This document shows positions 1 through 64,000 of a DNA stretch of 64,000 bases, one piece after another. The stretch's first letter is position 1. Every line of letters begins with the position of its first letter. Below the pieces are notes generated by a model. That model was not told the origin of the DNA. It worked only from the letters and a program-made list of their open reading frames with translations, and made no database searches. The position numbers and the translations under genes are program-made. The stretch is from Rhodanobacteraceae bacterium ZG21-1. Its GTDB lineage: Bacteria > Pseudomonadota > Gammaproteobacteria > Xanthomonadales > Rhodanobacteraceae. The stretch lies in the NCBI GenBank assembly GCA_021390615.1, contig JAJEJU010000024.1:930001-994000 (forward strand), given 5' to 3'.

Positions 1-105
1 GGCTTGGGCAAGCGCTGGACGGAGGTTGATCGCCGACTTGCGATGGTGACGCACATGTATTTCGAAGCTGGCGACTTTGGATTGATGTGTAAAATGAGCC
101 AATGA
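1..105 (+). CDS. 3' end of an unidentified protein (partial)
   Basis: Frame 1 is open from the left edge and ends with TGA at 103-105, giving a 34-residue C-terminal tail. The stop overlaps the ATG of the next gene (ATGA, 102-105), the usual sign of translational coupling in an operon. The tail is too short to assign. Given the coupling to a GT41-type glycosyltransferase, a glycan or methyl-transfer function is possible but not shown. Confidence 0.55.
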   Translation, partial: GLGKRWTEVDRRLAMVTHMYFEAGDFGLMCKMSQ

Positions 106-2633
106 AAAGACTGCTCCATATAGCTTGCGGCCCCCAGAACAAGTCGTCGCTATACGGCTTTGCTGGAGTGGAGTGGACGGAAACCCGCTTGGATATCGAC
201 CCGGGCGTGCAACCCGACATCCTCGGCAGCATGACCGACATGGCCGGCGTTCCCGATAGCCATTTCAATGCGCTGTATACCTCGCACGGCATCGAACACG
301 TTTATCCGCACGAAGTGCACGCCGTATTTTCCGAATTCGTCCGCGTGCTGGCCGACGACGGCTTCGCCGTTATCACTTGTCCCGACCTGCAGTCGGTCTG
401 CGAACAGGTCGCGCGGGGAAATCTCGCCGAGCCTCTGTACATTTCGGGCATGGGGCCTATTGCGGCGATCGATATCTTGTATGGTCATCGTGATTCCATC
501 GCTGCCGGCAACCATTACATGGCGCATCGCGGCGGCTTCACCTCCGCGACGCTGGCGGCGCAGCTGTCAGCGGCCGGTTTTCGCACATCGATCGTATGGC
601 GGCGGCCGCAGCATTTCGACTTGTGGGCCGTGGTCTGGAAGAAGGACGTGCCTGAGGCCGAGGCCGGACAGTTGGCGCAGAGGTTCTTTCCGCCGAATCC
701 GTCTTCTGCCGCGCAGGTCTCCCTTCAGCAGCAAGATGCGTTGGACCAGCGCTTCTCCGAGGGCCTGCAGCTCATTCAACAGGGCCGGGCCGAAGAAGCT
801 CTCGCATTTTTCGAACAGGCGCTGGCATTGACTGCCGATGCCCGTGTTCGGGCCTATCTGCTGGGCTATCGGGCGCTATTGCTCAACCGGTTTGGCCGTG
901 TCGACGAATCCCTGGAACTTACTCGGCAGGCCTTGCAACTGGATCCTGCCCAGCTCAGCGCCTTGTGCTCGCGCGCCTACGCCTTTCTGCTGCAGCAGGA
1001 TTTTTCGCGCTGCCTGGAGTGCAGCGATCAGGGTCTGGCGTTTCATCCGAATCGCATCGAGCTGCTGCATAACCGCACCGCTGCATTGGCCGGGCTGATG
1101 CGCAACGAGGAAGCTCTGGCGGCCAGCGAGCGCATTCTTGCCCTTCAGCCTGACGATGCGCGCGCGTTGAACAATAGCGCGGTGATGCTGGATCGCCTGG
1201 GCCGCCACGCGGAATCCCTCGATCGATACAAGCGTGCCGTTGCGCTTGATCCCGACGAGCCCTGGGCGCTGGGCGCTCTGCTGACCGCGCAGCTTCGTGT
1301 ATTCGACTGGAGCGGATTGGATGACTTGCTGGCAAACATTGCAGCCCGAGTGGCCCAAGGAAAGCCGGCCGTCGAGCCCTTTCGCTACCTGCCGGCCTGC
1401 GACGACCCTCAGCGACAGCTGGATGCAGCCAGGGTCTATGTCGCCAAGCGCAGCCTGAAGCCCGAGCGTCAGTCAGCCTTCGAGCGTGACGGCGTGGGGC
1501 AAGGGCGTATCCGCATCGGTTACTTCTCGTCGGATCTCCGCACCCATCCGGTGATGGAGCTGATGGCCGAGGTGTTCGAGCTGCACGATCGCCAGCAATT
1601 CGAGATACATGCCTTCTCGTTCTACGATGTTCCCGGTGATGCAGCGCAAGAGCGCGCCAAGGCCGCATTCGACTGTTTTCACAATGTCGATGGCATGAGT
1701 TCCGAGCAGATCATTGCGCTGGCGTTGCGCATGAAGCTGGATATTGCCGTCGATCTCAACGGGCATACCCAAGGTGCACGGCCCGTGGTGATGGCCACGC
1801 GCGTAGCGCCCGTGCAGATCGCGTATCTGGGCTTTCCGGCGAGCATGGGCGCCGACTATATCGACTACATTCTTGCCGACCAGGTGGTGATACCGCCCAC
1901 GCATCGGCGGTTCTATACCGAGAAAGTGATCAGCTTGCCCGGCTCGTTTCAGCCCAGCGACCGCCGCCGCGCGCTCCCTCCGGCTCTGCCCACTCGTCAG
2001 GAGCTAGGCCTGCCGGAGCAGGGCTTCGTCTATTGCTGCTTCAATACGCCGATGAAGCTGCAGCCGGCGTTGTTCGAATGCTGGATCAGCATCTTGCGCG
2101 CCGTTGAAGGAAGCGTGCTTTGGATCTACGACGCGGGCAGCGAGGTCGCGCGAAGCAATCTCAGGCGCGAGGCGGTGGCGCGCGGGCTCGATGTCGAGCG
2201 TCTCGTCTTCGCGCCGCAGTTGCCATTGCGAGAGCATTTGGCGCGCCATCCATGTGCCGACCTTTTCCTCGATACCTTGCCGTTCAATGCAGGCGCCACG
2301 GCAAGTTGCGCCTTATGGTGCGGACTTCCGGTGTTGACGATGTCAGGCGATACCTTCGCCAGCCGTTACGGTGCGAGTCTGCTGACGGCGGTGGGCTTGC
2401 CGGATCTGATCACGGCCAACCTCGAGGACTACCGCGCCACTGCGATAGATCTCGGGCGGCATCCCGACAAACTGCATGCCATCAAGCGCAGGCTGCAGGA
2501 GGCTGCCAAGCAATCCACCTGGTTCGACACGCCGCGCTTCGTGCATCACCTGGAAGCAGCCTACCTTGCGGCAAGGCAGCGCTACATCGATGGATTGACT
2601 CCGGATCACATGGATATATCCGCTCTGCCTTAG
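102..2633 (+). CDS. Methyltransferase-TPR-GT41 (SPINDLY/OGT-like) fusion glycosyltransferase
   Basis: This 843-residue protein has three parts. Residues about 1-170 look like a class I SAM methyltransferase: an early HIACGP motif, a YTSHGIEH segment and a VLADDGFAVITCPDL strand. Residues about 205-390 are tandem TPR repeats with EALA/ALxLxP-type helices. Residues about 465-830 match the catalytic lobes of family GT41 O-GlcNAc-type transferases: IGYFSSDLRTHPV, a DLNGHTQGARP segment, QIAYLGFPASMGADYIDY, and LDTLPFNAGATASCALWCGLPVLT. GT41 enzymes transfer sugars from UDP-sugars to protein Ser/Thr; bacterial ones with TPRs often modify flagellin or adhesins. The target here is unknown. The start overlaps the upstream stop, so it lies in an operon beginning outside the window. 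The fused N-terminal methyltransferase suggests that sugar transfer and methylation are combined on one polypeptide. Confidence 0.88.
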   Translation: MKRLLHIACGPQNKSSLYGFAGVEWTETRLDIDPGVQPDILGSMTDMAGVPDSHFNALYTSHGIEHVYPHEVHAVFSEFVRVLADDGFAVITCPDLQSVCEQVARGNLAEPLYISGMGPIAAIDILYGHRDSIAAGNHYMAHRGGFTSATLAAQLSAAGFRTSIVWRRPQHFDLWAVVWKKDVPEAEAGQLAQRFFPPNPSSAAQVSLQQQDALDQRFSEGLQLIQQGRAEEALAFFEQALALTADARVRAYLLGYRALLLNRFGRVDESLELTRQALQLDPAQLSALCSRAYAFLLQQDFSRCLECSDQGLAFHPNRIELLHNRTAALAGLMRNEEALAASERILALQPDDARALNNSAVMLDRLGRHAESLDRYKRAVALDPDEPWALGALLTAQLRVFDWSGLDDLLANIAARVAQGKPAVEPFRYLPACDDPQRQLDAARVYVAKRSLKPERQSAFERDGVGQGRIRIGYFSSDLRTHPVMELMAEVFELHDRQQFEIHAFSFYDVPGDAAQERAKAAFDCFHNVDGMSSEQIIALALRMKLDIAVDLNGHTQGARPVVMATRVAPVQIAYLGFPASMGADYIDYILADQVVIPPTHRRFYTEKVISLPGSFQPSDRRRALPPALPTRQELGLPEQGFVYCCFNTPMKLQPALFECWISILRAVEGSVLWIYDAGSEVARSNLRREAVARGLDVERLVFAPQLPLREHLARHPCADLFLDTLPFNAGATASCALWCGLPVLTMSGDTFASRYGASLLTAVGLPDLITANLEDYRATAIDLGRHPDKLHAIKRRLQEAAKQSTWFDTPRFVHHLEAAYLAARQRYIDGLTPDHMDISALP

Positions 2634-2690
2634 AGGGATTGATTCGAGCGCCGACGATTATTCGATGACAACTTGGATGACGCGGCCGAC

Positions 2691-3734
2691 TCACAGTTCG
2701 TTGGTCAGCTCGATATCACGCGTTTTGCCGGCATCTTCCTGCGTCCAGCTGCCCTTGAAGCTTCCGTCAGCCTGGCGCTTCAGTACCAAGGTGGCGTTTG
2801 GTCCACTTCTGAGTATCTCGGTAAAGCGCAGGCTGCCATCGGCCTGAAGGCCGCCTTGCAGTGCGATGTACTTGGCGTACTTGTCGTAGAAATAACCGTC
2901 GGTGCCGTAGGTGCCATAAACCAGGGTGATCGGGCGCTTATTCAGTGTGCCGTGCCATAGGCCATGTGACAGGTCGTGCTGCGGATTGACGCAGTCGGCG
3001 CGCTGTTCCAACAGAAGGCAATGGCCATAATCATTCAGCATGCTGTTCAGTGCGGCATAGGGGTACTCGTTGTCGAGCGGTCCAGGTTCGTTTTCATTGA
3101 AGACCAGCATGCCGTGAAACGGTTTGACGCAGCTCAGGCTCACGGTCAGCTTGTCCTTGCCAAGGATCATGAAGTCGTCCTGGTCGAGCTTCTTTCGGCA
3201 ATCGGCATACACTTTTACCGAATCATTGCTGCTTACAGCCGCATGCGACGATTTGGCCAGGAATTCGTCGATGCGGCTGAGGCGCGATGTGCGCAGCGCC
3301 CCTCTGAATGCTGACCATCCATGCGGGCTGAACAGGTCCGCCAGGCTAATAAGCCGCCCGGTGCGCGCATCGAAGTTGTAGTGAAAGCTGTAGTCGCTGA
3401 GCCACATGCCGGTATAAGTCGAGTGAACCATCAGGGATAGAAAGCTAGGCGTGTTGGCATCCACGGTGTAGCTCAGCGATGCGATGCCCAATGCCTCGTC
3501 GGGCTTGGGCAGCACGTCCTCGAAGAGGTTCTTCTTGTAGCGGTCGGGGAGTTTCTCCAGCTCGGAGACTTGCAGCCAGGCATTGATGCGCCACATCGCG
3601 CTGTCCTCTCCACCGGAAACCACAGGGAACTTCAACGGCAATTTATGGCTGGAACTCTCGACAGTTTTCACGTTGAGCTGAGCCTGCACGCCAAGCGACA
3701 GCAAGCCCGCGGCCAATCCGCCAAGCCATTTCAC
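2691..3734 (-). CDS. Exported DUF3298/RsiV-like protein of unknown function
   Basis: The chosen GTG start at 3734 puts a signal peptide at the N-terminus (WLGGLAAGLLSLGVQAQ) of a 347-residue product. A longer upstream frame exists, but its extra residues are basic and low-complexity and look non-coding. No strong ribosome-binding site decides the start. The central region, with YSFHYNFDARTGRLISLADLF, resembles the DUF3298 domain of RsiV-type and other periplasmic proteins; residues further on (VYGTYGTDGYFYDKYAKYIAL) match nothing I know. It converges on the GT41 gene, whose stop lies 57 bp away. Probably a periplasmic or secreted protein; the biochemical role is unknown. Confidence 0.65.
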   Translation of the reverse strand: MKWLGGLAAGLLSLGVQAQLNVKTVESSSHKLPLKFPVVSGGEDSAMWRINAWLQVSELEKLPDRYKKNLFEDVLPKPDEALGIASLSYTVDANTPSFLSLMVHSTYTGMWLSDYSFHYNFDARTGRLISLADLFSPHGWSAFRGALRTSRLSRIDEFLAKSSHAAVSSNDSVKVYADCRKKLDQDDFMILGKDKLTVSLSCVKPFHGMLVFNENEPGPLDNEYPYAALNSMLNDYGHCLLLEQRADCVNPQHDLSHGLWHGTLNKRPITLVYGTYGTDGYFYDKYAKYIALQGGLQADGSLRFTEILRSGPNATLVLKRQADGSFKGSWTQEDAGKTRDIELTNEL

Positions 3735-4275
3735 CCGTTTTGCTTTGGCGCAACGGCCTTGCTTATGCTGGACGGCGTTTGCTGTGATCACCCGAGGCCT
3801 CCCGCTGCTTCGTTGAGTTGCCTTCAAGCTGTTCTTGCGATGCCAGTTTGAGCCGATGGACCTATGCCGTCCGGAACCCATGAGTGGATCGATATTTTTC
3901 TGCGGGTTCCGCCTGGGCAGACAACTAGCATCGGTCGCCGAGCCAGGTTTTGCGGCCCGCAATACGTGGCAAACAGCAGCTGCCTGCCGATAGTCCTCCC
4001 GCTACGGATCGCAGGGAGCCGCTCTGAGCTGGTCGGCATGCCTGTTTGGATCGAGCATGCCTAAACAATCGCCAAGACTTATTGAGCTCCTATCCGAGCG
4101 CAAAGACCAGTGACTCGTGGTCCATATGCTCATATGAAGCTGCCAGGAGCATATGGTTGCCCGATTTTTAGCACTGGCTGCCGCGATACGGCCGCTACGG
4201 CTCCGGATAGTGAAGCCTGGTGGGCTCGAAGCGCTCGCCCCAATACATCACGGGGCAGTCGTGGGATCATGGCGC
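3735..4275. other. Intergenic region without a convincing gene
   Basis: This region lies between the divergent exported-protein gene and dbpA. Both strands carry only short frames with irregular third-position composition. It should hold both promoters. The one structure seen is the inverted repeat listed at 4122-4156. Confidence 0.5.
4122..4156. repeat. 10-bp inverted repeat upstream of dbpA
   Basis: The arms CCATATGCTC (4122-4131) and GAGCATATGG (4147-4156) are exact complements separated by 15 bp. The site is about 120 bp before the dbpA start. It could be an operator or an mRNA hairpin; nothing in the sequence decides between them. Confidence 0.5.
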
Positions 4276-5655
4276 ATGGATACCTTCGATACGCTTCCCC
4301 TCAAGCCCGCGCTGCTCGCCAGCATTGAAGCCCTTGGCTATGGCGCGATGACGCCGATCCAGGCGCAGAGCCTTCCGGCCATGCTGGAAGGGCGCGACGT
4401 GATCGCCCAGGCCCAGACCGGCAGCGGCAAGACGGCTGCGTTCGGGCTGAGCCTGCTGCAGTCGCTGGACCCCGAAACCATCCGCCTGCAGGCCTTGGTG
4501 CTTTGCCCGACGCGCGAGCTTGCCGATCAGGTGAGCAAATCCATCCGCCGACTGGCGGCCAATATTCCCAACGTGAAGCTGCTGACCTTGTGCGGCGGGA
4601 TGCCCTTGGGACCGCAGCTGGCTTCATTGACGCACGATCCGCACATCGTGGTCGGCACGCCCGGCCGGGTACAGGAGCACCTGAAGCGAGGAAGCCTGCA
4701 CGGCGGCGGCATCAAGGTGCTGGTGCTGGACGAGGCTGACCGCATGCTGGACATGGGCTTCCGGGAAGCCATCGACGATATTGCCGGGCGCATCGCCAAG
4801 CATCATCAGACCTTGCTGTTCTCCGCAACCTATCCGGACGACATCAAGGCGATCAGCCACCGCGTGCAGCGCAATCCGCTCGAGATCGTGGTGGAAGCGC
4901 CGGTCGAGGCGAAGCCTGCGATCGAACAGCGATTCATCGAGGTCGAACCTGCCCGCAAAATCGATGCGCTGACCCAGCTTCTCGGCGGCGAAGGCGGGGA
5001 GCACGCCCTGGTGTTCTGCAATATGCGGCGCGATGTGGACACCGTGGCTCAAGAATTGGACCAGCGCGGTTTTTCGGCCTTGGCGCTGCATGGCGACATG
5101 GAGCAGCGTGATCGCGACGAAGTGCTGGTGCGCTTCGCCAACCGCAGCTGCAACGTGCTGGTCGCCACCGATGTGGCGGCGCGCGGCCTCGATATCGCGG
5201 CCTTGCCGCTGGTGGTCAGTTACGACTTGGCCCACGATCCGGAAACCCATGTGCACCGCATCGGCCGCACCGGCCGAGCCGGGCAGGCGGGCCTGGCGAT
5301 AGCGCTGTGCACGCCGCGCGAAAAGCCCAAAGCCGACAATATCGAACAGGTGCTCGGCATGCCGCTGCCGTGGCGCCCGCTGAAACTCTCGCCGCCCAAA
5401 GGCAAGACCCTGAGCCTGGCGCCGATGAAGACGCTGGTGATCGATGCCGGACGTCAGGACAAATTGCGTCCCGGCGACATTCTCGGCGCGCTGACCGGTG
5501 AGGCCGGTCTGAAGGCCGACGACATCGGCAAGATCGATGTTTTCGCGACCCGCGCCTACGTGGCCATCAGTCGGTCTCTGGCCATGAAAGCCCTGGAGCG
5601 CCTGCGCGCCGGCAAGATCAAGGGGCGCAACTTTCGCGTTCGCGCATTGAATTGA
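4276..5655 (+). CDS. dbpA: ATP-dependent RNA helicase DbpA
   Basis: 459 residues from the ATG at 4276, close to the 457 of E. coli DbpA. The DEAD-box motifs are in order: Q-motif GYGAMTPIQAQSLPAML, motif I AQTGSGKTAAFG, PTREL, motif II VLDEADRMLDMGF, motif III SATY, and in lobe 2 VATDVAARGLDI and HRIGRTGRAGQAG. The last about 75 residues (KTLVIDAGRQDKLRPGDILGAL and onward) match the DbpA RNA-binding domain that recognises hairpin 92 of 23S rRNA, so the protein should assist late 50S subunit assembly. Two upstream in-frame starts exist, but 4276 aligns with the family N-terminus (FDTLPL). It appears monocistronic. Confidence 0.95.
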   Translation: MDTFDTLPLKPALLASIEALGYGAMTPIQAQSLPAMLEGRDVIAQAQTGSGKTAAFGLSLLQSLDPETIRLQALVLCPTRELADQVSKSIRRLAANIPNVKLLTLCGGMPLGPQLASLTHDPHIVVGTPGRVQEHLKRGSLHGGGIKVLVLDEADRMLDMGFREAIDDIAGRIAKHHQTLLFSATYPDDIKAISHRVQRNPLEIVVEAPVEAKPAIEQRFIEVEPARKIDALTQLLGGEGGEHALVFCNMRRDVDTVAQELDQRGFSALALHGDMEQRDRDEVLVRFANRSCNVLVATDVAARGLDIAALPLVVSYDLAHDPETHVHRIGRTGRAGQAGLAIALCTPREKPKADNIEQVLGMPLPWRPLKLSPPKGKTLSLAPMKTLVIDAGRQDKLRPGDILGALTGEAGLKADDIGKIDVFATRAYVAISRSLAMKALERLRAGKIKGRNFRVRALN

Positions 5656-5922
5656 TGCATGCAGCCGCTATCGGCGACAGGAGCGGGCGCTGTTGACACG
5701 TCGCTTGAGTCAGTCGAACGGTGGCTTGGCCTGACATGGCGCCTGGCGCTGGCGTGCAGCTTGGCCCAGTGATTTGCCCAGGCCGGCATCGCTGACGCGA
5801 GCGGGCAGAGGCGCGACCGACTTGAGCCTGGTAGCTTGAGGATGGCCGCGACACTGGCAAAGGCGACCAGGCTTCGCCTTCAGACGGGTGACTGAAGAGA
5901 CTGTCGGTCTGCCGAGGAGGAG

Positions 5923-6344
5923 ATGGCAACTCTGGAGCGTGCGATCGCCATGACCACGGAGGCTCATGCGGGCCAGATCAATAAGGGCGGCCAGAGCTAT
6001 ATCCTGCATCCGCTGCGGGTCATGCTGCGGGTGACCACGCCCTTCGAGCAGATGGCTGCGGTACGGCGTGATGTGGTCGAGGACACCGCGATCACCCTCG
6101 AGTTTCTGAAGCAGGAGGGCTTTGCGGGCGAGGTCATCTCTGCGGTGGAGGCCTTGACCAAGTGTCTGGGCGAATCGCACATGCAGTGCGGGCCAGGCTG
6201 AAGGCGATGACGCGCCAGGTCAAGCGGGCCGGCAACGCAGAAAACACGGATCTCTCCCGCATCGGGCAATCGACCGGGAAAGCCTACGCCAGGCTCGAAG
6301 AGTACAGGCTGGTGCGCGCCATTCGGCTCGAATCGTTCGACTGA
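5923..6344 (+). pseudogene. Decayed RelA/SpoT-type HD hydrolase
   Basis: The first frame (5923-6201) starts well after a GAGGAG ribosome-binding site and encodes ATLERAIAMTTEAHAGQ, then SYILHPLRVML and DVVEDTAITL, which are diagnostic for bacterial (p)ppGpp hydrolase-like HD proteins. It runs off frame after ALTKCLGES. The C-terminal part of the family (RQVKRAGNAENTDLSRI, then ARLEEYRL) is in another frame at 6207-6344, and the intervening conserved stretch is shortened. The metal-binding LHD of the family also reads as RRD. Loss of frame together with loss of the HD histidine indicates a dead gene. A sequencing error could explain the frameshift but not the substituted histidine. Confidence 0.75.
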
Positions 6345-6641
6345 CTGCGACCTGTTGTGGCGTCGATCGCACTGGCCGTAAGTCCGTGATCGGCGGGTCA
6401 GCGAATCGATCCGGCGCAGCTGATCCGCCGTGTGCCAGGGAGACGCCGCGCTTTTTGCGAGGGCTGAGCGTCATTTACCGGCCCACCGGCCTCTTCGAGC
6501 TTCGGCGAGGCTTGCGGGAAGCAAAACTGCCTTGAAGTGTCCTCAAAAAGCCAGGCATGGCGATGACTATTGTGCTGATATGTGCCTGACCAGCCTTGTG
6601 CATCAAGGTAGTGGCTCGAAGGGTCGAGCCATGGAGGGCCC

Positions 6642-7172
6642 ATGAAGATCGTAAGGGGATTTATTGCCTTGGTTTCTCTGTGTGTCGCGCGTGTTGGCTG
6701 GGCATCGTGCGCTGCAGATTTGTCCGCCCTGCATATCGCCGAGCTTCCAGGCCGGCATCCGGTGCCTGGATGCAGCGAGCCTGAGCCGTCGATCGGGCCG
6801 GGCAGGCCGGGGCAATGCGGGTGGAGCGCCACTGTCCTGAAAGACATGCCCCTCGGGTCCGATCAGCGTCTGGTGCTTTTCGATGAGAGCCATGCCACTG
6901 GATCGGGCACGCGCCAGTACCTCGCCGTCTACGCCTGTGTAGACGACAAGCCAAGCGTTGTGTTCGAACAGCGCTATACCGACGGCGCTCGTGTCGAGCA
7001 GGTTGATGGAAAGGGCATCGTCGTCGTGAGTGGGCATTGGGCAAAGGGCGATGCCATGTGCTGTCCATCTCAGGAGACAAGGCAAGTGTTTATATGGAAA
7101 TCTTCAGTGCATCGCTATGTGCTGAAGCAAGCCGCTTATATCGGCGGCAAGAGCGATAAACTCTCTACCTGA
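6642..7172 (+). CDS. Exported protein of unknown function
   Basis: A 176-residue product with a signal peptide (KIVRGFIALVSLCVARVGWAS, cleavage near residue 22) and about six cysteines in the mature part, including a CC pair near residue 145. That fits a disulphide-bonded periplasmic or secreted protein. The ATG at 6642 follows a GGAGGG-type ribosome-binding site. Beta-strand-rich segments such as RQYLAVYACVDDKPSVVFEQRY are seen, but no family is recognised. It stands alone, with no coupled neighbour. Confidence 0.6.
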   Translation: MKIVRGFIALVSLCVARVGWASCAADLSALHIAELPGRHPVPGCSEPEPSIGPGRPGQCGWSATVLKDMPLGSDQRLVLFDESHATGSGTRQYLAVYACVDDKPSVVFEQRYTDGARVEQVDGKGIVVVSGHWAKGDAMCCPSQETRQVFIWKSSVHRYVLKQAAYIGGKSDKLST

Positions 7173-7352
7173 GGGAGCCGGAAGCAGGCGTCGTCGGGGA
7201 CAAGATCCGTGTGTCGTATTGTCGGCCCATGGGGCGGCGGCGAGTGCTTGCCCGATACATTCAGGGTGGTGCGCGCCATTCAATGAAGCCGCCTAGGCTG
7301 CCGACCAGGAAAGAATCCCACCGTGAGGCGCCAGCCGTGGGCGAGAGGTTTT

Positions 7353-7994
7353 ATGGATAGAAAAATCGTCCTCGAGCTGGTCGATCTTTCGCATGGCTGC
7401 GTGATCGCGGACAGCGTGGTCTCGGGCCAGGCGATTGCCGAGCTGGAGTCGGCCTTGGGTCAGTCCTTGGCCGAGGTGAGGGGCGGCTGCTATCTGGAAC
7501 TGGATCGGCAAGACGCGGTGAAAGTCGCAGGGCACTTCGCCGAGACGCTGCCGGCGAGTTGCATGGTCCATGTACGCGCCTGGCTCGGACACGACGATCT
7601 CCCTTACAAGATTCACACCCAACGGGAGCTGCTGCTCATGTTGGGCGGACATAAGCCGATGGCCGTGTTTGTCGTGGATCTGCAGTACGAAGAAAATCGC
7701 GAGCTGATCCCGGAGCGGTACTTCGCGCCTTATGTGCAGGAAGGCTTGTTCGTCGAACGAATCGTCGAATCCGAGGCAAACGGCGTGCGCCTGCTGACGG
7801 TGCTGTATGCCGTCCGCGACCAGGCCTGGCGTATCGATGCCTGGCTGCTGTTGAAGAAGACCGCCGAGAAAGCCGGATGGTCCGAAGGCTTCGAGCGCAT
7901 GGAAGGGTCCTTGCTCGGCTATGAAGACTGGCAGAACGATGCTCATATCGAACTTATGGCCAGGCGCAGAGCTTCCTCAGGGAAACCGGCATAG
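7353..7994 (+). CDS. Unassigned cytoplasmic protein
   Basis: 213 residues from the ATG at 7353, preceded by GAGAGG. There is no signal peptide or membrane segment. The composition is that of a soluble acidic protein (for example FFV-poor, with DLQYEENRELIPERYFAPYVQEGLF in the middle), and codon use matches true genes of the window. I do not recognise a domain. It lies convergent to the effector gene ending at 8516 with about 520 bp between, so it is probably monocistronic. Confidence 0.55.
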   Translation: MDRKIVLELVDLSHGCVIADSVVSGQAIAELESALGQSLAEVRGGCYLELDRQDAVKVAGHFAETLPASCMVHVRAWLGHDDLPYKIHTQRELLLMLGGHKPMAVFVVDLQYEENRELIPERYFAPYVQEGLFVERIVESEANGVRLLTVLYAVRDQAWRIDAWLLLKKTAEKAGWSEGFERMEGSLLGYEDWQNDAHIELMARRRASSGKPA

Positions 7995-8515
7995 CGAACA
8001 GACGAGTCTGGCCGCGCACCGGCATTAGCCTGCGCTTGCAGCATCTAGGCCGCGCCGGTTGCAATAGTCGGTGGCGTTGCCACGAGTCAGGTCGCTGCTG
8101 CTGCTGCTGCCATGTCCATAAACAGTCAAAGGCTTGAAGCTGGCGGTAAGCCTGCCACGCGCGGGGCGCATCGGCCATGCGAGGCGTAGACGTTGGCGAT
8201 TGGATACCCGGCCCGAGCGCTGCGGCCAATCGGCATGGCTCACGCAAGCGCTGCCTGCAGCGGTCGCCTCATCTTCGAGGCGAAACTTCGCCGTGAATCG
8301 CGCATGGCGAACAAGGCCTGGAGCAGGCCGGTCGTCTGATCCGGGATCGGTGCCTTCGCTGCACTCGCGAATGCTCGTCGAGCCTGTTGCCCTAGCGTCT
8401 TCAGTGGACGGCAGATAGGGGTTGTCGACATACAGGTTGTGCGACGACCAAGCGCCCGCGGCCCGCCGGCGAGCCGATCACCCCGGTCAGGTGATCGGCT
8501 GCCACACCTCGCGAA
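7995..8515. other. Intergenic region, possible gene relic
   Basis: No convincing intact gene. On the minus strand one frame stays open from about 8464 to 8025 and begins with protein-like sequence (AWSSHNLYVDNPYLPS), then degrades into repetitive, arginine- and serine-rich translation; it has no good start near its head. It may be a remnant. The effector terminator hairpin is at 8472-8500. Confidence 0.4.
8472..8500 (-). terminator. Hairpin after the effector gene
   Basis: Exact 10-bp arms AGCCGATCAC (8472-8481) and GTGATCGGCT (8491-8500) with a 9-nt loop sit about 15 bp past the effector stop. There is no clear T run, so this is either a weak intrinsic terminator or an mRNA-stabilising hairpin. 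Confidence 0.55.
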
Positions 8516-9880
8516 TCAAGCCCTGACGATCTGCGGCTGTTCGGCCTTGGGCTGATCGTTGTTCTGGGACTGGTTCGGGTTCTGCGTGGGCGTCGGGGTC
8601 GGGCTCGGCTGCGCAGACTGCGCCGCCACGCTGCTTTGCTGCATCGGCGTATTCAGGCTCTGCAGGGTCGGCACTTCGGCCACGGCCTTCATCGGCGCCG
8701 TATTCTGTGCAGCGAAGGTTTTCGAGCCGTCGGGGCTCATTTGGACTTGATCGATGCGGGTCATGCCCTCGGCCTTCGCCTGCACCACCAGGGCTGCCGC
8801 CAGGTTGGCGCTGTGCTGATCGGGCGTGCGCCCGATGGCGGCATCGAGCTTGTGGACGCCGGCCAGAGCCTGCTCGTACAGCGCATGATCGGGATTCTTG
8901 GGGTCGCTTAGCAGGCTGGTGCCCTGTGCTTTCTCGCCGGCGCCTGGCGCCTTGTCGCCGGCACCCTGGGGCGCCTTGCCCTGAGCCTGTTCGGCTTTCT
9001 TCGCCGCCTCGTCCACGGCCGCCGTGGTCTTCGCATCGGCGATGCCGTTGGTCTTCAGATTGTGATCGTCCTGGAACCGTTCCACCGCGCTGCGGGTATG
9101 CGGGCCGTAGTTGCCGGTCAGATCTTTGGCATCCAGGTAGCCGAGCCCGGCCAGCTTGGTCTGCAGCTCTTTCACCGAAGGCCCGTGCGCACCTTCTTCG
9201 AGCGTGCCGGGCGCGCCCGCGTGATGGGCGTGCGAGTGGTGCGAGTGGTGCGCATGCGTGGCGGTGTGATGCTCGGCCAGCGAAGGCCCGCGTTCCGCGA
9301 TGCCGTATTTCTGCTCGTGCTGCTGGACGAATTTCTCGTACTTGTCGAGATAAGGCATTACATCCTTCTCAGCCACCTTGAGCCCGCCATAATCCTTGGA
9401 GGGGCCGTCGTGGTGATACTTGTAGATGTACTCCTCGCCTTGTCCGCGCGACTTGGCCAGCGCCTCGTTCTCCTGGAAATGGGCGACCAGAGCATCGGCC
9501 TGCATGGTCAGGTTGCTGCGATTGCCGTCGTTGATGCCGTAGCTGGCGCCGGTCTTGTCGATGAACTGGCCCAGGCCGGTGGCCGAGGTGGTGCCGGCCG
9601 CCGCATCCAGGTTGAAGCCCGATTCGACGCGCGCCGTCGCCAGCACGTAGGCGGTTTCCCGCGGGCTCAGGCCGGCGCGCTCGGACGAGGTAATCAAGGC
9701 GTCGATCACGCGCGACTGCGCTTCCGGCGAGGCGTCGCCCCAGATGCGCGAATTGCCGGCGGGGCGACCCGGCGAGCGGTCGATCGGGTCGTCGTAGTGG
9801 CTCCACCCGACGATCTGGCTGTCCAGATAAGCCTTGCCACGCGGCTGCACCATCGAGGTGTAGGTTTCGTTCGATTCCAT
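8516..9880 (-). CDS. Probable X-T4SS antibacterial effector: lytic transglycosylase-like, PG-binding, XVIPCD domain
   Basis: 454 residues; AAGGAG lies 8 bp before the ATG. Residues about 45-190 resemble an SLT/lysozyme-like peptidoglycan hydrolase fold (ETAYVLATARVESGFN, then ATGLGQFIDKTGASYG; the Glu in ARVES is the likely catalytic acid). A His-rich linker (about 205-222) leads to a PG_binding_1 domain (GPSVKELQTKLAGLGY, then GPHTRSAVERFQDDH). Residues about 320-420 match XVIPCD, the C-terminal signal recruiting effectors to the VirD4 coupling protein of Xanthomonadales killing T4SSs: DPKNPDHALYEQAL, LAAALVVQAKAEGMTRID, SPDGSKTFAAQ, TPMQQSS, ending in a Gln/Pro/Asn-rich tail. There is no N-terminal signal peptide, as expected for direct injection. 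The cognate immunity gene is probably 9937-10521, immediately upstream. No T4SS structural genes are in the window. Confidence 0.85.
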   Translation of the reverse strand: MESNETYTSMVQPRGKAYLDSQIVGWSHYDDPIDRSPGRPAGNSRIWGDASPEAQSRVIDALITSSERAGLSPRETAYVLATARVESGFNLDAAAGTTSATGLGQFIDKTGASYGINDGNRSNLTMQADALVAHFQENEALAKSRGQGEEYIYKYHHDGPSKDYGGLKVAEKDVMPYLDKYEKFVQQHEQKYGIAERGPSLAEHHTATHAHHSHHSHAHHAGAPGTLEEGAHGPSVKELQTKLAGLGYLDAKDLTGNYGPHTRSAVERFQDDHNLKTNGIADAKTTAAVDEAAKKAEQAQGKAPQGAGDKAPGAGEKAQGTSLLSDPKNPDHALYEQALAGVHKLDAAIGRTPDQHSANLAAALVVQAKAEGMTRIDQVQMSPDGSKTFAAQNTAPMKAVAEVPTLQSLNTPMQQSSVAAQSAQPSPTPTPTQNPNQSQNNDQPKAEQPQIVRA

Positions 9881-9936
9881 AGCGGTGTACTCCTTCAGTC
9901 TCGGCAGAGAGGTCCTGCGATCAACGGGTCACGTCT

Positions 9937-10521
9937 TCATTGAATGAATTGGAGATGGGGCCGGCCCAGGCCCAGCTTGCGATCCAGCGCGTCGAATTCC
10001 GCGTTGTTGGGCGATTGCGCATGCGCGGCCGGAGCAGAGGCATCGGTGAGGATGGCCGGGTCGCTATGCGTCAGCAGTTCGCCCTGGGTGCTATAGAGAT
10101 GGAACCATTCGCAGAACTCGCAGCCTTGCGGCAGCTCGCCGTATTGCACGATGAAGTAGGGCGTGCCGTCGGTGGCCTTGGCGCAACCCAGGCCGACCGC
10201 CGTGTAGCGTTCCAGCCCCCTGGGGCGGCTCAGCTTGGTGGTCTGGCCGTCCTCGCCCTTCAGGCGCAGCGAGGTCGTGTTGCAATCGTCGCCGAGACAC
10301 TTGAGCAGCATCTCGGCCTTGCCGCAAGGCACGTCGAGCGACTTGGTCTGGGCATCGTCCGACCACGCGGGGTTCGCGACCAGCAAGGCAAGCAGGCAGC
10401 ACAGTGCAGACAGCCATGAGGCGGTTCGAATCTGGCGCCATGATGCGCCGGGCTGCTTCGATCCTGCCGGGATGACCGCATGCGGGTCAGCCATGAGTCT
10501 CTGTCTGTCGTCCATCGTCAA
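9937..10521 (-). CDS. Probable periplasmic immunity protein for the X-T4SS effector
   Basis: 194 residues. After a polar N-terminal stretch comes a hydrophobic segment (WLSALCCLLALLVANPAWS, about residues 36-54) ending in a plausible signal-peptidase site, so the mature protein should be periplasmic. The true start may be an internal codon nearer that segment. The mature part is cysteine-rich (CGKAEMLLKCLGDDC, then QGCEFCEWF). It ends 56 bp before the effector start on the same strand. In known X-Tfe/X-Tfi pairs the immunity protein is exported to protect the periplasm from a wall hydrolase; position and export signal support that role, but I recognise no immunity family. Confidence 0.65.
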   Translation of the reverse strand: MTMDDRQRLMADPHAVIPAGSKQPGASWRQIRTASWLSALCCLLALLVANPAWSDDAQTKSLDVPCGKAEMLLKCLGDDCNTTSLRLKGEDGQTTKLSRPRGLERYTAVGLGCAKATDGTPYFIVQYGELPQGCEFCEWFHLYSTQGELLTHSDPAILTDASAPAAHAQSPNNAEFDALDRKLGLGRPHLQFIQ

Positions 10522-11066
10522 GCTCCTTGAGTGATCGATGACTCGAACGATCGGAAGGTCGGCAAGGCATGCCGGAATGCGCCCGGCTGCGAGTTCCTTC
10601 CGGCATCGGCTCGAGCCCGCTTCGCGCCTGCCTGATCCTGGGTTGCGGGTCCTTGTCTCGCTTCAGGCAAGACGTTGTTGCCTGGCCCCGACCCTTCTCC
10701 ATGGAATCCTAGCAGAATCTTGCGAACGTCCCGGTACATCCTGGATGCCCTTGATGACAGTTGCCGTTTCGCATTCATATGGGCGTCTCGCGGCGATGTC
10801 GGGCGGCGATGGCAGGCGGTGGATGCAGCGGCGCCGGATTCGACGGCGCCATGCGGCGCATCCGGGCCATCTCCACGCCGTATCGAACGATGCGTGGGAC
10901 CGTCTCAGGCGAAGGGCATCGGCTGCACACCTACAGGGCGCTCGATCTGCGACGAGGGTGATCGAGGTGACCGCGCCTGCATGGCGAACATGCCTTGGCG
11001 GTGCGCGGCAGAAGCCTGGCCAGATGCCGCGGTGATGTCCGGCGTGAGTCAGCTATCTCCGCCTGC
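10522..11066. other. Intergenic region, nothing recognised
   Basis: About 545 bp between the immunity gene start and the Asn-synthetase-like gene stop, both on the minus strand. It should contain the promoter of the immunity/effector pair. Short frames on both strands show no domain or coding bias. Confidence 0.45.
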
Positions 11067-12626
11067 TCAATGCATCTGTCGCGCCAGCCGTTCCAGCCAC
11101 AGGAAATTGACCAGCGGCGCGGTAGCCGCTATCGACTGCGTGGTCGCCGCTTCGTCCAGTAGCGCGAGCGCGGCGTGCCGATCGACCAGGCCGCGGTCGG
11201 CCAGCGCGCACTCCTGCAACTGCGCGGCAATTGCTTGCCGTTGCTGCGAGATCAGCGCGGGAAACACTTGATCGAAGGTTTCCTTGACGTAGTGATGCGG
11301 GAAAACCTCGGCGCCGAGCTGGCTGCGCAGATAGCGCCGCAGGGTCTCGCGTCCCTGTCGCTGCGCCGGCGGCAGCCGATAGCAGAAGCCGGCCAGGCGA
11401 GGATCGCTCAGCGGACTGACCGGCCACAGCCCGTGCCGCAGCAGATGCGGCGCCTGACAGACGCCCGCCAGTATGGCCGGCGCCGGACCCACCGGTGCAT
11501 CGAAGGCGCGCTGCGAGCGCGCCGCAGCCAGCGCCTGCGGGGTCAGCAGACTGGCGGCGTAGCGCCTGGATTGCGTCATCTCAGGGTCGTCCCGGGCGTC
11601 GGTCCGCGCACTGTCGGAAAAAGGCATGAACAACTCGTCGCCGCCGAGGCCGGTGAACAGCAGGTCGCGGCTCTGCGCGCGCGCCGCGCGCCACAGCGCC
11701 TCGAATGCTTCCAGGTAGTACTCCACGCTCACGTAGCTCTTGTGCTGCTGCGGGCGCAGATCCAGCGACGGCGGCAGCGCGGCGATGTCCACGGTCTGGT
11801 CGAGCAGGCCGAGCTGTGTCGCCACCTGCCGGCGCCGTTCGGCCTGCGGCCTGCGGCAATCGCCGTCGAGCAGGATGCCCAGACTGGCCACCGGCCCGTA
11901 TGAGGCGGTCAGGGCGCAGGCCACCGCGGCCGAATCCATGCCACCGCTCAATTCGGTCGCGATGCGGCTGGCGCTCATGGGACGCATCGCCAGGGTCCGC
12001 TGCAGCAGTTCCGCGAAGGCGGTCGCGGCATCGACGTCTTGCGGAAGGGCAGTCGGCGCCGGCGTTTCGAACGCCGCGGGATATTGGTAATGCGTTTTGC
12101 CCGGCTCCAGATGGAACGTGGCTCGCTCGGTCAGCAGGGTGACGCCGACGCAGATCTGCCGCGCCGAATAAGCCGCGTCGAGCGCCAGATGATGGCTGGC
12201 GACTTCCAGATCGAGCGGCAGGCCCTGGCCGAGAAAATCGGCGAAGTCCCACGACACGGTGACTCGCTCGCGGGTGCTGCGGCAATACACCGGCGCGGAG
12301 CCGAGCAGGCCGGCGCGCAGCTTGATGCGACGTCCGGCCGGTGCGACTTCGATCATCACGTAGTCGAGCGGCCACAGCAGGCAGGAGCGATGCCACTGCG
12401 CGTAGCGCTCGGCGTCGACGGTTTCGGCTGCGCTGCCCGCATGCTCGTCGTTGCCGGTGAGGCGCTCCCGGATCACCGCAAACCAGCGGCTCTCGGTACG
12501 CACCAACAAGGTTTCGAGAGAGGCGTGGCGGAAGGGCTCGATCCGGCCTTGCCCCAGCACGATGGCGTCCTGTTGCCATGCGGGCGTGGAGGAAAGATCG
12601 GACCAGGCAAGATCGGCCTTGAACAT
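11067..12626 (-). CDS. Asparagine-synthetase-like (lasso-cyclase-like) amide-forming enzyme
   Basis: 519 residues from the ATG at 12626, preceded by GAGGGA; a longer upstream frame lacks protein character. The C-terminal half is an ATP-pyrophosphatase domain of the AsnB/beta-lactam synthetase/lasso cyclase superfamily: the PP-loop ELSGGMDSAAVACAL at about 221-235, then LLFTGLGGDELFMPFSDS and HHYVKETFDQVF. The N-terminal half looks like a degenerate class II amidotransferase fold without the catalytic Cys2 (it starts MFKADL), so glutamine hydrolysis is unlikely; such enzymes adenylate a carboxylate and use an amine of their own substrate. It lies downstream of two small peptide genes on the same strand, which makes a peptide-modifying, amide- or macrolactam-forming role the best inference. 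No lasso-type transglutaminase protease or RRE protein is nearby. Confidence 0.8.
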   Translation of the reverse strand: MFKADLAWSDLSSTPAWQQDAIVLGQGRIEPFRHASLETLLVRTESRWFAVIRERLTGNDEHAGSAAETVDAERYAQWHRSCLLWPLDYVMIEVAPAGRRIKLRAGLLGSAPVYCRSTRERVTVSWDFADFLGQGLPLDLEVASHHLALDAAYSARQICVGVTLLTERATFHLEPGKTHYQYPAAFETPAPTALPQDVDAATAFAELLQRTLAMRPMSASRIATELSGGMDSAAVACALTASYGPVASLGILLDGDCRRPQAERRRQVATQLGLLDQTVDIAALPPSLDLRPQQHKSYVSVEYYLEAFEALWRAARAQSRDLLFTGLGGDELFMPFSDSARTDARDDPEMTQSRRYAASLLTPQALAAARSQRAFDAPVGPAPAILAGVCQAPHLLRHGLWPVSPLSDPRLAGFCYRLPPAQRQGRETLRRYLRSQLGAEVFPHHYVKETFDQVFPALISQQRQAIAAQLQECALADRGLVDRHAALALLDEAATTQSIAATAPLVNFLWLERLARQMH

Positions 12627-13014
12627 GCGTTGTTTCCCTCGATTCGGCGTGGACACTCTCGTGGATACGACGACGCGTTTCATGGATCGCGCAGACGGGC
12701 GTCCGGGTGCTCCGTCGGTGTCGCCCGGTCGAGCCGGCACGCAGCGCATTCGCTCAGTCGAGCAGGGCCATCTGCGTCGCTGTGAGCGCGTCGACCCGAA
12801 GCATAAAGCGCAGGCTTACCGTCGATCTTCACCAATCCGCTGGCGCATCGCTGTACCGCCGTGCCGCGAACGGACATCTGGTCAGGCGACGACGCGATCG
12901 CTTCCCACATCGGCCCGATCGATTCGCAATGCTCCAGCAAGGCAGGCAAGCCTGGATCGATCCGATCGCTTCACGATGCAGCGTGGCAGGCAGAAAGCGT
13001 CCGGGCTCGCCAGG
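12627..13014. other. Spacer between peptide 1 and the Asn-synthetase-like gene; doubtful small frame
   Basis: About 390 bp. A minus-strand frame ending at 12680 is open from a TTG at 12949 or an ATG at 12910 (89 or 76 residues). Its first third has good codon bias (MWEAIASSPDQMSVRG), but it has no recognisable domain and no clear ribosome-binding site. It is not called as a gene, but it should be tested if this locus is studied, since it lies between a peptide and a candidate modifying enzyme. Confidence 0.4.
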
Positions 13015-13046
13015 AACGAAAACGCCGCCCTCGAAAGGGCGGCGTT
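13015..13046 (-). terminator. Hairpin terminator after peptide gene 1
   Basis: Exact 11-bp arms, AACGCCGCCCT (13021-13031) and AGGGCGGCGTT (13036-13046), close on a CGAA tetraloop. On the minus strand the stem is followed by GTTTTCGTT, a weak T-rich tail. The 24 bp at 13015-13038 are identical to those at 14739-14762 behind peptide gene 2. Confidence 0.75.
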
Positions 13047-13073
13047 ATGTCGAGGCGCTGATCGATCACGCGT

Positions 13074-13232
13074 CTAGCCGTGATACCAGTACCCACGGCC
13101 GTCGGTAACGCCGTCGATCAGTTTGAACGGCAAGAACATCGGCGCTTGTTCCGACATAGGCTTGTCGAGTTGAATCGCGAACGGATTCGGCTCGGCCTCG
13201 ATCTCCACGTACTTGACATTGGACAGTTGCAT
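13074..13232 (-). CDS. Small peptide 1, candidate RiPP precursor (52 aa)
   Basis: An ATG at 13232 follows GAGGGGG, and the frame ends with TAG at 13074-13076. The 52-residue product starts MQLSNVKYVEIEAE, contains NPFAIQL and PMSEQA, and ends DGRGYWYHG. It is about 63% identical (32 of 51 aligned positions) to the product of 14798-14953. Differences are mostly conservative in the first 40 residues, and both end in a Gly/Tyr-rich tail after a shared DGRGY. There is no signal peptide. Leader region, coding region and terminator are all shared with peptide 2. The Asn-synthetase-like gene lies downstream on the same strand, which suggests a substrate, but the tail has no acidic residue at core position 7-9 after a Gly, so it is not a standard lasso precursor. 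Function unknown. Confidence 0.75.
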   Translation of the reverse strand: MQLSNVKYVEIEAEPNPFAIQLDKPMSEQAPMFLPFKLIDGVTDGRGYWYHG

Positions 13233-13272
13233 AACTGTACCCCCTCAAGCATGTATGCCGCCAAACGACGGC
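13233..13272 (-). promoter_or_regulatory. Conserved 5' leader of peptide gene 1
   Basis: These 40 bp directly before the start codon match 14954-14993, before peptide gene 2, at 36 positions. They hold the GAGGG ribosome-binding site and a GCCGCC-AAAC-type inverted repeat. The conservation exceeds that expected of random spacer and suggests a shared control element or a recent duplication. Confidence 0.6.
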
Positions 13273-13592
13273 GCGCGGGACGCTAACACCGGCTCTCGCG
13301 CAGCGTCAAGGTCGTTTTGCTTGGCGGATTCGAAACCTCTTGAGCTCTTGCTCTCGGTCACAATTTCGCTGCTGGCAGGCCGCCGATGATGTCGTTTCGA
13401 GCTGCTGCGCTTCGGCTGATCTGGCCAGCGTGTGGGCTTCGATCAAAGCGCGCCAAACCTGCCGGACCTATTGCTAGGCCTGCGGCTTGCGCATCACAGC
13501 GAAAGGCCACTGGCCGGGAGTGGCGACGGCCTGGTAGCCGCGTGCCGCTTTCTCGGCGAGCGGCCGGGTTCAGGCCGGTCTGCATGCTGCGC
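13273..13592. other. Spacer upstream of peptide gene 1
   Basis: About 320 bp between peptide gene 1 and the aspartic protease stop. On the minus strand a TTGACG box with a 17-bp spacer to TTAGCG lies roughly 13279-13310 and could drive peptide gene 1; it is weak at the -10. Nothing else was seen. Confidence 0.4.
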
Positions 13593-14468
13593 TTATTGGC
13601 CCTTGGGCAACATCCACGCCCGCTTGCCGGGGATATCGATGACGATATCGTTTTTTTCGAGAAAACTGGTGCCCAGGTTTCCGTCGAGGATCAGGTCGAG
13701 TACCTTCGATGCGCCCTTGAAGGTAGTGCCGTCGGCCAGCGAGATCGACACGTCCTGCTTCTCCGCTTCCGGCGACAGCCCGAACAACCCGGCCAGATGC
13801 TTGCCCACCAGCACCAGTCCGCTGCTGTTGCCCGAGTCGACTTCGAACCACGCGGTGCCTTGCCTGGTTTTCACCGGCAGGTCGATGGTGAGCGCCGCGC
13901 CTTGTGCGTCGCGGACCACGCGGACCTGCATCGGGGTTTTGCCCCGCAGAGCCTGGATGTCGTTGGGGCGAGTGAGAATGTCCAGGGTTCGCCCCGAGTA
14001 CGAGAAGCGCAGCGTCTTGTCCGGGAACAGGTCCAGCGACAAGGAGCCGTCGATGTGCGGGCTGTTCGGCGGCAGCAGGGCCGAATAGTCCAGGACCATC
14101 AGGGTTTCCGCGTGGACCTGGCTCTTGCCGATGCTGACCGCAGCATCGTCGCAGCGCTGGCCGTTCAACTTTTCGCCCTGCATGCGGAAGCCGGTGATCT
14201 GACCCCAAGGCTTGCAGCCGATCGACGCCGCGAACTGCGGCGAAATCGTGCTCACGCCGCCGCCCGTATCGAACAGGAAGGTGCCCGGCTTGCCGTTCAC
14301 CACGGCATGGATGGTCAGGCCGAGATCGGTCGAGTTCAGCGGAATTTTCTCGGCCTGACTCGTTGCGGCAACAGCAAAAAGCAAGGCGGCAGCGCTGAGC
14401 CTCAGCACGCGCCGCGCGGCTTTCGAAGGCGAAGGCGAAGCTGGTCGCGAAGTCATCGAGATGGCCAT
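13593..14468 (-). CDS. Exported retropepsin/pepsin-like aspartic protease
   Basis: 291 residues from the ATG at 14468. The N-terminus is a signal peptide or anchor (about residues 19-39, RRVLRLSAAALLFAVAATSQA). Two aspartic-protease signatures are present: FLFDTGGG with Asp67, and FEVDSGNSSG with Asp211. Each lies at the start of a beta-rich half, so one chain carries both catalytic aspartates, as in bilobal bacterial aspartic proteases. The C-terminus GTSFLEKNDIVIDIPGKRAWML is typical of the family. It sits between two paralogous peptide genes on the same strand, so processing of the exported peptides is an attractive but unproven role; many such proteases are simply periplasmic. Confidence 0.82.
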   Translation of the reverse strand: MAISMTSRPASPSPSKAARRVLRLSAAALLFAVAATSQAEKIPLNSTDLGLTIHAVVNGKPGTFLFDTGGGVSTISPQFAASIGCKPWGQITGFRMQGEKLNGQRCDDAAVSIGKSQVHAETLMVLDYSALLPPNSPHIDGSLSLDLFPDKTLRFSYSGRTLDILTRPNDIQALRGKTPMQVRVVRDAQGAALTIDLPVKTRQGTAWFEVDSGNSSGLVLVGKHLAGLFGLSPEAEKQDVSISLADGTTFKGASKVLDLILDGNLGTSFLEKNDIVIDIPGKRAWMLPKGQ

Positions 14469-14738
14469 GCAGGGTTCCAAAGGTGTGCTCGTGGAGGCGA
14501 TGATCCTAGGCCGGGCTGGGCACGATGAGTGCCGGATTGCACTTTGACTTTGCGTCTGGGTATTAGCCGAAGCTTGCTTAGATGAGACTTTGCGCTGCCG
14601 GCCGCCAGGCGACAACGCCCCTGCATTCATTGCGGGCCCGATCGGCTCAGGTCATGCCGGCGCGGGGAATCAGATCGGCTCAATCCGATCGCCTGCACCG
14701 TGCAGGCAAACCCGCAGGAAACCCATGGACCTGTCGCA

Positions 14739-14769
14739 AACGAAAACGCCGCCCTCGAAAGGACGGCGT
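14739..14769 (-). terminator. Hairpin terminator after peptide gene 2
   Basis: The arms at 14745-14755 and 14760-14769 form the same stem as that behind peptide 1, here with one mismatch (AGGAC in place of AGGGC), closed by CGAA. The T-rich tail on the minus strand is again GTTTTCGTTT. Confidence 0.7.
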
Positions 14770-14797
14770 CATCTCGGCGCGCCGACGGATCGCGCGC

Positions 14798-14953
14798 CTA
14801 GCCGCGATAGTATCCGCGGCCGTCATAAAGCCCGGCGGTCAGTTTCAGCGGGATGAAGATCGACGCCTGTTCCGCCATGGGCTCTTCGAGCTGCACCGCG
14901 AAGGGATTCAGCTCGCCCTCGATTTCTACGCACTTGGTTTCGGACAGTTGCAT
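14798..14953 (-). CDS. Small peptide 2, paralogue of peptide 1, candidate RiPP precursor (51 aa)
   Basis: An ATG at 14953 follows GAGGGA, and the frame ends with TAG at 14798-14800. The product starts MQLSETKCVEIEGE, has NPFAVQL and PMAEQAS, and ends DGRGYYRG. Compared with peptide 1 it carries a Cys at position 8 and lacks one residue near the C-terminus. Most differences are I/V, D/E, S/A or L/F type, which indicates selection on the protein rather than drift. The unit (leader, gene, hairpin) lies upstream of the aspartic protease gene, and its unit-mate lies downstream. Function unknown; see peptide 1 for the precursor interpretation. Confidence 0.75.
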   Translation of the reverse strand: MQLSETKCVEIEGELNPFAVQLEEPMAEQASIFIPLKLTAGLYDGRGYYRG

Positions 14954-14993
14954 AACCGTACTCCCTCAAGCATGCATGCCGCCAAACGGCGGC
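14954..14993 (-). promoter_or_regulatory. Conserved 5' leader of peptide gene 2
   Basis: This copy shares 36 of 40 bp with the leader at 13233-13272. It contains a perfect TGCCGCC/GGCGGCA inverted repeat around AAAC (14978-14995 region), which in copy 1 is imperfect. Confidence 0.6.
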
Positions 14994-15136
14994 ACGCTCA
15001 AGCCTAACATCGGGCCTTGCACGCCGACTTGCATGGTCGACACGAAAGCTCGTTGCGGCCCCTCGCAGTCAGTCACGACCGTCGTTTTCATGAGCTGCAT
15101 CACAGCTTCCCGCCTGGGAAGCGCAACGCTCGCGAT

Positions 15137-16294
15137 TCAGTCGGGAAGCGTCTGGCTCGGATTGCTTGCATTCACCGAGGCGGACAAGCTGGCCGGATCG
15201 ACTTTTCGAAGCTGCGCCCATGCGATCAGGTTCGGCGGCCGATAGCTCGAATCGGCTTTCCAGCGCGCGAATACACTGGCGTCGATCGATTCGTTGATGG
15301 TGTTGACGCGCCCGGCGTCCGTATCCACCGGATCGACCCCGATCGGGCGGTAATAGTGCTTGCCCAGCGTCACGATCTCGTAAATGCCGTGGGCCATCTC
15401 GGCCAACGAATCGCGGATCGGGCAGGCCGTGGCTTCTTCGTCGAGTTCCACGCTGTCCTTGAATTGCAGGCCGTGTTCGATCGCCTTGTCCATCAGCCAT
15501 TTCAGCGGGGCCTGAGCGAGCAGGTCGTTCTCGTAGCCGCCGCCGACATTGGCATGGGCTCCCACGAACCAGCGCTGCTCGACCTGGGAGAAGTCGCGCG
15601 GCGGTGGCGTCAGGCCTGAGGGCGGCGTGGTTTTCTTCCATAGCGTCGGCGCGAAGGCCTCGCGATGCTCGTCGATGGCCAGCGCGTGGTAGCCATGGGT
15701 ATCGTTGATGTGGAAATCGGTTTCGAGGAAATTGAAATCGCTGCGGCTGACGTGGGGCATCAAGGGAATCGGCATGCCCAGCGTGCCCACGGTATCCCAG
15801 ACGCCTTGAAACCACACCGGGATCGAACGCGAATACTTTTTCAGCCAGCGGTCTTCCTGGCTCAGGTCGCCCGTCGCATGCTGGAGCGCGCCGATCGAGG
15901 CGGCATTGCCTTTACGGTAGCGCTCGTAGAGCTGATTCAGGGACATCGGCGAGCCGGGCTTGAGCAGGCCGCACTTCGAGATAAAGCCGGCCAGGCTGCG
16001 CGCGGTGAAGGCGCCCCGGCTGAAGCCGAAGATGAAAATCTGGTTGCTGTCGTCGTAGTTTTCGATCAGCCATTCGTAGGCGGCGATCACTTCCTCGTTG
16101 ATGCCGATGCCGAATGCGCCGCCGAGCAGCTTTTCGCCTTTCTGCGTGCCGACCCCGGCGCTGTAGTAGACCTTCTGTTCCGGCGACACCGCGCACAGCG
16201 ACTTCAGTCGCCATACGTTGGTATTGTCGTTGCTCGTGTTCCAGGTGCCGTCCAGGAACAAGGCGACGCGGTTCGGCTTGAGGCTGTCGGGCAT
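15137..16294 (-). CDS. DUF2235/Tle1-type alpha/beta-hydrolase (phospholipase effector family)
   Basis: 385 residues from the ATG at 16294, preceded by AAGGA at 7-bp spacing; a longer upstream frame is arginine-rich and unlikely. The N-terminus RVALFLDGTWNTSNDNTNV and the nucleophile elbow IFGFSRGAFTARSLAGF (GxSxG) are hallmarks of DUF2235, the catalytic domain of T6SS Tle1 phospholipases. FVGAHANVGGGY supplies the usual later His/Asp region. There is no signal peptide, no XVIPCD tail, and no VgrG, Hcp, PAAR or obvious immunity gene beside it, so either an orphan effector or a housekeeping hydrolase is possible. It lies just upstream of peptide gene 2 on the same strand. Confidence 0.85.
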   Translation of the reverse strand: MPDSLKPNRVALFLDGTWNTSNDNTNVWRLKSLCAVSPEQKVYYSAGVGTQKGEKLLGGAFGIGINEEVIAAYEWLIENYDDSNQIFIFGFSRGAFTARSLAGFISKCGLLKPGSPMSLNQLYERYRKGNAASIGALQHATGDLSQEDRWLKKYSRSIPVWFQGVWDTVGTLGMPIPLMPHVSRSDFNFLETDFHINDTHGYHALAIDEHREAFAPTLWKKTTPPSGLTPPPRDFSQVEQRWFVGAHANVGGGYENDLLAQAPLKWLMDKAIEHGLQFKDSVELDEEATACPIRDSLAEMAHGIYEIVTLGKHYYRPIGVDPVDTDAGRVNTINESIDASVFARWKADSSYRPPNLIAWAQLRKVDPASLSASVNASNPSQTLPD

Positions 16295-16515
16295 GAAGCT
16301 GTCCTTGGAAGAGTGGATGAGCGGGCTGGCTGCAGGTGAAACGGCGAACGGCGAGAACTCCTCCGGCCGGCTCGATGCGGGGCGGCTTGCCGATGTAAGC
16401 CCCTGATCGAAGCAGCCGGTCCGCGGCGATCGCCGGTGTCGCCTGCTGGCACGCCGTATTCCTGTCCACGGCCCGTGCCATTCGCCGAGATGCTGCAGCC
16501 GCCGGCCCTGCCGTC

Positions 16516-17349
16516 TCACCCGTCAGTCGAACGCGTGGTTTTCTCCCACCGATCGATCTCCGCCGTCAAGTCAGAAATTTGCTGACGCACCAGGCCGAGC
16601 GCGTCGCTGCCGAGCAGCAGGTGCGCCGGCGGCGAGTCGCTGTCGATCACCTGCAGCATGGCCCGCGCCGCCTTGACGGGATCGCCCAGCTGCTTGCCGC
16701 TCTTTTGTTGGCGGCCTTCCCGGATCGGCGCGAACAGTTCGTCGTAGTCGGCAATCGAGCGGGGCGTCCTCACCATCGAGCGTCCGGCCCAGTCGGTGCG
16801 GAACGAACCGGGCGCGACCGCGGTCACCGCGATGCCGAGCGGCTTCACTTCCTTGCCCAGCGCTTCGGAGATGCCTTCCAGCGCGAACTTGCTGCCGCAA
16901 TAGTAGGCAATGCCGGGCAGGGTGATATGGCCGCCCATCGAGGTGATGTTGAGGATGTGCCCGCGGCGGCGTCGGCGCATATGCGGCAGCACGGCCTTGA
17001 TCGTCGCCACCGCGCCGAACACGTTGACGTCGAACTGCCGCCGCATCTCGGCCAGCGGCGATTCCTCCAGCACGCCTTCGTGGCCATAGCCGGCGTTGTT
17101 GACCAGCACGTCCACTGGACCCACGTTCGCTTCGATCTCCGCCACCACGCCGTCGATCGCCTCGAAGTCGGTGACGTCGAGCAGGCGCCCCACGGCCTCG
17201 CCGGCGGCCAGCGCCTCGAACTCGCGCCGGGCCTGTTCGTTGCGCACGGTGCCCACCACGCGATGGCCGGCGGCGAGCGCCTCCTGGGCCAGCGCGCGGC
17301 CGAACCCGCTGCTCACCCCGGTAATAAGCAAAGTTTTGCTGGCTGACAT
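16516..17349 (-). CDS. Short-chain dehydrogenase/reductase
   Basis: 277 residues from the ATG at 17349. The classical SDR features are the NAD(P)-binding TGVSSGFGRAL near the N-terminus, VLVNNAGYGHEGV, the catalytic Ser in NITSMGG, and YYCGSKFALEG (Tyr-x-x-x-Lys). The arginine after TGV...TVRNEQ suggests NADP preference. The substrate is unknown. It is divergently paired with an AraC regulator whose ATG is 111 bp away; such SDR/AraC pairs are common and the regulator usually controls the SDR. Confidence 0.9.
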   Translation of the reverse strand: MSASKTLLITGVSSGFGRALAQEALAAGHRVVGTVRNEQARREFEALAAGEAVGRLLDVTDFEAIDGVVAEIEANVGPVDVLVNNAGYGHEGVLEESPLAEMRRQFDVNVFGAVATIKAVLPHMRRRRRGHILNITSMGGHITLPGIAYYCGSKFALEGISEALGKEVKPLGIAVTAVAPGSFRTDWAGRSMVRTPRSIADYDELFAPIREGRQQKSGKQLGDPVKAARAMLQVIDSDSPPAHLLLGSDALGLVRQQISDLTAEIDRWEKTTRSTDG

Positions 17350-17460
17350 CGTGACGACTCCTGAAGCATGGCTGAGAAGTGCACAATAGGCTTCCATGGA
17401 GAGGTTTTTGAGGCCGAATCTTCTGTTCTTCTTGCCTATTCCTATGAGCAATCATCTTTC

Positions 17461-18414
17461 ATGAAGAAAGCCAAGCAAGCCCCGGAAGACGACAGCCGGC
17501 GCCTGGTCGCGCTTGCGCGAGGGCTGGCGCCCGAAGAGGGCTACAACCTCACCGCCTTGCCCGGTGTGCGCATGCTGCGCTCCGATCGAAAGCTGGCGCG
17601 TACGCCGGTGTTGTACGACCCCGGCATCGTGATCGTATGCCAGGGGCGCAAGCGCGGCTATTTCGGCGAGCAGGTGTATCTCTACGACGAGCGGCACTAC
17701 CTGGCGGTCGCCGTGCCCGTTCCGTTCACCATGGAATCCGACGGCACGCCTGCGCGTCCGCTGCTGGCCATCTATATGCACCTCGATGTCCGCATGGCCG
17801 CCGAACTGATGCTCGAACTCGACCGCCATCATCTGCCACCGGATCGCGAGGCGCCGCGCAGCATGATGTCCAGCCCGATGGACCCGGCGCTGCGCAGCTC
17901 CGTGCTGCGCCTGCTGGAGGCGATGAGCCAGCCGCTGGAGGCGTCGATTCTCGGGCCGGGTCTGCTGCGCGAGGTCTATTTCCGCGTGCTCGCCGGGCCG
18001 CAGGGCAAGGCCATGCGCCTGGCGCTAGCCATGCAGGGGCCGTTCGGCCGGATCGGCAAGGCGTTGCGCCATATCCACGCGAGCTACGCCCAGCCGCTCG
18101 GCCTCGCGCAGCTGGCGCACGAAGCCGGCATGAGCGTGCCCAGCTTCCATCAGCATTTCAGAACGGTCACGCAGACCTCGCCGATGCAATACCTCAAGTC
18201 CACGCGGCTGCACCAGGCGCGCCTGCTGATGGTGCGCGAAGGCATCACCGCGGAGGCGGCCAGCTACGCCGTGGGCTATGCGAGCGCGTCGCAATTCACG
18301 CGGGAGTTCAAGCGGCTCTTCGGCCTGCCGCCGGTGGCCGAAGTGAAGCGCATGCGGAAAGACTTCGCGATACCTCCCGCGCAGGCGGCATCGGACTACG
18401 TTTCGTCGCATTGA
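17461..18414 (+). CDS. AraC-family transcriptional regulator
   Basis: 317 residues from the ATG at 17461. The N-terminal half resembles the AraC_N cupin-like domain (VLYDPGIVIVCQGRKRGYFG, DERHYLAVAVPVPF). The C-terminal about 100 residues form two helix-turn-helix motifs (LAQLAHEAGMSVPSFHQHF and AASYAVGYASASQFTREFKRLFG). An in-frame GTG/ATG further upstream is possible, but this start fits the family. It likely regulates the divergent SDR gene through the shared 111-bp intergenic region; the ligand is unknown. Confidence 0.9.
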   Translation: MKKAKQAPEDDSRRLVALARGLAPEEGYNLTALPGVRMLRSDRKLARTPVLYDPGIVIVCQGRKRGYFGEQVYLYDERHYLAVAVPVPFTMESDGTPARPLLAIYMHLDVRMAAELMLELDRHHLPPDREAPRSMMSSPMDPALRSSVLRLLEAMSQPLEASILGPGLLREVYFRVLAGPQGKAMRLALAMQGPFGRIGKALRHIHASYAQPLGLAQLAHEAGMSVPSFHQHFRTVTQTSPMQYLKSTRLHQARLLMVREGITAEAASYAVGYASASQFTREFKRLFGLPPVAEVKRMRKDFAIPPAQAASDYVSSH

Positions 18415-18820
18415 GTGGCTGCCTCAGCGACGTCGGGGTGATGCATGGTGTCGGTAGTCATCCGACGCCGGCCGGTCGCCGCTGGTTTCGCGCGGAAATG
18501 GCTGAGTGGCACCGTCACCATGCAGTAAAGCGTTCGAGCTTGGCGGAAACGCTTCGGCTTGGGTGAAACACTGCGGAATCGTACCGGCATCCACACAGCC
18601 GGTACGGCTCGTGATTGGCGCCCGCGGGTCGGCCATATGCTGGCTCGACCCGTTTCCTGGGCGCAGGGCTGCGCTTGCTTCGCCTTATTCGGTCATCGGC
18701 ATCACGACTTCACGATATGCCAGCCTTTGCCGCTGGCCGCCGATTTCCGATGTCGAAGCCGATGAGGCTCTGCATCTCCATGCTTGCGACTAGCGCGCTC
18801 ACGATCTGCGCCGCCCTCGC
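18415..18820. other. Intergenic region, nothing recognised
   Basis: About 400 bp between the convergent AraC and NRPS genes. Only short frames without protein character; no clear terminator hairpin with a T run was found. Confidence 0.45.
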
Positions 18821-21800
18821 TCAAGCCGGTTGCGCGCATAGCTGCCGATAACGCCAGGTCACATATTTCCTCAGCAGTTCGGCCGTCATCAACGGGGCAG
18901 GCATGCCTTCGCCGTCCAGCTCGGCCACGGCATTGCTCAGTTCGATCCGCGTCGGCGCCGCGTCGTCGTCGTGGGACTCGGCCAGCTCGACCGGCATCAC
19001 CGTCGCCAGGCGGTGGGTTGCTTCGTGCTCGCTGCACAGCTGTCGCCATTGACGGTAGTCGATGGACTCGACCGCGAGGTCCTCGATTGCCGCGATCTGC
19101 CGGGCCAGCTCGCCCAATGCGAACGACTGAGGGGCCGACAGGTTGAGGCTGCGCCCGCGCATGCCTTTGCGCAGCGACAGCTCGACGATGCACTCGCTCA
19201 TATAGTCCACCGGCAGCGAGTTGATGTGGGTGTCGACCACCGGTACCCGCTCGAGCCGCAGGCAGGCATCGATGAACAGGCTCCAGGTATCGCTGGCGTT
19301 GCTGGCACCGTCCTGGCTGGCGCAGCCGATATGCGTCGGCCGGTAGATGGTGTAGGGAATGCCGCGTTCGCCGCCGAGGCGCAGCAGGCGTTCGGCCACC
19401 CATTTGCTTTGCGCGTAGCCGGAGGCGAGGCCGGGCCAGTACTCGGCCAGCTGCGCCTCGGTAGCGATGTCAGGGCCGGCCGAGGCCGGCAGAGGAAGGG
19501 TGCTCAGGGTGGACACGTAGTGCACGTGCTTGGGCGCGCCGCGGGCGGCCAGACGCAGGATCTCTTCGGTGCCGCGCACGTTGGCGGCCTTCAGGCTCGC
19601 ATAGGTGTGCAGCGAATTGACCCAGGCGCCGTTGTGGTAGATCACCTCGATCAGCTCGCCGAGCTGCTCGAAGCGTTCCGGTTCCAGGCCGAACAGGGGC
19701 AAGGCCAGGTCGCCGGCGACCACCGCGACGCGCGTGCGGTCGTAGCCGGCCAGGCCGAGCTGGCGCATGTTCGCGTCTAGCCTGCTGCGGCCCTCGGCCG
19801 CATCGTTGCAGCGGATCAGGCAGTGCACGGTGGCCTGCGTGCGTCGCAACAGGGAGGCCAGCAGGAAGGCGCCGAGAAAGCCCGAGGCGCCGGTCAGCAG
19901 GATGTGCTGCGGCGGATATTCCTGCGTCGCCGGTGCGCCGGCGCGGATGGCCTCGTCGAGCAGCACTTCCGCGGCGAGATCGAGCGCGGTGGCTGGCGTG
20001 TTCGCCGCGTCGGCGGTGACGAGGGCGGCCATGTCCTTCAGCACGGGATGGCTGAACAGTTCGCGCACCGGGATCGTCTTGCCGAAACTCTCGTGCATGC
20101 GCGCCACCAGCTGGGTGACCAGCAGCGAATGGCCGCCCAGCTCGAAGAAGTGATCGTGGCGGCCGATCCGCTCGACGCCGAGCAGGGCCTGCCACATGGC
20201 GGCGAGCGCACTCTCAGCCTCGTCCTGCGGCGGCGCATAGTCGCGGTGGGCATAAGCCTGGTCGTCCGGTGCGGGCAGGGCCTTGCGATCCAGCTTGCCG
20301 TGGGCGGTGAGCGGCAGCGACGGCAGCAGCACGAAGGCGCTGGGCAGCATGTAGTCGGGCAGGCGCGCGGCAAGGTGCTCGCGCAGCGCGGCGGCCAGCT
20401 CCTGTTTCGCGCGATCGACTACCACATAGGCGACCAGGCGCGGTGCGCCCGGATGATCCTCGCGTGCGAGCACGGCGTTTTCGCGCACCGACGGATGCGC
20501 AGCGAGGTTCGCTTCGATCTCGCCCAGCTCGATGCGGAAGCCGCGCAGCTTGACCTGCTGGTCGTTGCGCCCGAGGAAGACCAGGTTGCCGTCCGCCAGC
20601 TGGCGCATCAAGTCGCCGCTGCGGTACATGCGCGCGCCGGGGCGGCCGTCGAAGGGATCGTGCAGGAAGCGTTCGGCGCTCAGCTCGGGTCGGTCGAGAT
20701 AGCCGCGGGCCACGCCGCCGCCGCCGATGTACAGCTCGCCGACGCTGCCGCGCGGCACCGGCTGGCCATGCTCGTCGAGCAGGTACAGGCGCGTGTTGGC
20801 CAGCGGTCGGCCGACCGGCACGGCGGTCAGCTCGCCGGCACCGTCCGGGCAGACCCAGACGCTGGCGCACACGGTGATCTCGGTGGGGCCGTAGGCATTG
20901 GCCAGCCGGGCGTGGCGCTGCCAGCTGTGCAGCAGGCCGGGGCTGGAAGCCTCGCCGGCGAGGATCAGGGTGGGCCGGTGTGTCCACGCTGGCGCGTCGG
21001 CATGGCCTTGCAGAAAGGCCGGCGGCAGGGTGGCGTGGGTGATGCGGTGGCGCCCGATGAAGGCGAGGAAGGCCGCGGGATGCTGCCGCTCGGTGGTGGA
21101 AGGCAGATACAGCGCGCCGCCCACGGCCAGCGCCATCGCGCTTTCGAACACGCTGGCGTCGAAGCCGATCGAGGCGAACTGGCTGACCCGGCTGTCGGCG
21201 TCGACGGCTAGCCGTTCGCTCAGCGAGAGGCCGAGGTTGATTACGCCGTGATGCTCGACCATCACGCCCTTCGGCATGCCGGTCGAACCGGACGTGTAGA
21301 TGATGTAGGCCAAATGGCTCGCGTCGAGGCCGGCGACCTGGGGATCCTCGGCCGGGCAAGCGACCCAGCTGCGCTCGTCGGCGAGATCGAGCAAGTCCAC
21401 CGCCGCGAGCGCAGCGGCGCCGAGCGCAGCGCGTCCTGCCTCATCGCACAGCAGCAGACGCGGCGCCGCGTCGCGCAGGATGTGCTCGAGCCGGGCCGAG
21501 GCGTAGGCCGGGTCCAGCGGCACATAGGCACCGCCGGTCTTGAGGATGCCGAGCAGGCCGACGAACAGCGCGAGGCCCTTGTCGGCGCACAGCGCGACGC
21601 GGTCGCCCGGGCGCACGCCCAGCCCGATCAGGTGATGCGCCAGCCGGTTGGCCCGAGCGTTCCAGTCGGCATAGGAAAGCTGTTCCGGTCCGCACACCAG
21701 CGCGGTCGCCTGCGGCGATTCGCGCGCCCAGCGTTCCACCCATTGATGCATGCACAGCTGTTGCGGATACGGCGTGTCCGTGCGGTTCCACTGTTCCAGC

Positions 21801-24800
21801 AGCAGCTGCCGCTCGTCAGCGGACAGCATCGGCAGCTGGCCGGGCGCACGTGCATCGCCGGCGGCGATCGCTTCCAGCAGGGTGCGCAGATAGCCGGCGT
21901 GACGATCGATCGTGGCAGGGTCGAACAAGGCGCTGGCGTAGTTGAAACCGCCCTGGATGTGGCCGTCCGCTTCGCCCAGGATCAGCTCCAGATCGAACTT
22001 GACCCAATCGAATCCGCCCTGGACCGGCTCGGTCGCGATGCCGGGAAGTTCGAGCCGGCCCTCGTCGTGGCTTTGCCAGGCGAACAGCACCTGCACCAGC
22101 GGCGTGCGGTCGATGCGCCGCGGCACCTGCGCGAGCTCCACCACCTGCTCGAACGGCAGCTCCTGATGCGCCTGCGCTTCCAGCGCCACCTGACGCACCT
22201 GGGTCAACAGCGAGGGCAGGTCGTCCGCTGCGGCCAGGTCGATGCGCAGGGCTAGCGTGTTGACGAAGAAGCCGATCAGCGGCTCGAGTTCCTGCCGGCC
22301 GCGGCCTGCAGTCGGCGTGCCGATCAGCACCTCCTGCTGGCCGGCCAGGCGAGACAGCACGGTGGCCCAGGCGGCGAGCAGCAGCATGAACAAGGTGACG
22401 CCGTGGCGCTGAGCCAATTGCCTGAGCTCGTGGCTCAGCTCCGGCTCCAGCACGAACGGCAGGAAGGCGCCCTCGAACGATTGCCGTGCGGGGCGCGGGC
22501 GATCGACAGGCAGTTCCAGCAGGGTCGGCGCCCCGGCCAGGCGCTGGCGCCAGTACGCCGCCTGCTCGGCCAGGCGATCGCTGCCCAGGCGCCGATGTTC
22601 CCAGGCGGCGTAATCGGCGTATTGGATCGGCAGCGGTGCCAGCGTGTCGCCGTGCGCCTCGCGCGCAGCGGCGTAGCAGGCGCCGAGCTCGCGGGCGAGG
22701 ATGCCCAGCGACCAGCCGTCGGCGACGATATGGTGCAGGGTCAGCTGCAGCACATGGTCGTGCTCGCCGAGGCGCGCCAGGCTGGCGCGGATCAGCGGGC
22801 CGGCAGCCAGGTCGAATGGCCGATTGCGTTCGGCAGCGAGCCACTGCGTCAGCGCCGCTTCGACATCGGGCGAACGGCTCAGCTCCTGTTCGTGCAGAGC
22901 CAGGGCGGAGTCGGCCGGCAGCAGCCTGGCGTAGGGCTGGCCGTGTTCGGCGGCGAACACCGTACGCAGGCTTTCGTGGCGCGCGTATACGCGCTGCAGC
23001 GCTGCGCGCAGGGCATCGATATCCAGCGCGCCGTCGAGGCGCACGGCATAGGGAATATGGTAGGTGGCGCTGTCGCCATCCAGCTGGGCCAGGAACCACA
23101 GGCGCTGCTGGGCATGCGAGAGCGGCTGCCGCTCGCCGCGCGGCGTCGCCGGGATAAGCTCATGAGAATCGTTGCCGGCTTCGCCCGGCGCATCGGCCAG
23201 CAGCTCGGCGAGATCATGCAGCACCGGTCGCGCGAACAGCGTGGCCAGCGGTACGGCGACGCCGAAGGCGCGGGCGATGCGGCTGAGCAGGCGCACGGCG
23301 ATCAGCGAATGCCCGCCGAGCTCGAAGAAGTGATCGTGGCGGCCGACCTGGTCCACGCCGAGCAGCTCCTGCCACAGCCGCGCCAGTTCGATTTCCGCTT
23401 CACCCTGCGGCGGCTCGTAGCGCGAACGGGCGAAGGCCTGTTCGTCCGGCGCCGGCAGGGCGTGGCGATCCAGCTTGCCGTGCGCGGTCAGCGGAATCGC
23501 CTCCAGCGTGACGAAGGCCGCCGGCACCATATAGGCCGGCAGCAGACTGGCGAGGTGCGCGTGCAGCGTCGCGGGCAAGCCGTCGGCGCGTCCCTGCGGC
23601 ACCACGTAGGCGACCAGCTGCAGATCGCCGAGCGCATCGTTGCGTGCCAGCACCGCGCATTCGCGCACGCCGGCATGCTCGGCCAGGCGCGCCTCGATCT
23701 CGCCGAGCTCGATGCGGAAGCCGCGCACCTTCACCTGGTGGTCGTTGCGGCCGAGGTATACCAGCCGGCCGTCGGGCAGCTGGCGTACCAGATCGCCGGT
23801 GCGATACATGCGCGCGTCGGGGCGGGCGTCGAAGGGATCGTCGAGGAAGCGCTCGGCGGTGAGCTCGGCGCGGCCGAGATAGCCGCGCGCGATGCCGAGG
23901 CCGCCGATGTGCAGTTCGCCGGCTGCGCCCAGCGGCACCGGCTGGCCGTGGCGGTCGAGCAGGTAGGCACGCGCGTTGGCGATCGGACGGCCGATCGGCA
24001 CGTGGCTGGTCGCTGCGGCGATGGCGCCGGGCGCCAGCGTCTGCGCGGTGACCACATGGGTTTCGGTGGGGCCGTAGTGGTTGTGCAGGCCGCAGGCCGG
24101 CAGTCGCGCGAACAGGCGCTGGATCTGCGGGGTCAAGCGCAGCTGCTCGCCGGCGACGATGATCTCGCGCAGCTCGGGCAGCAGGCCGGCCGCCGGCTGC
24201 GGCAGCTCGTCCGCGGCCTCGGCCAGCGTCTGCAGCGCGATATACGGAAGAAAGATCCGCTGCACACGCTGCCGGTCGATCAGTTCGATCAGTCGATCGA
24301 ACTGCAGCCGCGTCTGGGCATCGACCAGCACCAGCGCGGCGCCGGTGCACAGGCTGCTGAAGATTTCCTGGAAGGCCACGTCGAAGCCCAGCGCGGCGAA
24401 CTGCAGGGTGCGCGGCGCGGGCAGGCCGCTGTGCACGGCCTCGTTGCGCTGCCAGTGGACGAGATTGATCAGGGGGCGGTGCGGCATCGCCACGCCCTTC
24501 GGCGTGCCGGTGGAGCCGGAGGTGTAGATCACGTAGGCGAGTCGCTCGGCGCCGGCATCGGGCAGCGGTGCCGGATCGTCGGTGGGCAGCCCGTCGCAGC
24601 GTTCGGCCAGTCCGTCGAGCTCGAGCACGCGGTGCACGGCCAGCGCGCGTGCGCCCAATGCGTGGCGCCCGACCGCATCGCCGAGCACCAGCTCGGCGTC
24701 GGCTTCGGCCAGCACCTGCAGCAGGCGCTCGCTCGGATAGGAAGGGTCCAGCGGCACGTAGCAGGCGCCGGCCTTGAGGATGGCCAGCAGGCCGGCGACC

Positions 24801-27800
24801 ATGTCGAAGCCGCGCTCGGCGCACAGCGCGACGCGCTGGTCGACGCGCCCTTCCGCGCCGATGCCGAGCGCGCGCAGATGATGCGCCCACTGGTTGGCCT
24901 GTGCGTTCAGGCGCGCATAGCTGAGCCGCTGCTCGCCGTGGATCAGGGCGATCGCCTGCGGCGACTGCGCGGCCTGCCGCTCGAACAGCCGGTGGATGCC
25001 GACGTCCTGCGGATAATCCGCGCCGGTGTCGTTCCAGCGCGCCAGCAGCGCCTGTTCGGCGGGGCCGGCCAGTGGCGCCTGCGAGAGTGGCAGCGCCGGC
25101 TGGGCGACCATCGCCTCGAGCACGCTGGACAGGTAGCCGACATGCCGCTCGATGGTGGCCTGGTCGAACAGCGCGGCGGCGTAGCCGAGGCCGCCGACCA
25201 CGACGTCGTCGTGTTCGTACAGATGCAGCTCCAGGTCGTAGCGGATCGCCTCCAGCGACATCGGGGCCTGCTCGATCTCCAGGCCCGGCAGCTCGAAGCG
25301 GCTCTTGTCGTTGCTCTGCCAGGCGAACAACACCTGGAACAGCGGCGAGTGATCCAGCCGGCGCGCCGGGCGGGCAATCTCCACCACCTGTTCGAACGGC
25401 AGATCCTGGTGCTCCTGCGCGGCCAGGGTGGTGCGGCGCACGCGCGCCAGCAGCTCGACGGTGTCGGGCTCGCCGGAGAGGTCGATGCGCAAGGCCAGCG
25501 TGCTGACGAAGAAGCCGATCAGCGGCTCGATTTCGGCTTGGCCGCGGTTGGCCGACAGCGTGCCGATCATGACGTCGTCCTGCCCGGACAGCCGGGCCAG
25601 CACGCTCGCCCAGGCGGCGGTGAGCAGCATGTACAGGCTCACGCCGTGCTGCGTGCCGAGCTGCCGCAGGCGACGGGTCAGCGCGGCATCCAGCTTCACT
25701 GGAAGCATCGCGCCCGCGAACGACTGACGCGGCGGCCGTGGCCGGTCGGTGGGCAGGTTCAACAGATCGGGCGCGCCGCGCAGGGCGCGCTGCCAATACT
25801 CGGCCTGGCCGCGCAAGCGTTCGCTGGAGAGCACCGCACGCTGCCAGCCGGCATAGTCGGGATACTGCACCGGCAGCGGCGGCAGCTGCACCGGCCGCTG
25901 TTGCGACAGCGCCGGGTAGAGTGCGCTGATCTCGCGCGCCAGCAGGTTGACTGACCAGCCGTCCGAGACGATGTGGTGCATGCCCAGCAGCAGCACGTGC
26001 TGCCGTTCCGAGAGGCGCAGCAGCGCCGCGCGGATCAGCGGGCCGCGCTCGAGATCGAACGGCGCCTGCGCATGCTCGCGGCTGTGGCGCGCCAGCAAGG
26101 CCTCCGCATCGTGCGCATCGCGCAGGTCATGTTCGACGAAGAGGCATCGCGTATCGGCCGGTAGCAGGATCGCGACCGGCTCGCCGTCGCGCGAGCGGAA
26201 CACCGTGCGCAAAGCCTCGTGGCGCGCGAGCAACTGATCGAGGCTGCGACGCAGCGCATCGACGTCCAGTACGCCCTGCATGCGCAGCACCAGCGAGACG
26301 TGGTAGGTCGCGTTGGCGTTGTCCAGCTGGGCCATGAACCACAGGCGCTGCTGCGCGTAGGACAGCGGGAGATACTCGCCGCGCGCCAGCGGCAGGATCG
26401 GCGGCAGGCCTGGCTGGCCGCCGTCCTTGCGGCCGGACTCGATCGCCGCGGCCAGTCCGGCGAGGGTCGGATGGTTGAACAGGCTGGCCAGCGGCAGCGT
26501 GCTGCCGAAGGCCTGTGCCACCTGGCCGAGCAGGCGGATGGCGATCAGCGAATGGCCGCCCAATTCGAAGAAGTGATCGTGCCGACCAACGCGTTCGACG
26601 CCGAGCAGTTCGCACCACAGCGCGGCCAGGGCGATCTCGGTCTCGCCGGTCGGCGGCTCGTAGGCGCGATGGGCGAAGGCCTGCTCGCCGGGCGCGGGCA
26701 GGGCCTGGCGGTCGAGCTTGCCGTTGGGCGTCAGCGGAAACGCCTCGAGGCGCACGAAGGCCGCAGGCACCATGTAGTTCGGCAGCTCGGCGGCCAGGTG
26801 ACTGCGCCAGGCGCCGACTAGGGCGTCGTCGGGGCCGGCGTCGGCCGCTGCCGTCACGTAGGCGACCAGGCGCTTGTCCTGGGCTTCGCCCAGGGCCAGC
26901 ACGACGGCCTCGCGTACGCTAGTGTGATGCGCCAGTCGGCTCTCGATCTCGCCCAGCTCGATGCGGTAGCCACGGATCTTCACCTGATTGTCGTTGCGGC
27001 CGAGGAATTCGATCTCGCCGTTCGGCAGATGGCGGCCCAGATCGCCGGTGCGATACATGCGCGCATCGGAGGCGGGCGAGAACGGATCGGCCAGGAATCG
27101 CTCGGCGCTGAGTTCGGGACGATGCAGATAGCCCCGCGCCACGCCCGTGCCGCCGATATACAGCTCGCCTACCGCGCCTAGCGGCACCGGCTGGCGCCGC
27201 GTGTCGAGCAGGTAGACCCGCGTGTTCGGGAGCGGACGGCCGATCGAGGAGACTCGCAGCTCCTGTTCCACCGGCAGCAGGGTGGCGTTGACCGTGGTTT
27301 CGGTGGGGCCGTAGGCATTGAACAGCCGTGGGCGATGGCCGCGGCGGCCCAGCCAGCGCGCCACCGCAGGCAGGCTCATGGCGTCGCCGCCGACGCTGAC
27401 CAGGCGCAGGCAGGCTGGAAGTTCCAGTTCGGGCTGGGCCAGGGCCAGCTGGGCCCAGAACGCGCTGGGAAGATTGAGCGAGCTCAGCCGCTGCTCCGTG
27501 CAGAAAGCGGCGAAGGCCTCGGGAGAGCCCAGGCATTCGTCGGTGCGCAGCACCAGGGTGGCGCCGCTGAGCAGGGCCGGGAAGATTTCTTCCACCGACA
27601 TGTCGAAGGCGATCGAGGCGAACTGCAGCAGGCGGTCTTGCGCCTGCAGGCCGTAGGCGCGCTGCAGCGCGACCACCTGATGATGGACCTGGCGATGCTC
27701 AACCATCACGCCCTTGGGCCGACCGGTCGAGCCGGAGGTGTAGATCACGTAGGCGAGATGATGCGAGGCCAGTTCGCGCACCTCGGGATCGTGCGCGGGT

Positions 27801-29614
27801 TCGTCCGTCCAAGCCGACGCATCGTCGAGATCCAGTGCGGCGATCTGCGCAGACGTCGTTCCCAGCGCCTGCCGCCCGGAATGGTCGGCAAGCAGCAGCC
27901 GCGGCTGCGCGTCTTGCAGTACATGGGCGAGGCGCTCGGAAGGATAGGCCGGATCGATCGGCACGTAGGCGCCGCCGGCCTTGAGGATGGCCAGCAGGCC
28001 GACGATCATCGACGGCCTGCGCGCAACGCACAAGGCGACGCGATCGTCGGGGCGCACGCCCAGCGCGATCAGGCGATGGGCCAGGCGGTTGGCCTGCGCA
28101 TTGAGTTCGGCATAGCTCAGCGTCTGGTCGCGATGCGCCACGGCGATGGCTTCGGGCCGCTGCTGCACCTGGCGCTGGAACAGCTGATGGAGGCAGGCGT
28201 CCTCGGCGAAGGCGATGTCGGTGGCGTTCCACCGCGCGAACTGCTCGCGCTCTTCGGCGGTGACGATCGGCAGCGAGTCGATCGCGCGCTGCGGCTCGGC
28301 GAGCAGGGCATCCATGAATCGGCTGAAGCGGCGCTGCAGCGCCTCGATCTCCGCGCCGTCGTAATAGGCGCGGCCGAAGATGAAAAACATCGTCGTGTCT
28401 TTGCGATGCAGATCGTCCCGCACGCACAGCCGCAACGGGGTGTTCTCGTAGTCGTTGGTGCACTTCACCACGAAGGCCGTGGTGGCGCCGAAGTGCAGCG
28501 GCATACCGCCGTTCTCGTACGAGATGGACAGCTCGTAGAGCTGGGCGCGATGCTGCTTGAACAGGCCGGCACCCTGGTTCAAGGCGCCGACCGGGAAGCG
28601 CTGGTGCCGATAGTCCTGGCGCAGTGCGGGCGCGATCGCCTTGAGCAGGTCGAGCAGGGAACCGCTGGGGTCGAAGGCCAGCCGCATCGGCAGCACATTG
28701 GTGAACATGCCGGCGGTGCGTCGCGCCTCCGCGTCTTTGCGGTTCAGCACGGACAGGCCGATCGCCAGTTCGTCGCGCTGCCCCAGCCGCAGGAAGCAGG
28801 CATAGAAAATCCCCAGCAGGATCTGGAAGCGGGTCGATTGATGCTCGGCGGCCAGCGCGTCGATCTGCCGGTTCGCCTCGTCCGCCAGACGCCAGATGTA
28901 TTCGCCGCTGATGCTCGCGCGCTCGGCGATCGCCTCCTGGTGACGCGGCGACAGCACCGGGTCGGGAACGTCGCGGTATTTGTCCAGCCAGTAGTCGCGG
29001 TCCTTGCGGTATTGCGGCGAGGCGAGATAGTGCTGGTCCGACTCGACGAAGCGCGTGTACGAAGGCGCGTCGAGCTCGGGCTCTTCCTGCTTTTCCAGCG
29101 CACTGTACAGATTGGCGAGGGACTGGAAGATCATGTCCATCGACCAGCCGTCCGCGATCAGGTGATGGGCGCAGATGAACCACTGGTAGCGTTCTTCGGA
29201 CAGCTTGATAAGGGTGCAACGGAACAGCCTGCGGCCGATCAGCTCGAAGGGCAGATTCATCTGCTCCTGCATCCAGGCCTGCGCGTCGTCGTGCGCGGTG
29301 GTGCGGTCGGCGAAGTCCAGCAGGGCCGCATCGACCGTCAGCGTCGGCAGGATGCGCTGGCCGGGAACCTCGCCCGGTCGCGCCACCAGCATGATGCGCA
29401 GCGCATCGTGCTTGCGGACGACCAGGTTCAAGGCTTTTTCGAAGGTCGGTACGTGCAGGCGCCCGAAGAAATCCAGGTAACCGCCGATGTTGTAGGCCGG
29501 CGTGTTCCCCATCATCACGTGGTCGTGATAGATGTCGAGCTGCGGACTCGAGAGGGGATGAAGTTCCGCGTCGAGCAACGAAGATTGGTGCTGGTCTTCT
29601 GACAACATGCCCAT
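18821..29614 (-). CDS. Three-module nonribosomal peptide synthetase with reductive release (C-A-T-C-A-T-C-A-T-R)
   Basis: 3597 residues; the ATG at 29608 has the better-placed AAGAGAG site. An N-terminal condensation domain (HHLIADGW near residue 150) opens the protein, so the first amino acid is probably N-acylated. A1 (FDMSVEEIF near 669), T1 (GGHS Ser near 1019), C2 (MHHIVSDG near 1210), A2 (near 1741), T2 (Ser near 2102), C3 (LHHIVADG near 2291), A3 (near 2815) and T3 (Ser near 3162) follow. From about 3230 comes a thioester reductase (LLTGASGFLGAFLL for NADPH; YAQSKWVAE as Tyr-x-x-x-Lys). Read against GrsA, A2 gives DVQFIAHVV (proline) and A3 DAFTIAAVC (phenylalanine or another aromatic); A1 gives DMENVVAVN, unassigned. 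There are no epimerisation, methylation or TE domains. The expected product is an acyl-X-Pro-Phe aldehyde or alcohol. No MbtH, PPTase or exporter is adjacent. Confidence 0.93.
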   Translation of the reverse strand: MGMLSEDQHQSSLLDAELHPLSSPQLDIYHDHVMMGNTPAYNIGGYLDFFGRLHVPTFEKALNLVVRKHDALRIMLVARPGEVPGQRILPTLTVDAALLDFADRTTAHDDAQAWMQEQMNLPFELIGRRLFRCTLIKLSEERYQWFICAHHLIADGWSMDMIFQSLANLYSALEKQEEPELDAPSYTRFVESDQHYLASPQYRKDRDYWLDKYRDVPDPVLSPRHQEAIAERASISGEYIWRLADEANRQIDALAAEHQSTRFQILLGIFYACFLRLGQRDELAIGLSVLNRKDAEARRTAGMFTNVLPMRLAFDPSGSLLDLLKAIAPALRQDYRHQRFPVGALNQGAGLFKQHRAQLYELSISYENGGMPLHFGATTAFVVKCTNDYENTPLRLCVRDDLHRKDTTMFFIFGRAYYDGAEIEALQRRFSRFMDALLAEPQRAIDSLPIVTAEEREQFARWNATDIAFAEDACLHQLFQRQVQQRPEAIAVAHRDQTLSYAELNAQANRLAHRLIALGVRPDDRVALCVARRPSMIVGLLAILKAGGAYVPIDPAYPSERLAHVLQDAQPRLLLADHSGRQALGTTSAQIAALDLDDASAWTDEPAHDPEVRELASHHLAYVIYTSGSTGRPKGVMVEHRQVHHQVVALQRAYGLQAQDRLLQFASIAFDMSVEEIFPALLSGATLVLRTDECLGSPEAFAAFCTEQRLSSLNLPSAFWAQLALAQPELELPACLRLVSVGGDAMSLPAVARWLGRRGHRPRLFNAYGPTETTVNATLLPVEQELRVSSIGRPLPNTRVYLLDTRRQPVPLGAVGELYIGGTGVARGYLHRPELSAERFLADPFSPASDARMYRTGDLGRHLPNGEIEFLGRNDNQVKIRGYRIELGEIESRLAHHTSVREAVVLALGEAQDKRLVAYVTAAADAGPDDALVGAWRSHLAAELPNYMVPAAFVRLEAFPLTPNGKLDRQALPAPGEQAFAHRAYEPPTGETEIALAALWCELLGVERVGRHDHFFELGGHSLIAIRLLGQVAQAFGSTLPLASLFNHPTLAGLAAAIESGRKDGGQPGLPPILPLARGEYLPLSYAQQRLWFMAQLDNANATYHVSLVLRMQGVLDVDALRRSLDQLLARHEALRTVFRSRDGEPVAILLPADTRCLFVEHDLRDAHDAEALLARHSREHAQAPFDLERGPLIRAALLRLSERQHVLLLGMHHIVSDGWSVNLLAREISALYPALSQQRPVQLPPLPVQYPDYAGWQRAVLSSERLRGQAEYWQRALRGAPDLLNLPTDRPRPPRQSFAGAMLPVKLDAALTRRLRQLGTQHGVSLYMLLTAAWASVLARLSGQDDVMIGTLSANRGQAEIEPLIGFFVSTLALRIDLSGEPDTVELLARVRRTTLAAQEHQDLPFEQVVEIARPARRLDHSPLFQVLFAWQSNDKSRFELPGLEIEQAPMSLEAIRYDLELHLYEHDDVVVGGLGYAAALFDQATIERHVGYLSSVLEAMVAQPALPLSQAPLAGPAEQALLARWNDTGADYPQDVGIHRLFERQAAQSPQAIALIHGEQRLSYARLNAQANQWAHHLRALGIGAEGRVDQRVALCAERGFDMVAGLLAILKAGACYVPLDPSYPSERLLQVLAEADAELVLGDAVGRHALGARALAVHRVLELDGLAERCDGLPTDDPAPLPDAGAERLAYVIYTSGSTGTPKGVAMPHRPLINLVHWQRNEAVHSGLPAPRTLQFAALGFDVAFQEIFSSLCTGAALVLVDAQTRLQFDRLIELIDRQRVQRIFLPYIALQTLAEAADELPQPAAGLLPELREIIVAGEQLRLTPQIQRLFARLPACGLHNHYGPTETHVVTAQTLAPGAIAAATSHVPIGRPIANARAYLLDRHGQPVPLGAAGELHIGGLGIARGYLGRAELTAERFLDDPFDARPDARMYRTGDLVRQLPDGRLVYLGRNDHQVKVRGFRIELGEIEARLAEHAGVRECAVLARNDALGDLQLVAYVVPQGRADGLPATLHAHLASLLPAYMVPAAFVTLEAIPLTAHGKLDRHALPAPDEQAFARSRYEPPQGEAEIELARLWQELLGVDQVGRHDHFFELGGHSLIAVRLLSRIARAFGVAVPLATLFARPVLHDLAELLADAPGEAGNDSHELIPATPRGERQPLSHAQQRLWFLAQLDGDSATYHIPYAVRLDGALDIDALRAALQRVYARHESLRTVFAAEHGQPYARLLPADSALALHEQELSRSPDVEAALTQWLAAERNRPFDLAAGPLIRASLARLGEHDHVLQLTLHHIVADGWSLGILARELGACYAAAREAHGDTLAPLPIQYADYAAWEHRRLGSDRLAEQAAYWRQRLAGAPTLLELPVDRPRPARQSFEGAFLPFVLEPELSHELRQLAQRHGVTLFMLLLAAWATVLSRLAGQQEVLIGTPTAGRGRQELEPLIGFFVNTLALRIDLAAADDLPSLLTQVRQVALEAQAHQELPFEQVVELAQVPRRIDRTPLVQVLFAWQSHDEGRLELPGIATEPVQGGFDWVKFDLELILGEADGHIQGGFNYASALFDPATIDRHAGYLRTLLEAIAAGDARAPGQLPMLSADERQLLLEQWNRTDTPYPQQLCMHQWVERWARESPQATALVCGPEQLSYADWNARANRLAHHLIGLGVRPGDRVALCADKGLALFVGLLGILKTGGAYVPLDPAYASARLEHILRDAAPRLLLCDEAGRAALGAAALAAVDLLDLADERSWVACPAEDPQVAGLDASHLAYIIYTSGSTGMPKGVMVEHHGVINLGLSLSERLAVDADSRVSQFASIGFDASVFESAMALAVGGALYLPSTTERQHPAAFLAFIGRHRITHATLPPAFLQGHADAPAWTHRPTLILAGEASSPGLLHSWQRHARLANAYGPTEITVCASVWVCPDGAGELTAVPVGRPLANTRLYLLDEHGQPVPRGSVGELYIGGGGVARGYLDRPELSAERFLHDPFDGRPGARMYRSGDLMRQLADGNLVFLGRNDQQVKLRGFRIELGEIEANLAAHPSVRENAVLAREDHPGAPRLVAYVVVDRAKQELAAALREHLAARLPDYMLPSAFVLLPSLPLTAHGKLDRKALPAPDDQAYAHRDYAPPQDEAESALAAMWQALLGVERIGRHDHFFELGGHSLLVTQLVARMHESFGKTIPVRELFSHPVLKDMAALVTADAANTPATALDLAAEVLLDEAIRAGAPATQEYPPQHILLTGASGFLGAFLLASLLRRTQATVHCLIRCNDAAEGRSRLDANMRQLGLAGYDRTRVAVVAGDLALPLFGLEPERFEQLGELIEVIYHNGAWVNSLHTYASLKAANVRGTEEILRLAARGAPKHVHYVSTLSTLPLPASAGPDIATEAQLAEYWPGLASGYAQSKWVAERLLRLGGERGIPYTIYRPTHIGCASQDGASNASDTWSLFIDACLRLERVPVVDTHINSLPVDYMSECIVELSLRKGMRGRSLNLSAPQSFALGELARQIAAIEDLAVESIDYRQWRQLCSEHEATHRLATVMPVELAESHDDDAAPTRIELSNAVAELDGEGMPAPLMTAELLRKYVTWRYRQLCAQPA

Positions 29615-30498
29615 GCTCTCTTGATCGTTGAATGGGGGTCGATGGGGGCAAAACGTTTGTTGCGAAAGCCTTTCGGCGCCTGCCCTCGTCGAGCGGCAAA
29701 GGGCGGCATCCTATGCCGGTGGAGTCAGGCCCGTGAAGCACAGGACGTGCCTGCCCGTCTGCGCGTGAGCGAGACGGCCGCTTGCTGCCGCAGGGCAGCT
29801 GCCGTCGACCGGTTCGGACGTCGCATGCGCGGCCTCGGCGGCATCACGGCGGCCGTCGTCGACGGTGGGTGCGGCGCGATGTGCAGCGGCATCGCCGGTG
29901 ATCGGCTGGCGCCGGCCGGTTCAGCGAAGGCTTGTATTTTGGCGGCGGATTGTCGGAAGTAGCGCGATGTCCTGGGCAGGATGGCTTCCGGTGCCGATGA
30001 TGGTCGTTCGGTGCACTATGCCGTCGCACTGTGTCGCGACGGTGGCACCGAGGTTCGGTGGCGGGTCGTGGCGGCTTTCGCCCGCTCGCTCACTTGCAGA
30101 GCATGGCAGGTTCCGGGGCCTCCGTCGAACCACGGACGGATTCTGCGCGCGCGATCGTCAACGCCTTGCATGCCGAAGCGGCGGCCTTCGTCTATCCGGC
30201 TGCGGGCATGGTCGCCTGCGGGCTGGATACGAGCGAGCAGAGCGGCACTTGCCATGCTCCTTGCCTGCGGCGATTGTCGATCCTGCGTCAGACGGCTGTC
30301 TTCGCGGGTCTGCCGATTCCATGGCTTTGTCCGCAGTTCGATCCACTCCGGCGGTCGCGACTAGCCCGGCGTAACGAGGCTGCCCCGCATGCGTACCGAG
30401 CCTGGCGCGTTGATCGGCCCGTCGAGCGAACACGCATCGCCTGGCTGCCGGGTTTCGCCATCGCCATCGGTGCGAGCCAGTGTCATGCCGCCGGTGCT
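29615..30498. other. Large intergenic region upstream of the NRPS
   Basis: Nearly 900 bp between the divergent NRPS and AhpD-like genes. Several frames are open because of the high GC, but none has a domain, a good start and coding bias together. It should hold the NRPS promoter; I could not place it with confidence. Confidence 0.45.
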
Positions 30499-30535
30499 CA
30501 TAATAGGCGCAGGGCGAGGATGCGCATCCTCGCCC
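30499..30535 (+). promoter_or_regulatory. Putative -10 box and 24-bp perfect palindrome before the AhpD-like gene
   Basis: A CATAAT box at 30499-30504 is followed at 30512-30535 by a perfect 24-bp palindrome (GGGCGAGGA-TGCGCA-TCCTCGCCC), i.e. at the expected transcription start and 27 bp before the ATG. This suits an operator; as RNA it would form a hairpin. The -35 region is weak. Confidence 0.55.
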
Positions 30536-30561
30536 AACCTTCACATCAGGAGTGCCTGCTT

Positions 30562-30912
30562 ATGAACGACTGGCTGGAATATCGCAAAGAATTGCTCTCC
30601 CGCATTGGCGAGTTCGGCAAGCTCAGCCCGGACACGCTGGCCGGCTACCAGGCGCTGTCCAAGGCCGGAGCGCACACTGGCAAGCTCGACGCCAAGACGC
30701 GCGAACTGATCGCGCTGGCGGTGGCGGTCACCACCCGCTGCGATGGCTGCATCACCGTTCACGTCGGCGAGGCGCTGAAGCACGGCGCCACCCGCGAAGA
30801 AATCGCCGAGGCGCTGGGCGTCGCGGTCGCCTTGAACGCCGGTGCGGCCCTGGTGTATTCGGCGCGCACGCTGGATGCGGTCGGCGAGCATCTGGCGGCT
30901 GCGGCCAAGTAA
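30562..30912 (+). CDS. AhpD-like carboxymuconolactone decarboxylase-family protein
   Basis: 116 residues from the ATG at 30562, preceded by AGGAG. The CMD/AhpD core is clear: LDAKTRELIALAVAVTTRCDGCITVHVGEALKHGATREEIAEALGVA in sense, with the redox CxxC (Cys-Asp-Gly-Cys) and the following His of the peroxidase relay. Such small proteins are alkylhydroperoxidase-like and handle peroxides or quinone stress. It is single-gene, with a palindrome in front and a long hairpin behind, which suggests independent, possibly redox-responsive control. Confidence 0.9.
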   Translation: MNDWLEYRKELLSRIGEFGKLSPDTLAGYQALSKAGAHTGKLDAKTRELIALAVAVTTRCDGCITVHVGEALKHGATREEIAEALGVAVALNAGAALVYSARTLDAVGEHLAAAAK

Positions 30913-30918
30913 GCGCAG

Positions 30919-30976
30919 CTCGACCGGCAAGTTCACGGCGCCGACTCTGGGCCGCTGCCGTGGCTTGCCGGTCGAG
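30919..30976 (+). terminator. Long hairpin after the AhpD-like gene
   Basis: CTCGACCGGCAAG (30919-30931) and CTTGCCGGTCGAG (30964-30976) are exact 13-bp complements. Just inside, CACGGC and GCCGTG extend the stem to about 19 bp with a small bulge. It begins 7 bp past the stop codon. No T run follows, so it is a terminator-like or transcript-stabilising hairpin, or a dispersed intergenic repeat. Confidence 0.6.
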
Positions 30977-31142
30977 AGGATGGGTATTCGTTACCTTGCT
31001 CGGAGTGAGCGTCAGTCGAAGCGGGCCGCGCTCGTCATCGTCGCGATCATGGTCGCTGCCTGTGTCGCGTGCTGTCGTGATGGAGAGACGGGGCCGACCC
31101 GCTGCGACGATCAGACACCGCAGCGCGCGTTTGCGCGACGAC

Positions 31143-32444
31143 TCAGCGCGCGGCCTTGCGTGAGCGTAGCGCATCGATCGCGGCCGCTGCGTTGACCTGC
31201 AGCATGCCGCCGCTGAGCTTGCTGCTGTGGAGCAGCAGCTCGCGCATGTCCGCTGCGCTGAGCGTGGGTGACAGCGAGAGCAGCAGGGCGGCGATGCCGC
31301 TGACATGCGCTGCGGCCATGGACGACCCGGAGGTGAAGTCGTAGCCGCCGTTGGGCTGGGTGGTGAGGATGTCGTTGCCGGGCGCGCTCAGCACGCCGGG
31401 CGGCGGCGCGTCGGCGGCGCTGGTGCGTACCACCAGCACGCCCTTCGCACGATCCGGAAAACCGTCGAGGCTGCCGTCCGGCGGCAGCGCCGCGACCACG
31501 ATGCGGCCCTGGCCGAGCAGTTGCGCCAGCAGGCGATCGAGCAGCGGGTCGGCGGGGCCGCCCAGGCTGAGATTGACGATGCGGTCGTTGGTGTTGACGA
31601 TCGCCGCCAGCGCCTTGGCCAGGGTGAAGGAATTGCAGCGCGCCGCCATCGACGCCGGCGGATACCAGCAGGCCTTGTAGACGCTGAGCACGGCGCGCGG
31701 CGCGATGCCAACGATGCCCTGGCGGTTGTCGCCGTCGGCGGCGATGACCCCGGCGACTTCGGTGCCGTGGTGGTCGCCTTCGAACGCACGCGCATCGTCG
31801 TCGACCAGGTTGTGCACTTCGCCGACGCGGCCCTGCAGATCCTGGTGGGTGGTGTCCACGCCGGTATCGACCACTGCGACGTGCACGGCCTCGCCCTGGG
31901 TGGCGCGGTGCGCCAGCGCCGCATCGGTTTCGACGAAGCCGCGCTGCAGATTGACGTAGGGATCGTTGTACTGGTGCGCGTTCGATGCCGGCGCCGAGGC
32001 GTACACCGAGAAATTCTGCAGCGGCTGCGCCAGCTCGACGCGCGCATCGCTGGCCAGGGTCTTCAGCAGGGCGTCGCGATCGGTGCCGGGCGGCGGCTCA
32101 AGCACCACGCAGTAGAGATTCAGCGGCTTGATCGGCCAGCCGGCGACCTGGCGCAGCCCATAGCTCTGCTTCAGCGCGGCCAGCAGCGCTACGGCGCGCT
32201 GGCCCGCGCCGTAGCCGGCGGGCGCGTAGCCCAGCAGGCTGGAGCCGGCGCGCGTGGCCGGCGGGTCGAGCGGGTTGGCCACGGCCAGCACGATGTCGCG
32301 CGCGCTGTCCATGCTGGCGTTTACGCTGATTCCGGCCGGGTCGGCCGCGTTCACATGGCCTGCATCGGCAGGCAGCGGACGCGGGCCGGCGCAGGCGCCG
32401 AGCATCGCGGCGACCGCCAGCAGGGCGCCGGCGCGATACTTCAT
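31143..32444 (-). CDS. Secreted S8 subtilisin-family serine protease (lipoprotein-like)
   Basis: 433 residues from the ATG at 32444. The signal sequence MKYRAGALLAVAAMLGAC ends in a lipobox-like LGAC, so the protease is probably a lipoprotein. The catalytic triad is visible: Asp in VAVVDTGVDTTH, His in GDHHGTEVAGVIAA and Ser in TSGSSMAAAHVSGIAALL, with the oxyanion Asn region replaced by VVAALPPDG. A propeptide-like segment precedes the domain. The gene overlaps the anti-sigma gene by 4 bp and is the last of a sigma/anti-sigma/protease operon. It could be an effector of the response or act on the anti-sigma factor; sequence alone does not decide. Confidence 0.9.
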   Translation of the reverse strand: MKYRAGALLAVAAMLGACAGPRPLPADAGHVNAADPAGISVNASMDSARDIVLAVANPLDPPATRAGSSLLGYAPAGYGAGQRAVALLAALKQSYGLRQVAGWPIKPLNLYCVVLEPPPGTDRDALLKTLASDARVELAQPLQNFSVYASAPASNAHQYNDPYVNLQRGFVETDAALAHRATQGEAVHVAVVDTGVDTTHQDLQGRVGEVHNLVDDDARAFEGDHHGTEVAGVIAADGDNRQGIVGIAPRAVLSVYKACWYPPASMAARCNSFTLAKALAAIVNTNDRIVNLSLGGPADPLLDRLLAQLLGQGRIVVAALPPDGSLDGFPDRAKGVLVVRTSAADAPPPGVLSAPGNDILTTQPNGGYDFTSGSSMAAAHVSGIAALLLSLSPTLSAADMRELLLHSSKLSGGMLQVNAAAAIDALRSRKAAR

Positions 32445-33070
32445 GGCGTGTCGCTGACCGGCTCGGCCAGGCGGATGCCGTGCGCGGCGCGCAGCTGCTG
32501 CAGCGCTTGCTGGTCCGCTGGTGCGGAGTGTTCCGGCGCCAGCGTATAGGCGCCGACCTGGTTGGGGCCGTCCACCACACGCAGGCCCAGCCGGTGCAGC
32601 AGGGCGCCCCAGTCGGACAGGGTCATCGCGGCGTCGGGCACCACCCGGATCGAGCCCGGCGCGGCGGGGGCGCTCGCCTGGCTCAGCGTGCGGTAGGTCG
32701 GCGCCGGGCCGGTGGTCCACAGCTTGGCGCCGAGCACGCCGATGCCGATCGCCTGGATCAGCACCGCAGCGGCCAGTGCGCGCACCAGCCAGTAGCCCGG
32801 GCGGGCATGCGAGGCTGTGGCATCCGGCGCGTCGAGGCGGCCGAGCAGGCGTTCCAGGCCCGCCTCGGGATCGAGCGGGAGGTCGGTGGGCAGCGACATG
32901 GCCAGGCGTAAGCGGCGCTGCTGCGCGAATTCGGCGCGGCAGGCGGCGCAGTGTTCCAGATGGCCATGCAGCCAGTCGCTCTGTTCCTGCGGGGCCGTGC
33001 CCTGTAGCACCCAGGGCATCAGCTCCCAGGCCTGCGGGCAGGCTTGATCGGGTCCGATGGAGATAGTCAT
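32441..33070 (-). CDS. Zinc-finger anti-sigma factor
   Basis: 209 residues from the ATG at 33070. The N-terminus has the ZAS-type zinc-binding motif HLEHCAACRAEF (His-x3-Cys-x2-Cys), a single membrane helix follows at about residues 93-113 (LVRALAAAVLIQAIGIGVLGA), and the C-terminal periplasmic part is about 95 residues. This is the layout of a membrane anti-sigma factor binding its partner in the cytoplasm and sensing the periplasm. The start overlaps the sigma gene by 4 bp and the end overlaps the subtilase by 4 bp. Confidence 0.85.
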   Translation of the reverse strand: MTISIGPDQACPQAWELMPWVLQGTAPQEQSDWLHGHLEHCAACRAEFAQQRRLRLAMSLPTDLPLDPEAGLERLLGRLDAPDATASHARPGYWLVRALAAAVLIQAIGIGVLGAKLWTTGPAPTYRTLSQASAPAAPGSIRVVPDAAMTLSDWGALLHRLGLRVVDGPNQVGAYTLAPEHSAPADQQALQQLRAAHGIRLAEPVSDTP

Positions 33071-33651
33071 GACACTCGGTCCTTGTAGGCGGGCACCGCA
33101 TCGGCCAGCGCCGGCAGCACATTGCGCAGCTTGACCCGCGCATGGAACAGCCGTGCCTTCACCGTGCCCACGGGGCATTGCATGATCGCGGCGACGTCGT
33201 CCAGCGTGTGGCCGGTGCCGTAGACCAGCTCGACCACCACACGCTGGTCGGCCGACAGCCGGGCCAGTCCTTTACTCAGCCAGTCGCGCAGCTCGCGATC
33301 CTCGTTCGGGTCGACGACCGGGCCGTGGTTCTCCGGCAGGCTGTCCTCGTCCACCGGTTCGGCGCCGTGCTTGCGCAAGGCCTTCAGGCCGCAGCGGTAG
33401 GCAATGCCCATGATCCAGGTGGACACCCGCGAGTCGCCGCGGAAGTCGGCGGCCTTTTGCCAGGCGATCCAGAAACAGTCGTTGATGACTTCCTCGATGA
33501 TGTCGGGGCGCCGGGTCAGGCGGGACAGGAAGCGGCCCAGCCGGCCGTGGTAATTGCGGTAGAGCGTCGCCAGCGCGGCGCGGTCGCCGTCCGACATGCG
33601 CTGCAGCAGCGCACGGTCGGCGGCTTCGGCTTGGGGATCGGCTTCGGTCAT
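33067..33651 (-). CDS. ECF-type RNA polymerase sigma factor
   Basis: 194 residues from the ATG at 33651; a further 29 upstream residues are open but less protein-like. Sigma region 2 is ATLYRNYHGRLGRFLSRL through NDCFWIAWQKAADFRGDSRVSTWIMGIAYR; region 4 is LARLSADQRVVVELVYGTGHTLDDVAAIMQCPVGTVKARLFHAR. The gene is first in a 4-bp-overlap operon with its anti-sigma factor and a subtilase. The outer-membrane protein gene at 33735-34664 lies 83 bp upstream on the same strand. Confidence 0.9.
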   Translation of the reverse strand: MTEADPQAEAADRALLQRMSDGDRAALATLYRNYHGRLGRFLSRLTRRPDIIEEVINDCFWIAWQKAADFRGDSRVSTWIMGIAYRCGLKALRKHGAEPVDEDSLPENHGPVVDPNEDRELRDWLSKGLARLSADQRVVVELVYGTGHTLDDVAAIMQCPVGTVKARLFHARVKLRNVLPALADAVPAYKDRVS

Positions 33652-33734
33652 GGGCCAGGGGCGATGCGGTGCGTGGATGGATGCCGTTGAGTGCCGTTCC
33701 ACGGCCAAAAGGTTGCCTTCCGGAAACCGGGCGC

Positions 33735-34664
33735 TCACCAGGTCCGCGAAATGGTCGCGACCCAGGAGGACGCCCCCGGCACGCCGGCCTGGTGCCTGGA
33801 GGCCGGATCGGTCATCACGCGGTCCAGTTCCGCGCGCCAGCCGCCGCGGTTCCAGGCCAGGCCGAGCTGGCCGTAGCCGTAGGGGCCGGCGTCCAGGTTA
33901 GCGTAATAGCGTTGCCAGCGATGCCGATAGGGCGAGGGCAGCGACTGCGCGTAGCCCAGCCCGGCGGTCAGCGCCAGCCGCCACGGCAGCGGCCAGCGCA
34001 GGTCCAGGTCGGCGGCGCCGCGCAGCGCGTGGTCGCTGCCGCCGGTGACGCGGATCGCGGCCAGGCCGAACGACAGCACGTCGCGGTATATCCAGCCCAG
34101 GTTGGCCTCGGCCCGGTCGAAGGCGTGCAGGCGGCTGTTGCTGGGATAGTCGTAGTACAGCAGGCGCCCCTGCATCTGCCAGTCGTCGGAAAGCGCCCAC
34201 GCGCGCGAGCCCTGGGCCAGCGCCTCGACCACCTTGCCCGGCGAGCGCGCCTCGGCGCTGGCGGTCAGGCCCGCCGACCAGCCGGAGGCGGTGCTCATCG
34301 AGACGGCGCCCTGCAGCACGGGCGTGTCGGGCGTGATCGCCAGGCCGCGGTCGACCAGCTGCGAGCTCACCGCCGCGGTGCCGTTCCAGGTGATCGCCTG
34401 CGCGCCGGCAAGCGCCGGCAGGCAGGCAACGCCGACGGCAAGAGCGCAGCGCGCGCCTCGCCACGCGGATGCGCGTGGGCGCAGCGCGGGGCTCCCGCCA
34501 AGGTCGGCATGCGGATATGACGCGACGCCCCGCGCCCGATGGCCGCAAACGCCCGCTGGCGATGTCGTGGGAAGTTCGGCGCAGGCCGGCCGGGAGGCGT
34601 CGCACAACATCGGATCGGGATAGCTCGCGGGCAGGGCGCTGGCGTTCGCGCCATAGCGTGCCAT
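33735..34664 (-). CDS. TorF-like outer-membrane beta-barrel protein
   Basis: The ATG at 34664 overlaps the cytochrome c stop (TGATG). The likely signal peptide (GARCALAVGVACLPALAGAQA) is about 90 residues in, so the true start may be internal and the first 60 residues untranslated. The mature part begins ITWNGTAAVSSQLVDRGLAIT, the pattern of TorF/Gcw_chp proteins of about 200-250 residues, and continues with alternating hydrophobic strands ending in WVATISRTW, a C-terminal aromatic typical of BAM substrates. A porin-like function is expected; the ligand is unknown. It follows the cytochrome genes in one transcription unit. Confidence 0.72.
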   Translation of the reverse strand: MARYGANASALPASYPDPMLCDASRPACAELPTTSPAGVCGHRARGVASYPHADLGGSPALRPRASAWRGARCALAVGVACLPALAGAQAITWNGTAAVSSQLVDRGLAITPDTPVLQGAVSMSTASGWSAGLTASAEARSPGKVVEALAQGSRAWALSDDWQMQGRLLYYDYPSNSRLHAFDRAEANLGWIYRDVLSFGLAAIRVTGGSDHALRGAADLDLRWPLPWRLALTAGLGYAQSLPSPYRHRWQRYYANLDAGPYGYGQLGLAWNRGGWRAELDRVMTDPASRHQAGVPGASSWVATISRTW

Positions 34665-35065
34665 CAATGCAGGGTGGAGAGATAGGAAAGGAGGTCGTCC
34701 AACTGCTTGGAATCGCTAAGCCCGTCATACTTCATCTTGGTGCCCGGGTTGGCCTGGCGCGCCGGCTGCGACAGATATTCGTGCAGCTTGTCCGCGCTCC
34801 AGGTCCAGTGCGCCTGCTTCAGCGCATCCGAATACGCGTAGTCGGCGATCGCGCCGGACTGGCGCCCCACGATGCCGAACAGGCTGGGGCCTTTCTTGTT
34901 GCGGCCCTCTTTCACGCTGTGGCACTCGGCGCATTCGGACTTGAACACGTCCGAGCCGGCCGAGGCGTCGCCGGCGCAGGCCAGCGCCGGGGCCAGCGCC
35001 CAGCCGAGCATGAATGCGGCGCCGAGGGCGCCGCGCAGGAACGGCCACGAACAGGACTTGATCAC
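34664..35065 (-). CDS. Class I c-type cytochrome
   Basis: 133 residues with a signal peptide (about 1-29, ending in a LAPALAC context). The haem-binding CAECH is at residues 45-49 and the distal Met in NPGTKMKYDGL near 112. Length and spacing match small mitochondrial-type cytochrome c proteins of proteobacteria (EGRNKKGPSLFGIVGR). It should carry electrons in the periplasm. It is 24 bp downstream of the cytochrome/porin gene and overlaps the next gene. Confidence 0.9.
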   Translation of the reverse strand: MIKSCSWPFLRGALGAAFMLGWALAPALACAGDASAGSDVFKSECAECHSVKEGRNKKGPSLFGIVGRQSGAIADYAYSDALKQAHWTWSADKLHEYLSQPARQANPGTKMKYDGLSDSKQLDDLLSYLSTLH

Positions 35066-35089
35066 GCTGCGACTCCTCGATGGGGGGAC

Positions 35090-36433
35090 TCAGAAGGCCA
35101 CGCTGGCGGAAAGCAGGAAGGCGTTGAGATCGTGGGCATTGGTCACCGGGGGCGCGTTGCCGAAGATGTCGTCGCTGCTGCCGTTGTATTTGCTGAACAG
35201 GAACCAGGTGGCCGACAGCTTCAGGTTGGCGATCGAGGTCAGCGAGTCGTCCTTGCCGAACGGCGTCCAGAACAGGCTGATCGAATCGCTCACCGTGTCC
35301 GGGTCGCCGTGCGGCGTGAAGCGCGCCGCGTCGTGCGTGCCGCTGCTGATCAGGTGCGAGTAGGCGAGGCCGTAGCTCTGCTTGAAGGTGTAGGTGAGGG
35401 TGAGCGTCTGGTCGTGCACCACGCCGCGCGGCAGCGACACCAGGCCGGGCACGCTGGGGCTGACGAACACGCCGGCGTAGCGGCGGCGCTCGTAGATGTT
35501 CACGTAGGCCAGCTGCAGGATGTTCTCGCGGTTGCCGAGGAACTGATAGGTGAGGTCGTAGCCCAGGTCGGTGATGCCTTCGCGCGGACCGATGCGCGGC
35601 AGCTGGCGCTTGGTGGTCAGCGCGACCAGGCCGATCGAGTAGAACTGCCGGCGCAGGTCGCGCATGTAGGCGAAGCGCGCGTAGCCGGTGTCGCTGAGCC
35701 GTCCCGGGTCGCCGCCGAGGGTGTAGCCGAAGCGGTCCTGCAGCGAGGTGGGCAAGGCGTTGTAGCTGCCGATCTCGCCGTACCAGTTGGCGTCGTACAG
35801 CGCATACACGCTGGCGCCGATCACGCGGTCGGCCAGGGTGTTCGAGCTCGACGGGTTCAGCAGGGTGCCGGCGCCGGGTACGGCGGGCGGCCCGTTCGCG
35901 GTGGCGCCGGGCAGGGCGCTGATCGGGTCCTGGAAGCCCGGGTTGTTGTTCACCGTCACGCCGAGCGTGGTGTCGCGGCCGCCGAGCTTGAGGTCCTTGA
36001 CCACGAAGCGCAGATCCATGTCGCCGAGCTGAGTGTTGAACTTGCCGGCGCCTTGGTTGAAGGACTGCACCTTCACGTAGCCGCCGAGGTAGTCGTTGAT
36101 GCGCCCGGCCAGGTAGAGGTCGGCCTGCGACAGCCGGGTGGTGTTGTCGCCCTGGGTGGGCACGGTGCGCGTTTCGGTGAGCTGCACCGCCGCCGGCAGC
36201 TTGAAGCCCTTGCCATCGGTGTCGGTGTAGCCGTTGAGCTTGAAGCGCATGCCGTACGGCGTCAGCGCGGGGCCGTAGGACCCGGCGTGGCAGTCCGCGC
36301 AGGCTGCGCCGGTCTGGCGCGCATAAGCCGGGATGGCGTGCGCTGCGTTGCTGGCCAAGAGCGGCAGCGCGCCGAGGCTGCACCACAGGTAGGCGCGCCG
36401 GCGCGCTGCGTTCCGTATCGCGGGGGACGGCAT
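35090..36433 (-). CDS. Exported beta-barrel-like protein with one c-type haem motif
   Basis: 447 residues from the ATG at 36433. The signal peptide covers about residues 1-33. The mature N-terminus has a single haem motif (CADCH, residues 45-49) and the protein then reads as a long series of amphipathic beta strands (QADLYLAGRINDYLGGYVKVQSF, LTLTYTFKQSYGLAYSHLISSG) ending in NAFLLSASVAF, with a terminal Phe typical of outer-membrane barrels. A haem site at the plug end of a barrel is consistent with electron or metal transfer across the outer membrane, though related proteins are annotated only as cytochrome C. It is followed by a small cytochrome c gene. Confidence 0.75.
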   Translation of the reverse strand: MPSPAIRNAARRRAYLWCSLGALPLLASNAAHAIPAYARQTGAACADCHAGSYGPALTPYGMRFKLNGYTDTDGKGFKLPAAVQLTETRTVPTQGDNTTRLSQADLYLAGRINDYLGGYVKVQSFNQGAGKFNTQLGDMDLRFVVKDLKLGGRDTTLGVTVNNNPGFQDPISALPGATANGPPAVPGAGTLLNPSSSNTLADRVIGASVYALYDANWYGEIGSYNALPTSLQDRFGYTLGGDPGRLSDTGYARFAYMRDLRRQFYSIGLVALTTKRQLPRIGPREGITDLGYDLTYQFLGNRENILQLAYVNIYERRRYAGVFVSPSVPGLVSLPRGVVHDQTLTLTYTFKQSYGLAYSHLISSGTHDAARFTPHGDPDTVSDSISLFWTPFGKDDSLTSIANLKLSATWFLFSKYNGSSDDIFGNAPPVTNAHDLNAFLLSASVAF

Positions 36434-36471
36434 GGAGTCTCCTCGTTGGATCGATGTCATCGGTGGGCGGG

Positions 36472-37110
36472 TTATCGGCGGCCGCGCCGCGGCAGCATCC
36501 GGCGCAGCACGTCGTCGTGCCGCACGAAGTGATGCCAGAGCGCGGCGAGCACGTGCAGGGAAACCAGGGCGAGCAACAGCCAGGCGGCATCGATGTGCCA
36601 TGCCTGCAGGCGGTCGGCGAGATCCTCGTCCTCGCCCACCAGCGCCGGCAGGGTGAGGCCGAACAGATGCACTGGTTTGCCCTGCGCCGAGCTGAGCGAC
36701 CAGCCCAGCAGGGGCAGGGCGAGCAGCAGTGCGTACAGCGCGAGATGGGTGAGCCCGGCCAGCACGCGCATGATTTTCGGCATGGCGTGTTCGCTGGCTT
36801 GCCGGCCTTCGAGCAGGCGGAAGCTCACGCGCACCGCGAACAGGATCAGCACGAACAGGCCGAAGTGGCGATGTCCTTCGAGCAGCCACAGGCGCCAGCT
36901 GCGGCCGTCGACTTCGTCGCGAACCAGGATCAGGGTGGCGGCGACGGCGACGCAAAATGCGGTGAGCCAATGCAGGGCCGCGCGACGCGCGAGACTGGCT
37001 GGCCTGCCTGCGCGGACAGACGCGGACTGGATGTCTTGATCGTCTCCGCCATGTGTCGCTGAGATCGTCTGGCTCGCCCGTTCGGAACGGCTCTGGCTTG
37101 TGATTCCCAT
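36472..37110 (-). CDS. Cytochrome b561-family membrane protein
   Basis: 212 residues. After a soluble N-terminal tail of about 40 residues come four membrane segments (ALHWLTAFCVAVAATLILV, HFGLFVLILFAVRVSFRLL, LTHLALYALLLALPLLGW, WLLLALVSLHVLAALWHHF). Histidines at the helix ends (ALHW, GHRH, LTH, SLHVLAALWHH) are the likely two-haem ligands of b561/YceJ proteins, which move electrons between membrane quinones and periplasmic carriers. It is first of a minus-strand group with two c-type haem proteins, so electron flow from the membrane to them is plausible. Confidence 0.85.
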   Translation of the reverse strand: MGITSQSRSERASQTISATHGGDDQDIQSASVRAGRPASLARRAALHWLTAFCVAVAATLILVRDEVDGRSWRLWLLEGHRHFGLFVLILFAVRVSFRLLEGRQASEHAMPKIMRVLAGLTHLALYALLLALPLLGWSLSSAQGKPVHLFGLTLPALVGEDEDLADRLQAWHIDAAWLLLALVSLHVLAALWHHFVRHDDVLRRMLPRRGRR

Positions 37111-37220
37111 GCTCGATGCGCCTTTGCGTGTCGCTGCGTTCGATGGCAGCCGGCGCGACGCCTCGCGTCCCCGATCCGGCCTGGGCGATTCCCAATGCGC
37201 GTAGGTGCCGCGACGGCGAT

Positions 37221-37265
37221 GGAAGGTTGCATGCGGCTAGCTCGAAGGCGTCGATGCAACCTTCC
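37221..37265. repeat. 12-bp inverted repeat between the b561 and polysaccharide operons
   Basis: GGAAGGTTGCAT (37221-37232) and ATGCAACCTTCC (37254-37265) are exact complements with a 21-bp spacer. The site is 61 bp before the first polysaccharide gene and about 110 bp upstream of the b561 start, i.e. in the shared divergent promoter region. It is a candidate operator for the long polysaccharide operon. Confidence 0.6.
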
Positions 37266-37325
37266 TGCAACCAGCCGGCACTCAGTTGACGGGGCAATTC
37301 CAGGGACTCAGCGCCGGCCTGGCCT

Positions 37326-37751
37326 ATGAACATCGAACATATCGAGCTGCAGCAGCATGGCGACAGCCGGGGCATGCTTATCGCCCTGGAACAGACGCGC
37401 AACGTGCCTTTCGAGATCAGGCGCGTGTACTACCTGTTCGCCACCGGCGAGAGCGTGCGGCGCGGGCAGCACGCGCATCGGCATCTCAACCAGCTGGCGG
37501 TGGCCGTGCGCGGTTCCGTCACCTTCCTGCTGGATGACGGCGAGGGGCCGGCCGAGGTGGTGCTTGACGATCCCACGCGCGGCCTGCTGCTCGGCCGCAT
37601 GATCTGGCGCGAGCTGTACGACTTCAGCCCGGACTGCGTGCTGATGGTGCTGGCCGACCAGCTGTACGACCCGGCCGACTACATCACCGACTACGACGCC
37701 TTCCTGCGCGAAGTCCACGGCGAGGAGGCGCTCGCATGCCTGGCCCGCTAG
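37326..37751 (+). CDS. fdtA: dTDP-4-keto-6-deoxyglucose 3,4-ketoisomerase (FdtA/QdtA-like)
   Basis: 141 residues, a single cupin. The family signature RRGQHAHRHLNQL (with the His-x-His pair), VRGSVTFLLDDG and the start DSRGMLIALEQ match WxcM/FdtA/QdtA sugar 3,4-ketoisomerases, which convert dTDP-4-keto-6-deoxyglucose to the 3-keto isomer. Together with the aminotransferase at 40278 and an acetyltransferase this makes a dTDP-3-amino-3,6-dideoxyhexose (Fuc3NAc or Qui3NAc type). FdtA and QdtA cannot be told apart by eye. It is the first gene of a plus-strand run of about 15 kb; rmlA and rmlB must be elsewhere. Confidence 0.82.
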   Translation: MNIEHIELQQHGDSRGMLIALEQTRNVPFEIRRVYYLFATGESVRRGQHAHRHLNQLAVAVRGSVTFLLDDGEGPAEVVLDDPTRGLLLGRMIWRELYDFSPDCVLMVLADQLYDPADYITDYDAFLREVHGEEALACLAR

Positions 37752-38401
37752 TGCTCGTCGGCGCGGGCGAGTTCGCGCAGATCGCCTGCGAGTATTTCCA
37801 GCACGACAGCGACTACGAGGTGGTCGCCTTCAGCGCCGAGCGCGACTACATCCCGCAGCCATCCCTGATGGGGCGCCCGGTGGTGGCCTACGAGGAGCTG
37901 GAAACGCTCTTCCCGCCGAGCGAGGTGAGCGTGTACGTGGCCATTCCCGCCAGCCGACTCAATCGGCTGCGCACGCGCTTCTACCTGGACGCGAAGCGCC
38001 GCGGCTACCGCTGCGCCAGCTATGTGAGTTCACGCGCCTTCCGCTGGCACAACGCCGAAGTCGGCGAGAACAGCTTCATCTTCGAGGGCAACGTGATTCA
38101 GCCGTTCGTGCGCATCGGCAACAACTGCATCCTGTGGAGCGGCAACCACGTAGGCCATCGCACGGTGGTGCACGACCACGTGTTCGTGGCCTCGCATGCG
38201 GTGATTTCCGGTTACTGCGAGATCGGCGAAAGCAGCTTCATCGGGGTCAACGCCACCTTCAACGATGGCGTCAAGGTGGCGCGCGACACCGTGATCGGCG
38301 CGGCGGCGGTGGTCACCCGCGACACCGAGCCGGGCTGCATCTACGTCGGCTCGCCCGCGCATGCCTTGCCGGGCAAGTCCAGCCTCGACGTGAAGCTCTG
38401 A
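37736..38401 (+). CDS. NeuD/PglD-type sugar acetyltransferase
   Basis: 221 residues; the ATG lies inside the end of fdtA (16-bp overlap). The N-terminus is a small Rossmann-like nucleotide-sugar domain (LVLVGAGEFAQIACEYF). The C-terminal half is a left-handed beta-helix of hexapeptide repeats (VGENSFIFEGNVIQPFVRIGNNCILWSGNHVG through DTVIGAAAVV), with the catalytic His in SGNHVGH. Such enzymes transfer acetyl from acetyl-CoA to the amino or hydroxyl group of a nucleotide sugar; here the 3-amino group is the likely acceptor. Confidence 0.82.
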   Translation: MPGPLVLVGAGEFAQIACEYFQHDSDYEVVAFSAERDYIPQPSLMGRPVVAYEELETLFPPSEVSVYVAIPASRLNRLRTRFYLDAKRRGYRCASYVSSRAFRWHNAEVGENSFIFEGNVIQPFVRIGNNCILWSGNHVGHRTVVHDHVFVASHAVISGYCEIGESSFIGVNATFNDGVKVARDTVIGAAAVVTRDTEPGCIYVGSPAHALPGKSSLDVKL

Positions 38402-38408
38402 TCGGCCT

Positions 38409-39362
38409 ATGTCGAGCTGGATCAAGAAAGGCCTGGTGTTCGACGCTGCGCGCCACGGCGTGGGCGGCTGGATGCGGCACTCGGCCCTGACCCCCACGCC
38501 GTATCGCCTGGACGACTGGCAGCTGCGCGTCTACGCCGGCTTCCGCGATGCCGACGGCGTCAGCCGCATCGGCTACGTGGATGTGCTGGCGGACGACCCC
38601 ACCACCATCGTGCGGGTCAGCCCGAAGCCGGTGCTCGACATCGGTCGCGGCGGCTGCTTCGACGACAACGGCATGATCCTCGGCGACGTGGTCGCCGAAG
38701 ACGGCGAGCTGTACATGTTCTACGTCGGCTTCCAGCGCGTGGCGCGGGCCAAGTTCCTCGCCTTCACCGGCCTGGCCGTGTCGCGCGACGGTGGCGAACA
38801 TTTCCGGCGCGCGCAGGAAACCCCGGTGCTCGATCGCGCGCCGGGCCGCAGCACCATCGGCGCGATCCATTCCGTGCTGTGCGAGAACGGCCGCTGGCGT
38901 GTGTGGTACGCGGTCGGCGACGACTGGGAGAGCATCGGCGGCAAGCCATATCCGCGCTATCACATCTGCTGCGCGGAAACGGACGATCCCAGCTGCTTCC
39001 CGGCGCAGGGCGTGGTGTGCCTGGAGCCGCAGGGCAGCGAATACCGCATCGGCCGCCCGCGCGTGTACCGGCTTGGCGATCGCTACGTCATGTACTTCAC
39101 CCGGGGCAATCGCAACGGCGAATATTTCCCGGGCGTGGCCTACAGCGACGATGGACTGAGCTGGACGCGTCAAGACGAGGCCCTGGGCCTGAGCCTTTCC
39201 GAACACGGCTGGGATTCGCGCACGCTGTGCTATCCCGCCCTGATCCGCCAGCGCGACAAGCTGCTGATGTTCTACAACGGCAACGACATGGGCATGGACG
39301 GCTTCGGCGTGGCGGAAGCCAGCCACACTGTGCTGGATGAGGGCGCGCATGCTCGCGCTTAA
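38409..39362 (+). CDS. Five-bladed beta-propeller protein of polysaccharide loci (GH43/GH130-like fold)
   Basis: 317 residues. Repeating strand patterns (QLRVYAGFRD, ELYMFYVGFQ, RWRVWYAVGDDW, RYVMYFTRGNR, KLLMFYNGNDM) indicate a five-bladed propeller of the kind found in GH43/32/130 glycosidases and phosphorylases. Acidic residues are present at blade starts (FDDNG, GRPR), but I cannot certify the catalytic set. Proteins like this often accompany FdtA/aminotransferase genes in O-antigen loci; the function is not established. Confidence 0.7.
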   Translation: MSSWIKKGLVFDAARHGVGGWMRHSALTPTPYRLDDWQLRVYAGFRDADGVSRIGYVDVLADDPTTIVRVSPKPVLDIGRGGCFDDNGMILGDVVAEDGELYMFYVGFQRVARAKFLAFTGLAVSRDGGEHFRRAQETPVLDRAPGRSTIGAIHSVLCENGRWRVWYAVGDDWESIGGKPYPRYHICCAETDDPSCFPAQGVVCLEPQGSEYRIGRPRVYRLGDRYVMYFTRGNRNGEYFPGVAYSDDGLSWTRQDEALGLSLSEHGWDSRTLCYPALIRQRDKLLMFYNGNDMGMDGFGVAEASHTVLDEGAHARA

Positions 39363-40281
39363 GCCTTACGCGGCGGAGCAGGCCGGGCGCTGGGACGCGG
39401 TGGTCGAGCATGCCCGGAACGGCAATTTCCTGCATCGGCGTGCCTACATGGACTACCACGCCGAGCGCTTCGTGGATTGTTCGCTGCTGGTCGAGCGTCG
39501 CGGCGAGGCGGCGGCGGTGCTGCCGGCCAGCCTGCACGGCGACGTGGTGGTCAGCCATGGCGGCCTCACCTATGCCGGCCTGATCGCCACGCCGGCCATG
39601 CGCGCCGCGACGACGCTGGACGCCTTCGCGCAGATCGGCGAGCACTACCGCGGGCGTGGCATACGCAAGCTGGTCTACAAGGCGGTGCCGCACGTATTTC
39701 ACGCCACGCCTGCCGAGGAAGATCTCTATGCGCTGCATCGGTTGGGCGCGCAGCTGAAGCGGCGCGACCTGTCCTCGGTGATCGCCCTGCAGGAAGCGCA
39801 CGAGTTCACCGCCGAGCGGCGGCGCGCCGTCAACAAGGCGAGAAAGGCCGGCCTTCGAGTGCAGAGCGGTGGCGATCCGGCGGCCTTCCACGAGCTGCTC
39901 ACCGAGGTGCTGCGCCGGCATGCAGCGACGCCGGTGCACAGCCTGGCCGAACTGCGCCTGCTGCAGGGCCGCTTCCCCGGGCAGATCGTGCTGCATGAGG
40001 CATACCTGGGCGAGGCCTTGCTGGCCGGCGTGATGATCTACGACTTCGGCCGCACCGTGCATGCGCAGTACCTGGCCGCTTCGGACGAGGGGCGGCGCCT
40101 GAATGCGCTCAGTCTGCTGCTGGCCGAGCTGATCGAAAACGTCTATGCGGACCGGCGCCATGTCAGCCTGGGCATTTCCACCGAGCGGGAAGGGCAGCTG
40201 CTCAACGACGGTCTGGTCGCGCAGAAGGAATATTTCGGCGCTCGCGCGGTAGTGCACGACTTCTACGAGTGGACGCTGTGA
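39349..40281 (+). CDS. FemAB/BioF2-like GNAT acyltransferase
   Basis: 310 residues from the ATG at 39349 (GAGGG at 6 bp; an ATG at 39337 is also possible). Two GNAT-type lobes are visible: [22 protein letters not shown] with [18 protein letters not shown], then [20 protein letters not shown], the basic helix typical of Acetyltransf_6/FemAB-like proteins, and [22 protein letters not shown]. These enzymes add acyl or aminoacyl groups to amines. In this operon it may acylate the 3-amino sugar or decorate the repeat unit. It overlaps both neighbours. Confidence 0.75.
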
Positions 40282-41393
40282 GCGAGCTGCCCTTCCTCAG
40301 CCTGCGCGAAGTGAACGCGCGCCACGCCGACGAGCTGAAGGCCGCCGCCGCGCGCGTGATCGATTCCGGCTGGTACGTGCTCGGCGAGGAAGTGGCCGCG
40401 TTCGAGCGCGAGTTCGCCGCCTACTGCGGGGTGCGCCACGCGATCGGCGTGGGCAACGGCCTGGACGCGCTGACCTTGATCCTGCGTGGCTATCTGGGGC
40501 TGGGCGTGCTTGCCGAGGGCGACGAAGTGATCGTGCCGGGCAACACCTTTATCGCCAGCTTTCTGGCGATCAGCGAGAACCGCCTGGTGCCGGTGCCGGT
40601 GGAGCCCGATCCGGCGGATTTCAATCTCGATCCGGCGCGCGTCGCGCAGGCTATCGGCCCGCGCACGCGAGCGATCATGGCGGTGCATCTGTACGGCCAG
40701 CTGGCCGACATGCGCGCGCTGGCGACGCTGGCCGAGCGCCACCGCCTGCTGCTGATCGAGGACGCCGCGCAGGCGCACGGCGCGAGCAGCCGTGGACGCT
40801 GCGCCGGCGCCTGGGGTCACGCGGCCGGCTTCAGTTTTTTTCCGGGCAAGAACCTGGGCGCGCTGGGCGATGCCGGCATGGTGGTCACCGACGACGAGGC
40901 GTTGGCGCGGCGCATCGCGGCGCTGCGCAACTACGGTTCGGCGGAGAAGTACCATCATCTGTTCCAGGGCATCAATTCCCGTCTCGACGAGATGCAGGCG
41001 GCCCTGCTGCGGGTCAAGCTGAAGTATCTGGACGAAGACCTCGCCTGGCGTCGGCGCATCGCGCGCCGCTACCGCGAAGGCATTCGCCATCCGTGGATCC
41101 GGCTGCCCGAAGTGCGCGAAGAGGAACAGCACGCGTGGCATCTGTTCGTGCTCCGCTGTCCGCGGCGCGATGCCTTGCAGCAGCATCTGCTTGCCCACGG
41201 CATCCACTGCCAGGTGCATTATCCGGTGCCGCCGCATCGCCAGCCGGCCTATGCGGGCGGACTCGCGCCCGACCTGCCGCTGACCGAGCAACTGCATCGC
41301 GAGGTGCTGAGTCTGCCGATCGGCCCGATCCTGCGCGACGAAGACGCCGACCGCGTGATCGCGGCCTGCCAGTCGTTCGAGTGTCCCGCATGA
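40278..41393 (+). CDS. DegT/DnrJ/EryC1-family sugar aminotransferase (FdtB/QdtB-like)
   Basis: 371 residues from a GTG at 40278 that overlaps the preceding stop (GTGA). The PLP lysine is in [16 protein letters not shown]; other family landmarks are [37 protein letters not shown] and [12 protein letters not shown]. These enzymes transaminate keto-sugar nucleotides using glutamate. With the ketoisomerase at 37326, the expected product is dTDP-3-amino-3,6-dideoxyhexose. Confidence 0.92.
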
Positions 41394-42652
41394 GCATCGC
41401 GCGCGCCGGCTTCTACAGCAGCCTGGCCACCTTCGCGCGGCTGCTGGCGGCCCTGGTGGTGGTCAAGCTGGTGGCCTGGATCGCCGGCCCCGAAGGGGTC
41501 GGCCGGCTGGGCCAGTTCATGAGCCTGATGTCGCTGCTGGCGGTGCTGGCCGGCGGCGGCATCGGCGCCGGCATCGTGAAATACGTGGCCGAGTATCGCG
41601 AAGATCCGGTCCGGCTGCAGCGCCTGCTTTCCGCTGCGTTGGCCTATGCGCTGTGCGCCTCGTGCCTGATGGGCGCGGCAGCCTGGCTGCTGGCGCGGCC
41701 GCTCGCGGGCTGGCTGCTCGGCGATCCCGGCTACGTCAGCCTGATCCGCGTGCTGGCGGTGACCCAGTGGGGCATGGCCCTGGCCAACTATCTGCTGGCG
41801 GTGATCAATGGCTTCATGGATGTGCGGCGGCTGGCTTTGATCCAGGTGGCTGGTGCCGCGCTCGGCATCGTGGCGGCGCTGATCCTGGCGCGCTGGCTGC
41901 AGCTGTACGGCGCGCTGCTGGCCTTGGTCGTCGGCCAGCTTGCCTGGCTGCTGGTCGGCTGGCCGGTGTGGCGGCGCAGCCCGTATTTCAGGCGCGGCAT
42001 GCTGACGCCGCGCTTCGATCGCGAGATGAGCCGGCGGCTGGCCTCGTTCTCGCTGATGACGATCGCCTCGGCGCTGCTGTCGCCCCTGGTCGGCATCGCG
42101 GTGCGCGAGCTGCTGGCGCAGCGCTTCGGCTGGCAGCAGGTGGGCTACTGGCAGGCGGTCGGCAAGGTCTCGGATGCCTACCTGCTGTTTCTCGCCGCGG
42201 CGATCAACGTCTACTACCTGCCCAAGCTGTCCTCGATCCAGCAACGCGAAGCCTTGCTGCGCGAGCTGCGCGGCGCCTGCCGCGTGCTGCTGCCGGCGGT
42301 GGTGCTGCTGGCGCTGGCGGTGTACGCGCTGCGCGATGTTCTGACCCCGCTGCTGTTCAGCGCGGACTTCCGCGCCGCCGAGGCGCTGTATGCGCCGCAG
42401 CTGCTGGGCGACGTGCTGAAGATCGCTTCCTTCGTGCTGTCCTACCTGATGCTGGCCAAGGCGATGACGCGCCTGTTCGTGCTGTCCGAGCTGGCCTTCT
42501 CGCTGAGCTACCTGGCCCTGGTCTACGCCTTCACCGCCTGCGTGGGGCTGGTCGGCGCGATGTACGCGTTCGCGCTCAATTACCTGCTCTACCTCGTGTT
42601 CAACCTGCTCGTGGCACGACATTACCTGGGGCGATACGACCATGTCCGATGA
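41390..42652 (+). CDS. wzx: Wzx-type lipid-linked oligosaccharide flippase
   Basis: 420 residues; the ATG overlaps the aminotransferase stop (ATGA). About 12 hydrophobic segments follow a start ([39 protein letters not shown]) that closely resembles the WzxE/O-antigen translocase family. It should move the undecaprenyl-linked repeat unit across the inner membrane. Its next neighbours are a GT2 and a polymerase, so this is a Wzx/Wzy pathway. Confidence 0.88.
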
Positions 42653-43568
42653 GCTGCCGCTGGTGTCGGTGCTGATCCCCGCCTACAACCACGAGCGCTT
42701 CGTACAGCGCTGCCTGGACAGCGTGCTGGAGGACCCGTACCCGGCCAAAGAGATCGTGATCATCGACGACGGCTCCACCGACGGCACCGCCGAGCGCATC
42801 GAAAGCTGGATCGCCGCGCACGAGGGCGAGATCCCGGTGGACTATGCGCGGCGAACCAATCGCGGCATCGCAGCCACCTTGAACGAGCTGGCCGTGCGTG
42901 CACGCGGCGAATTCCTGCGGCTGGGCGCCAGCGACGATTATTTTCTTCCCGGCGGCATCCACGCGATGGTCGGCTACCTGCTCGCGCATCCGCATAAAGG
43001 CGCGGTGATCGGCGACTCGATCGTGGTCGACCAGGACGGCGGCAAGCTGCACGACAGCGGCATGTGCGCGCTGCACGGCGCGGACAAGCAGCTGTACCGC
43101 TCCGACGAAGGCATCCGCCGCGCGGTGATCAGCCAGTGGGCGATCGGCGGCCCGGTGGCGCTGCTGCGCAAGACCGCGCTGTACACCATCGACCGCTGGC
43201 GCGAAGGCCTGCGCATCGACGACTGGGATCTGTTCCTGCGCCTGGCCGCCAGCGACGCGCTGGGCTTCATCGACATCCACGTGTGCGCCTACCGCATCCA
43301 CGGCAGCAACCTCAGCCGCACGCGCAACCGCTCGTCGCGCGTGGTCAATCTCAGCGAGTCGCGTCAGGTGGCGATCAGCCGGGCCAGCCTGTTCGACGGT
43401 CCGTATCGCACCCTGCTGCTGGCGCAGTCGCACTACATCGGCGCCAAGGTGGCCTTCCTGCAGCGCCAGTCCGGCCAGATGACGCTGCACATGCTGGCCT
43501 ACCTGTCGCTGCTCGCCGTCTCCCGGACCCGGCTGTTGCTGGCGCCGCGCGCGACGAGGCACGCCTGA
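42642..43568 (+). CDS. GT2-family glycosyltransferase
   Basis: 308 residues, overlapping wzx by 11 bp. It is a GT-A fold: VSVLIPAYNHERFVQRCLDSVL, then IVIIDDGSTDGTAERI with the nucleotide-binding Asp pair, LRLGASDDYFLPGG with the metal-binding acidic residues, and DDWDLFLRL as the putative catalytic base region. It would add one sugar to the lipid-linked repeat unit on the cytoplasmic face. Donor and acceptor are unknown. Confidence 0.9.
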   Translation: MSDELPLVSVLIPAYNHERFVQRCLDSVLEDPYPAKEIVIIDDGSTDGTAERIESWIAAHEGEIPVDYARRTNRGIAATLNELAVRARGEFLRLGASDDYFLPGGIHAMVGYLLAHPHKGAVIGDSIVVDQDGGKLHDSGMCALHGADKQLYRSDEGIRRAVISQWAIGGPVALLRKTALYTIDRWREGLRIDDWDLFLRLAASDALGFIDIHVCAYRIHGSNLSRTRNRSSRVVNLSESRQVAISRASLFDGPYRTLLLAQSHYIGAKVAFLQRQSGQMTLHMLAYLSLLAVSRTRLLLAPRATRHA

Positions 43569-44725
43569 TGCCGCTGCTGCGCCTGCCGTCGCTGTATCTC
43601 GGCGTGCCGCTGCTGCTGGCCTGCGCGTGCACCTGGCTGACCTACGACTTGCCCGACGGTTACGGCGAAGGCCTGTTCGTGCTGGCGCTGGCGGGCCTGG
43701 CCATCGTGCTGCTCGATCTGCTCGGCGGCCCCCGGCTGCCCGCGTTCGCCGCGTTCCGCGCACGCCGCTACGTAGGCACGCGCGAGGCCTTCGTCGCGCT
43801 GGCATTCGCCGCCGCGGTGGCCGCGTTCTGCGTGCTCGACCTGGCGCTGTTCCCGATTCCGCTGCTTGACGACCCCAAGGCCTACGCCAGCATGGAAGGC
43901 GGGCGCGAACACATCCGGCACATCTCCGACATGTGCTGGACGCTGCCGCCGATCGGCCTGCTGTGCGCGCGTCAGCGCTGGCTGCGCCGCGCGCTGATCG
44001 CCGTCGGCGTGCTGTTCCCGATCCTGGTGATCGACCGCAACCGGGTGTTCGCCTCGCTGTTCTCGCTGGCCCTGGTGATGATCTTCCGGCGCGACGAAGC
44101 GCGGCCGTTGCCGTGGAAGGCCGCTGGCTTGCTGGCGCTGCTGGGTGCGAGCGTTTTCTCGGTGCTCGGCATGCTGCGCTCGGGGCCGCTGGACGGTGTC
44201 ACCCTGCCGTTCGGCGACCTCTACCGCGTCTCGCCGCAGGCGATCAAGTGGCTGCTGCTCTACATCAGCGCCGGGCCCTACAACTTCGCCTCGCTGCTGG
44301 CCAAGCACTACGTCAACGCCAGCTTCCTGATCAACCAGCTGGTGCCGATGAGCGGCTCGATCGCCACCGCGGGCACCGGCATTCCGCTGGACTCGCCCAC
44401 CATCAACGTGGGCACCGAGTTCCTGCCGTTCCTGCTTGCGCTGGGGCCGGGTGGTGCGCTGTTCGCGATGCTCGCGCTGTATGCGCTGCTGCGCTGGAGC
44501 GTGCGCCGCCTCGGCGCCACGGTGCCGCTATTTCCGCTGCTGATCTTCCTGCGCGTGGCCTATGTGGGCGTGATGTCGCCGTTCGCGCCGCAGGCCTTCA
44601 CCTGGACCAATGCCGGCTTTATCGGCCTGTGCCTGGGCATGCAGCTGGTGGCGTCCTGGTTGCCCAGTCGTCGCGACCTGCCGACGCCGGCCGCGGCCGA
44701 GCTCTCCCTGTCATCCTCCCCCTGA
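43568..44725 (+). CDS. wzy: Wzy-type O-antigen/EPS polymerase
   Basis: 385 residues, start overlapping the GT2 stop (TGATG, 43566-43570). About ten membrane segments are seen (LGVPLLLACACTWLTY, LFVLALAGLAIVLLDLL, FVALAFAAAVAAFCVLDLALF and others), with a larger periplasmic stretch around DLYRVSPQAIKWLLLYISAGPYNFASLLAKHYV, like other oligosaccharide repeat-unit polymerases. Wzy proteins share little sequence, so the call rests on topology and on position beside wzx and wzz. Confidence 0.78.
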   Translation: MPLLRLPSLYLGVPLLLACACTWLTYDLPDGYGEGLFVLALAGLAIVLLDLLGGPRLPAFAAFRARRYVGTREAFVALAFAAAVAAFCVLDLALFPIPLLDDPKAYASMEGGREHIRHISDMCWTLPPIGLLCARQRWLRRALIAVGVLFPILVIDRNRVFASLFSLALVMIFRRDEARPLPWKAAGLLALLGASVFSVLGMLRSGPLDGVTLPFGDLYRVSPQAIKWLLLYISAGPYNFASLLAKHYVNASFLINQLVPMSGSIATAGTGIPLDSPTINVGTEFLPFLLALGPGGALFAMLALYALLRWSVRRLGATVPLFPLLIFLRVAYVGVMSPFAPQAFTWTNAGFIGLCLGMQLVASWLPSRRDLPTPAAAELSLSSSP

Positions 44726-44738
44726 ATCCGGTGCAGCC

Positions 44739-45599
44739 ATGCAGCAAGACGAAATCTATCTGATCGACCTGTGGCGGCTGTTCGCCCGCGAATGGCGCAG
44801 CTTCATGCTGGTGGTGGCGCTGTGTCTCGCGGCGACCTTCGCCTTCGCGCACGTGGCGAAGCGGCAATGGGAGGCCACCGCGTGGATCCTGATCGGGCAG
44901 GTCGGCCAGGCGCCGGCCGGCCAGGACGCCAAGGTCGAGCCCCTGCTGCGGGTGATCGAGCGGCTGCAGTTGGAGCCGTTCCAGGACGAGGTGCTGCGCA
45001 GCGCGGGGCTGGACCCTGAAGGCAGCGAAGCCAAGCTGTATCGCCGCAGCCTGAAGCTGGAGCCGATGCCGTATGCGGGGCCGCTGGTGCGCCTCAGCCT
45101 GCGCGCCGGCTCGCCGCAGCAGGCCAGGCAGCTTGCCGCTGCGACCGTGGCCCATCTGCAGGCGGTCCACCAGCAGTTGGAGGCGTTGCCGCTGCAGCAG
45201 GCGCGTGCGCGTCTGCAGGCGGTCCAGTCCGATCTGCAGGCCGCGCAGGCCGAGCGAGCGCAGCTGCAGCAGGATGCCGGTGACAACCATGCCGCAAACG
45301 GCAAGGGCGGCAGCGATACCTCACGGTTGCTGGCGAACATGCTGCTGACCGGCAAGGACGGCGAGATCCGCGGTCTGCGCCAGGCGCGCGACGACCTCGC
45401 CGACCGGCTCAGCCCCGCCTACACCTACGACACCTCGCTGATGTGGCCGGTCTATGTGCCCGAGCGTGCGGCGTCGCCGAATGCGCTGCTGATCTGGGGC
45501 GGCGGGCTGGTGCTGGGCGTGTTCGCCGGCGCGTTCGCTGCGGTGGCGCGAAACGCCGCGCGCCGGCGCACGCAGGGCAGGGCGGCGCTCGCCGGATAA
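44739..45599 (+). CDS. wzz: Wzz-type chain-length determinant
   Basis: 286 residues from the ATG at 44739. One membrane helix is near the N-terminus (FMLVVALCLAATFAFAHV, about 22-39) and one near the C-terminus (ALLIWGGGLVLGVFAGAFAAVA, about 250-271), with a helical, Gln/Ala-rich coiled-coil region between (about 140-190). No Walker motifs, so it is Wzz-like and not a Wzc tyrosine kinase. It would set polymer length for the Wzy polymerase encoded just before it. Confidence 0.85.
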   Translation: MQQDEIYLIDLWRLFAREWRSFMLVVALCLAATFAFAHVAKRQWEATAWILIGQVGQAPAGQDAKVEPLLRVIERLQLEPFQDEVLRSAGLDPEGSEAKLYRRSLKLEPMPYAGPLVRLSLRAGSPQQARQLAAATVAHLQAVHQQLEALPLQQARARLQAVQSDLQAAQAERAQLQQDAGDNHAANGKGGSDTSRLLANMLLTGKDGEIRGLRQARDDLADRLSPAYTYDTSLMWPVYVPERAASPNALLIWGGGLVLGVFAGAFAAVARNAARRRTQGRAALAG

Positions 45600-45677
45600 G
45601 CCGGTACCCGGCGTTCAACCAAAGACGGCCGGGTTGGCACTCACGCTCAGCAATCATCGAAAGGCGGAGACGGCCTC

Positions 45678-46544
45678 GTGGAGATCGACGTGCTCAGACC
45701 CGGCCCGCTTGAGGCCCACGACACCGCCGTGCCGCCGGACCCGGAGCAGGTGCGCCTGCTCGACACCCAGCGCGCCTTCGACAGCGTGGCCGCCGACTAC
45801 GACGGTCCGCGTGGCAACAACGAGCTGATCCAGCGCATGCGCACCACCCTGTGGGACACCGTGCAGCGCGAACTGGAACCCGGTGCGCGCCTGCTCGACC
45901 TGGGCTGCGGCACCGGGCTCGATGCCGCCGAATTCGCGCAGCGCGGCTACCGCGTGCTCGCCACCGACTGGTCGCCGCGCATGGTCGAGCGCACGCAGGA
46001 GCGCGTGCAGGCGGCGGGGCTGGCGGCGCAGGTCGAGGCCGCGCATGTCGGCATCCACCAGCTGGAACAGCTGGTCGCCGGCTTCGACGGCATCTACTCC
46101 AACTTCGGGCCGCTGAACTGCGCGCCGGACCTGGCTGCGGTCGCCGCCGAGTGTGCCCGCCTGCTGCGCCCGGGCGGCAAGCTGATCTTCTCGGTGATCG
46201 GGCGCATCTGCCCGTGGGAAGTGGGCCACTACGCGCTGCGCGGGCGCTTCCGCCGCGCCGCGGTGCGGGCAGCGCGCGGAGTCACTCCGGTCGGCATGAA
46301 CCGCCACACGATCTGGACCTACTACTACCTGCCACGCGAGTTCTACCGCGCCTTCGCCGGACAGTTCTCGCTGAGCGGCTATCGCGCGCTGAGCCTGTTC
46401 ATGCCGCCGCCCTACCTGGTGGACTATTACCGCCGGCATCGCGCCTGGTGCGAATGGCTGGGGCGGCTGGACGACCGCTTCGGCAAGCTCGCGCCCCTGC
46501 GCAACATGGGCGACCATTTCCTGATCGTGATGCAGCGGCGCTGA
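45678..46544 (+). CDS. Class I SAM-dependent methyltransferase
   Basis: 288 residues from a GTG at 45678. SAM-binding motif I is LLDLGCGTGLDAAEFAQRG; motif II/III are VLATDWSPRMVERTQERV and LLRPGGKLIFSVIG. The substrate is unknown. It begins the second half of the locus, 78 bp after wzz, and its neighbours are an amidohydrolase and a second methyltransferase. Confidence 0.88.
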   Translation: MEIDVLRPGPLEAHDTAVPPDPEQVRLLDTQRAFDSVAADYDGPRGNNELIQRMRTTLWDTVQRELEPGARLLDLGCGTGLDAAEFAQRGYRVLATDWSPRMVERTQERVQAAGLAAQVEAAHVGIHQLEQLVAGFDGIYSNFGPLNCAPDLAAVAAECARLLRPGGKLIFSVIGRICPWEVGHYALRGRFRRAAVRAARGVTPVGMNRHTIWTYYYLPREFYRAFAGQFSLSGYRALSLFMPPPYLVDYYRRHRAWCEWLGRLDDRFGKLAPLRNMGDHFLIVMQRR

Positions 46545-46547
46545 GCC

Positions 46548-47774
46548 ATGCGTCCGCTCCAGGCCAGCAGCAATGCCAACCTGCTCCGCTCAGGCGCGCT
46601 GACGCCCGAGGGCGTGCAGCGCGGCGTGCTGCCGATCCGCGCCGGCCGCATCGGCACCGCGCCCGCGTTGCTGGCCTATCCGGTCGACCTGCGTGACCAC
46701 CTGGTATTCCCCGGCCTGGTCAATGCGCACGATCATCTGCAGGTCAACGCCGTGCCGCCGCTGCGTGCTGCCGAACCGTTCCCGAACAGCTATGCCTGGA
46801 TCGAGGCGTTCCAGGCGCATTTCGCGCGGCCGGAGGTGGCGGCCGCGCTGCGCGTGCCGAAGGCGCTGCGCCTGCGCCACGGCGCGCTGAAGAACTTGCT
46901 GGCCGGCACTACCTGCGTGGCGCACCACGATCCCTGGCACGAAGCGCTGGACGCGGAGGATTTTCCGGTCGCCCTGCTGCGCGAGTTCGGCTGGGCTTAT
47001 GCGCTGGGTTGGCCGGGCTACGGCCCGTCGATTCCGCAGAGTTTTGCCGCGACGCCGGGCGAGCGTCCCTGGATGATCCATCTGGCCGAGGGCACCGACG
47101 CCGTCGCGCAGGCCGAACTGGCCCAGCTCGAGCAGCTGGGCTGCCTGGCTTCGAACAGCGTGCTGATCCACGGCGTGGGACTGCGCGAGGCGGACATCGC
47201 GCGGGTGATCGCCCGCGGCGCCGCGGTGGTGTGGTGTCCCGCCAGCAATCGCGCGCTGCTGGGCCGCACGCTCGATCCGCAGCGCCTGCTCGCGGCCGGC
47301 CTGCTGGCGCTGGGCAGCGATTCGCGACTGAGCGGCGCGCGCGACCTGCTCGAGGAATTGCGCCTTGCGGCCGATCGGCACGAGCTGAGCGCGCAGCAAT
47401 GGCTGGAGCTGGTCACCGTGCAGGCGGCGCGCATCCTGCGCCTGCCGTCGAATGGTCGGCTGGCGCCGGGCCTGCCGGCGGATCTGCTGATCGTCGAGGA
47501 TCGCGGCGGCGACGCGGCCGGCAGTCTGGTCGGCCTCGAGCGCAGCGAGATCCGTGCGGTGGTCCGCAACGGCGTGCCGTGCATCGCCGATCCCGATTTC
47601 GCCGAATGGTTTGCGGTGGCCGGGGTGGAGGCGGTGCCGGTGCGGCTGGACGGCAAGCCTAAACTGCTGGACCGCGCGCTGGCCGAGCCGGACCTGCTCG
47701 CGCTTGAACCTGGCCTCGAACTGGCCGTCACGCGCGTCGAACGCGTTGCCGCCGCCGAGGCCTGCCGAGCGTGA
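46548..47774 (+). CDS. Amidohydrolase-superfamily metal-dependent hydrolase
   Basis: 408 residues. The metal-binding pattern is VNAHDHLQ (the HxH of the amidohydrolase TIM barrel), then WMIHLAEG, VLIHGVGL and the Asp in LALGSDSRLSG. The C-terminal PSNGRLAPGLPADLLIVED is the typical return of the small beta domain. These enzymes hydrolyse amides, amidines or amino-purine-like rings, or deacetylate sugars; the substrate is not evident. It overlaps the next methyltransferase gene by 4 bp, so it belongs to the operon and is not a bystander. Confidence 0.85.
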   Translation: MRPLQASSNANLLRSGALTPEGVQRGVLPIRAGRIGTAPALLAYPVDLRDHLVFPGLVNAHDHLQVNAVPPLRAAEPFPNSYAWIEAFQAHFARPEVAAALRVPKALRLRHGALKNLLAGTTCVAHHDPWHEALDAEDFPVALLREFGWAYALGWPGYGPSIPQSFAATPGERPWMIHLAEGTDAVAQAELAQLEQLGCLASNSVLIHGVGLREADIARVIARGAAVVWCPASNRALLGRTLDPQRLLAAGLLALGSDSRLSGARDLLEELRLAADRHELSAQQWLELVTVQAARILRLPSNGRLAPGLPADLLIVEDRGGDAAGSLVGLERSEIRAVVRNGVPCIADPDFAEWFAVAGVEAVPVRLDGKPKLLDRALAEPDLLALEPGLELAVTRVERVAAAEACRA

Positions 47775-48493
47775 GCGTCGAGCCTTCCGTGCTGTCGCCC
47801 GAGCAGGCCTATGCGCTATGGGCGCCCGGCTATCCGGCGCAGGCGCACAACCCGGTGATGATGGCCGAAGAGCGCGCCATGCTGGCTTCGATGCCGGCCG
47901 ATCTGCACGGCATGCGCGTGCTCGACGCGGGCTGCGGCAGCGGCCGTTATCTGCTGCATGCGCTGCGCCGCGGCGCGCGCCGCTTGATCGGCGTGGACCT
48001 GGCGCCGGCGATGCTGCAGCGGGCCGGCGCCGAGCTGGCCGCGCATCGCGGCGACAGCGACATCGCGCTGGCCTGCGGACGCGTGACCGCGCTGCCGCTG
48101 CCGGACGCCTGGGCCGACCTCAGCGTGTGCGGCCTGGTGGTCGGCCATGTGGAAGATCTCGCGCGCGCGCTGGCCGAACTGTGCCGGGTGACTCGTCCCG
48201 GCGGCCGGCTGCTGTGCAGCGACGTGCATCCGACCGGCCATGCGCTGGGCTGGAAGCGCGACTTCAAATCCGCCGGCCAGCGCTACGCGGTGCGTCACAC
48301 GCCGCATCTGTACAGCCATTGGCATGCAGCCTGCACGGCGCTGGGCCTGCGTATCGAGCGCGTGCACGAGCCCATGCTCGATCCGGCCGAGATTCCCGCC
48401 GACGCGCATTTCGACCCTAGCGCGCTGCAGGTGCCGGTGGCGCTGGCGTTCGAGCTGCGCCGCGCTTCAGAGCCACGCCGGACTTCGCCATGA
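47771..48493 (+). CDS. Class I SAM-dependent methyltransferase (UbiE/BioC-like)
   Basis: 240 residues from a GTG overlapping the amidohydrolase stop (GTGA). Motif I is VLDAGCGSGRYLLHAL, followed by LIGVDLAPAMLQRAGAEL and CRVTRPGGRLLCSDVHPTG. A His-rich stretch around YAVRHTPHLYSHWHAAC is near the putative substrate side. Substrate unknown. It overlaps the radical SAM gene by 4 bp. Confidence 0.88.
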   Translation: MSVEPSVLSPEQAYALWAPGYPAQAHNPVMMAEERAMLASMPADLHGMRVLDAGCGSGRYLLHALRRGARRLIGVDLAPAMLQRAGAELAAHRGDSDIALACGRVTALPLPDAWADLSVCGLVVGHVEDLARALAELCRVTRPGGRLLCSDVHPTGHALGWKRDFKSAGQRYAVRHTPHLYSHWHAACTALGLRIERVHEPMLDPAEIPADAHFDPSALQVPVALAFELRRASEPRRTSP

Positions 48494-50001
48494 GCCACGC
48501 GCCCCGCACCTTGCTGATCAATCCCACCATCACTTCGCGCGGCAGCGCGCGCTTTCCGCTGTCGCTGCTGAACCTGGCCGCGACGCTGGACCAAGCCGGC
48601 AGCAGCCGCATCATCGACGGCAACGTCGACCGCGACTTCGTCGCCCTGACCCTGCAGACGCTGGCCAGCGAGCGCTTCGACGCGGTCGGCGTCAGCGTGA
48701 TGGGCGGGCCGCAGATCGCGCCGTCGATCGAAGTTTCCAAGGCGATCCGCGAGCACTCTCCGGCCATGCCGATCGTGTGGGGCGGCTACTTTCCCACGCT
48801 GTACACCGACACCGCCCTGGGTGCGCCCTACGTCGACTACGCGGTGCGCGGGCAGGGCGAGGAAAGCCTGGTCGAGCTGGTCGCGGCGTTGAGCGGGCAG
48901 GGCAGCGGCGTCGCCTCGATCGGCGGGCTGTCGTGGAAGCGCGACGGCGAGCTGGTGCACAACCCCAGCCGGCGTTTTTCGCGCGGCGACCAGTCGCTGG
49001 TGCTGCCCTACGAGAAGCTGGGCGATCCGCGCCGCTATCTGGCGCGCACCTTCCTCGGCCGGCGCACCGCCGCGCACCAGGCGGCGCTGGGCTGCCGCTT
49101 CCGCTGCACTTTCTGCGGCGTCGCGGCGATGTTCGGCGGCGCCACCGCGCTGCCCACGGTGCAGCGGCTGGAGCGCGAGCTGAGCTATCTCAAATACGAG
49201 CTGGGCGCCGACTCCATCCAGTTCTTCGACCACAACTTCTTCGACCGCGAGGCGGAGATGATCCCCTTGCTCGAGGTGATGGCGAAGCTGGAAATGCCGT
49301 GGTGGTGCTATGCGCGCGCCGACGCGCTGCTGAACCTGTCCGAGAGCACCTGGGAACTGGTGCGCAAGAGCCGGCTGCGCATGGCCTACATCGGTGCGGA
49401 ATCGCCCAGCGGCGCGATGCTGAAGGAAATCCGCAAGGGCACGCGGCCCGACCAGACCCTGCAGGTGGCCGAGCTGTGCCGGCGCCACGGGGTGATCCCC
49501 GAGCTGTCCTTCATGGTGGCGCCGCCGGTGAACACGGAAGAGGAGACCGAGCTCACCTTCGAGTTCATCCGCGAACTGAAGCAGATCAACCCCGCCTCGG
49601 AGATCATCGTCTACGTCTACACGCCGCTGCCGGAGAGCAGCCGGCACGAGAAGGATCGCGGCAAGCGTCCGTCCACGCCGCTGCTCGACCTGCACGGCGA
49701 GCCGGTGGTGTTTCCCGCCACGCCGGAAGAATGGACCCAGCAGCGCTGGGTGGACTACGCCTGCCACGCCGACGCGCCCTGGCTCGACGATCGCATGCGT
49801 CGGCGCATCCGCGACTTCGTCACCGTGCTGCGCTGCCGCTATCCCACCGCGCAGGACCTGCGCTCGCCGCGCTGGGCCAAGCGTGGCCTCAGCGCGATGG
49901 CCGCGTGGCGCTATCGCCAGCGTCGCTACGATCGCCCGTGGGAACTCGACCTGGCCAATCGGCTGGTACGCCTGCGCCTGCCGCAGGTCTCGGGCATCTA
50001 G
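48490..50001 (+). CDS. B12-binding-domain radical SAM enzyme
   Basis: 503 residues. The N-terminal about 150 residues look like a cobalamin-binding fold (LLINPTITSRG, DAVGVSVMGGPQIAPSI, IVWGGYFPTLY, YAVRGQGEESLVEL). The radical SAM domain has CRFRCTFCG (Cys-x3-Cys-x2-Cys) and IQFFDHNFFDREAEMIPLLE. Enzymes of this architecture catalyse methylations at unactivated carbon or phosphorus and other rearrangements. Substrate unknown. The start overlaps the preceding methyltransferase by 4 bp; a glycosyltransferase follows 10 bp later. Confidence 0.9.
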   Translation: MSHAPRTLLINPTITSRGSARFPLSLLNLAATLDQAGSSRIIDGNVDRDFVALTLQTLASERFDAVGVSVMGGPQIAPSIEVSKAIREHSPAMPIVWGGYFPTLYTDTALGAPYVDYAVRGQGEESLVELVAALSGQGSGVASIGGLSWKRDGELVHNPSRRFSRGDQSLVLPYEKLGDPRRYLARTFLGRRTAAHQAALGCRFRCTFCGVAAMFGGATALPTVQRLERELSYLKYELGADSIQFFDHNFFDREAEMIPLLEVMAKLEMPWWCYARADALLNLSESTWELVRKSRLRMAYIGAESPSGAMLKEIRKGTRPDQTLQVAELCRRHGVIPELSFMVAPPVNTEEETELTFEFIRELKQINPASEIIVYVYTPLPESSRHEKDRGKRPSTPLLDLHGEPVVFPATPEEWTQQRWVDYACHADAPWLDDRMRRRIRDFVTVLRCRYPTAQDLRSPRWAKRGLSAMAAWRYRQRRYDRPWELDLANRLVRLRLPQVSGI

Positions 50002-50011
50002 GGGCGCCGCC

Positions 50012-51130
50012 ATGCACGCCGTGCAGATCAATTTCCTGCCGCCGCCGGAGGAACTCTCGCCCGCCGAGGTGTTCCTGCGCTGGCCATCGCTGGCCGACAT
50101 TCCGGAAGCGGCGGCCGCGGCCGGCACGCGCGTCTCGGTGATCCAGGCCGCGGCCTGCGAGGCGCGGCTGGTGCGGCAGGGCATCGACTACCACTTCGTC
50201 GACGTGCGCGGCGCGGACGAGGCCGAACGCGCCGCGCGTTTCGCCGCACGCCTGCAGGCCATCGGCACCGACGTGCTGCACGCGCACAGCCTGGGCTTCG
50301 CGCGGCAGGTACACGCGCTGGCGCAGCGCCTGCCGCGCCTGCCGATCCTGTTGCAGGATCATGCCGACCGGCCGCCGCACTGGTGGCAGCGTTCCCATTG
50401 GCGGCGCTGGTATGCGGCCGTGGCCGGGGTGGCCTTCACCGCGACCGAGCTGGCCCGGCCCTACACGAACACGGGCCTGCTGGCGCCTTCCACGCCGGTG
50501 TTCGCGATTCCTGAGTCGAGCAGCCGCTTCACCCGCGGCAGCCGCAGCCTGGCGCGCGCCGAGACCGGCTTGTACGGCGATCCCTGCGTGTTGTGGGTGG
50601 GGCACCTCAATCCGGGCAAGGACCCGCTTACCGTGCTCGATGGCGTGGCCCGCGCGGTGCAGCGACTGCCCGGGCTGCGGCTCTGGTGCGCCTTCGGCAG
50701 CGGCGCGCTGCTGCCGGTGGTGCAGGCGCGCATCATGCGCGACCCGCGCCTGCTCGGCCGCGTGCACCTGCTCGGGCGCGTGCCGCATGCGCGCATCGAG
50801 ACCCTGATGCGTGCAGCCGACCTGTTCGTCTCCGGCAGCCGTGCAGAGAGCTGCGGCTTTGCCCTGCTCGAGGCGCTGGCCTGCGGCGTGACGCCGGTGG
50901 TCACCGATATTCCGTCGTTCCGCGCGCTCACCGCGCAAGGCCGCATCGGCCATCTGTGGCCGTGCGGGGATGCGGAGCGGCTGGCCCGCGCCCTGGTCGG
51001 CGCGGCGCTCGACCGGCCCTCGCCGGAGCAGGTGCGCGCGCATTTCGACGCCGCCTTGTCGTTCGCCGCGCTGGGTCGCCAGTGGGCACAGGCCTATGCG
51101 CAGGTATCGCGTTACCGGAGCGCGGCGTGA
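50012..51130 (+). CDS. GT4-family glycosyltransferase
   Basis: 372 residues from the ATG at 50012. It is a GT-B fold: DVLHAHSLGFARQVHAL and PILLQDHADR in the N-lobe; VLWVGHLNPGKDPLTVLDGV, GRVPHARIETLMRAADLFVSGSRAESCGFALLEALACG in the C-lobe (the E-x7-E region, residues Glu-Ser-Cys-Gly-Phe through Glu-Ala). It should transfer a sugar from an NDP donor with retention. It overlaps the next glycosyltransferase by 4 bp. Confidence 0.9.
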   Translation: MHAVQINFLPPPEELSPAEVFLRWPSLADIPEAAAAAGTRVSVIQAAACEARLVRQGIDYHFVDVRGADEAERAARFAARLQAIGTDVLHAHSLGFARQVHALAQRLPRLPILLQDHADRPPHWWQRSHWRRWYAAVAGVAFTATELARPYTNTGLLAPSTPVFAIPESSSRFTRGSRSLARAETGLYGDPCVLWVGHLNPGKDPLTVLDGVARAVQRLPGLRLWCAFGSGALLPVVQARIMRDPRLLGRVHLLGRVPHARIETLMRAADLFVSGSRAESCGFALLEALACGVTPVVTDIPSFRALTAQGRIGHLWPCGDAERLARALVGAALDRPSPEQVRAHFDAALSFAALGRQWAQAYAQVSRYRSAA

Positions 51131-52257
51131 AGCTTGCCCTGGTGGTGCCGGGCGGCGTGGACCGCAGCGGCGAATTCCGGGTGATTCCGGTGCTGCTGGC
51201 CTTGATCGAACGCTTGGCACGCACGCACGAAGTGCATGTGTTCACCCTGCGCCAGGAAGCCGTGCCAGGTCGTTGGGCGCTTTGTGGCGCCACCATCCAC
51301 AACGTCGGCGAGCGGCAGCCGCGCCTGCGTGCGATCGCCGCCATCCTGGCCGAGCACCGCCGCGCGCCGTTCGCCCTGGTCCAGGCGATCTTCTCCGGCC
51401 CGTGCAGCCTGGTGGCGGTGACGGCGGCCAGGTTGCTCGGTCTGCCCAGTCTGGTGCACGTCGCCGGCGGCGAACTGGTCGCCCTGCACGAGATCGGCTA
51501 CGGCGGTCGACGCAGCTGGAAGGGCCGCCTGCGCGAAGCCATGGTGCTGCGCGGCGCCGACATCGTCACCGCAGCCAGCGCACCCATCATCGACGCGCTG
51601 ACTGCGCTGGGGCTGCGCGCACGGCGCCTTCCGCTCGGTGTCGACCTGCAGGCATGGCCGCCGTGCGCGCCGCGCCCGCGAAGCGACGGCCCGGCGCGAC
51701 TGATCCACGTGGCCAGCCTCAATCGCGTCAAGGACCAGAGCACCTTGCTGCAGGCCCTGGCCGCGCTGGCGGCGACGGGCGTGGACTTCCGCATGGACGT
51801 CGTCGGCATGGATACCTTGCATGGCGAGATGCAGGCGCTGGCGCAACGGCTAGTCTTGCAAGACCGTGTGAGCTTTCTCGGCTTCCGCACGCAGCGCGAA
51901 CTGAGGCCGCTGATGGCCGCAGCGGATCTGCTGGTGCTGTCCTCGCGCCACGAAGCGGGCCCGCTGGTCTTGCTGGAAGCGGCGGTGGCGGGCGTGCCGA
52001 CGGTGGGCACGGCGGTCGGTCATCTGGCGGAATGGGCCCCGTCGGCGGCGCTGGCCGTGCCGGCCGGCGATGCGCAGGCACTGGCCGAGGCCTTGCGGCA
52101 CGTGCTGCAGGACGATGCGCTGCGGCTGCGGCTGGCCGGCGAAGCGCAGCGCCTTGCCGTGCGGGAAGATGCCGAGCATAGCGCTCGCGCGTTCGAGGTC
52201 TTGTACTCGGCTCTATGCGCGGACCGGCGCGCGGCGCGGCGCCCTGTGCCGGGCTAG
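51127..52257 (+). CDS. GT4-family glycosyltransferase
   Basis: 376 residues from a GTG at 51127 (GTGA overlap). N-lobe: LVVPGGVDRSGEFRVIPVLLAL and LVHVAGGELVALHEIGYGG. C-lobe: ARLIHVASLNRVKDQSTLLQAL, SFLGFRTQRELRPLMAAADLLVLSSRHEAGPLVLLEAAVAGVP, with the two catalytic-lobe Glu residues. It is last of the plus-strand run that starts at 37326; its stop overlaps that of the convergent nucleotidyltransferase gene by 4 bp. Confidence 0.9.
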   Translation: MKLALVVPGGVDRSGEFRVIPVLLALIERLARTHEVHVFTLRQEAVPGRWALCGATIHNVGERQPRLRAIAAILAEHRRAPFALVQAIFSGPCSLVAVTAARLLGLPSLVHVAGGELVALHEIGYGGRRSWKGRLREAMVLRGADIVTAASAPIIDALTALGLRARRLPLGVDLQAWPPCAPRPRSDGPARLIHVASLNRVKDQSTLLQALAALAATGVDFRMDVVGMDTLHGEMQALAQRLVLQDRVSFLGFRTQRELRPLMAAADLLVLSSRHEAGPLVLLEAAVAGVPTVGTAVGHLAEWAPSAALAVPAGDAQALAEALRHVLQDDALRLRLAGEAQRLAVREDAEHSARAFEVLYSALCADRRAARRPVPG

Positions 52258-53471
52258 GCGACGGGAGCGAAGTGCTCCCACGCCGCGCGCAGCACGTACA
52301 GCGTGTCCATGCGCGGCACCGGTCGGGTCAGCCAGGCCAGCACGCGGCTGCCGTGCGATTGGGTGACCCAGCTTTCGCCTTGCAGCCACACTTGCGTGCG
52401 CGCCATGTCGGCGCGTTCCTGCCGCATGTCGTCGGTAGGGCGGATGCGTCGGTCGAGATAGCGCCACGCTTCGGCGGCCGAGCGCGACCATTCCAGCCCG
52501 GGCAGGGCGCGCAGCCACAGCGCCGAACATGACATCTGGGTCAGCGTCTGTCGCGCCGCGGCGGCGCGCAGCCACGGCGGGCAGGCCGGCGCGAGCGCGG
52601 CGAGCATCGCGGCGGGAACGGCGCCGGGGTAGTAGCGCGCCACCAGGCGCAACGGCGGCAGCGCCCACCATGACGTCGCCTCGCCGTCTTCGCCGCGCAC
52701 CACCGCCCAGTCGCGTTCGCTCATGCGCGCCGCCAGCAGGGCGATGTCGTGCAGGTGGATCAGGCGCAGGCTGCGGCCGCACAGATTGCCGGCCGCATGC
52801 AGCAGCAGGTGGCTCATCAGGGCGCCGTTCGACGGATAGGCGTGCAAGCCGGGAGCGCCGTCGCGCGGCAGGATGCGCGCCGTGATGTCGACCGCGCTGA
52901 CCGGCAGGCGCTCCTGGATGCGCGCATGCAGCTCGATGTTGATCGGCGCGTCGCGATGCTCGCCCAGGCCGACCGGCACGGCGCCGGCCGCGGGCTTGAA
53001 CACGCGGTGCTTCCAATGCACGAAGGATTCCACGTAGCCGCAGTCGCGCAGCAGCTGGGCCGCGGCCGCCACGTCTTGCTCGTCGACCAGCAGATCGATG
53101 TCGGCCATCGGGCGGTCGCCTGGCTGGTACAGCCCGATGGCGTGCAGGGCGCTGCCCTTCAGCGGCACCATCGCCACGCCGGCCATGAGCGCGCCGGCGT
53201 GCATGCGTTCGAGCAGGGCGGCGATGTGTCGATGGCGCTGCGCGACGTGCTCGCGCTGCGTCTCCAGGAAGCGCCGCCACGCCGGCTGCTCCCAGGTCGA
53301 CAGCCTGCACAGCAGGGGCGAGGCGCCGTGCGCCGCCGCTGCGGCGGCAGCCAGCCGCCATTCGAGCTCGCTCCAGTCCGGCGTGGCGCCGCCTGCGCCG
53401 GCCAGTTCCAGCGCGAGCGCCTCGGTGGTGCGGCCGAGGCCGCGCTTAACGGTGCTGAGCGGAGGCAACAT
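52254..53471 (-). CDS. NTP_transf_5-type nucleotidyltransferase
   Basis: 405 residues. MVPLKGSALHAIGLYQPGDRPMADIDLLVDEQDV carries the Gly-Ser and the Asp-x-Asp metal-binding motif (Asp-Ile-Asp) of the PF14907 nucleotidyltransferase family; GYVESFVHWKHRVFK and NIELHARIQERLP are further family-like segments. Members occur in polysaccharide and lasso-peptide clusters next to HprK-like kinases, where they are thought to process a phosphorylated product. It overlaps the radical SAM gene by 26 bp, hence coupled. Confidence 0.8.
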   Translation of the reverse strand: MLPPLSTVKRGLGRTTEALALELAGAGGATPDWSELEWRLAAAAAAAHGASPLLCRLSTWEQPAWRRFLETQREHVAQRHRHIAALLERMHAGALMAGVAMVPLKGSALHAIGLYQPGDRPMADIDLLVDEQDVAAAAQLLRDCGYVESFVHWKHRVFKPAAGAVPVGLGEHRDAPINIELHARIQERLPVSAVDITARILPRDGAPGLHAYPSNGALMSHLLLHAAGNLCGRSLRLIHLHDIALLAARMSERDWAVVRGEDGEATSWWALPPLRLVARYYPGAVPAAMLAALAPACPPWLRAAAARQTLTQMSCSALWLRALPGLEWSRSAAEAWRYLDRRIRPTDDMRQERADMARTQVWLQGESWVTQSHGSRVLAWLTRPVPRMDTLYVLRAAWEHFAPVA

Positions 53472-54930
53472 GGCGTAGCGGTCTCGCTTCGGGTGTTGGC
53501 GCCGTCGCGCCCTCGTTGCGGTAGTCGTGTTCGTTGGCGATCAGCGCGTCCCAGCGTGCCGCGAGCTCAGCGCGTTTAGCTCCGCCGCTGACGGACTGCT
53601 GCGCCAGCACCTGCTCGTGCAGCAGGTCGCGCACCTGGCGGTAGAAGTCGGAGCGGTAGGCGGCGCGGAACATCATGGCCAGGTCGCCGCTGTCTTCCCA
53701 ATGGGTCTTGTCGCCGAGCTGGGCCTTCACCTGCTCGTAGAAGCGCGTGCCGGGCAGCGGGTAAGAGACGCTGACGCCGATGTCGTCCGGCGCGGCCGCC
53801 TCGACCAGTGCGCGGGTGGCGAGCAGATCGGCCAGTTGTTCGTTCAAATAGCCCAGCTGGATAAAGAAGCCGACGCGGATGCGGTGGCTGCCCAGGCGTT
53901 CCCGCGCGGCGACCAGTTCCTCGACGCGAGTGCCTTTGTTCATCGCATCGAGCACACGCTGGCTGCCGCTCTCCGCGCCGATCCAGGCCTCGGCGCAGCC
54001 GGCCTGTTCGAGCGCGACCGCCATGCGTTCGCTGATCAGGTCGGCGCGCGTCTGGATGGTGAACGGCACGGCGCCGTCGGCGGCGCGCAGGCGTTCGCCG
54101 AACGCCTCCACCCAGTCGGCGCGGAAGCCGAAGATGTCGTCGGCCATCCAGATGTGGTCGGGGCGGAAGGCGCGCTTCAGGTAGGTCATTTCGGCCGCCA
54201 CGTCCTGCGCGCTGCGCTGCTTGTAGTGGTTGCCCCAGATCGGCTTGGCGCACCAGCTGCAGCGGAACGGGCAGCCGCGCGACGCGGCCATGTTCAGGCT
54301 GAAGTAGCCGTGGCGCGACAGCCACATCGCGCGATAGCGCTCGATGTCGACCAGGTCCCAGGCGGGCAGGCCGCCCAGGCGCACGTCGGGCGGCTGCACG
54401 CCCATGCGGATCAGCTGGGTCTGGCCGCTCGTCGCCAGCGTGGCGACGCCGGCGATGCCGCAGGTCCAGTAGGCGTCGTCGATCTGCGGATCGCGCTCGA
54501 GCCTGCCCAGCAGTTCCAGCAGGGCCGCCACGCCTTCGCCGACCAGCACGGCATGCGCGCCGGCGGCGAGAAAGACCTCGGGATGATCCGAGGCGTCCGA
54601 GCCCGACACGATGACCCGTGCGCCGCGCTCGCGCGCCTCGGCGATCATCCGGCAGGCGGCCTCGCGCATGCGGCTGAGGCACATCTTGGTGAGGAAATTG
54701 AAATTGTCCTCGTAGAACACCACCACGTCCGGCTGCGCGTCGTGCAGCGTCGAGGCGTAGTCCTCCACGCCGTCGGCGAGCATCGCGTCGAACAGCGCGA
54801 CCCCGTGGCCGAGCTGGCGCAGCAGCGAGGCGATCTGCAGGGTGGCCAGGGGCGGGTAGGGTTTGCCGCGCTCCCACTGCTTGCGGTCGTACTTCAAGAA
54901 GTAGGAGTGGCCGACCTGGATCTTGAGCAT
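53446..54930 (-). CDS. B12-binding-domain radical SAM enzyme (second)
   Basis: 494 residues from the ATG at 54930 (LKIQVGHSYFLKYDRKQWERG); a longer frame upstream is not protein-like. The cobalamin-type domain has ADGVEDYASTLHDAQPDVVVFYEDNFNF, SGSDASDHPEVFLAAGAHAVLVGEG; the radical SAM motif is CPFRCSWCAKP (Cys-x3-Cys-x2-Cys), with MADDIFGFRADWVEAF and WIGAESGSQRVLDAMNKGT later. Lacks close similarity by eye to the first radical SAM enzyme at 48490. Likely acts on the same pathway product; substrate unknown. Confidence 0.88.
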   Translation of the reverse strand: MLKIQVGHSYFLKYDRKQWERGKPYPPLATLQIASLLRQLGHGVALFDAMLADGVEDYASTLHDAQPDVVVFYEDNFNFLTKMCLSRMREAACRMIAEARERGARVIVSGSDASDHPEVFLAAGAHAVLVGEGVAALLELLGRLERDPQIDDAYWTCGIAGVATLATSGQTQLIRMGVQPPDVRLGGLPAWDLVDIERYRAMWLSRHGYFSLNMAASRGCPFRCSWCAKPIWGNHYKQRSAQDVAAEMTYLKRAFRPDHIWMADDIFGFRADWVEAFGERLRAADGAVPFTIQTRADLISERMAVALEQAGCAEAWIGAESGSQRVLDAMNKGTRVEELVAARERLGSHRIRVGFFIQLGYLNEQLADLLATRALVEAAAPDDIGVSVSYPLPGTRFYEQVKAQLGDKTHWEDSGDLAMMFRAAYRSDFYRQVRDLLHEQVLAQQSVSGGAKRAELAARWDALIANEHDYRNEGATAPTPEARPLRHVASAQHR

Positions 54931-55183
54931 GTCGAATAAGCCTCGATCGTCGCGCCAGGGAGAGGCCGGCCTGCGCGGATGCGCAGTGCGGCTTGCGTCG
55001 ACGTAGCCGTGAGTGCCGCTGCCTGGGCATTCGGTTGTCGCGTGCGGCTGCTGCGTGACGCGGCACATCGCGGGCGATCGGCACCGCAACCTTTTCGCTT
55101 CGATCGCGCACTCAGCAGACAACCCCTCAGCAGATAACTTCTGGGCTTCGAGTCGTCGCATGCCCGCCGCTCACGCCGCCCCC

Positions 55184-56236
55184 ATGCCCGATCGACCCGC
55201 CATGCCCACGATCCAGCGCCTCGATATTCGCGACGCCCCTGCCGATCCCGGCAGCGATCCGTTCGGCGAGCACGTCGCGGCGCGTTACAGCTTGCGCAAG
55301 CGCATCCTCGGCGGCCTTTTCAGCTTCGAAAGCGACAGCCGCGCCTTGCTCGATCTGGTTGAGGCTGCGTATGGCGGCCTGCCGCAGCACGCGCTGGATG
55401 TGGCCCTGCCGGTATGCAGGGTGGAGCTTCGGCTGTCGCCGCGGCGGCCGGGCCCCTTGCCGGCGGAACCGCCGACGGTGAAGACCCGCTCGGGCGCAGG
55501 CTGGCTGTGCGGCGTGATGGACGCGGGCAACTACGTGATGATGGCGCCGCGTCAGGGCCAGGCTCTGGTGGTGGCTGCGGAGGACATGCTCGAGCGCGCC
55601 TATTATCTGCGCTACGAGCTGATCGAATTCGCGGTGTTCGTGCTGGCCGCACGCGCGTGGGGCCTGGTGCCCCTGCACGCGGCGTGCATCGGCCGGCACG
55701 GTCGCGGCGCCTTGCTGCTGGGCGCCAGCGGCGCGGGCAAGTCGACCCTGGCCTTGCACAGCCTGCTGCGCGGCTTGGACTTCGTCGCCGAGGATGCGGT
55801 GTTCGTGCAGCCGGAGCGCCTGCTGGCCACCGGCGTGCCGAACTACCTGCATGTGCGCGCCGATGCCTTGCGCTTTATCGAGGACGGCCCCGCGCGGCAA
55901 TGGATAGTCCAGGCGCCGGTGATCCGCCGCCGCAGCGGCGTCGAAAAGCTGGAGCCCGACCTGCGGCTCGGGCCGGTGCGGCTGGCGCCTTCGCCCTTGC
56001 AGGTGGCGGCGACGGTATTCGTGTCCAGCCAGCCGGCGCCTGCCGGCGAACCGCTGCTGCTGCCGATCGCTGCCGGCGAGATCGCGGCGCGGCTGGCGGC
56101 GGACCAGCCGTATGCGGCAGGGCAGGCGCACTGGGACGACTTCGCCGCGCGCATCGTGCGCCAGGGCGCCTGGCTGCTGCGGCGGGGACGCCATCCCGAG
56201 GAGGCCGTGGATGCCTTGCTGCCACTGCTGGCCTGA
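55184..56236 (+). CDS. HprK-related serine kinase-like protein
   Basis: About 350 residues from the ATG at 55184; starts at 55160 and 55202 are equally possible, as none has a clear ribosome-binding site. The P-loop GASGAGKSTLAL is near residue 180, followed by LDFVAEDAVFV, the acidic pair typical of HPr kinase/phosphorylase. The N-terminal half (RYSLRKRILGGLFSFESDSRALLDLVEAAYGGLP) matches the long N-terminal region of HprK-related proteins that lack the HPr-binding signature. HPr is not in the window, so the substrate is more likely a peptide or a carrier. It is divergent from the radical SAM gene and 34 bp upstream of the ABC exporter. Confidence 0.78.
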   Translation: MPDRPAMPTIQRLDIRDAPADPGSDPFGEHVAARYSLRKRILGGLFSFESDSRALLDLVEAAYGGLPQHALDVALPVCRVELRLSPRRPGPLPAEPPTVKTRSGAGWLCGVMDAGNYVMMAPRQGQALVVAAEDMLERAYYLRYELIEFAVFVLAARAWGLVPLHAACIGRHGRGALLLGASGAGKSTLALHSLLRGLDFVAEDAVFVQPERLLATGVPNYLHVRADALRFIEDGPARQWIVQAPVIRRRSGVEKLEPDLRLGPVRLAPSPLQVAATVFVSSQPAPAGEPLLLPIAAGEIAARLAADQPYAAGQAHWDDFAARIVRQGAWLLRRGRHPEEAVDALLPLLA

Positions 56237-56270
56237 GGCTGCCCATTCGACGCGGAGCAGGCCTTAGGCC

Positions 56271-58043
56271 ATGGCCGACAGCCCGCCGTCGCGCAGCGAG
56301 CCTTCGTCCGCCAGCGTGTTCGCCTTGCTGCGCGTGTTCGCCAGCCATCAGCGCACCGCCATGCTGTGCTATGTCGCGCTGTCGCTGGGCGGCGCCCTGG
56401 CCGGCAGCCTGGCCGCGGTGTGGCTGGTGCCGCTGGTGCAGCCCGAGCAGGCGGGCGCGTTCGCTGCGGGCTTGCCGCGTATCGGCGCAGGCAGCGATGC
56501 GCGCATCGCGATTTTCCTGGCGGCCGGCCTGGGTTTTGCGCTGATGCGCTGGCAGGCGGCGCGCCTCGGCGCACGGCTGGTGAGCGCCTGCGCGATGCGT
56601 CTGCGCAGCGCCGTGCATGCGCGCCTGATGCAGGCCTCGCTGAAGTCGCTGGCTGAGACGAGCTCGGCGGAGATCGCCAACGTGCTCACCTACAACGTCG
56701 AGATCGTGGTGCAGGGCTTCAGCGCCTGGCTGCAGCTGCTGGTGGCCAGCGTGACCACGGCGATCAGCCTGGGCTTCGCCTGCTGGATCGCGCCGTACCT
56801 GATGCTGTGGATGCCGCCGCTGGCCCTGCTCGGCTTGGCGGTCTCGCGACTCAGCGGCCGCGAGCAGTCGCGCATCAGTCGCCGCTACGTGGCCGACATG
56901 ACCCGCTTGTTCTGGCACAGCGAGGATGTTCCGCGCCGCCTGCGGCATATCCGTTCGTTCGGACGCGAGCGGGTCGAGCAGGCGAGCTACGAGGCGATCT
57001 CGCGTCAGCTCGGCCACGGCTATCGCCGGCAGTTGGAGCTGGTCGCTTCCGGCCGGCTGGCACTGGAGACGATGGCGGCGGTCGGCGCCGTGGCGGTGTT
57101 CGCGCTGGCGCGTCGCTGGCATGCGCTAGATGCCTCGTCGCTGATCGCGGTGAGCCTGCTGCTCGGTCGCTTGTTGCCGTATCTCGCTTCCAGCCGCCAG
57201 CAGTTCCAGCAGCTGCGCTCGGCGGTTCCGGCCTTCGCGCTGTGGCAGCGCTATATGCAGCTCGCATGCGAACCGGCGCCGGCCGATATCGCGCCGGTGA
57301 CGCAGCGCGATGGGCTGTTGTCGATCGGACCGCTGCACCTGACGCCGCCACCCGGCGGGCTGGACGTCGACAGCCTGGTGCTGCGGCCCGGCGAGCTGAC
57401 CGTGATCTGCGGCGATTCCGGCATCGGCAAGAGCAGCCTGGTCGACGTGCTGGCCGGCATGAAGGCGCCCGAGCGTTTCGCTGCTCGCTTGGGCGAACGC
57501 GCGCTGAGCTTTGCGCAGTACCGCGCCCTGGTGCGCGACGGCGCCTATGTGAGCCAGCAGGTGCGGCCGTGGCAGGCTTCGCTGCGCGAGTGCCTGGCCT
57601 GGGCTGCGCCGGCGGCGGACGAGGCACAGGTACGCGCCGCACTGGCCGACGTCGGCCTCGATCAATGCCTGGCGGGATCGTCGGGTGCCGCGGGCATGTC
57701 GCTCGAGCATGCGGTGAGCCAGCTTTCGGGCGGCGAACTGCAGCGCCTGCTGCTCGCCCAGGTGATCCTGAAGCAGCCCTTCCTCGCCGTGCTGGACGAG
57801 GCGACCGGCGCACTCGACGCCGCTTCCGAGGTGACCGTGCTGCGGGCGTTGAAGCGGCGTCTGCCGCACAGCATCGTGCTGGTGGTGTCGCATCGCCCGG
57901 GCGTGATGGCGATCGCCGATCAGTTATTGACGATCGCTCCGGGTGATGCGGATGGCCCGGCACGGGCCAGCGTGGCGGCAGGCAAGATGCGCCCCGCGCA
58001 GGAGCATATCGGTCGGCCACTGCGGGTGGGCGAATCGGGATAG
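56271..58043 (+). CDS. ABC exporter, fused membrane and ATPase domains
   Basis: 590 residues: six membrane segments (about 25-310) followed by an ATPase with Walker A GDSGIGKSSLVDVL, signature LSGGELQRLLLAQ, Walker B AVLDEATGALD and switch His in VSHRPG. The half-transporter would act as a homodimer. This format is common for peptide or lipid export, including the D proteins of lasso peptide clusters. It closes the HprK-like unit and may export the product modified by the neighbouring enzymes. Confidence 0.9.
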   Translation: MADSPPSRSEPSSASVFALLRVFASHQRTAMLCYVALSLGGALAGSLAAVWLVPLVQPEQAGAFAAGLPRIGAGSDARIAIFLAAGLGFALMRWQAARLGARLVSACAMRLRSAVHARLMQASLKSLAETSSAEIANVLTYNVEIVVQGFSAWLQLLVASVTTAISLGFACWIAPYLMLWMPPLALLGLAVSRLSGREQSRISRRYVADMTRLFWHSEDVPRRLRHIRSFGRERVEQASYEAISRQLGHGYRRQLELVASGRLALETMAAVGAVAVFALARRWHALDASSLIAVSLLLGRLLPYLASSRQQFQQLRSAVPAFALWQRYMQLACEPAPADIAPVTQRDGLLSIGPLHLTPPPGGLDVDSLVLRPGELTVICGDSGIGKSSLVDVLAGMKAPERFAARLGERALSFAQYRALVRDGAYVSQQVRPWQASLRECLAWAAPAADEAQVRAALADVGLDQCLAGSSGAAGMSLEHAVSQLSGGELQRLLLAQVILKQPFLAVLDEATGALDAASEVTVLRALKRRLPHSIVLVVSHRPGVMAIADQLLTIAPGDADGPARASVAAGKMRPAQEHIGRPLRVGESG

Positions 58044-58144
58044 CGCGGTTCGCCGCGCCCCTCGCGTTGCGTGTCGCCGTGGCCCGCAATTTCGGCATGG
58101 CCTTGCGTATGGCCCATAGGTTTCTGCGCGAACGCAGACAGCGC

Positions 58145-59434
58145 TCAATCGCGCAGCGCGGCCTCATGAACTGGCAGGGCTTCTTTGCGGGCCAGCCGCA
58201 GCAGATAGGCCGCGCCCACCATGGCCGCCGCGAATCCCGAGGCGGCGCCGATGCCCATCGCCCAGCGCGGGCCGAACTGGTTGGCCACCCAGCCGACGAT
58301 GGGTGCGCCCAGCGGCGTGCCGCCCAGCGCCACGGCGAGGCGGATCGCCATCACGCGCCCGCGCATCGCCGGTTCGGTGCTGAGCTGCATCAGCCCGTTC
58401 GAGCTGTTGGTGAAGGTGAGCGCGGACACGCCGATCAGCACCAGCGCGGCGCCGAACCAGCCGTAGCCTGGAGCGAGCGCCGCCAGCGCGCAGCCGAGGC
58501 CGAACACGCCGGCGCCGATCACCAGGTGCACGAATCTCGGCGCCTCGCGTCCGGCCGCCAGCAGGGCGCCGCTGATCGTGCCGATCGCCATGATCGAGCT
58601 GAGCAGTCCGTAGCGGCCGGCGCCGACGTGGAAGGCGGTGACCGCCATGGTCGAGATGAAGATCGGGAAGTTGAGGCCGAAGGTGCCGATCAGGAACAGC
58701 ATCGCCACCATCGCCAGCAGGTCCGGTCGGCGCGCCACGTAGCGAAAGCCTTCGACCAGGCTGCCGCGGCTGCGCACGGCATGGCTGCGCGGATGCAGTT
58801 CCTGCCTGCGCAGCAGCCTCAGCGAACCGAGCACGGCGACGAAGGACAGCCCGTTGACCAGGAAGGCCCAGCCGGTGCCGATCCAGGCGATGCACAGTCC
58901 CGCCACGGCGGGGCCGATCATCCGCGCGGCGTTGAACGAGGTCGAGTTCAGCGCCACTGCGTTGGCCAGATCCGCTTCGCCCACCAGGTCGGCGACGAAC
59001 ACCTGGCGCGCCGGCGCGTCGAGCGCGGCCGCGCAGCCGAACAGGAAGGCGAACAGGTCGACCTGCCACAGCCGCACCCAGCCCAGCACGGTGAGCACGC
59101 CCAATGCCAGCGCGAGGCCGCCCATGATCGCCTGGGTCGCCATCAGCAGCTTGCGCCGGTCGTAGTGGTCGGCAGCGAAGCCGCTCAAGGGCAGCAGCAG
59201 GAACTGCGGGCCGAACTGCAGCGCCATCACCACGCCGACCGCCGCGGCATCGTGGCGGGTGAGCTGGGTCAGCACCAGCCAGTCCTGCGCCGTGCGCTGC
59301 ATCCAGGTGCCCACGTTCGAGACCAGCGCGCCCGCCGCCCACACGCGGTAGTTGAAATAGCGCAGCGAACGGAAGGTGCCACGCGCCGGGCGACGCGGCG
59401 CAGGCGTTTCGGACGGGCCGCCGAGTTCGCTCAT
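58145..59434 (-). CDS. MFS exporter (transmembrane secretion effector, EntS-like)
   Basis: 429 residues with about 12 membrane segments. The start TFRSLRYFNYRVWAAGALVSNVGTWMQRTAQDWLV and the loop DHYDRRKLLMATQ are typical of PF05977 MFS_3 transporters, which export siderophores, drugs or other small molecules. The start overlaps the stop of the isochorismatase-like gene by 4 bp, so it is in the MarR operon. The regulated substrate is unknown. Confidence 0.88.
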   Translation of the reverse strand: MSELGGPSETPAPRRPARGTFRSLRYFNYRVWAAGALVSNVGTWMQRTAQDWLVLTQLTRHDAAAVGVVMALQFGPQFLLLPLSGFAADHYDRRKLLMATQAIMGGLALALGVLTVLGWVRLWQVDLFAFLFGCAAALDAPARQVFVADLVGEADLANAVALNSTSFNAARMIGPAVAGLCIAWIGTGWAFLVNGLSFVAVLGSLRLLRRQELHPRSHAVRSRGSLVEGFRYVARRPDLLAMVAMLFLIGTFGLNFPIFISTMAVTAFHVGAGRYGLLSSIMAIGTISGALLAAGREAPRFVHLVIGAGVFGLGCALAALAPGYGWFGAALVLIGVSALTFTNSSNGLMQLSTEPAMRGRVMAIRLAVALGGTPLGAPIVGWVANQFGPRWAMGIGAASGFAAAMVGAAYLLRLARKEALPVHEAALRD

Positions 59435-59988
59435 GCCTGCGGCAGCAGGGCCAGGATCTGCTGGGTGGTGCCGCGCTCGCCGAGCCGCGGGAAGATTTTC
59501 TCGACGCTGTAGTGGTGCGCTTCGAGGCGGGTATCGCTCATCGCGTCGACCGCGAGCGTGACGTGGAAACCCAGCTCGTAGGCCTGGCGCGCGGTGGATT
59601 CCACGCCGGTGCCGGTGGCGATGCCGGCCAGCACCACCTGGGTCACTCCGCGCGCTTTCAGACGCGCTTCGAGGTCGGTGCCGGTGAAGGCGCCCCAGCT
59701 GTGCTTGGTCACCACGATGTCGTCGTCCTGCCGGCCCAGCTCGGGCAGCAGCTCGGTCCAGCCCGGCGGAAACGCGCTCAGGCGCGGCGACTGTTCGGTG
59801 CGGCCCGGTGCGCGACCGGCCACGTTGACCAGCGCGACGGGCAGTCCGCGTCGTCGGAAGGCGGTGGCGAGCGCGGCGGCCTTGGCGACCACGTCGGCGA
59901 TGGGATGGACGGTCGGTGCGCCGACCAGGCCTTGCTGCAGGTCGACGACGATCAGGGCGGTATGGGGATCGAGCACGGTGACTGGCAT
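59431..59988 (-). CDS. Isochorismatase-fold hydrolase, catalytic Cys missing
   Basis: 185 residues of the cysteine hydrolase fold: Asp in TALIVVDLQQGLVG, Lys in VVTKHSWGAFTGTDLEARLKARGV, and the nucleophile region LAGIATGTGVESTARQAYE. The position of the catalytic Cys in classical members is occupied by Gly/Thr (GTGVEST), as in a subgroup annotated only as isochorismatase family, so hydrolase activity is doubtful or the chemistry differs. It lies between marR and the MFS gene. Confidence 0.82.
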   Translation of the reverse strand: MPVTVLDPHTALIVVDLQQGLVGAPTVHPIADVVAKAAALATAFRRRGLPVALVNVAGRAPGRTEQSPRLSAFPPGWTELLPELGRQDDDIVVTKHSWGAFTGTDLEARLKARGVTQVVLAGIATGTGVESTARQAYELGFHVTLAVDAMSDTRLEAHHYSVEKIFPRLGERGTTQQILALLPQA

Positions 59989-60028
59989 GGCGGTCGGCGG
60001 GTCGCAGTGGGAAGGGAAGGAGTGGCGC

Positions 60029-60469
60029 TCAGGATTCGCTGAGGCGCCGGATCACGTCGAGCGCGGCGGACAGGCTGCGCCTGTCGTCATCGTTGAGCCG
60101 GGCCATCGCGCCGGACAGCCAGGCGCGTTTCAGCGCGCGGTGTCGTTTCAGCATCGCCGCGCCCGCTTCGGTCAGGGCGAACAGCACCTGCCGTCCGTCG
60201 CTGGGATGCGGCTGCCGCTCGACCAGGCCCTCGCGTTCGAGTGCGGCCAGGGTGGCGCCCATCGACTGCGGCTTCACCGACTCGGCACGCGCCAGATCGG
60301 CGGTGGTCATCGAGGCTTGCTGGTCGAGCCGCTTGAGCACGGCGACCTGCGACAAGGTGAGCTCGCCGGGATTGGCCTCGGCGCGCAGGCGGCGCAGAAG
60401 CTGCCCTACCGACTGCAGCAACGCCTCGACGCTGGCTTCGACGGGTGGGAGTGCGGCACGTTTGTTCAT
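60029..60469 (-). CDS. MarR-family transcriptional regulator
   Basis: 146 residues. Winged helix-turn-helix features are LTLSQVAVLKRLDQQASMTTADLARAESVKPQSMGATLAALEREGLVERQPHPSDGRQVLFALTEAG, with the DxR wing (SDGR). It is first of a three-gene operon with the isochorismatase-like and MFS genes; the perfect palindrome at 60483-60522 sits 14-53 bp upstream of its ATG, so autorepression is likely. Inducer unknown. Confidence 0.92.
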   Translation of the reverse strand: MNKRAALPPVEASVEALLQSVGQLLRRLRAEANPGELTLSQVAVLKRLDQQASMTTADLARAESVKPQSMGATLAALEREGLVERQPHPSDGRQVLFALTEAGAAMLKRHRALKRAWLSGAMARLNDDDRRSLSAALDVIRRLSES

Positions 60470-60482
60470 GCCCTGCAGTCTA

Positions 60483-60522
60483 GATATAAACAGTCAAACT
60501 TGCAAGTTTGACTGTTTATATC
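60483..60522. promoter_or_regulatory. Perfect 40-bp palindrome, likely MarR operator
   Basis: The sequence from 60483 to 60522 is its own reverse complement (arm GATATAAACAGTCAAACTTG). It is the only AT-rich stretch nearby, includes TTGACT and TATAT elements on both strands, and lies right before marR. MarR dimers bind such palindromes, usually over the promoter of their own operon. Confidence 0.85.
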
Positions 60523-60787
60523 GCTCGGTCGATGCGTGCTTTGCGGAGACCTGGCCACTCTGCGCTCAAGAGCCGGAACGAGATTGTGGCGAGCACCCGC
60601 TGGCGAAGTGTGCCTGACACGGCCGCGAAGTCAGGCGGCCATCGTTCGCTGCTTTGCACGCACCGCAGAGGGCAAAAAGCTCCGGTTTGGGCGGCCGCCA
60701 AGGTCCTCACGCGAGGCCAATGGGACCGACGGGAGGTGGGGAGCGGCGGCGGCGCGCGAAGATGAAAAAATCCTAATCTTTGCCCGA

Positions 60788-60816
60788 TTGACTGTCGGGG
60801 GGAGCAGGCCTAAAAC
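60788..60816 (+). promoter_or_regulatory. Sigma-70-type promoter of the small secreted protein
   Basis: TTGACT (60788-60793), a 17-bp spacer and TAAAAC (60811-60816) lie 32 bp before the ATG at 60848. This is the best consensus-like promoter in the window. The rest of the 325-bp gap between the palindrome and this gene shows nothing else. Confidence 0.65.
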
Positions 60817-60847
60817 GGTGCGCAGAATCTCAGCAAGGAGTGGTGCC

Positions 60848-61348
60848 ATGCGTTGGACGCTATTCGCCATAGGTGTCGTGCTCGCCGGCTATGCCGCCGG
60901 TGCCGCCGCCGCCGACGGCAACAAAAATGCCTACGAGACGAACTTGCTGCGGCAGGCCTATATCGCTGCGACCGTCGGCGAGTCGATGCCCGGATTTCCC
61001 GCGCATGTAAAGATCACCGACAGCCAGCCGCTGGGGCAGAACACCATCGCGTTGTATACGGTGGGCCAGCAGGGGCCGGTGCGCCGCGCCATCTGGCTGC
61101 TGACCACCAACACCGAGTGCAAGCAGCCGCGGCTGAGCAAGGGCAGCATTGCCTATGCCGATGCCCAGGGCCAAACCCATGCGTGCTCGCTGGTGGCTGT
61201 GCAGCAGGTGGGCGAGGAGCGGCTGCTCGGTCAGCTGATGGCCAGGCAGCTCATCAGCACCGGTCCTGCGTTGTTGGGTTTCGACGCGCCGCTGACAGCT
61301 TCATACAGCCCGAGTTCGGGCATGGCGCCAGGCGGCCGCGCCTGGTGA
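60848..61348 (+). CDS. Small exported protein of unknown function
   Basis: 166 residues from the ATG at 60848 (AAGGAG 8 bp before). The signal peptide MRWTLFAIGVVLAGYAAGAAAA is followed by a mature part with KITDSQPLGQNTIALYTVGQQGPVRRAIWLLTTNTECKQPRLSKG and a low-complexity C-terminus. Two cysteines may pair. No family is recognised. It has its own promoter and terminator, so it is monocistronic. Confidence 0.65.
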   Translation: MRWTLFAIGVVLAGYAAGAAAADGNKNAYETNLLRQAYIAATVGESMPGFPAHVKITDSQPLGQNTIALYTVGQQGPVRRAIWLLTTNTECKQPRLSKGSIAYADAQGQTHACSLVAVQQVGEERLLGQLMARQLISTGPALLGFDAPLTASYSPSSGMAPGGRAW

Positions 61349-61433
61349 GCAGACGCGGGTCCGGTCGTTCCGCCGGGTCTGCATGTGTTTTTGCTTGAGG
61401 CGGCAGGCCTCGGGCTTGGTTGCGCAGTGATGG

Positions 61434-61468
61434 AGCCCATCCGGCACATTGCCGGGTGGGCTTTTTTG
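61434..61468 (+). terminator. Intrinsic terminator after the small exported protein
   Basis: Arms 61435-61447 (AGCCCATCCGGCA) and 61451-61463 (TGCCGGGTGGGCT) form a 13-bp stem with one mismatch and a CAT loop, followed by TTTTT. It lies about 86 bp past the stop codon. The remaining 61469-61674 shows no gene. Confidence 0.85.
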
Positions 61469-61674
61469 TCTGAGCTTGCTTTGTGGGTGCCTGCCGGCGT
61501 CTGACTATTGCTCGCTGCGTGCATGGCGGTTGCGTCATGTTCCCGTGCCGCGGATACGCCCATGCGTGCTGGCCGGCTTCGGTCGACGCACGCAGGCGCA
61601 GGCCGAGATATCGATGACCGCTCGCTCGCATGGCCTTGTGAAGCGCCTGAGCGCTGATCTTTTTTTCGTACCCT

Positions 61675-61713
61675 GAAAAACCGAGGCCCCCGGCGCGGCG
61701 CCGGAGGCCTCGG
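61675..61713 (-). terminator. Intrinsic terminator of the S53 peptidase gene
   Basis: On the minus strand the stem CCGAGGCCTCCGGCGC / GCGCCGGGGGCCTCGG (61681-61713, one mismatch) is followed by TTTTTC (complement of 61676-61680). It is 23 bp beyond the peptidase stop codon. Confidence 0.88.
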
Positions 61714-61735
61714 TCAAATCACCACGCTGGCGCGC

Positions 61736-64000
61736 TTACCACCAGAAGCGGTTGAACGACTTCCAGGCCGACAGCAGGTTGGTCGCGTTGACCGAACCCA
61801 GGCCAGCAGCGAAGCTCCAGCCGCGCTGCGCGGAGAAGGCCGGCACGTACTTGCTGGTGCTGGTCGAGGTCAGGCCGAGCTGGACCGATCCGGCGGGGAT
61901 CAGATTGCCGAGGTAGTCGAGCTCGTAGTTCGGGATGGTCGCGTAGAAGTAGCAGTCCGGCGTGACGGTGTCCGGCAGCTGCTGGATGCACTGGGTCGAG
62001 ATGCCACCGCGCGTCACGTTGTGGAACACGCACTGGCTGGTGCCCTTGGCGCCGCGGTCCGAGTTGCACTGATCCAGGCTGAGCGGCTGGTAGCCGAACG
62101 AGCCGCCGTACTCCAGGGTGGCCAACGCATACAGCGTGGGCGCGGCGTTGCCCTGGTTCTCGACGCGACCCTGGCGGCTGAGGCCCTGGTCGACCAGCGC
62201 CTGGATGCCGGCGAACATCGGCGAGGCCAGCGAGGTGCCGCCGCTGATCGAGATCGAGCCGGTGAAGCCCGGATTGCACGGATAGGTGGCGTCGCACACG
62301 ATCACCCAGGTGTCGCCGCCGTAGGAGCCGGCGAACAGCGACACGTCGGGGATGTCGCGCGACTTGTCGTTGGCGGCGCCGTACACCAGCTGCTGCCAGA
62401 ACGGCTTGCGGTCCACCGACGACGGACCGCCGCTGCCGCTCTCCGAGGTCAGGGTCAGGCCGTTCGGATCGGCGGCCAGCGAAGCCTGGCAGAAGTCCAG
62501 CGCGCTCTTGTAGCCATTGGCCTTGGCGGCCACCGGATTGGCGCAGGATTCGTTCCAGGGAATTTCCGGCACGTAGGACAGCGCGGAGCCGTAGGTCGAA
62601 TTCAGCTTGCTGCTGAAGTACTGGCTGGTGGTGCCGTCGAGCACGTCGGCGGTGTCGGTGCCGCCTACCGCGGTCACGTTCGGCGAGGTGGCCAGCGCAT
62701 TGGCGCTGATGCCGGCGCCGTTGATCGGCAGGTTGTAGATCGCGCCGGCGTTGTAGCTCGGGTTGGAGCCGGAGTCGCCGGTGGAGACGAACACCGAGAT
62801 ACCCTCGACGTCGGCCTGCGCCCACAGCAGATCGATGGCGGTCTTGCTGGCTGCGTCGACGTTGTTTTCGCCGTAGCCGTAGCTTGCGCTGATCACGTTC
62901 GGACGGCTGTCGCCGTTGACCAGGTTGGTCGCCGCGGTGATCACGCCGCCGAAGAAGTTGTTGCTGTTGGAATCGTCGCAGCTGGCGACCACGATGTGCG
63001 CGCCCGGCGCCATCGCGGTGGACCACTCGGCGTCGAGCAGGGTTTCGCCATCGTCCTCGCCGGGATTGGCGATGGTCGGATCGATGCAGTTGGTGAAGCC
63101 GGTGGCCTGCGGCTGGATCTGCGAGAAGCTGCCGCCGTAGCTGCCCAGGCTGAACTGGCTGACGAAGTTGCTCCAGTCGGCCGGCACCATCGAGGAATCC
63201 TCGACCACCGCGATGGTGACGTTCTTGCCGGTGATGCCCTTGGCGCGCAGGGTGTCCACGCCGTACATCTTGGCCAGGTCGTAGGGCACCAGGCCGCGCG
63301 CGCCGTTGGTGAAGGTGATCGCGTCGGGCGTCGCCGCGCTCTTCGTGCTCAGCGCCTTCTTCGAGGCCGCTGCGGTGCTCTGGGCAGTGCCCTGCGCCTG
63401 CACCTTGAAGCGCTGCGTGGCCGGATCGAACTGGGCGACCTTGTTGGGCACGTGCAAGGCGTGCGGCTTGAAATCGTTGACGCCGGCTGCGCCGACCACC
63501 ACCGACTGCAGGGCCACCGGCACGCTGATGTCGCTAGCGTTGGCGATGTGGCTTTCCTGGCTGAAGTCGGTGTAGCGCGTCATCTGCGTGTGGAAGGCCT
63601 TGTTCACCTGGCCGGCCGTGCCGCTGAAGTCGATCTGCGTGTTGTTCGCGTACACGCCGTTGACGGTGAAGCCGTTGGCCTTGAGCCAGGATTCCGTGGC
63701 GGCGACGTCGCTGTCGATCGCGCCGAAATACTTGCCGAACTGCTTCGGCGTGATCCAGTGGTGGAACAGCGGCGAGAGCGGGTCGTGCTGCGCGGCGATC
63801 AGCCATTCCAGCGCGGCCTTGCGCTGGTCGCTGGGGCGCAGCACCAACTGCATGTGATTCATCGGGGTGGCGTCGCTCACCGCACCCTGCGAAGTCAGCG
63901 CGCCGACCAGGGCCAGGTGGGTGCCCTGGATCGGGGCCACGTTGGCGCTGTTGACCGTCTGCGTGACGCGCGGCGCTTCGGCGGTGTTGAGGCCGGCCAG
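61736..64000 (-). CDS. S53-family (sedolisin/pseudomonalisin) serine-carboxyl peptidase, 5' end outside the window
   Basis: At least 754 residues are in the window; the frame remains open to the right edge, so the signal peptide is missing. The pro-kumamolisin activation domain comes first (LEWLIAAQHDPLSPLFHHWITPKQFGKYF, about the first 200 residues), then the catalytic domain. Glu and Asp of the triad fit GETLLDAEWSTAMAPGA (Glu-x3-Asp), and the nucleophile is Ser in SISGGTSLASPMFAG. These secreted peptidases act at acidic pH and self-cleave the propeptide. The C-terminal extension (PDCYFYATIPNYELDY, FAAGLGSVNATNLLSAW) completes the Ca-binding region. Confidence 0.92.
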   Translation of the reverse strand: MAGLNTAEAPRVTQTVNSANVAPIQGTHLALVGALTSQGAVSDATPMNHMQLVLRPSDQRKAALEWLIAAQHDPLSPLFHHWITPKQFGKYFGAIDSDVAATESWLKANGFTVNGVYANNTQIDFSGTAGQVNKAFHTQMTRYTDFSQESHIANASDISVPVALQSVVVGAAGVNDFKPHALHVPNKVAQFDPATQRFKVQAQGTAQSTAAASKKALSTKSAATPDAITFTNGARGLVPYDLAKMYGVDTLRAKGITGKNVTIAVVEDSSMVPADWSNFVSQFSLGSYGGSFSQIQPQATGFTNCIDPTIANPGEDDGETLLDAEWSTAMAPGAHIVVASCDDSNSNNFFGGVITAATNLVNGDSRPNVISASYGYGENNVDAASKTAIDLLWAQADVEGISVFVSTGDSGSNPSYNAGAIYNLPINGAGISANALATSPNVTAVGGTDTADVLDGTTSQYFSSKLNSTYGSALSYVPEIPWNESCANPVAAKANGYKSALDFCQASLAADPNGLTLTSESGSGGPSSVDRKPFWQQLVYGAANDKSRDIPDVSLFAGSYGGDTWVIVCDATYPCNPGFTGSISISGGTSLASPMFAGIQALVDQGLSRQGRVENQGNAAPTLYALATLEYGGSFGYQPLSLDQCNSDRGAKGTSQCVFHNVTRGGISTQCIQQLPDTVTPDCYFYATIPNYELDYLGNLIPAGSVQLGLTSTSTSKYVPAFSAQRGWSFAAGLGSVNATNLLSAWKSFNRFWW

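Follow-up and report, generated by a model that had tools for sequence, protein, structure and literature searches.

Beta-lactam synthetase and carbapenam synthetase form an intramolecular amide via adenylation, lasso peptide cores mostly begin with Gly, and graspetide precursors carry repeated motifs. In a 2026 preprint on nitrilobacillins, the RiPP-linked candidates of the asparagine synthetase (AS) family are put at about 3,800, of which about 3,500 are lasso-related and about 300 are called uncharacterised (PMC13060819). According to the same preprint, TsrC, ScdTA and PesC act on a C-terminal carboxylate, the nitrogen used by PesC comes from Gln or ammonia, and PesC clusters also contain an MNIO enzyme (PMC13060819). 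Two other papers describe lasso precursors as keeping a Thr at the penultimate position of the leader (PMC10368454) and the albusnodin cluster as having canonical A, B and C genes (PMC9266682).

Here, we analysed a locus in a 64,000-nucleotide stretch of DNA from Rhodanobacteraceae bacterium ZG21-1 (contig JAJEJU010000024.1, positions 930,001 to 994,000), which is referred to as the window. It is likely that this locus is a member of a widespread two-gene RiPP system, whose enzyme is predicted to close a Lys-Asp isopeptide macrolactam. Such a widespread system of an AS-like enzyme and a small peptide is apparently undescribed. A literature search, judged by titles and abstract openings and with subscription papers and bioRxiv poorly covered, returned no Lys-Asp RiPP from an AS-like enzyme. 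The features of the locus are as follows:

11067..12626, minus strand: Asn-synthetase/beta-lactam-synthetase-like enzyme, 519 aa, with an LSGGMDS PP-loop and lacking Cys at position 2; putative Lys-Asp isopeptide synthetase
About 13023..13044, minus strand: hairpin 1, GC-rich and followed by a T-rich tract (terminator-like), 3' of peptide 1 and before the enzyme
13074..13232, minus strand: precursor peptide 1, 52 aa, with an N-terminal NPFAIQLDKPM block, then Lys37-x6-Asp44 and the tail GRGYWYHG
13593..14630, minus strand: clan AA aspartic protease (PF13650, 47.8 bits), between the peptide genes; most likely a bystander
14745..14770, minus strand: hairpin 2, terminator-like, with a T-rich tract, 3' of peptide 2
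14798..14953, minus strand: precursor peptide 2, 51 aa, with Lys-x6-Asp (KLTAGLYD) and the tail GRGYYRG

Paired peptide and enzyme genes

The two short minus-strand ORFs of the preliminary description, encoding 52 and 51 aa, were confirmed, as was the 63% identity between their products on recomputing. Both ORFs have a purine-rich, ribosome-binding-like site upstream. Neither peptide belongs to a known family in Pfam or NCBIfam; when ten related peptides were compared with NCBIfam, eight had no match and two had chance-level matches only. A consensus terminator scan of positions 11000-15400 reported hairpin 2 and not hairpin 1, and its terminators were not above those of shuffled sequences (2 vs 3.2), so the terminator claim rests on the separate hairpin analysis. 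A promoter scan of the same region, itself uninformative, found none.

The window enzyme matches PF00733 (57 bits). Position 12626 (MFKADLAW) suits its start better than 12749, because the relatives align from there, with M1, K3 and A4 invariant in 20/20 enzymes whose own starts were chosen as the nearest start codon. All 20 aligned enzymes have Phe, Leu or Ile at position 2; the earlier statement that the catalytic Cys2 is lacking was thus right, and the absence of the glutaminase Cys indicates an enzyme without an ammonia source of its own. The enzyme scored 33.2 bits against the glutamine-dependent asparagine synthetase model TIGR01536 (cut-off 267.1) and 29.3 bits against the lasso cyclase model NF033535 (cut-off 525). 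Its predicted fold is that of asparagine synthetase and beta-lactam synthetase: by structural comparison, the closest solved folds include TsnB9, AsnB and beta-lactam synthetase (Z 25.4-24.9; 15-18% identity in the structural alignments), and a sequence search of solved structures matched only beta-lactam synthetase (E 5.5e-4). In a tree built from 78 enzyme rows, from which 20 near-copies or fragments had been removed, the 58 rows of this family (L155 and L158 labelled 'far') stood apart from 19 added PF13471-adjacent lasso cyclases and one added AsnB, with support 100/100 and a warning of long branches. L086, the frame of which is broken at the assumed start, lies outside those 78 rows.

A profile of the peptides matched 31 of the 233 genomes of the family Rhodanobacteraceae, exactly the 31 that carry the enzyme, and 38 of 41 peptide matches lay within about 2.1 kb of an enzyme gene. 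The pairing is not by chance. The preliminary description had regarded peptide homologues occurring mostly without the enzyme as evidence against its proposal; the enzyme was found in 31/31 peptide-bearing genomes, which supports the peptides as dedicated partners of an amide-forming AS-like enzyme. The cassette consists of two genes, in the order peptide, usually a terminator hairpin, and enzyme, in variable surroundings; a short precursor is encoded with a dedicated modifying-type enzyme, as is general for RiPPs, and the modification itself is predicted. The window, L080 and Luteimonas (L109) each have two peptides per enzyme, and some extra peptides are remote from the enzyme gene. When ORFs of at least 90 aa around the enzyme were clustered in 35 family records, no conserved third gene appeared, the largest other cluster having 7 members.

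The cassette also occurs in Xanthomonas, rhizobia, Streptomyces, Myxococcus and flavobacteria. Relatives were located on 44 plasmid records, 31 of them predicted conjugative and mostly from rhizobia. In two Rhizobium plasmids the pair sits after an acyl-homoserine-lactone synthase gene, so a role in plant-microbe signalling or competition is conceivable. A gene homologous across 11 actinobacterial loci adjoins the enzyme there; one member matches GNAT PF00583 just above the cut-off, and another matches nothing. In the IMG/VR viral collection, one contig (L231) bears an actinobacterial-type pair. Loci L097-L108, L110, L112-L117, L120 and L121 come from genomes already represented by L063-L096 and were not recounted, except that L110 was included among the 81 records of the B2 profile search described below.

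The Lys-x5/6-Asp motif

The conserved residues of the peptides give a clue to the likely chemistry. Lys-x5-Asp or Lys-x6-Asp, a spacing of +6 or +7, was found in the last 40 residues of 75/75 assembled precursors, a set assembled partly by eye after the motif had been noticed. The leaders of these precursors are wholly different, and the motif near the C terminus is retained. The set omits L066 and L119 (peptides identical to those of L065 and L118, respectively), L130 (a near-copy with an unclear start), L138, L139, L147, L153 and L154 (core as in L136), L129 and L156 (partial enzyme matches, no peptide found), and three remote peptides. The preliminary description was correct that no acidic residue stands at lasso spacing after a Gly, but it overlooked a conserved Lys with a conserved Asp after it (in peptide 1, Lys37 and Asp44).

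Among 21 cluster representatives (45% identity), shuffling gave the motif in 7.0, and Lys to Asp at +6 was the commonest residue pair over spacings of 1-15, being present in 17/21, compared with 12 for the next pair. The Asp is invariant in 22/22 aligned family peptides; the Lys column holds only 20/22 because both window peptides, with their longer spacing, are shifted by one. We also applied a blind rule, in which the nearest upstream RBS-led ORF was taken and scored for the motif. It was found at 28/35 family, 10/10 intermediate and 22/26 distant loci (one of these 22, L155, was judged false), and the rule gave no RBS-led ORF for one of two L073 copies, L132 and L141. The motif occurred in 2-5% of control ORFs overall (63/1211 for the family, 6/257 for the intermediate loci, and 21/572, or 3.7%, for the distant loci). 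The tail, 6-15 residues long in 19/21 clusters, is fast-changing, with only Lys and Asp kept. The residue preceding Lys varies (11 kinds among 21 clusters), so no shared cleavage site was seen; position -2 to Lys is Thr in 2/21 clusters, if the core begins at Lys.

L155 and L158 are outliers inside the enzyme clade and have double-Gly-like leaders, which leave the Lys internal to the presumed mature peptide. Only these two members have such leaders, the second of which (AVAGA) is weak, and a search for further ones, run with the L158 enzyme against 298 genomes from its family, matched only itself. L155 is adjoined by a C39-peptidase ABC exporter (PF03412, 110 bits) and an HlyD protein.

Predicted ring closure and competing readings

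From the earlier interpretation, the enzyme partnership and the non-lasso character were retained, the membership of the protease was dropped, and the Lys-x5/6-Asp pair, which it had missed, was added. In the mechanism that we infer, from the bond and its partners to timing, export and any activity, the precursor would be recognised through its N-terminal part and carry Lys-x5-Asp or Lys-x6-Asp in a C-terminal core. The enzyme would bind the precursor, its PP-loop synthetase domain would use ATP to adenylate the carboxylate of the Asp side chain, and the conserved Lys would attack the activated Asp through its side-chain amine, yielding an isopeptide bond and a macrolactam (expected loss 18.01 Da). 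Ring closure would precede any leader removal. Because the nucleophile would be a side chain, closure would need no leader protease beforehand, which would account for the lack of a protease or RRE accompanying the pair. Host functions encoded elsewhere or, in a rare member, a double-Gly peptidase/ABC exporter would carry out the subsequent trimming and export. By atom counting, a ring closed through the Lys side chain would have 26 members for K-x5-D and 29 for K-x6-D, which is about the size of a lasso ring, so the C-terminal tail might thread to give a side-chain-closed lasso with the leader still on.

A different reading, which we regard as unlikely, is a lasso peptide with its core beginning at the conserved Lys: a host protease would cut before Lys, the enzyme would join the Lys alpha-amine to Asp7 or Asp8, and the tail would be threaded. 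The +6/+7 spacing equals a 7- or 8-residue lasso ring (an acidic residue at ring position 7-9 would fit only with this core start), the tail lengths are lasso-like, the enzyme shares its superfamily with the lasso cyclases, and a PF13471 protein is encoded elsewhere in many carrier genomes. PF13471 matches (E <= 0.001) were found somewhere in 28/31 family genomes (22/31 above the 26-bit cut-off; none in 3/31) as well as in 16/27 distant genomes, and a protease may thus act in trans there. However, the family matches were weak in 26/31 genomes (21.6-30.8 bits, for the most part in frames some 500-660 aa long), and a B2-like match above 60 bits was present in only 2/31, both on another contig than the enzyme. 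A profile of 19 B2 proteins, which recovers 19/19 of the lasso loci it was built from, matched 0/81 records of this family, the window included, at E <= 0.05. A lasso protease or RRE elsewhere in the window's own genome was also searched for, giving 0 PF13471 and 0 PqqD matches at E <= 0.001; these results agree with the earlier view that this is not a standard lasso locus. PqqD-like RRE matches (PF05402, E <= 0.001, a search that a divergent RRE would escape) were absent from 27/31 family genomes, the window's own included, and those of the remaining four were remote from the enzyme loci. The lasso reading is further opposed by the variable residues before Lys and at position -2, by the Lys lying internal after the double-Gly-like leaders, and by the consideration that an alpha-amine should not call for Lys in particular.

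It also seems improbable that the enzyme turns the Asp into Asn by amidation or attaches an external amine to it, with Lys serving only for recognition. AS-like enzymes performing amidation or nitrile formation on RiPPs are described in the nitrilobacillins preprint (PMC13060819), and Asp activation is within PF00733 chemistry; yet the loss of the glutaminase Cys in 20/20 enzymes deprives this one of its own ammonia source, and the Lys-Asp spacing of +6 or +7 in 75/75 assembled precursors speaks against a mere recognition residue. Hardly credible is a three-part system of peptides, protease and enzyme in which the window's aspartic protease cleaves the peptides, although its gene does lie between both peptide genes on the same strand. 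Among the loci compared, a homologue of this protease, which the preliminary description had counted as part of the system, adjoins just one enzyme locus besides the window's (Frateuria flava, 31% identity), and no third gene is conserved in the 35 family records. The protease was rejected as a partner on conservation; it is probably a bystander outside the conserved cassette. We give equally little credence to the short ORF being a small regulatory or subunit-like partner of the enzyme: such a protein could fit the close pairing and the conserved N-terminal block, but not two peptides per enzyme, extra peptides away from it, and a fast-changing tail around a kept Lys and Asp.

On balance, we lean towards a new RiPP class in at least four phyla, in which a stand-alone AS-type enzyme would link Lys to Asp through their side chains, closing a macrolactam on the full-length precursor with no protease or RRE. 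Cyclisation of small peptides by this enzyme would be a new bacterial route to cyclic peptides, and the family would give uncharacterised RiPP-linked AS-family enzymes a predicted substrate, reaction and test. If this reading holds, a single enzyme that works without protease or partner and requires only a Lys and an Asp spaced six or seven residues apart would be a simple peptide-cyclisation tool.

Comparison with described systems

Like beta-lactam and carbapenam synthetases, which are among its closest solved folds, the enzyme is predicted to form an intramolecular amide, but those enzymes act on small molecules and share only 15-18% identity with it. Graspetides, as described in PMC13097080, resemble the predicted product in having a side-chain to side-chain amide on a ribosomal peptide; the enzyme here, however, is an asparagine-synthetase-type PP-loop protein (PF00733) rather than an ATP-grasp ligase, no second gene of at least 90 aa is conserved in the 35 family records, and one Lys-Asp pair stands in place of repeated motifs. 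TsrC, ScdTA and PesC share the AS-like fold and a ribosomal peptide substrate (PMC13060819), whereas here the glutaminase Cys is lacking and conservation falls on a Lys and an Asp inside the peptide. The 11 actinobacterial loci with a homologous gene beside the enzyme, one of which gave the GNAT match, recall albusnodin-type lasso clusters (AS-like cyclase plus acetyltransferase), yet those loci have no B2 gene. With lasso systems of the McjC type (NF033535), the family shares an AS-fold enzyme that is predicted here to join an amine to an Asp side chain, as well as similar ring size and tail length. It differs from them in its B2-free records (0/81), in the absence of a PqqD RRE from 27/31 genomes, in a conserved Lys at the would-be core start with no Thr at -2, and in an enzyme clade separate from the 19 lasso cyclases (29 bits vs the 525-bit cut-off).

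Pairing of the peptide and the enzyme in Rhodanobacteraceae

The minus strand of the window carries a pair of short ORFs, 52 and 51 codons long and mutually 63% identical, plus genes for an Asn-synthetase-like enzyme and an aspartic protease. The Asn-synthetase-like enzyme matched PF00733 (57 bits), and scored 33.2 bits against the glutamine-hydrolysing asparagine synthase model (cut-off 267.1) and 29.3 bits against the lasso cyclase model (cut-off 525). An alignment of 20 relatives supports a predicted enzyme start at 12626. Every one of them has Phe, Leu or Ile at position 2, and the glutaminase Cys is therefore missing. The AlphaFold2 model of the enzyme (mean pLDDT 86.8) resembled TsnB9, AsnB and beta-lactam synthetase in structure comparison. 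In a tree that also included one AsnB and 19 cyclases adjoining a PF13471 protease, a branch with support 100/100 had the 58 enzyme-family rows together on one side; their finer placing is unsure because the program warns of long branches.

The enzyme was found in 31 of the 233 searched genomes of Rhodanobacteraceae and in 13 of 26 genera (E <= 1e-10), and a profile built from 22 peptides (E <= 0.01) matched the identical set of 31 genomes. The chance of this co-occurrence would be one in 3.7e38 if the genomes were independent; because they are related, the count by genus (13 of 26) gives a fairer picture. For 38 of the 41 peptide matches, an enzyme gene is no more than about 2.1 kb away; of the other three, one is at a distance of 13.7 kb (G104), one at 20.4 kb (G117) and one on another contig (G113). 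An earlier peptide model, trained on most family peptides, independently recovered those of loci L063, L065, L066 and L078. The genome under study (G000) has three enzyme copies. When the neighbouring ORFs of at least 90 aa were clustered (35 records, 36 enzyme copies), no conserved third gene was found, the largest other cluster covering 7 of the 35 records. Overall, these peptides and enzymes very likely form a real and widespread two-gene RiPP-type system.

Further cassettes of the genome under study (C17, the contig of the window) and additional precursor-like peptides located apart from the enzyme genes found
G000:C17:1386220-1388088, cassette in which the peptide lies 3' of the enzyme
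G000:C17:1629070-1630886, cassette
G113:C5:30017-30184 (in locus L232), peptide keeping Lys-x5-Asp
G104:C1:2517337-2517501, peptide
G117:C25:51140-51301, peptide

The peptide usually comes first, and roughly 80-135 nt containing a GC-rich hairpin and a T tract separate it from the enzyme, which has its own start. This spacer measures about 450 nt in the window; in L063, L065 and L066, which carry the nearest relatives of the window enzyme, the peptide lies 3' rather than 5' of the enzyme. Of the family peptides, 33 of 37 are followed by the hairpin, where shuffles would give 0.3; the figure is 6 of 11 for intermediate peptides and 1 of 22 for distant ones. It may act as a leaky terminator that gives more peptide than enzyme message.

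A Lys-Asp pair shared by precursors with seemingly unrelated leaders

Scanning genome contigs with the enzyme alignment yielded 76 loci, many of them in the same Rhodanobacteraceae genomes, and also reached Luteimonas, Xanthomonas, Mesorhizobium, Bradyrhizobium and Cupriavidus. Matches in Myxococcus, Sphingomonas, Gluconacetobacter, actinobacteria and flavobacteria had 24-33% identity. The final ones (L159-L172), weak and partial, were left out. In a plasmid collection, 44 records matched the enzyme (including Rhizobium 24 and Bradyrhizobium 13), seven of which were inspected. Short ORFs adjoin the enzyme in nearly all inspected loci, the exceptions being L129 and L156; for a B. elkanii plasmid carrying the enzyme, only the annotation was consulted, and it lists no peptide. 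A 110-kb IMG/VR contig filed as viral (L231) holds an actinobacterial-type pair.

From one group to the next the leaders seem unrelated: those of the window's family have NPFGIQ-D-GPM, Bradyrhizobium leaders carry a Pro-rich block, and actinobacteria and Rhizobium have still others. Constant across the groups is a Lys followed by an Asp six or seven residues on.

Lys-Asp motifs
Window: KLIDGVTD, KLTAGLYD
Luteibacter: KIDDVGD
Mesorhizobium: KVRLPGD
Bradyrhizobium: KGPLPND
Cupriavidus: KNRFPGD
Myxococcus: KINEGND
Gluconacetobacter: KRVDGSD
Kitasatospora and Streptomyces: KIAGSSD
Tenacibaculum: KTSNTGD
Rhizobium: KGGKPGD

The pair is present in 75/75 assembled precursors (44 with the +6 spacing alone, 11 with +7 alone and 20 with both), a set partly picked by eye and one in which, after shuffling, 7.0 of 21 cluster representatives would carry the motif. 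A blind rule free of such choice, which scores the nearest upstream RBS-led ORF of each enzyme, found the motif in 28/35 family, 10/10 intermediate and 22/26 distant ORFs, compared with 5.2%, 2.3% and 3.7% of the respective control ORFs. The distant count becomes 21/26, since the L155 match, only a transporter frame, was judged false. Of the seven loci missed in the family, three have a downstream peptide and four have another ORF nearer the enzyme; the distant misses are L146, L156, L157 and L158.

Lasso or side-chain closure

A lasso peptide is a conceivable reading of this system. PF13471, the type of the lasso leader protease B2, has some match in 28 of the 31 family genomes (22 over the cut-off), which counts against a non-lasso product, and one somewhere in 16 of 27 distant genomes (none in 11); of the 10 genomes that carry intermediate members, six lack a match, one has a match of 21.8 bits and three have matches of 42 bits or more. 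However, in 26 of the 28 family genomes the score is no higher than 21.6-30.8 bits, and most of the matching frames are about 500-660 aa long; the strong match in two of the family genomes (G065 and G173) lies on another contig. Moreover, a profile of 19 B2 proteins, which recovers its own 19 lasso loci, found no B2 gene in the 81 enzyme-family records, its sole near-match being at chance level (E 0.059, a 52-residue frame), and a search of the genome under study gave no match to PF13471 or to the RRE-type PqqD. The residue preceding the Lys is freely variable (11 kinds in 21 clusters). In L155 and L158, outliers within the enzyme clade, the leaders are double-Gly-like and the Lys lies inside the presumed mature peptide; next to L155 lie genes for an HlyD-type protein and for an ABC transporter that bears a C39 peptidase domain (PF03412, 110 bits). 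Because of the B2 and PqqD results, the variable residue before the Lys and its internal position in L155 and L158, we favour the Lys side chain as the probable nucleophile, and a Lys-Asp isopeptide is the best-supported reading of the product, and one open to testing.

Neighbouring genes and comparison with known systems

The window cassette is flanked by a gene with an X-Tfes XVIPCD domain, a type we take to be an antibacterial X-T4SS effector, and by a Tle1-like gene. The 194-aa ORF following the former may, at a guess, encode its immunity protein. Elsewhere in the window, a 3597-aa ORF has the look of a multi-module NRPS whose C-terminal part resembles a reductase.

Window genes around the cassette
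8516-9880, minus strand, X-Tfes XVIPCD-domain gene (PF20410, 95.8 bits), also with a peptidoglycan-binding domain
9937-10521, minus strand, 194-aa ORF without family match
15137-16519, minus strand, Tle1-like T6SS phospholipase effector domain (PF09994, 234.5 bits)
18821-29614, minus strand, NRPS-like ORF

Other loci have other neighbours. Eleven actinobacterial loci share a homologous gene of about 180-270 aa near the enzyme, whose L133 member is just over the GNAT cut-off (PF00583) and whose L149 member matches nothing. An APH-type phosphotransferase (PF01636, 70 bits) lies directly 3' of the enzyme in Mesorhizobium L118 (6533-7525) and Cupriavidus L127 (6588-7574). Mesorhizobium sp. L-2-11 (L176, 4001-6986) also has a phosphotransferase directly 3' of the enzyme, plus an annotated GNAT gene; these phosphotransferases and this GNAT gene possibly tailor the peptide. 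A prolyl-oligopeptidase-type S9 peptidase adjoins the enzyme in Sphingobium L158 (6194-8755) and Xanthomonas sacchari L175 (5965-7938); the best NCBIfam match of both is Dpp5 (subthreshold), and the Atxe2 lasso isopeptidase model gave 87.8 and 52.8 bits, respectively (cut-off 400). Such a peptidase could cut the proposed isopeptide. On two Rhizobium plasmids, the pair lies 3' of an acyl-homoserine-lactone synthase gene.

Rhizobium cassettes
R. johnstonii 3841 pRL10 (L177), 3691-5431, between the synthase gene and nifHDK; enzyme gene with in-frame stops
R. indicum (L235), 3269-5099, longer, annotated copy that likewise follows a synthase gene of this kind

These contexts (GNAT, APH, S9, acyl-homoserine-lactone synthase and XVIPCD/Tle1) are hints and do not establish the function of the system. 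A literature search returned no description of a peptide and AS-like enzyme system with a Lys-Asp pair. According to PMC13060819, the AS-like enzymes acting in RiPP pathways include lasso cyclases, TsrC, ScdTA and PesC, and about 300 AS-like RiPP candidates are unexplained.
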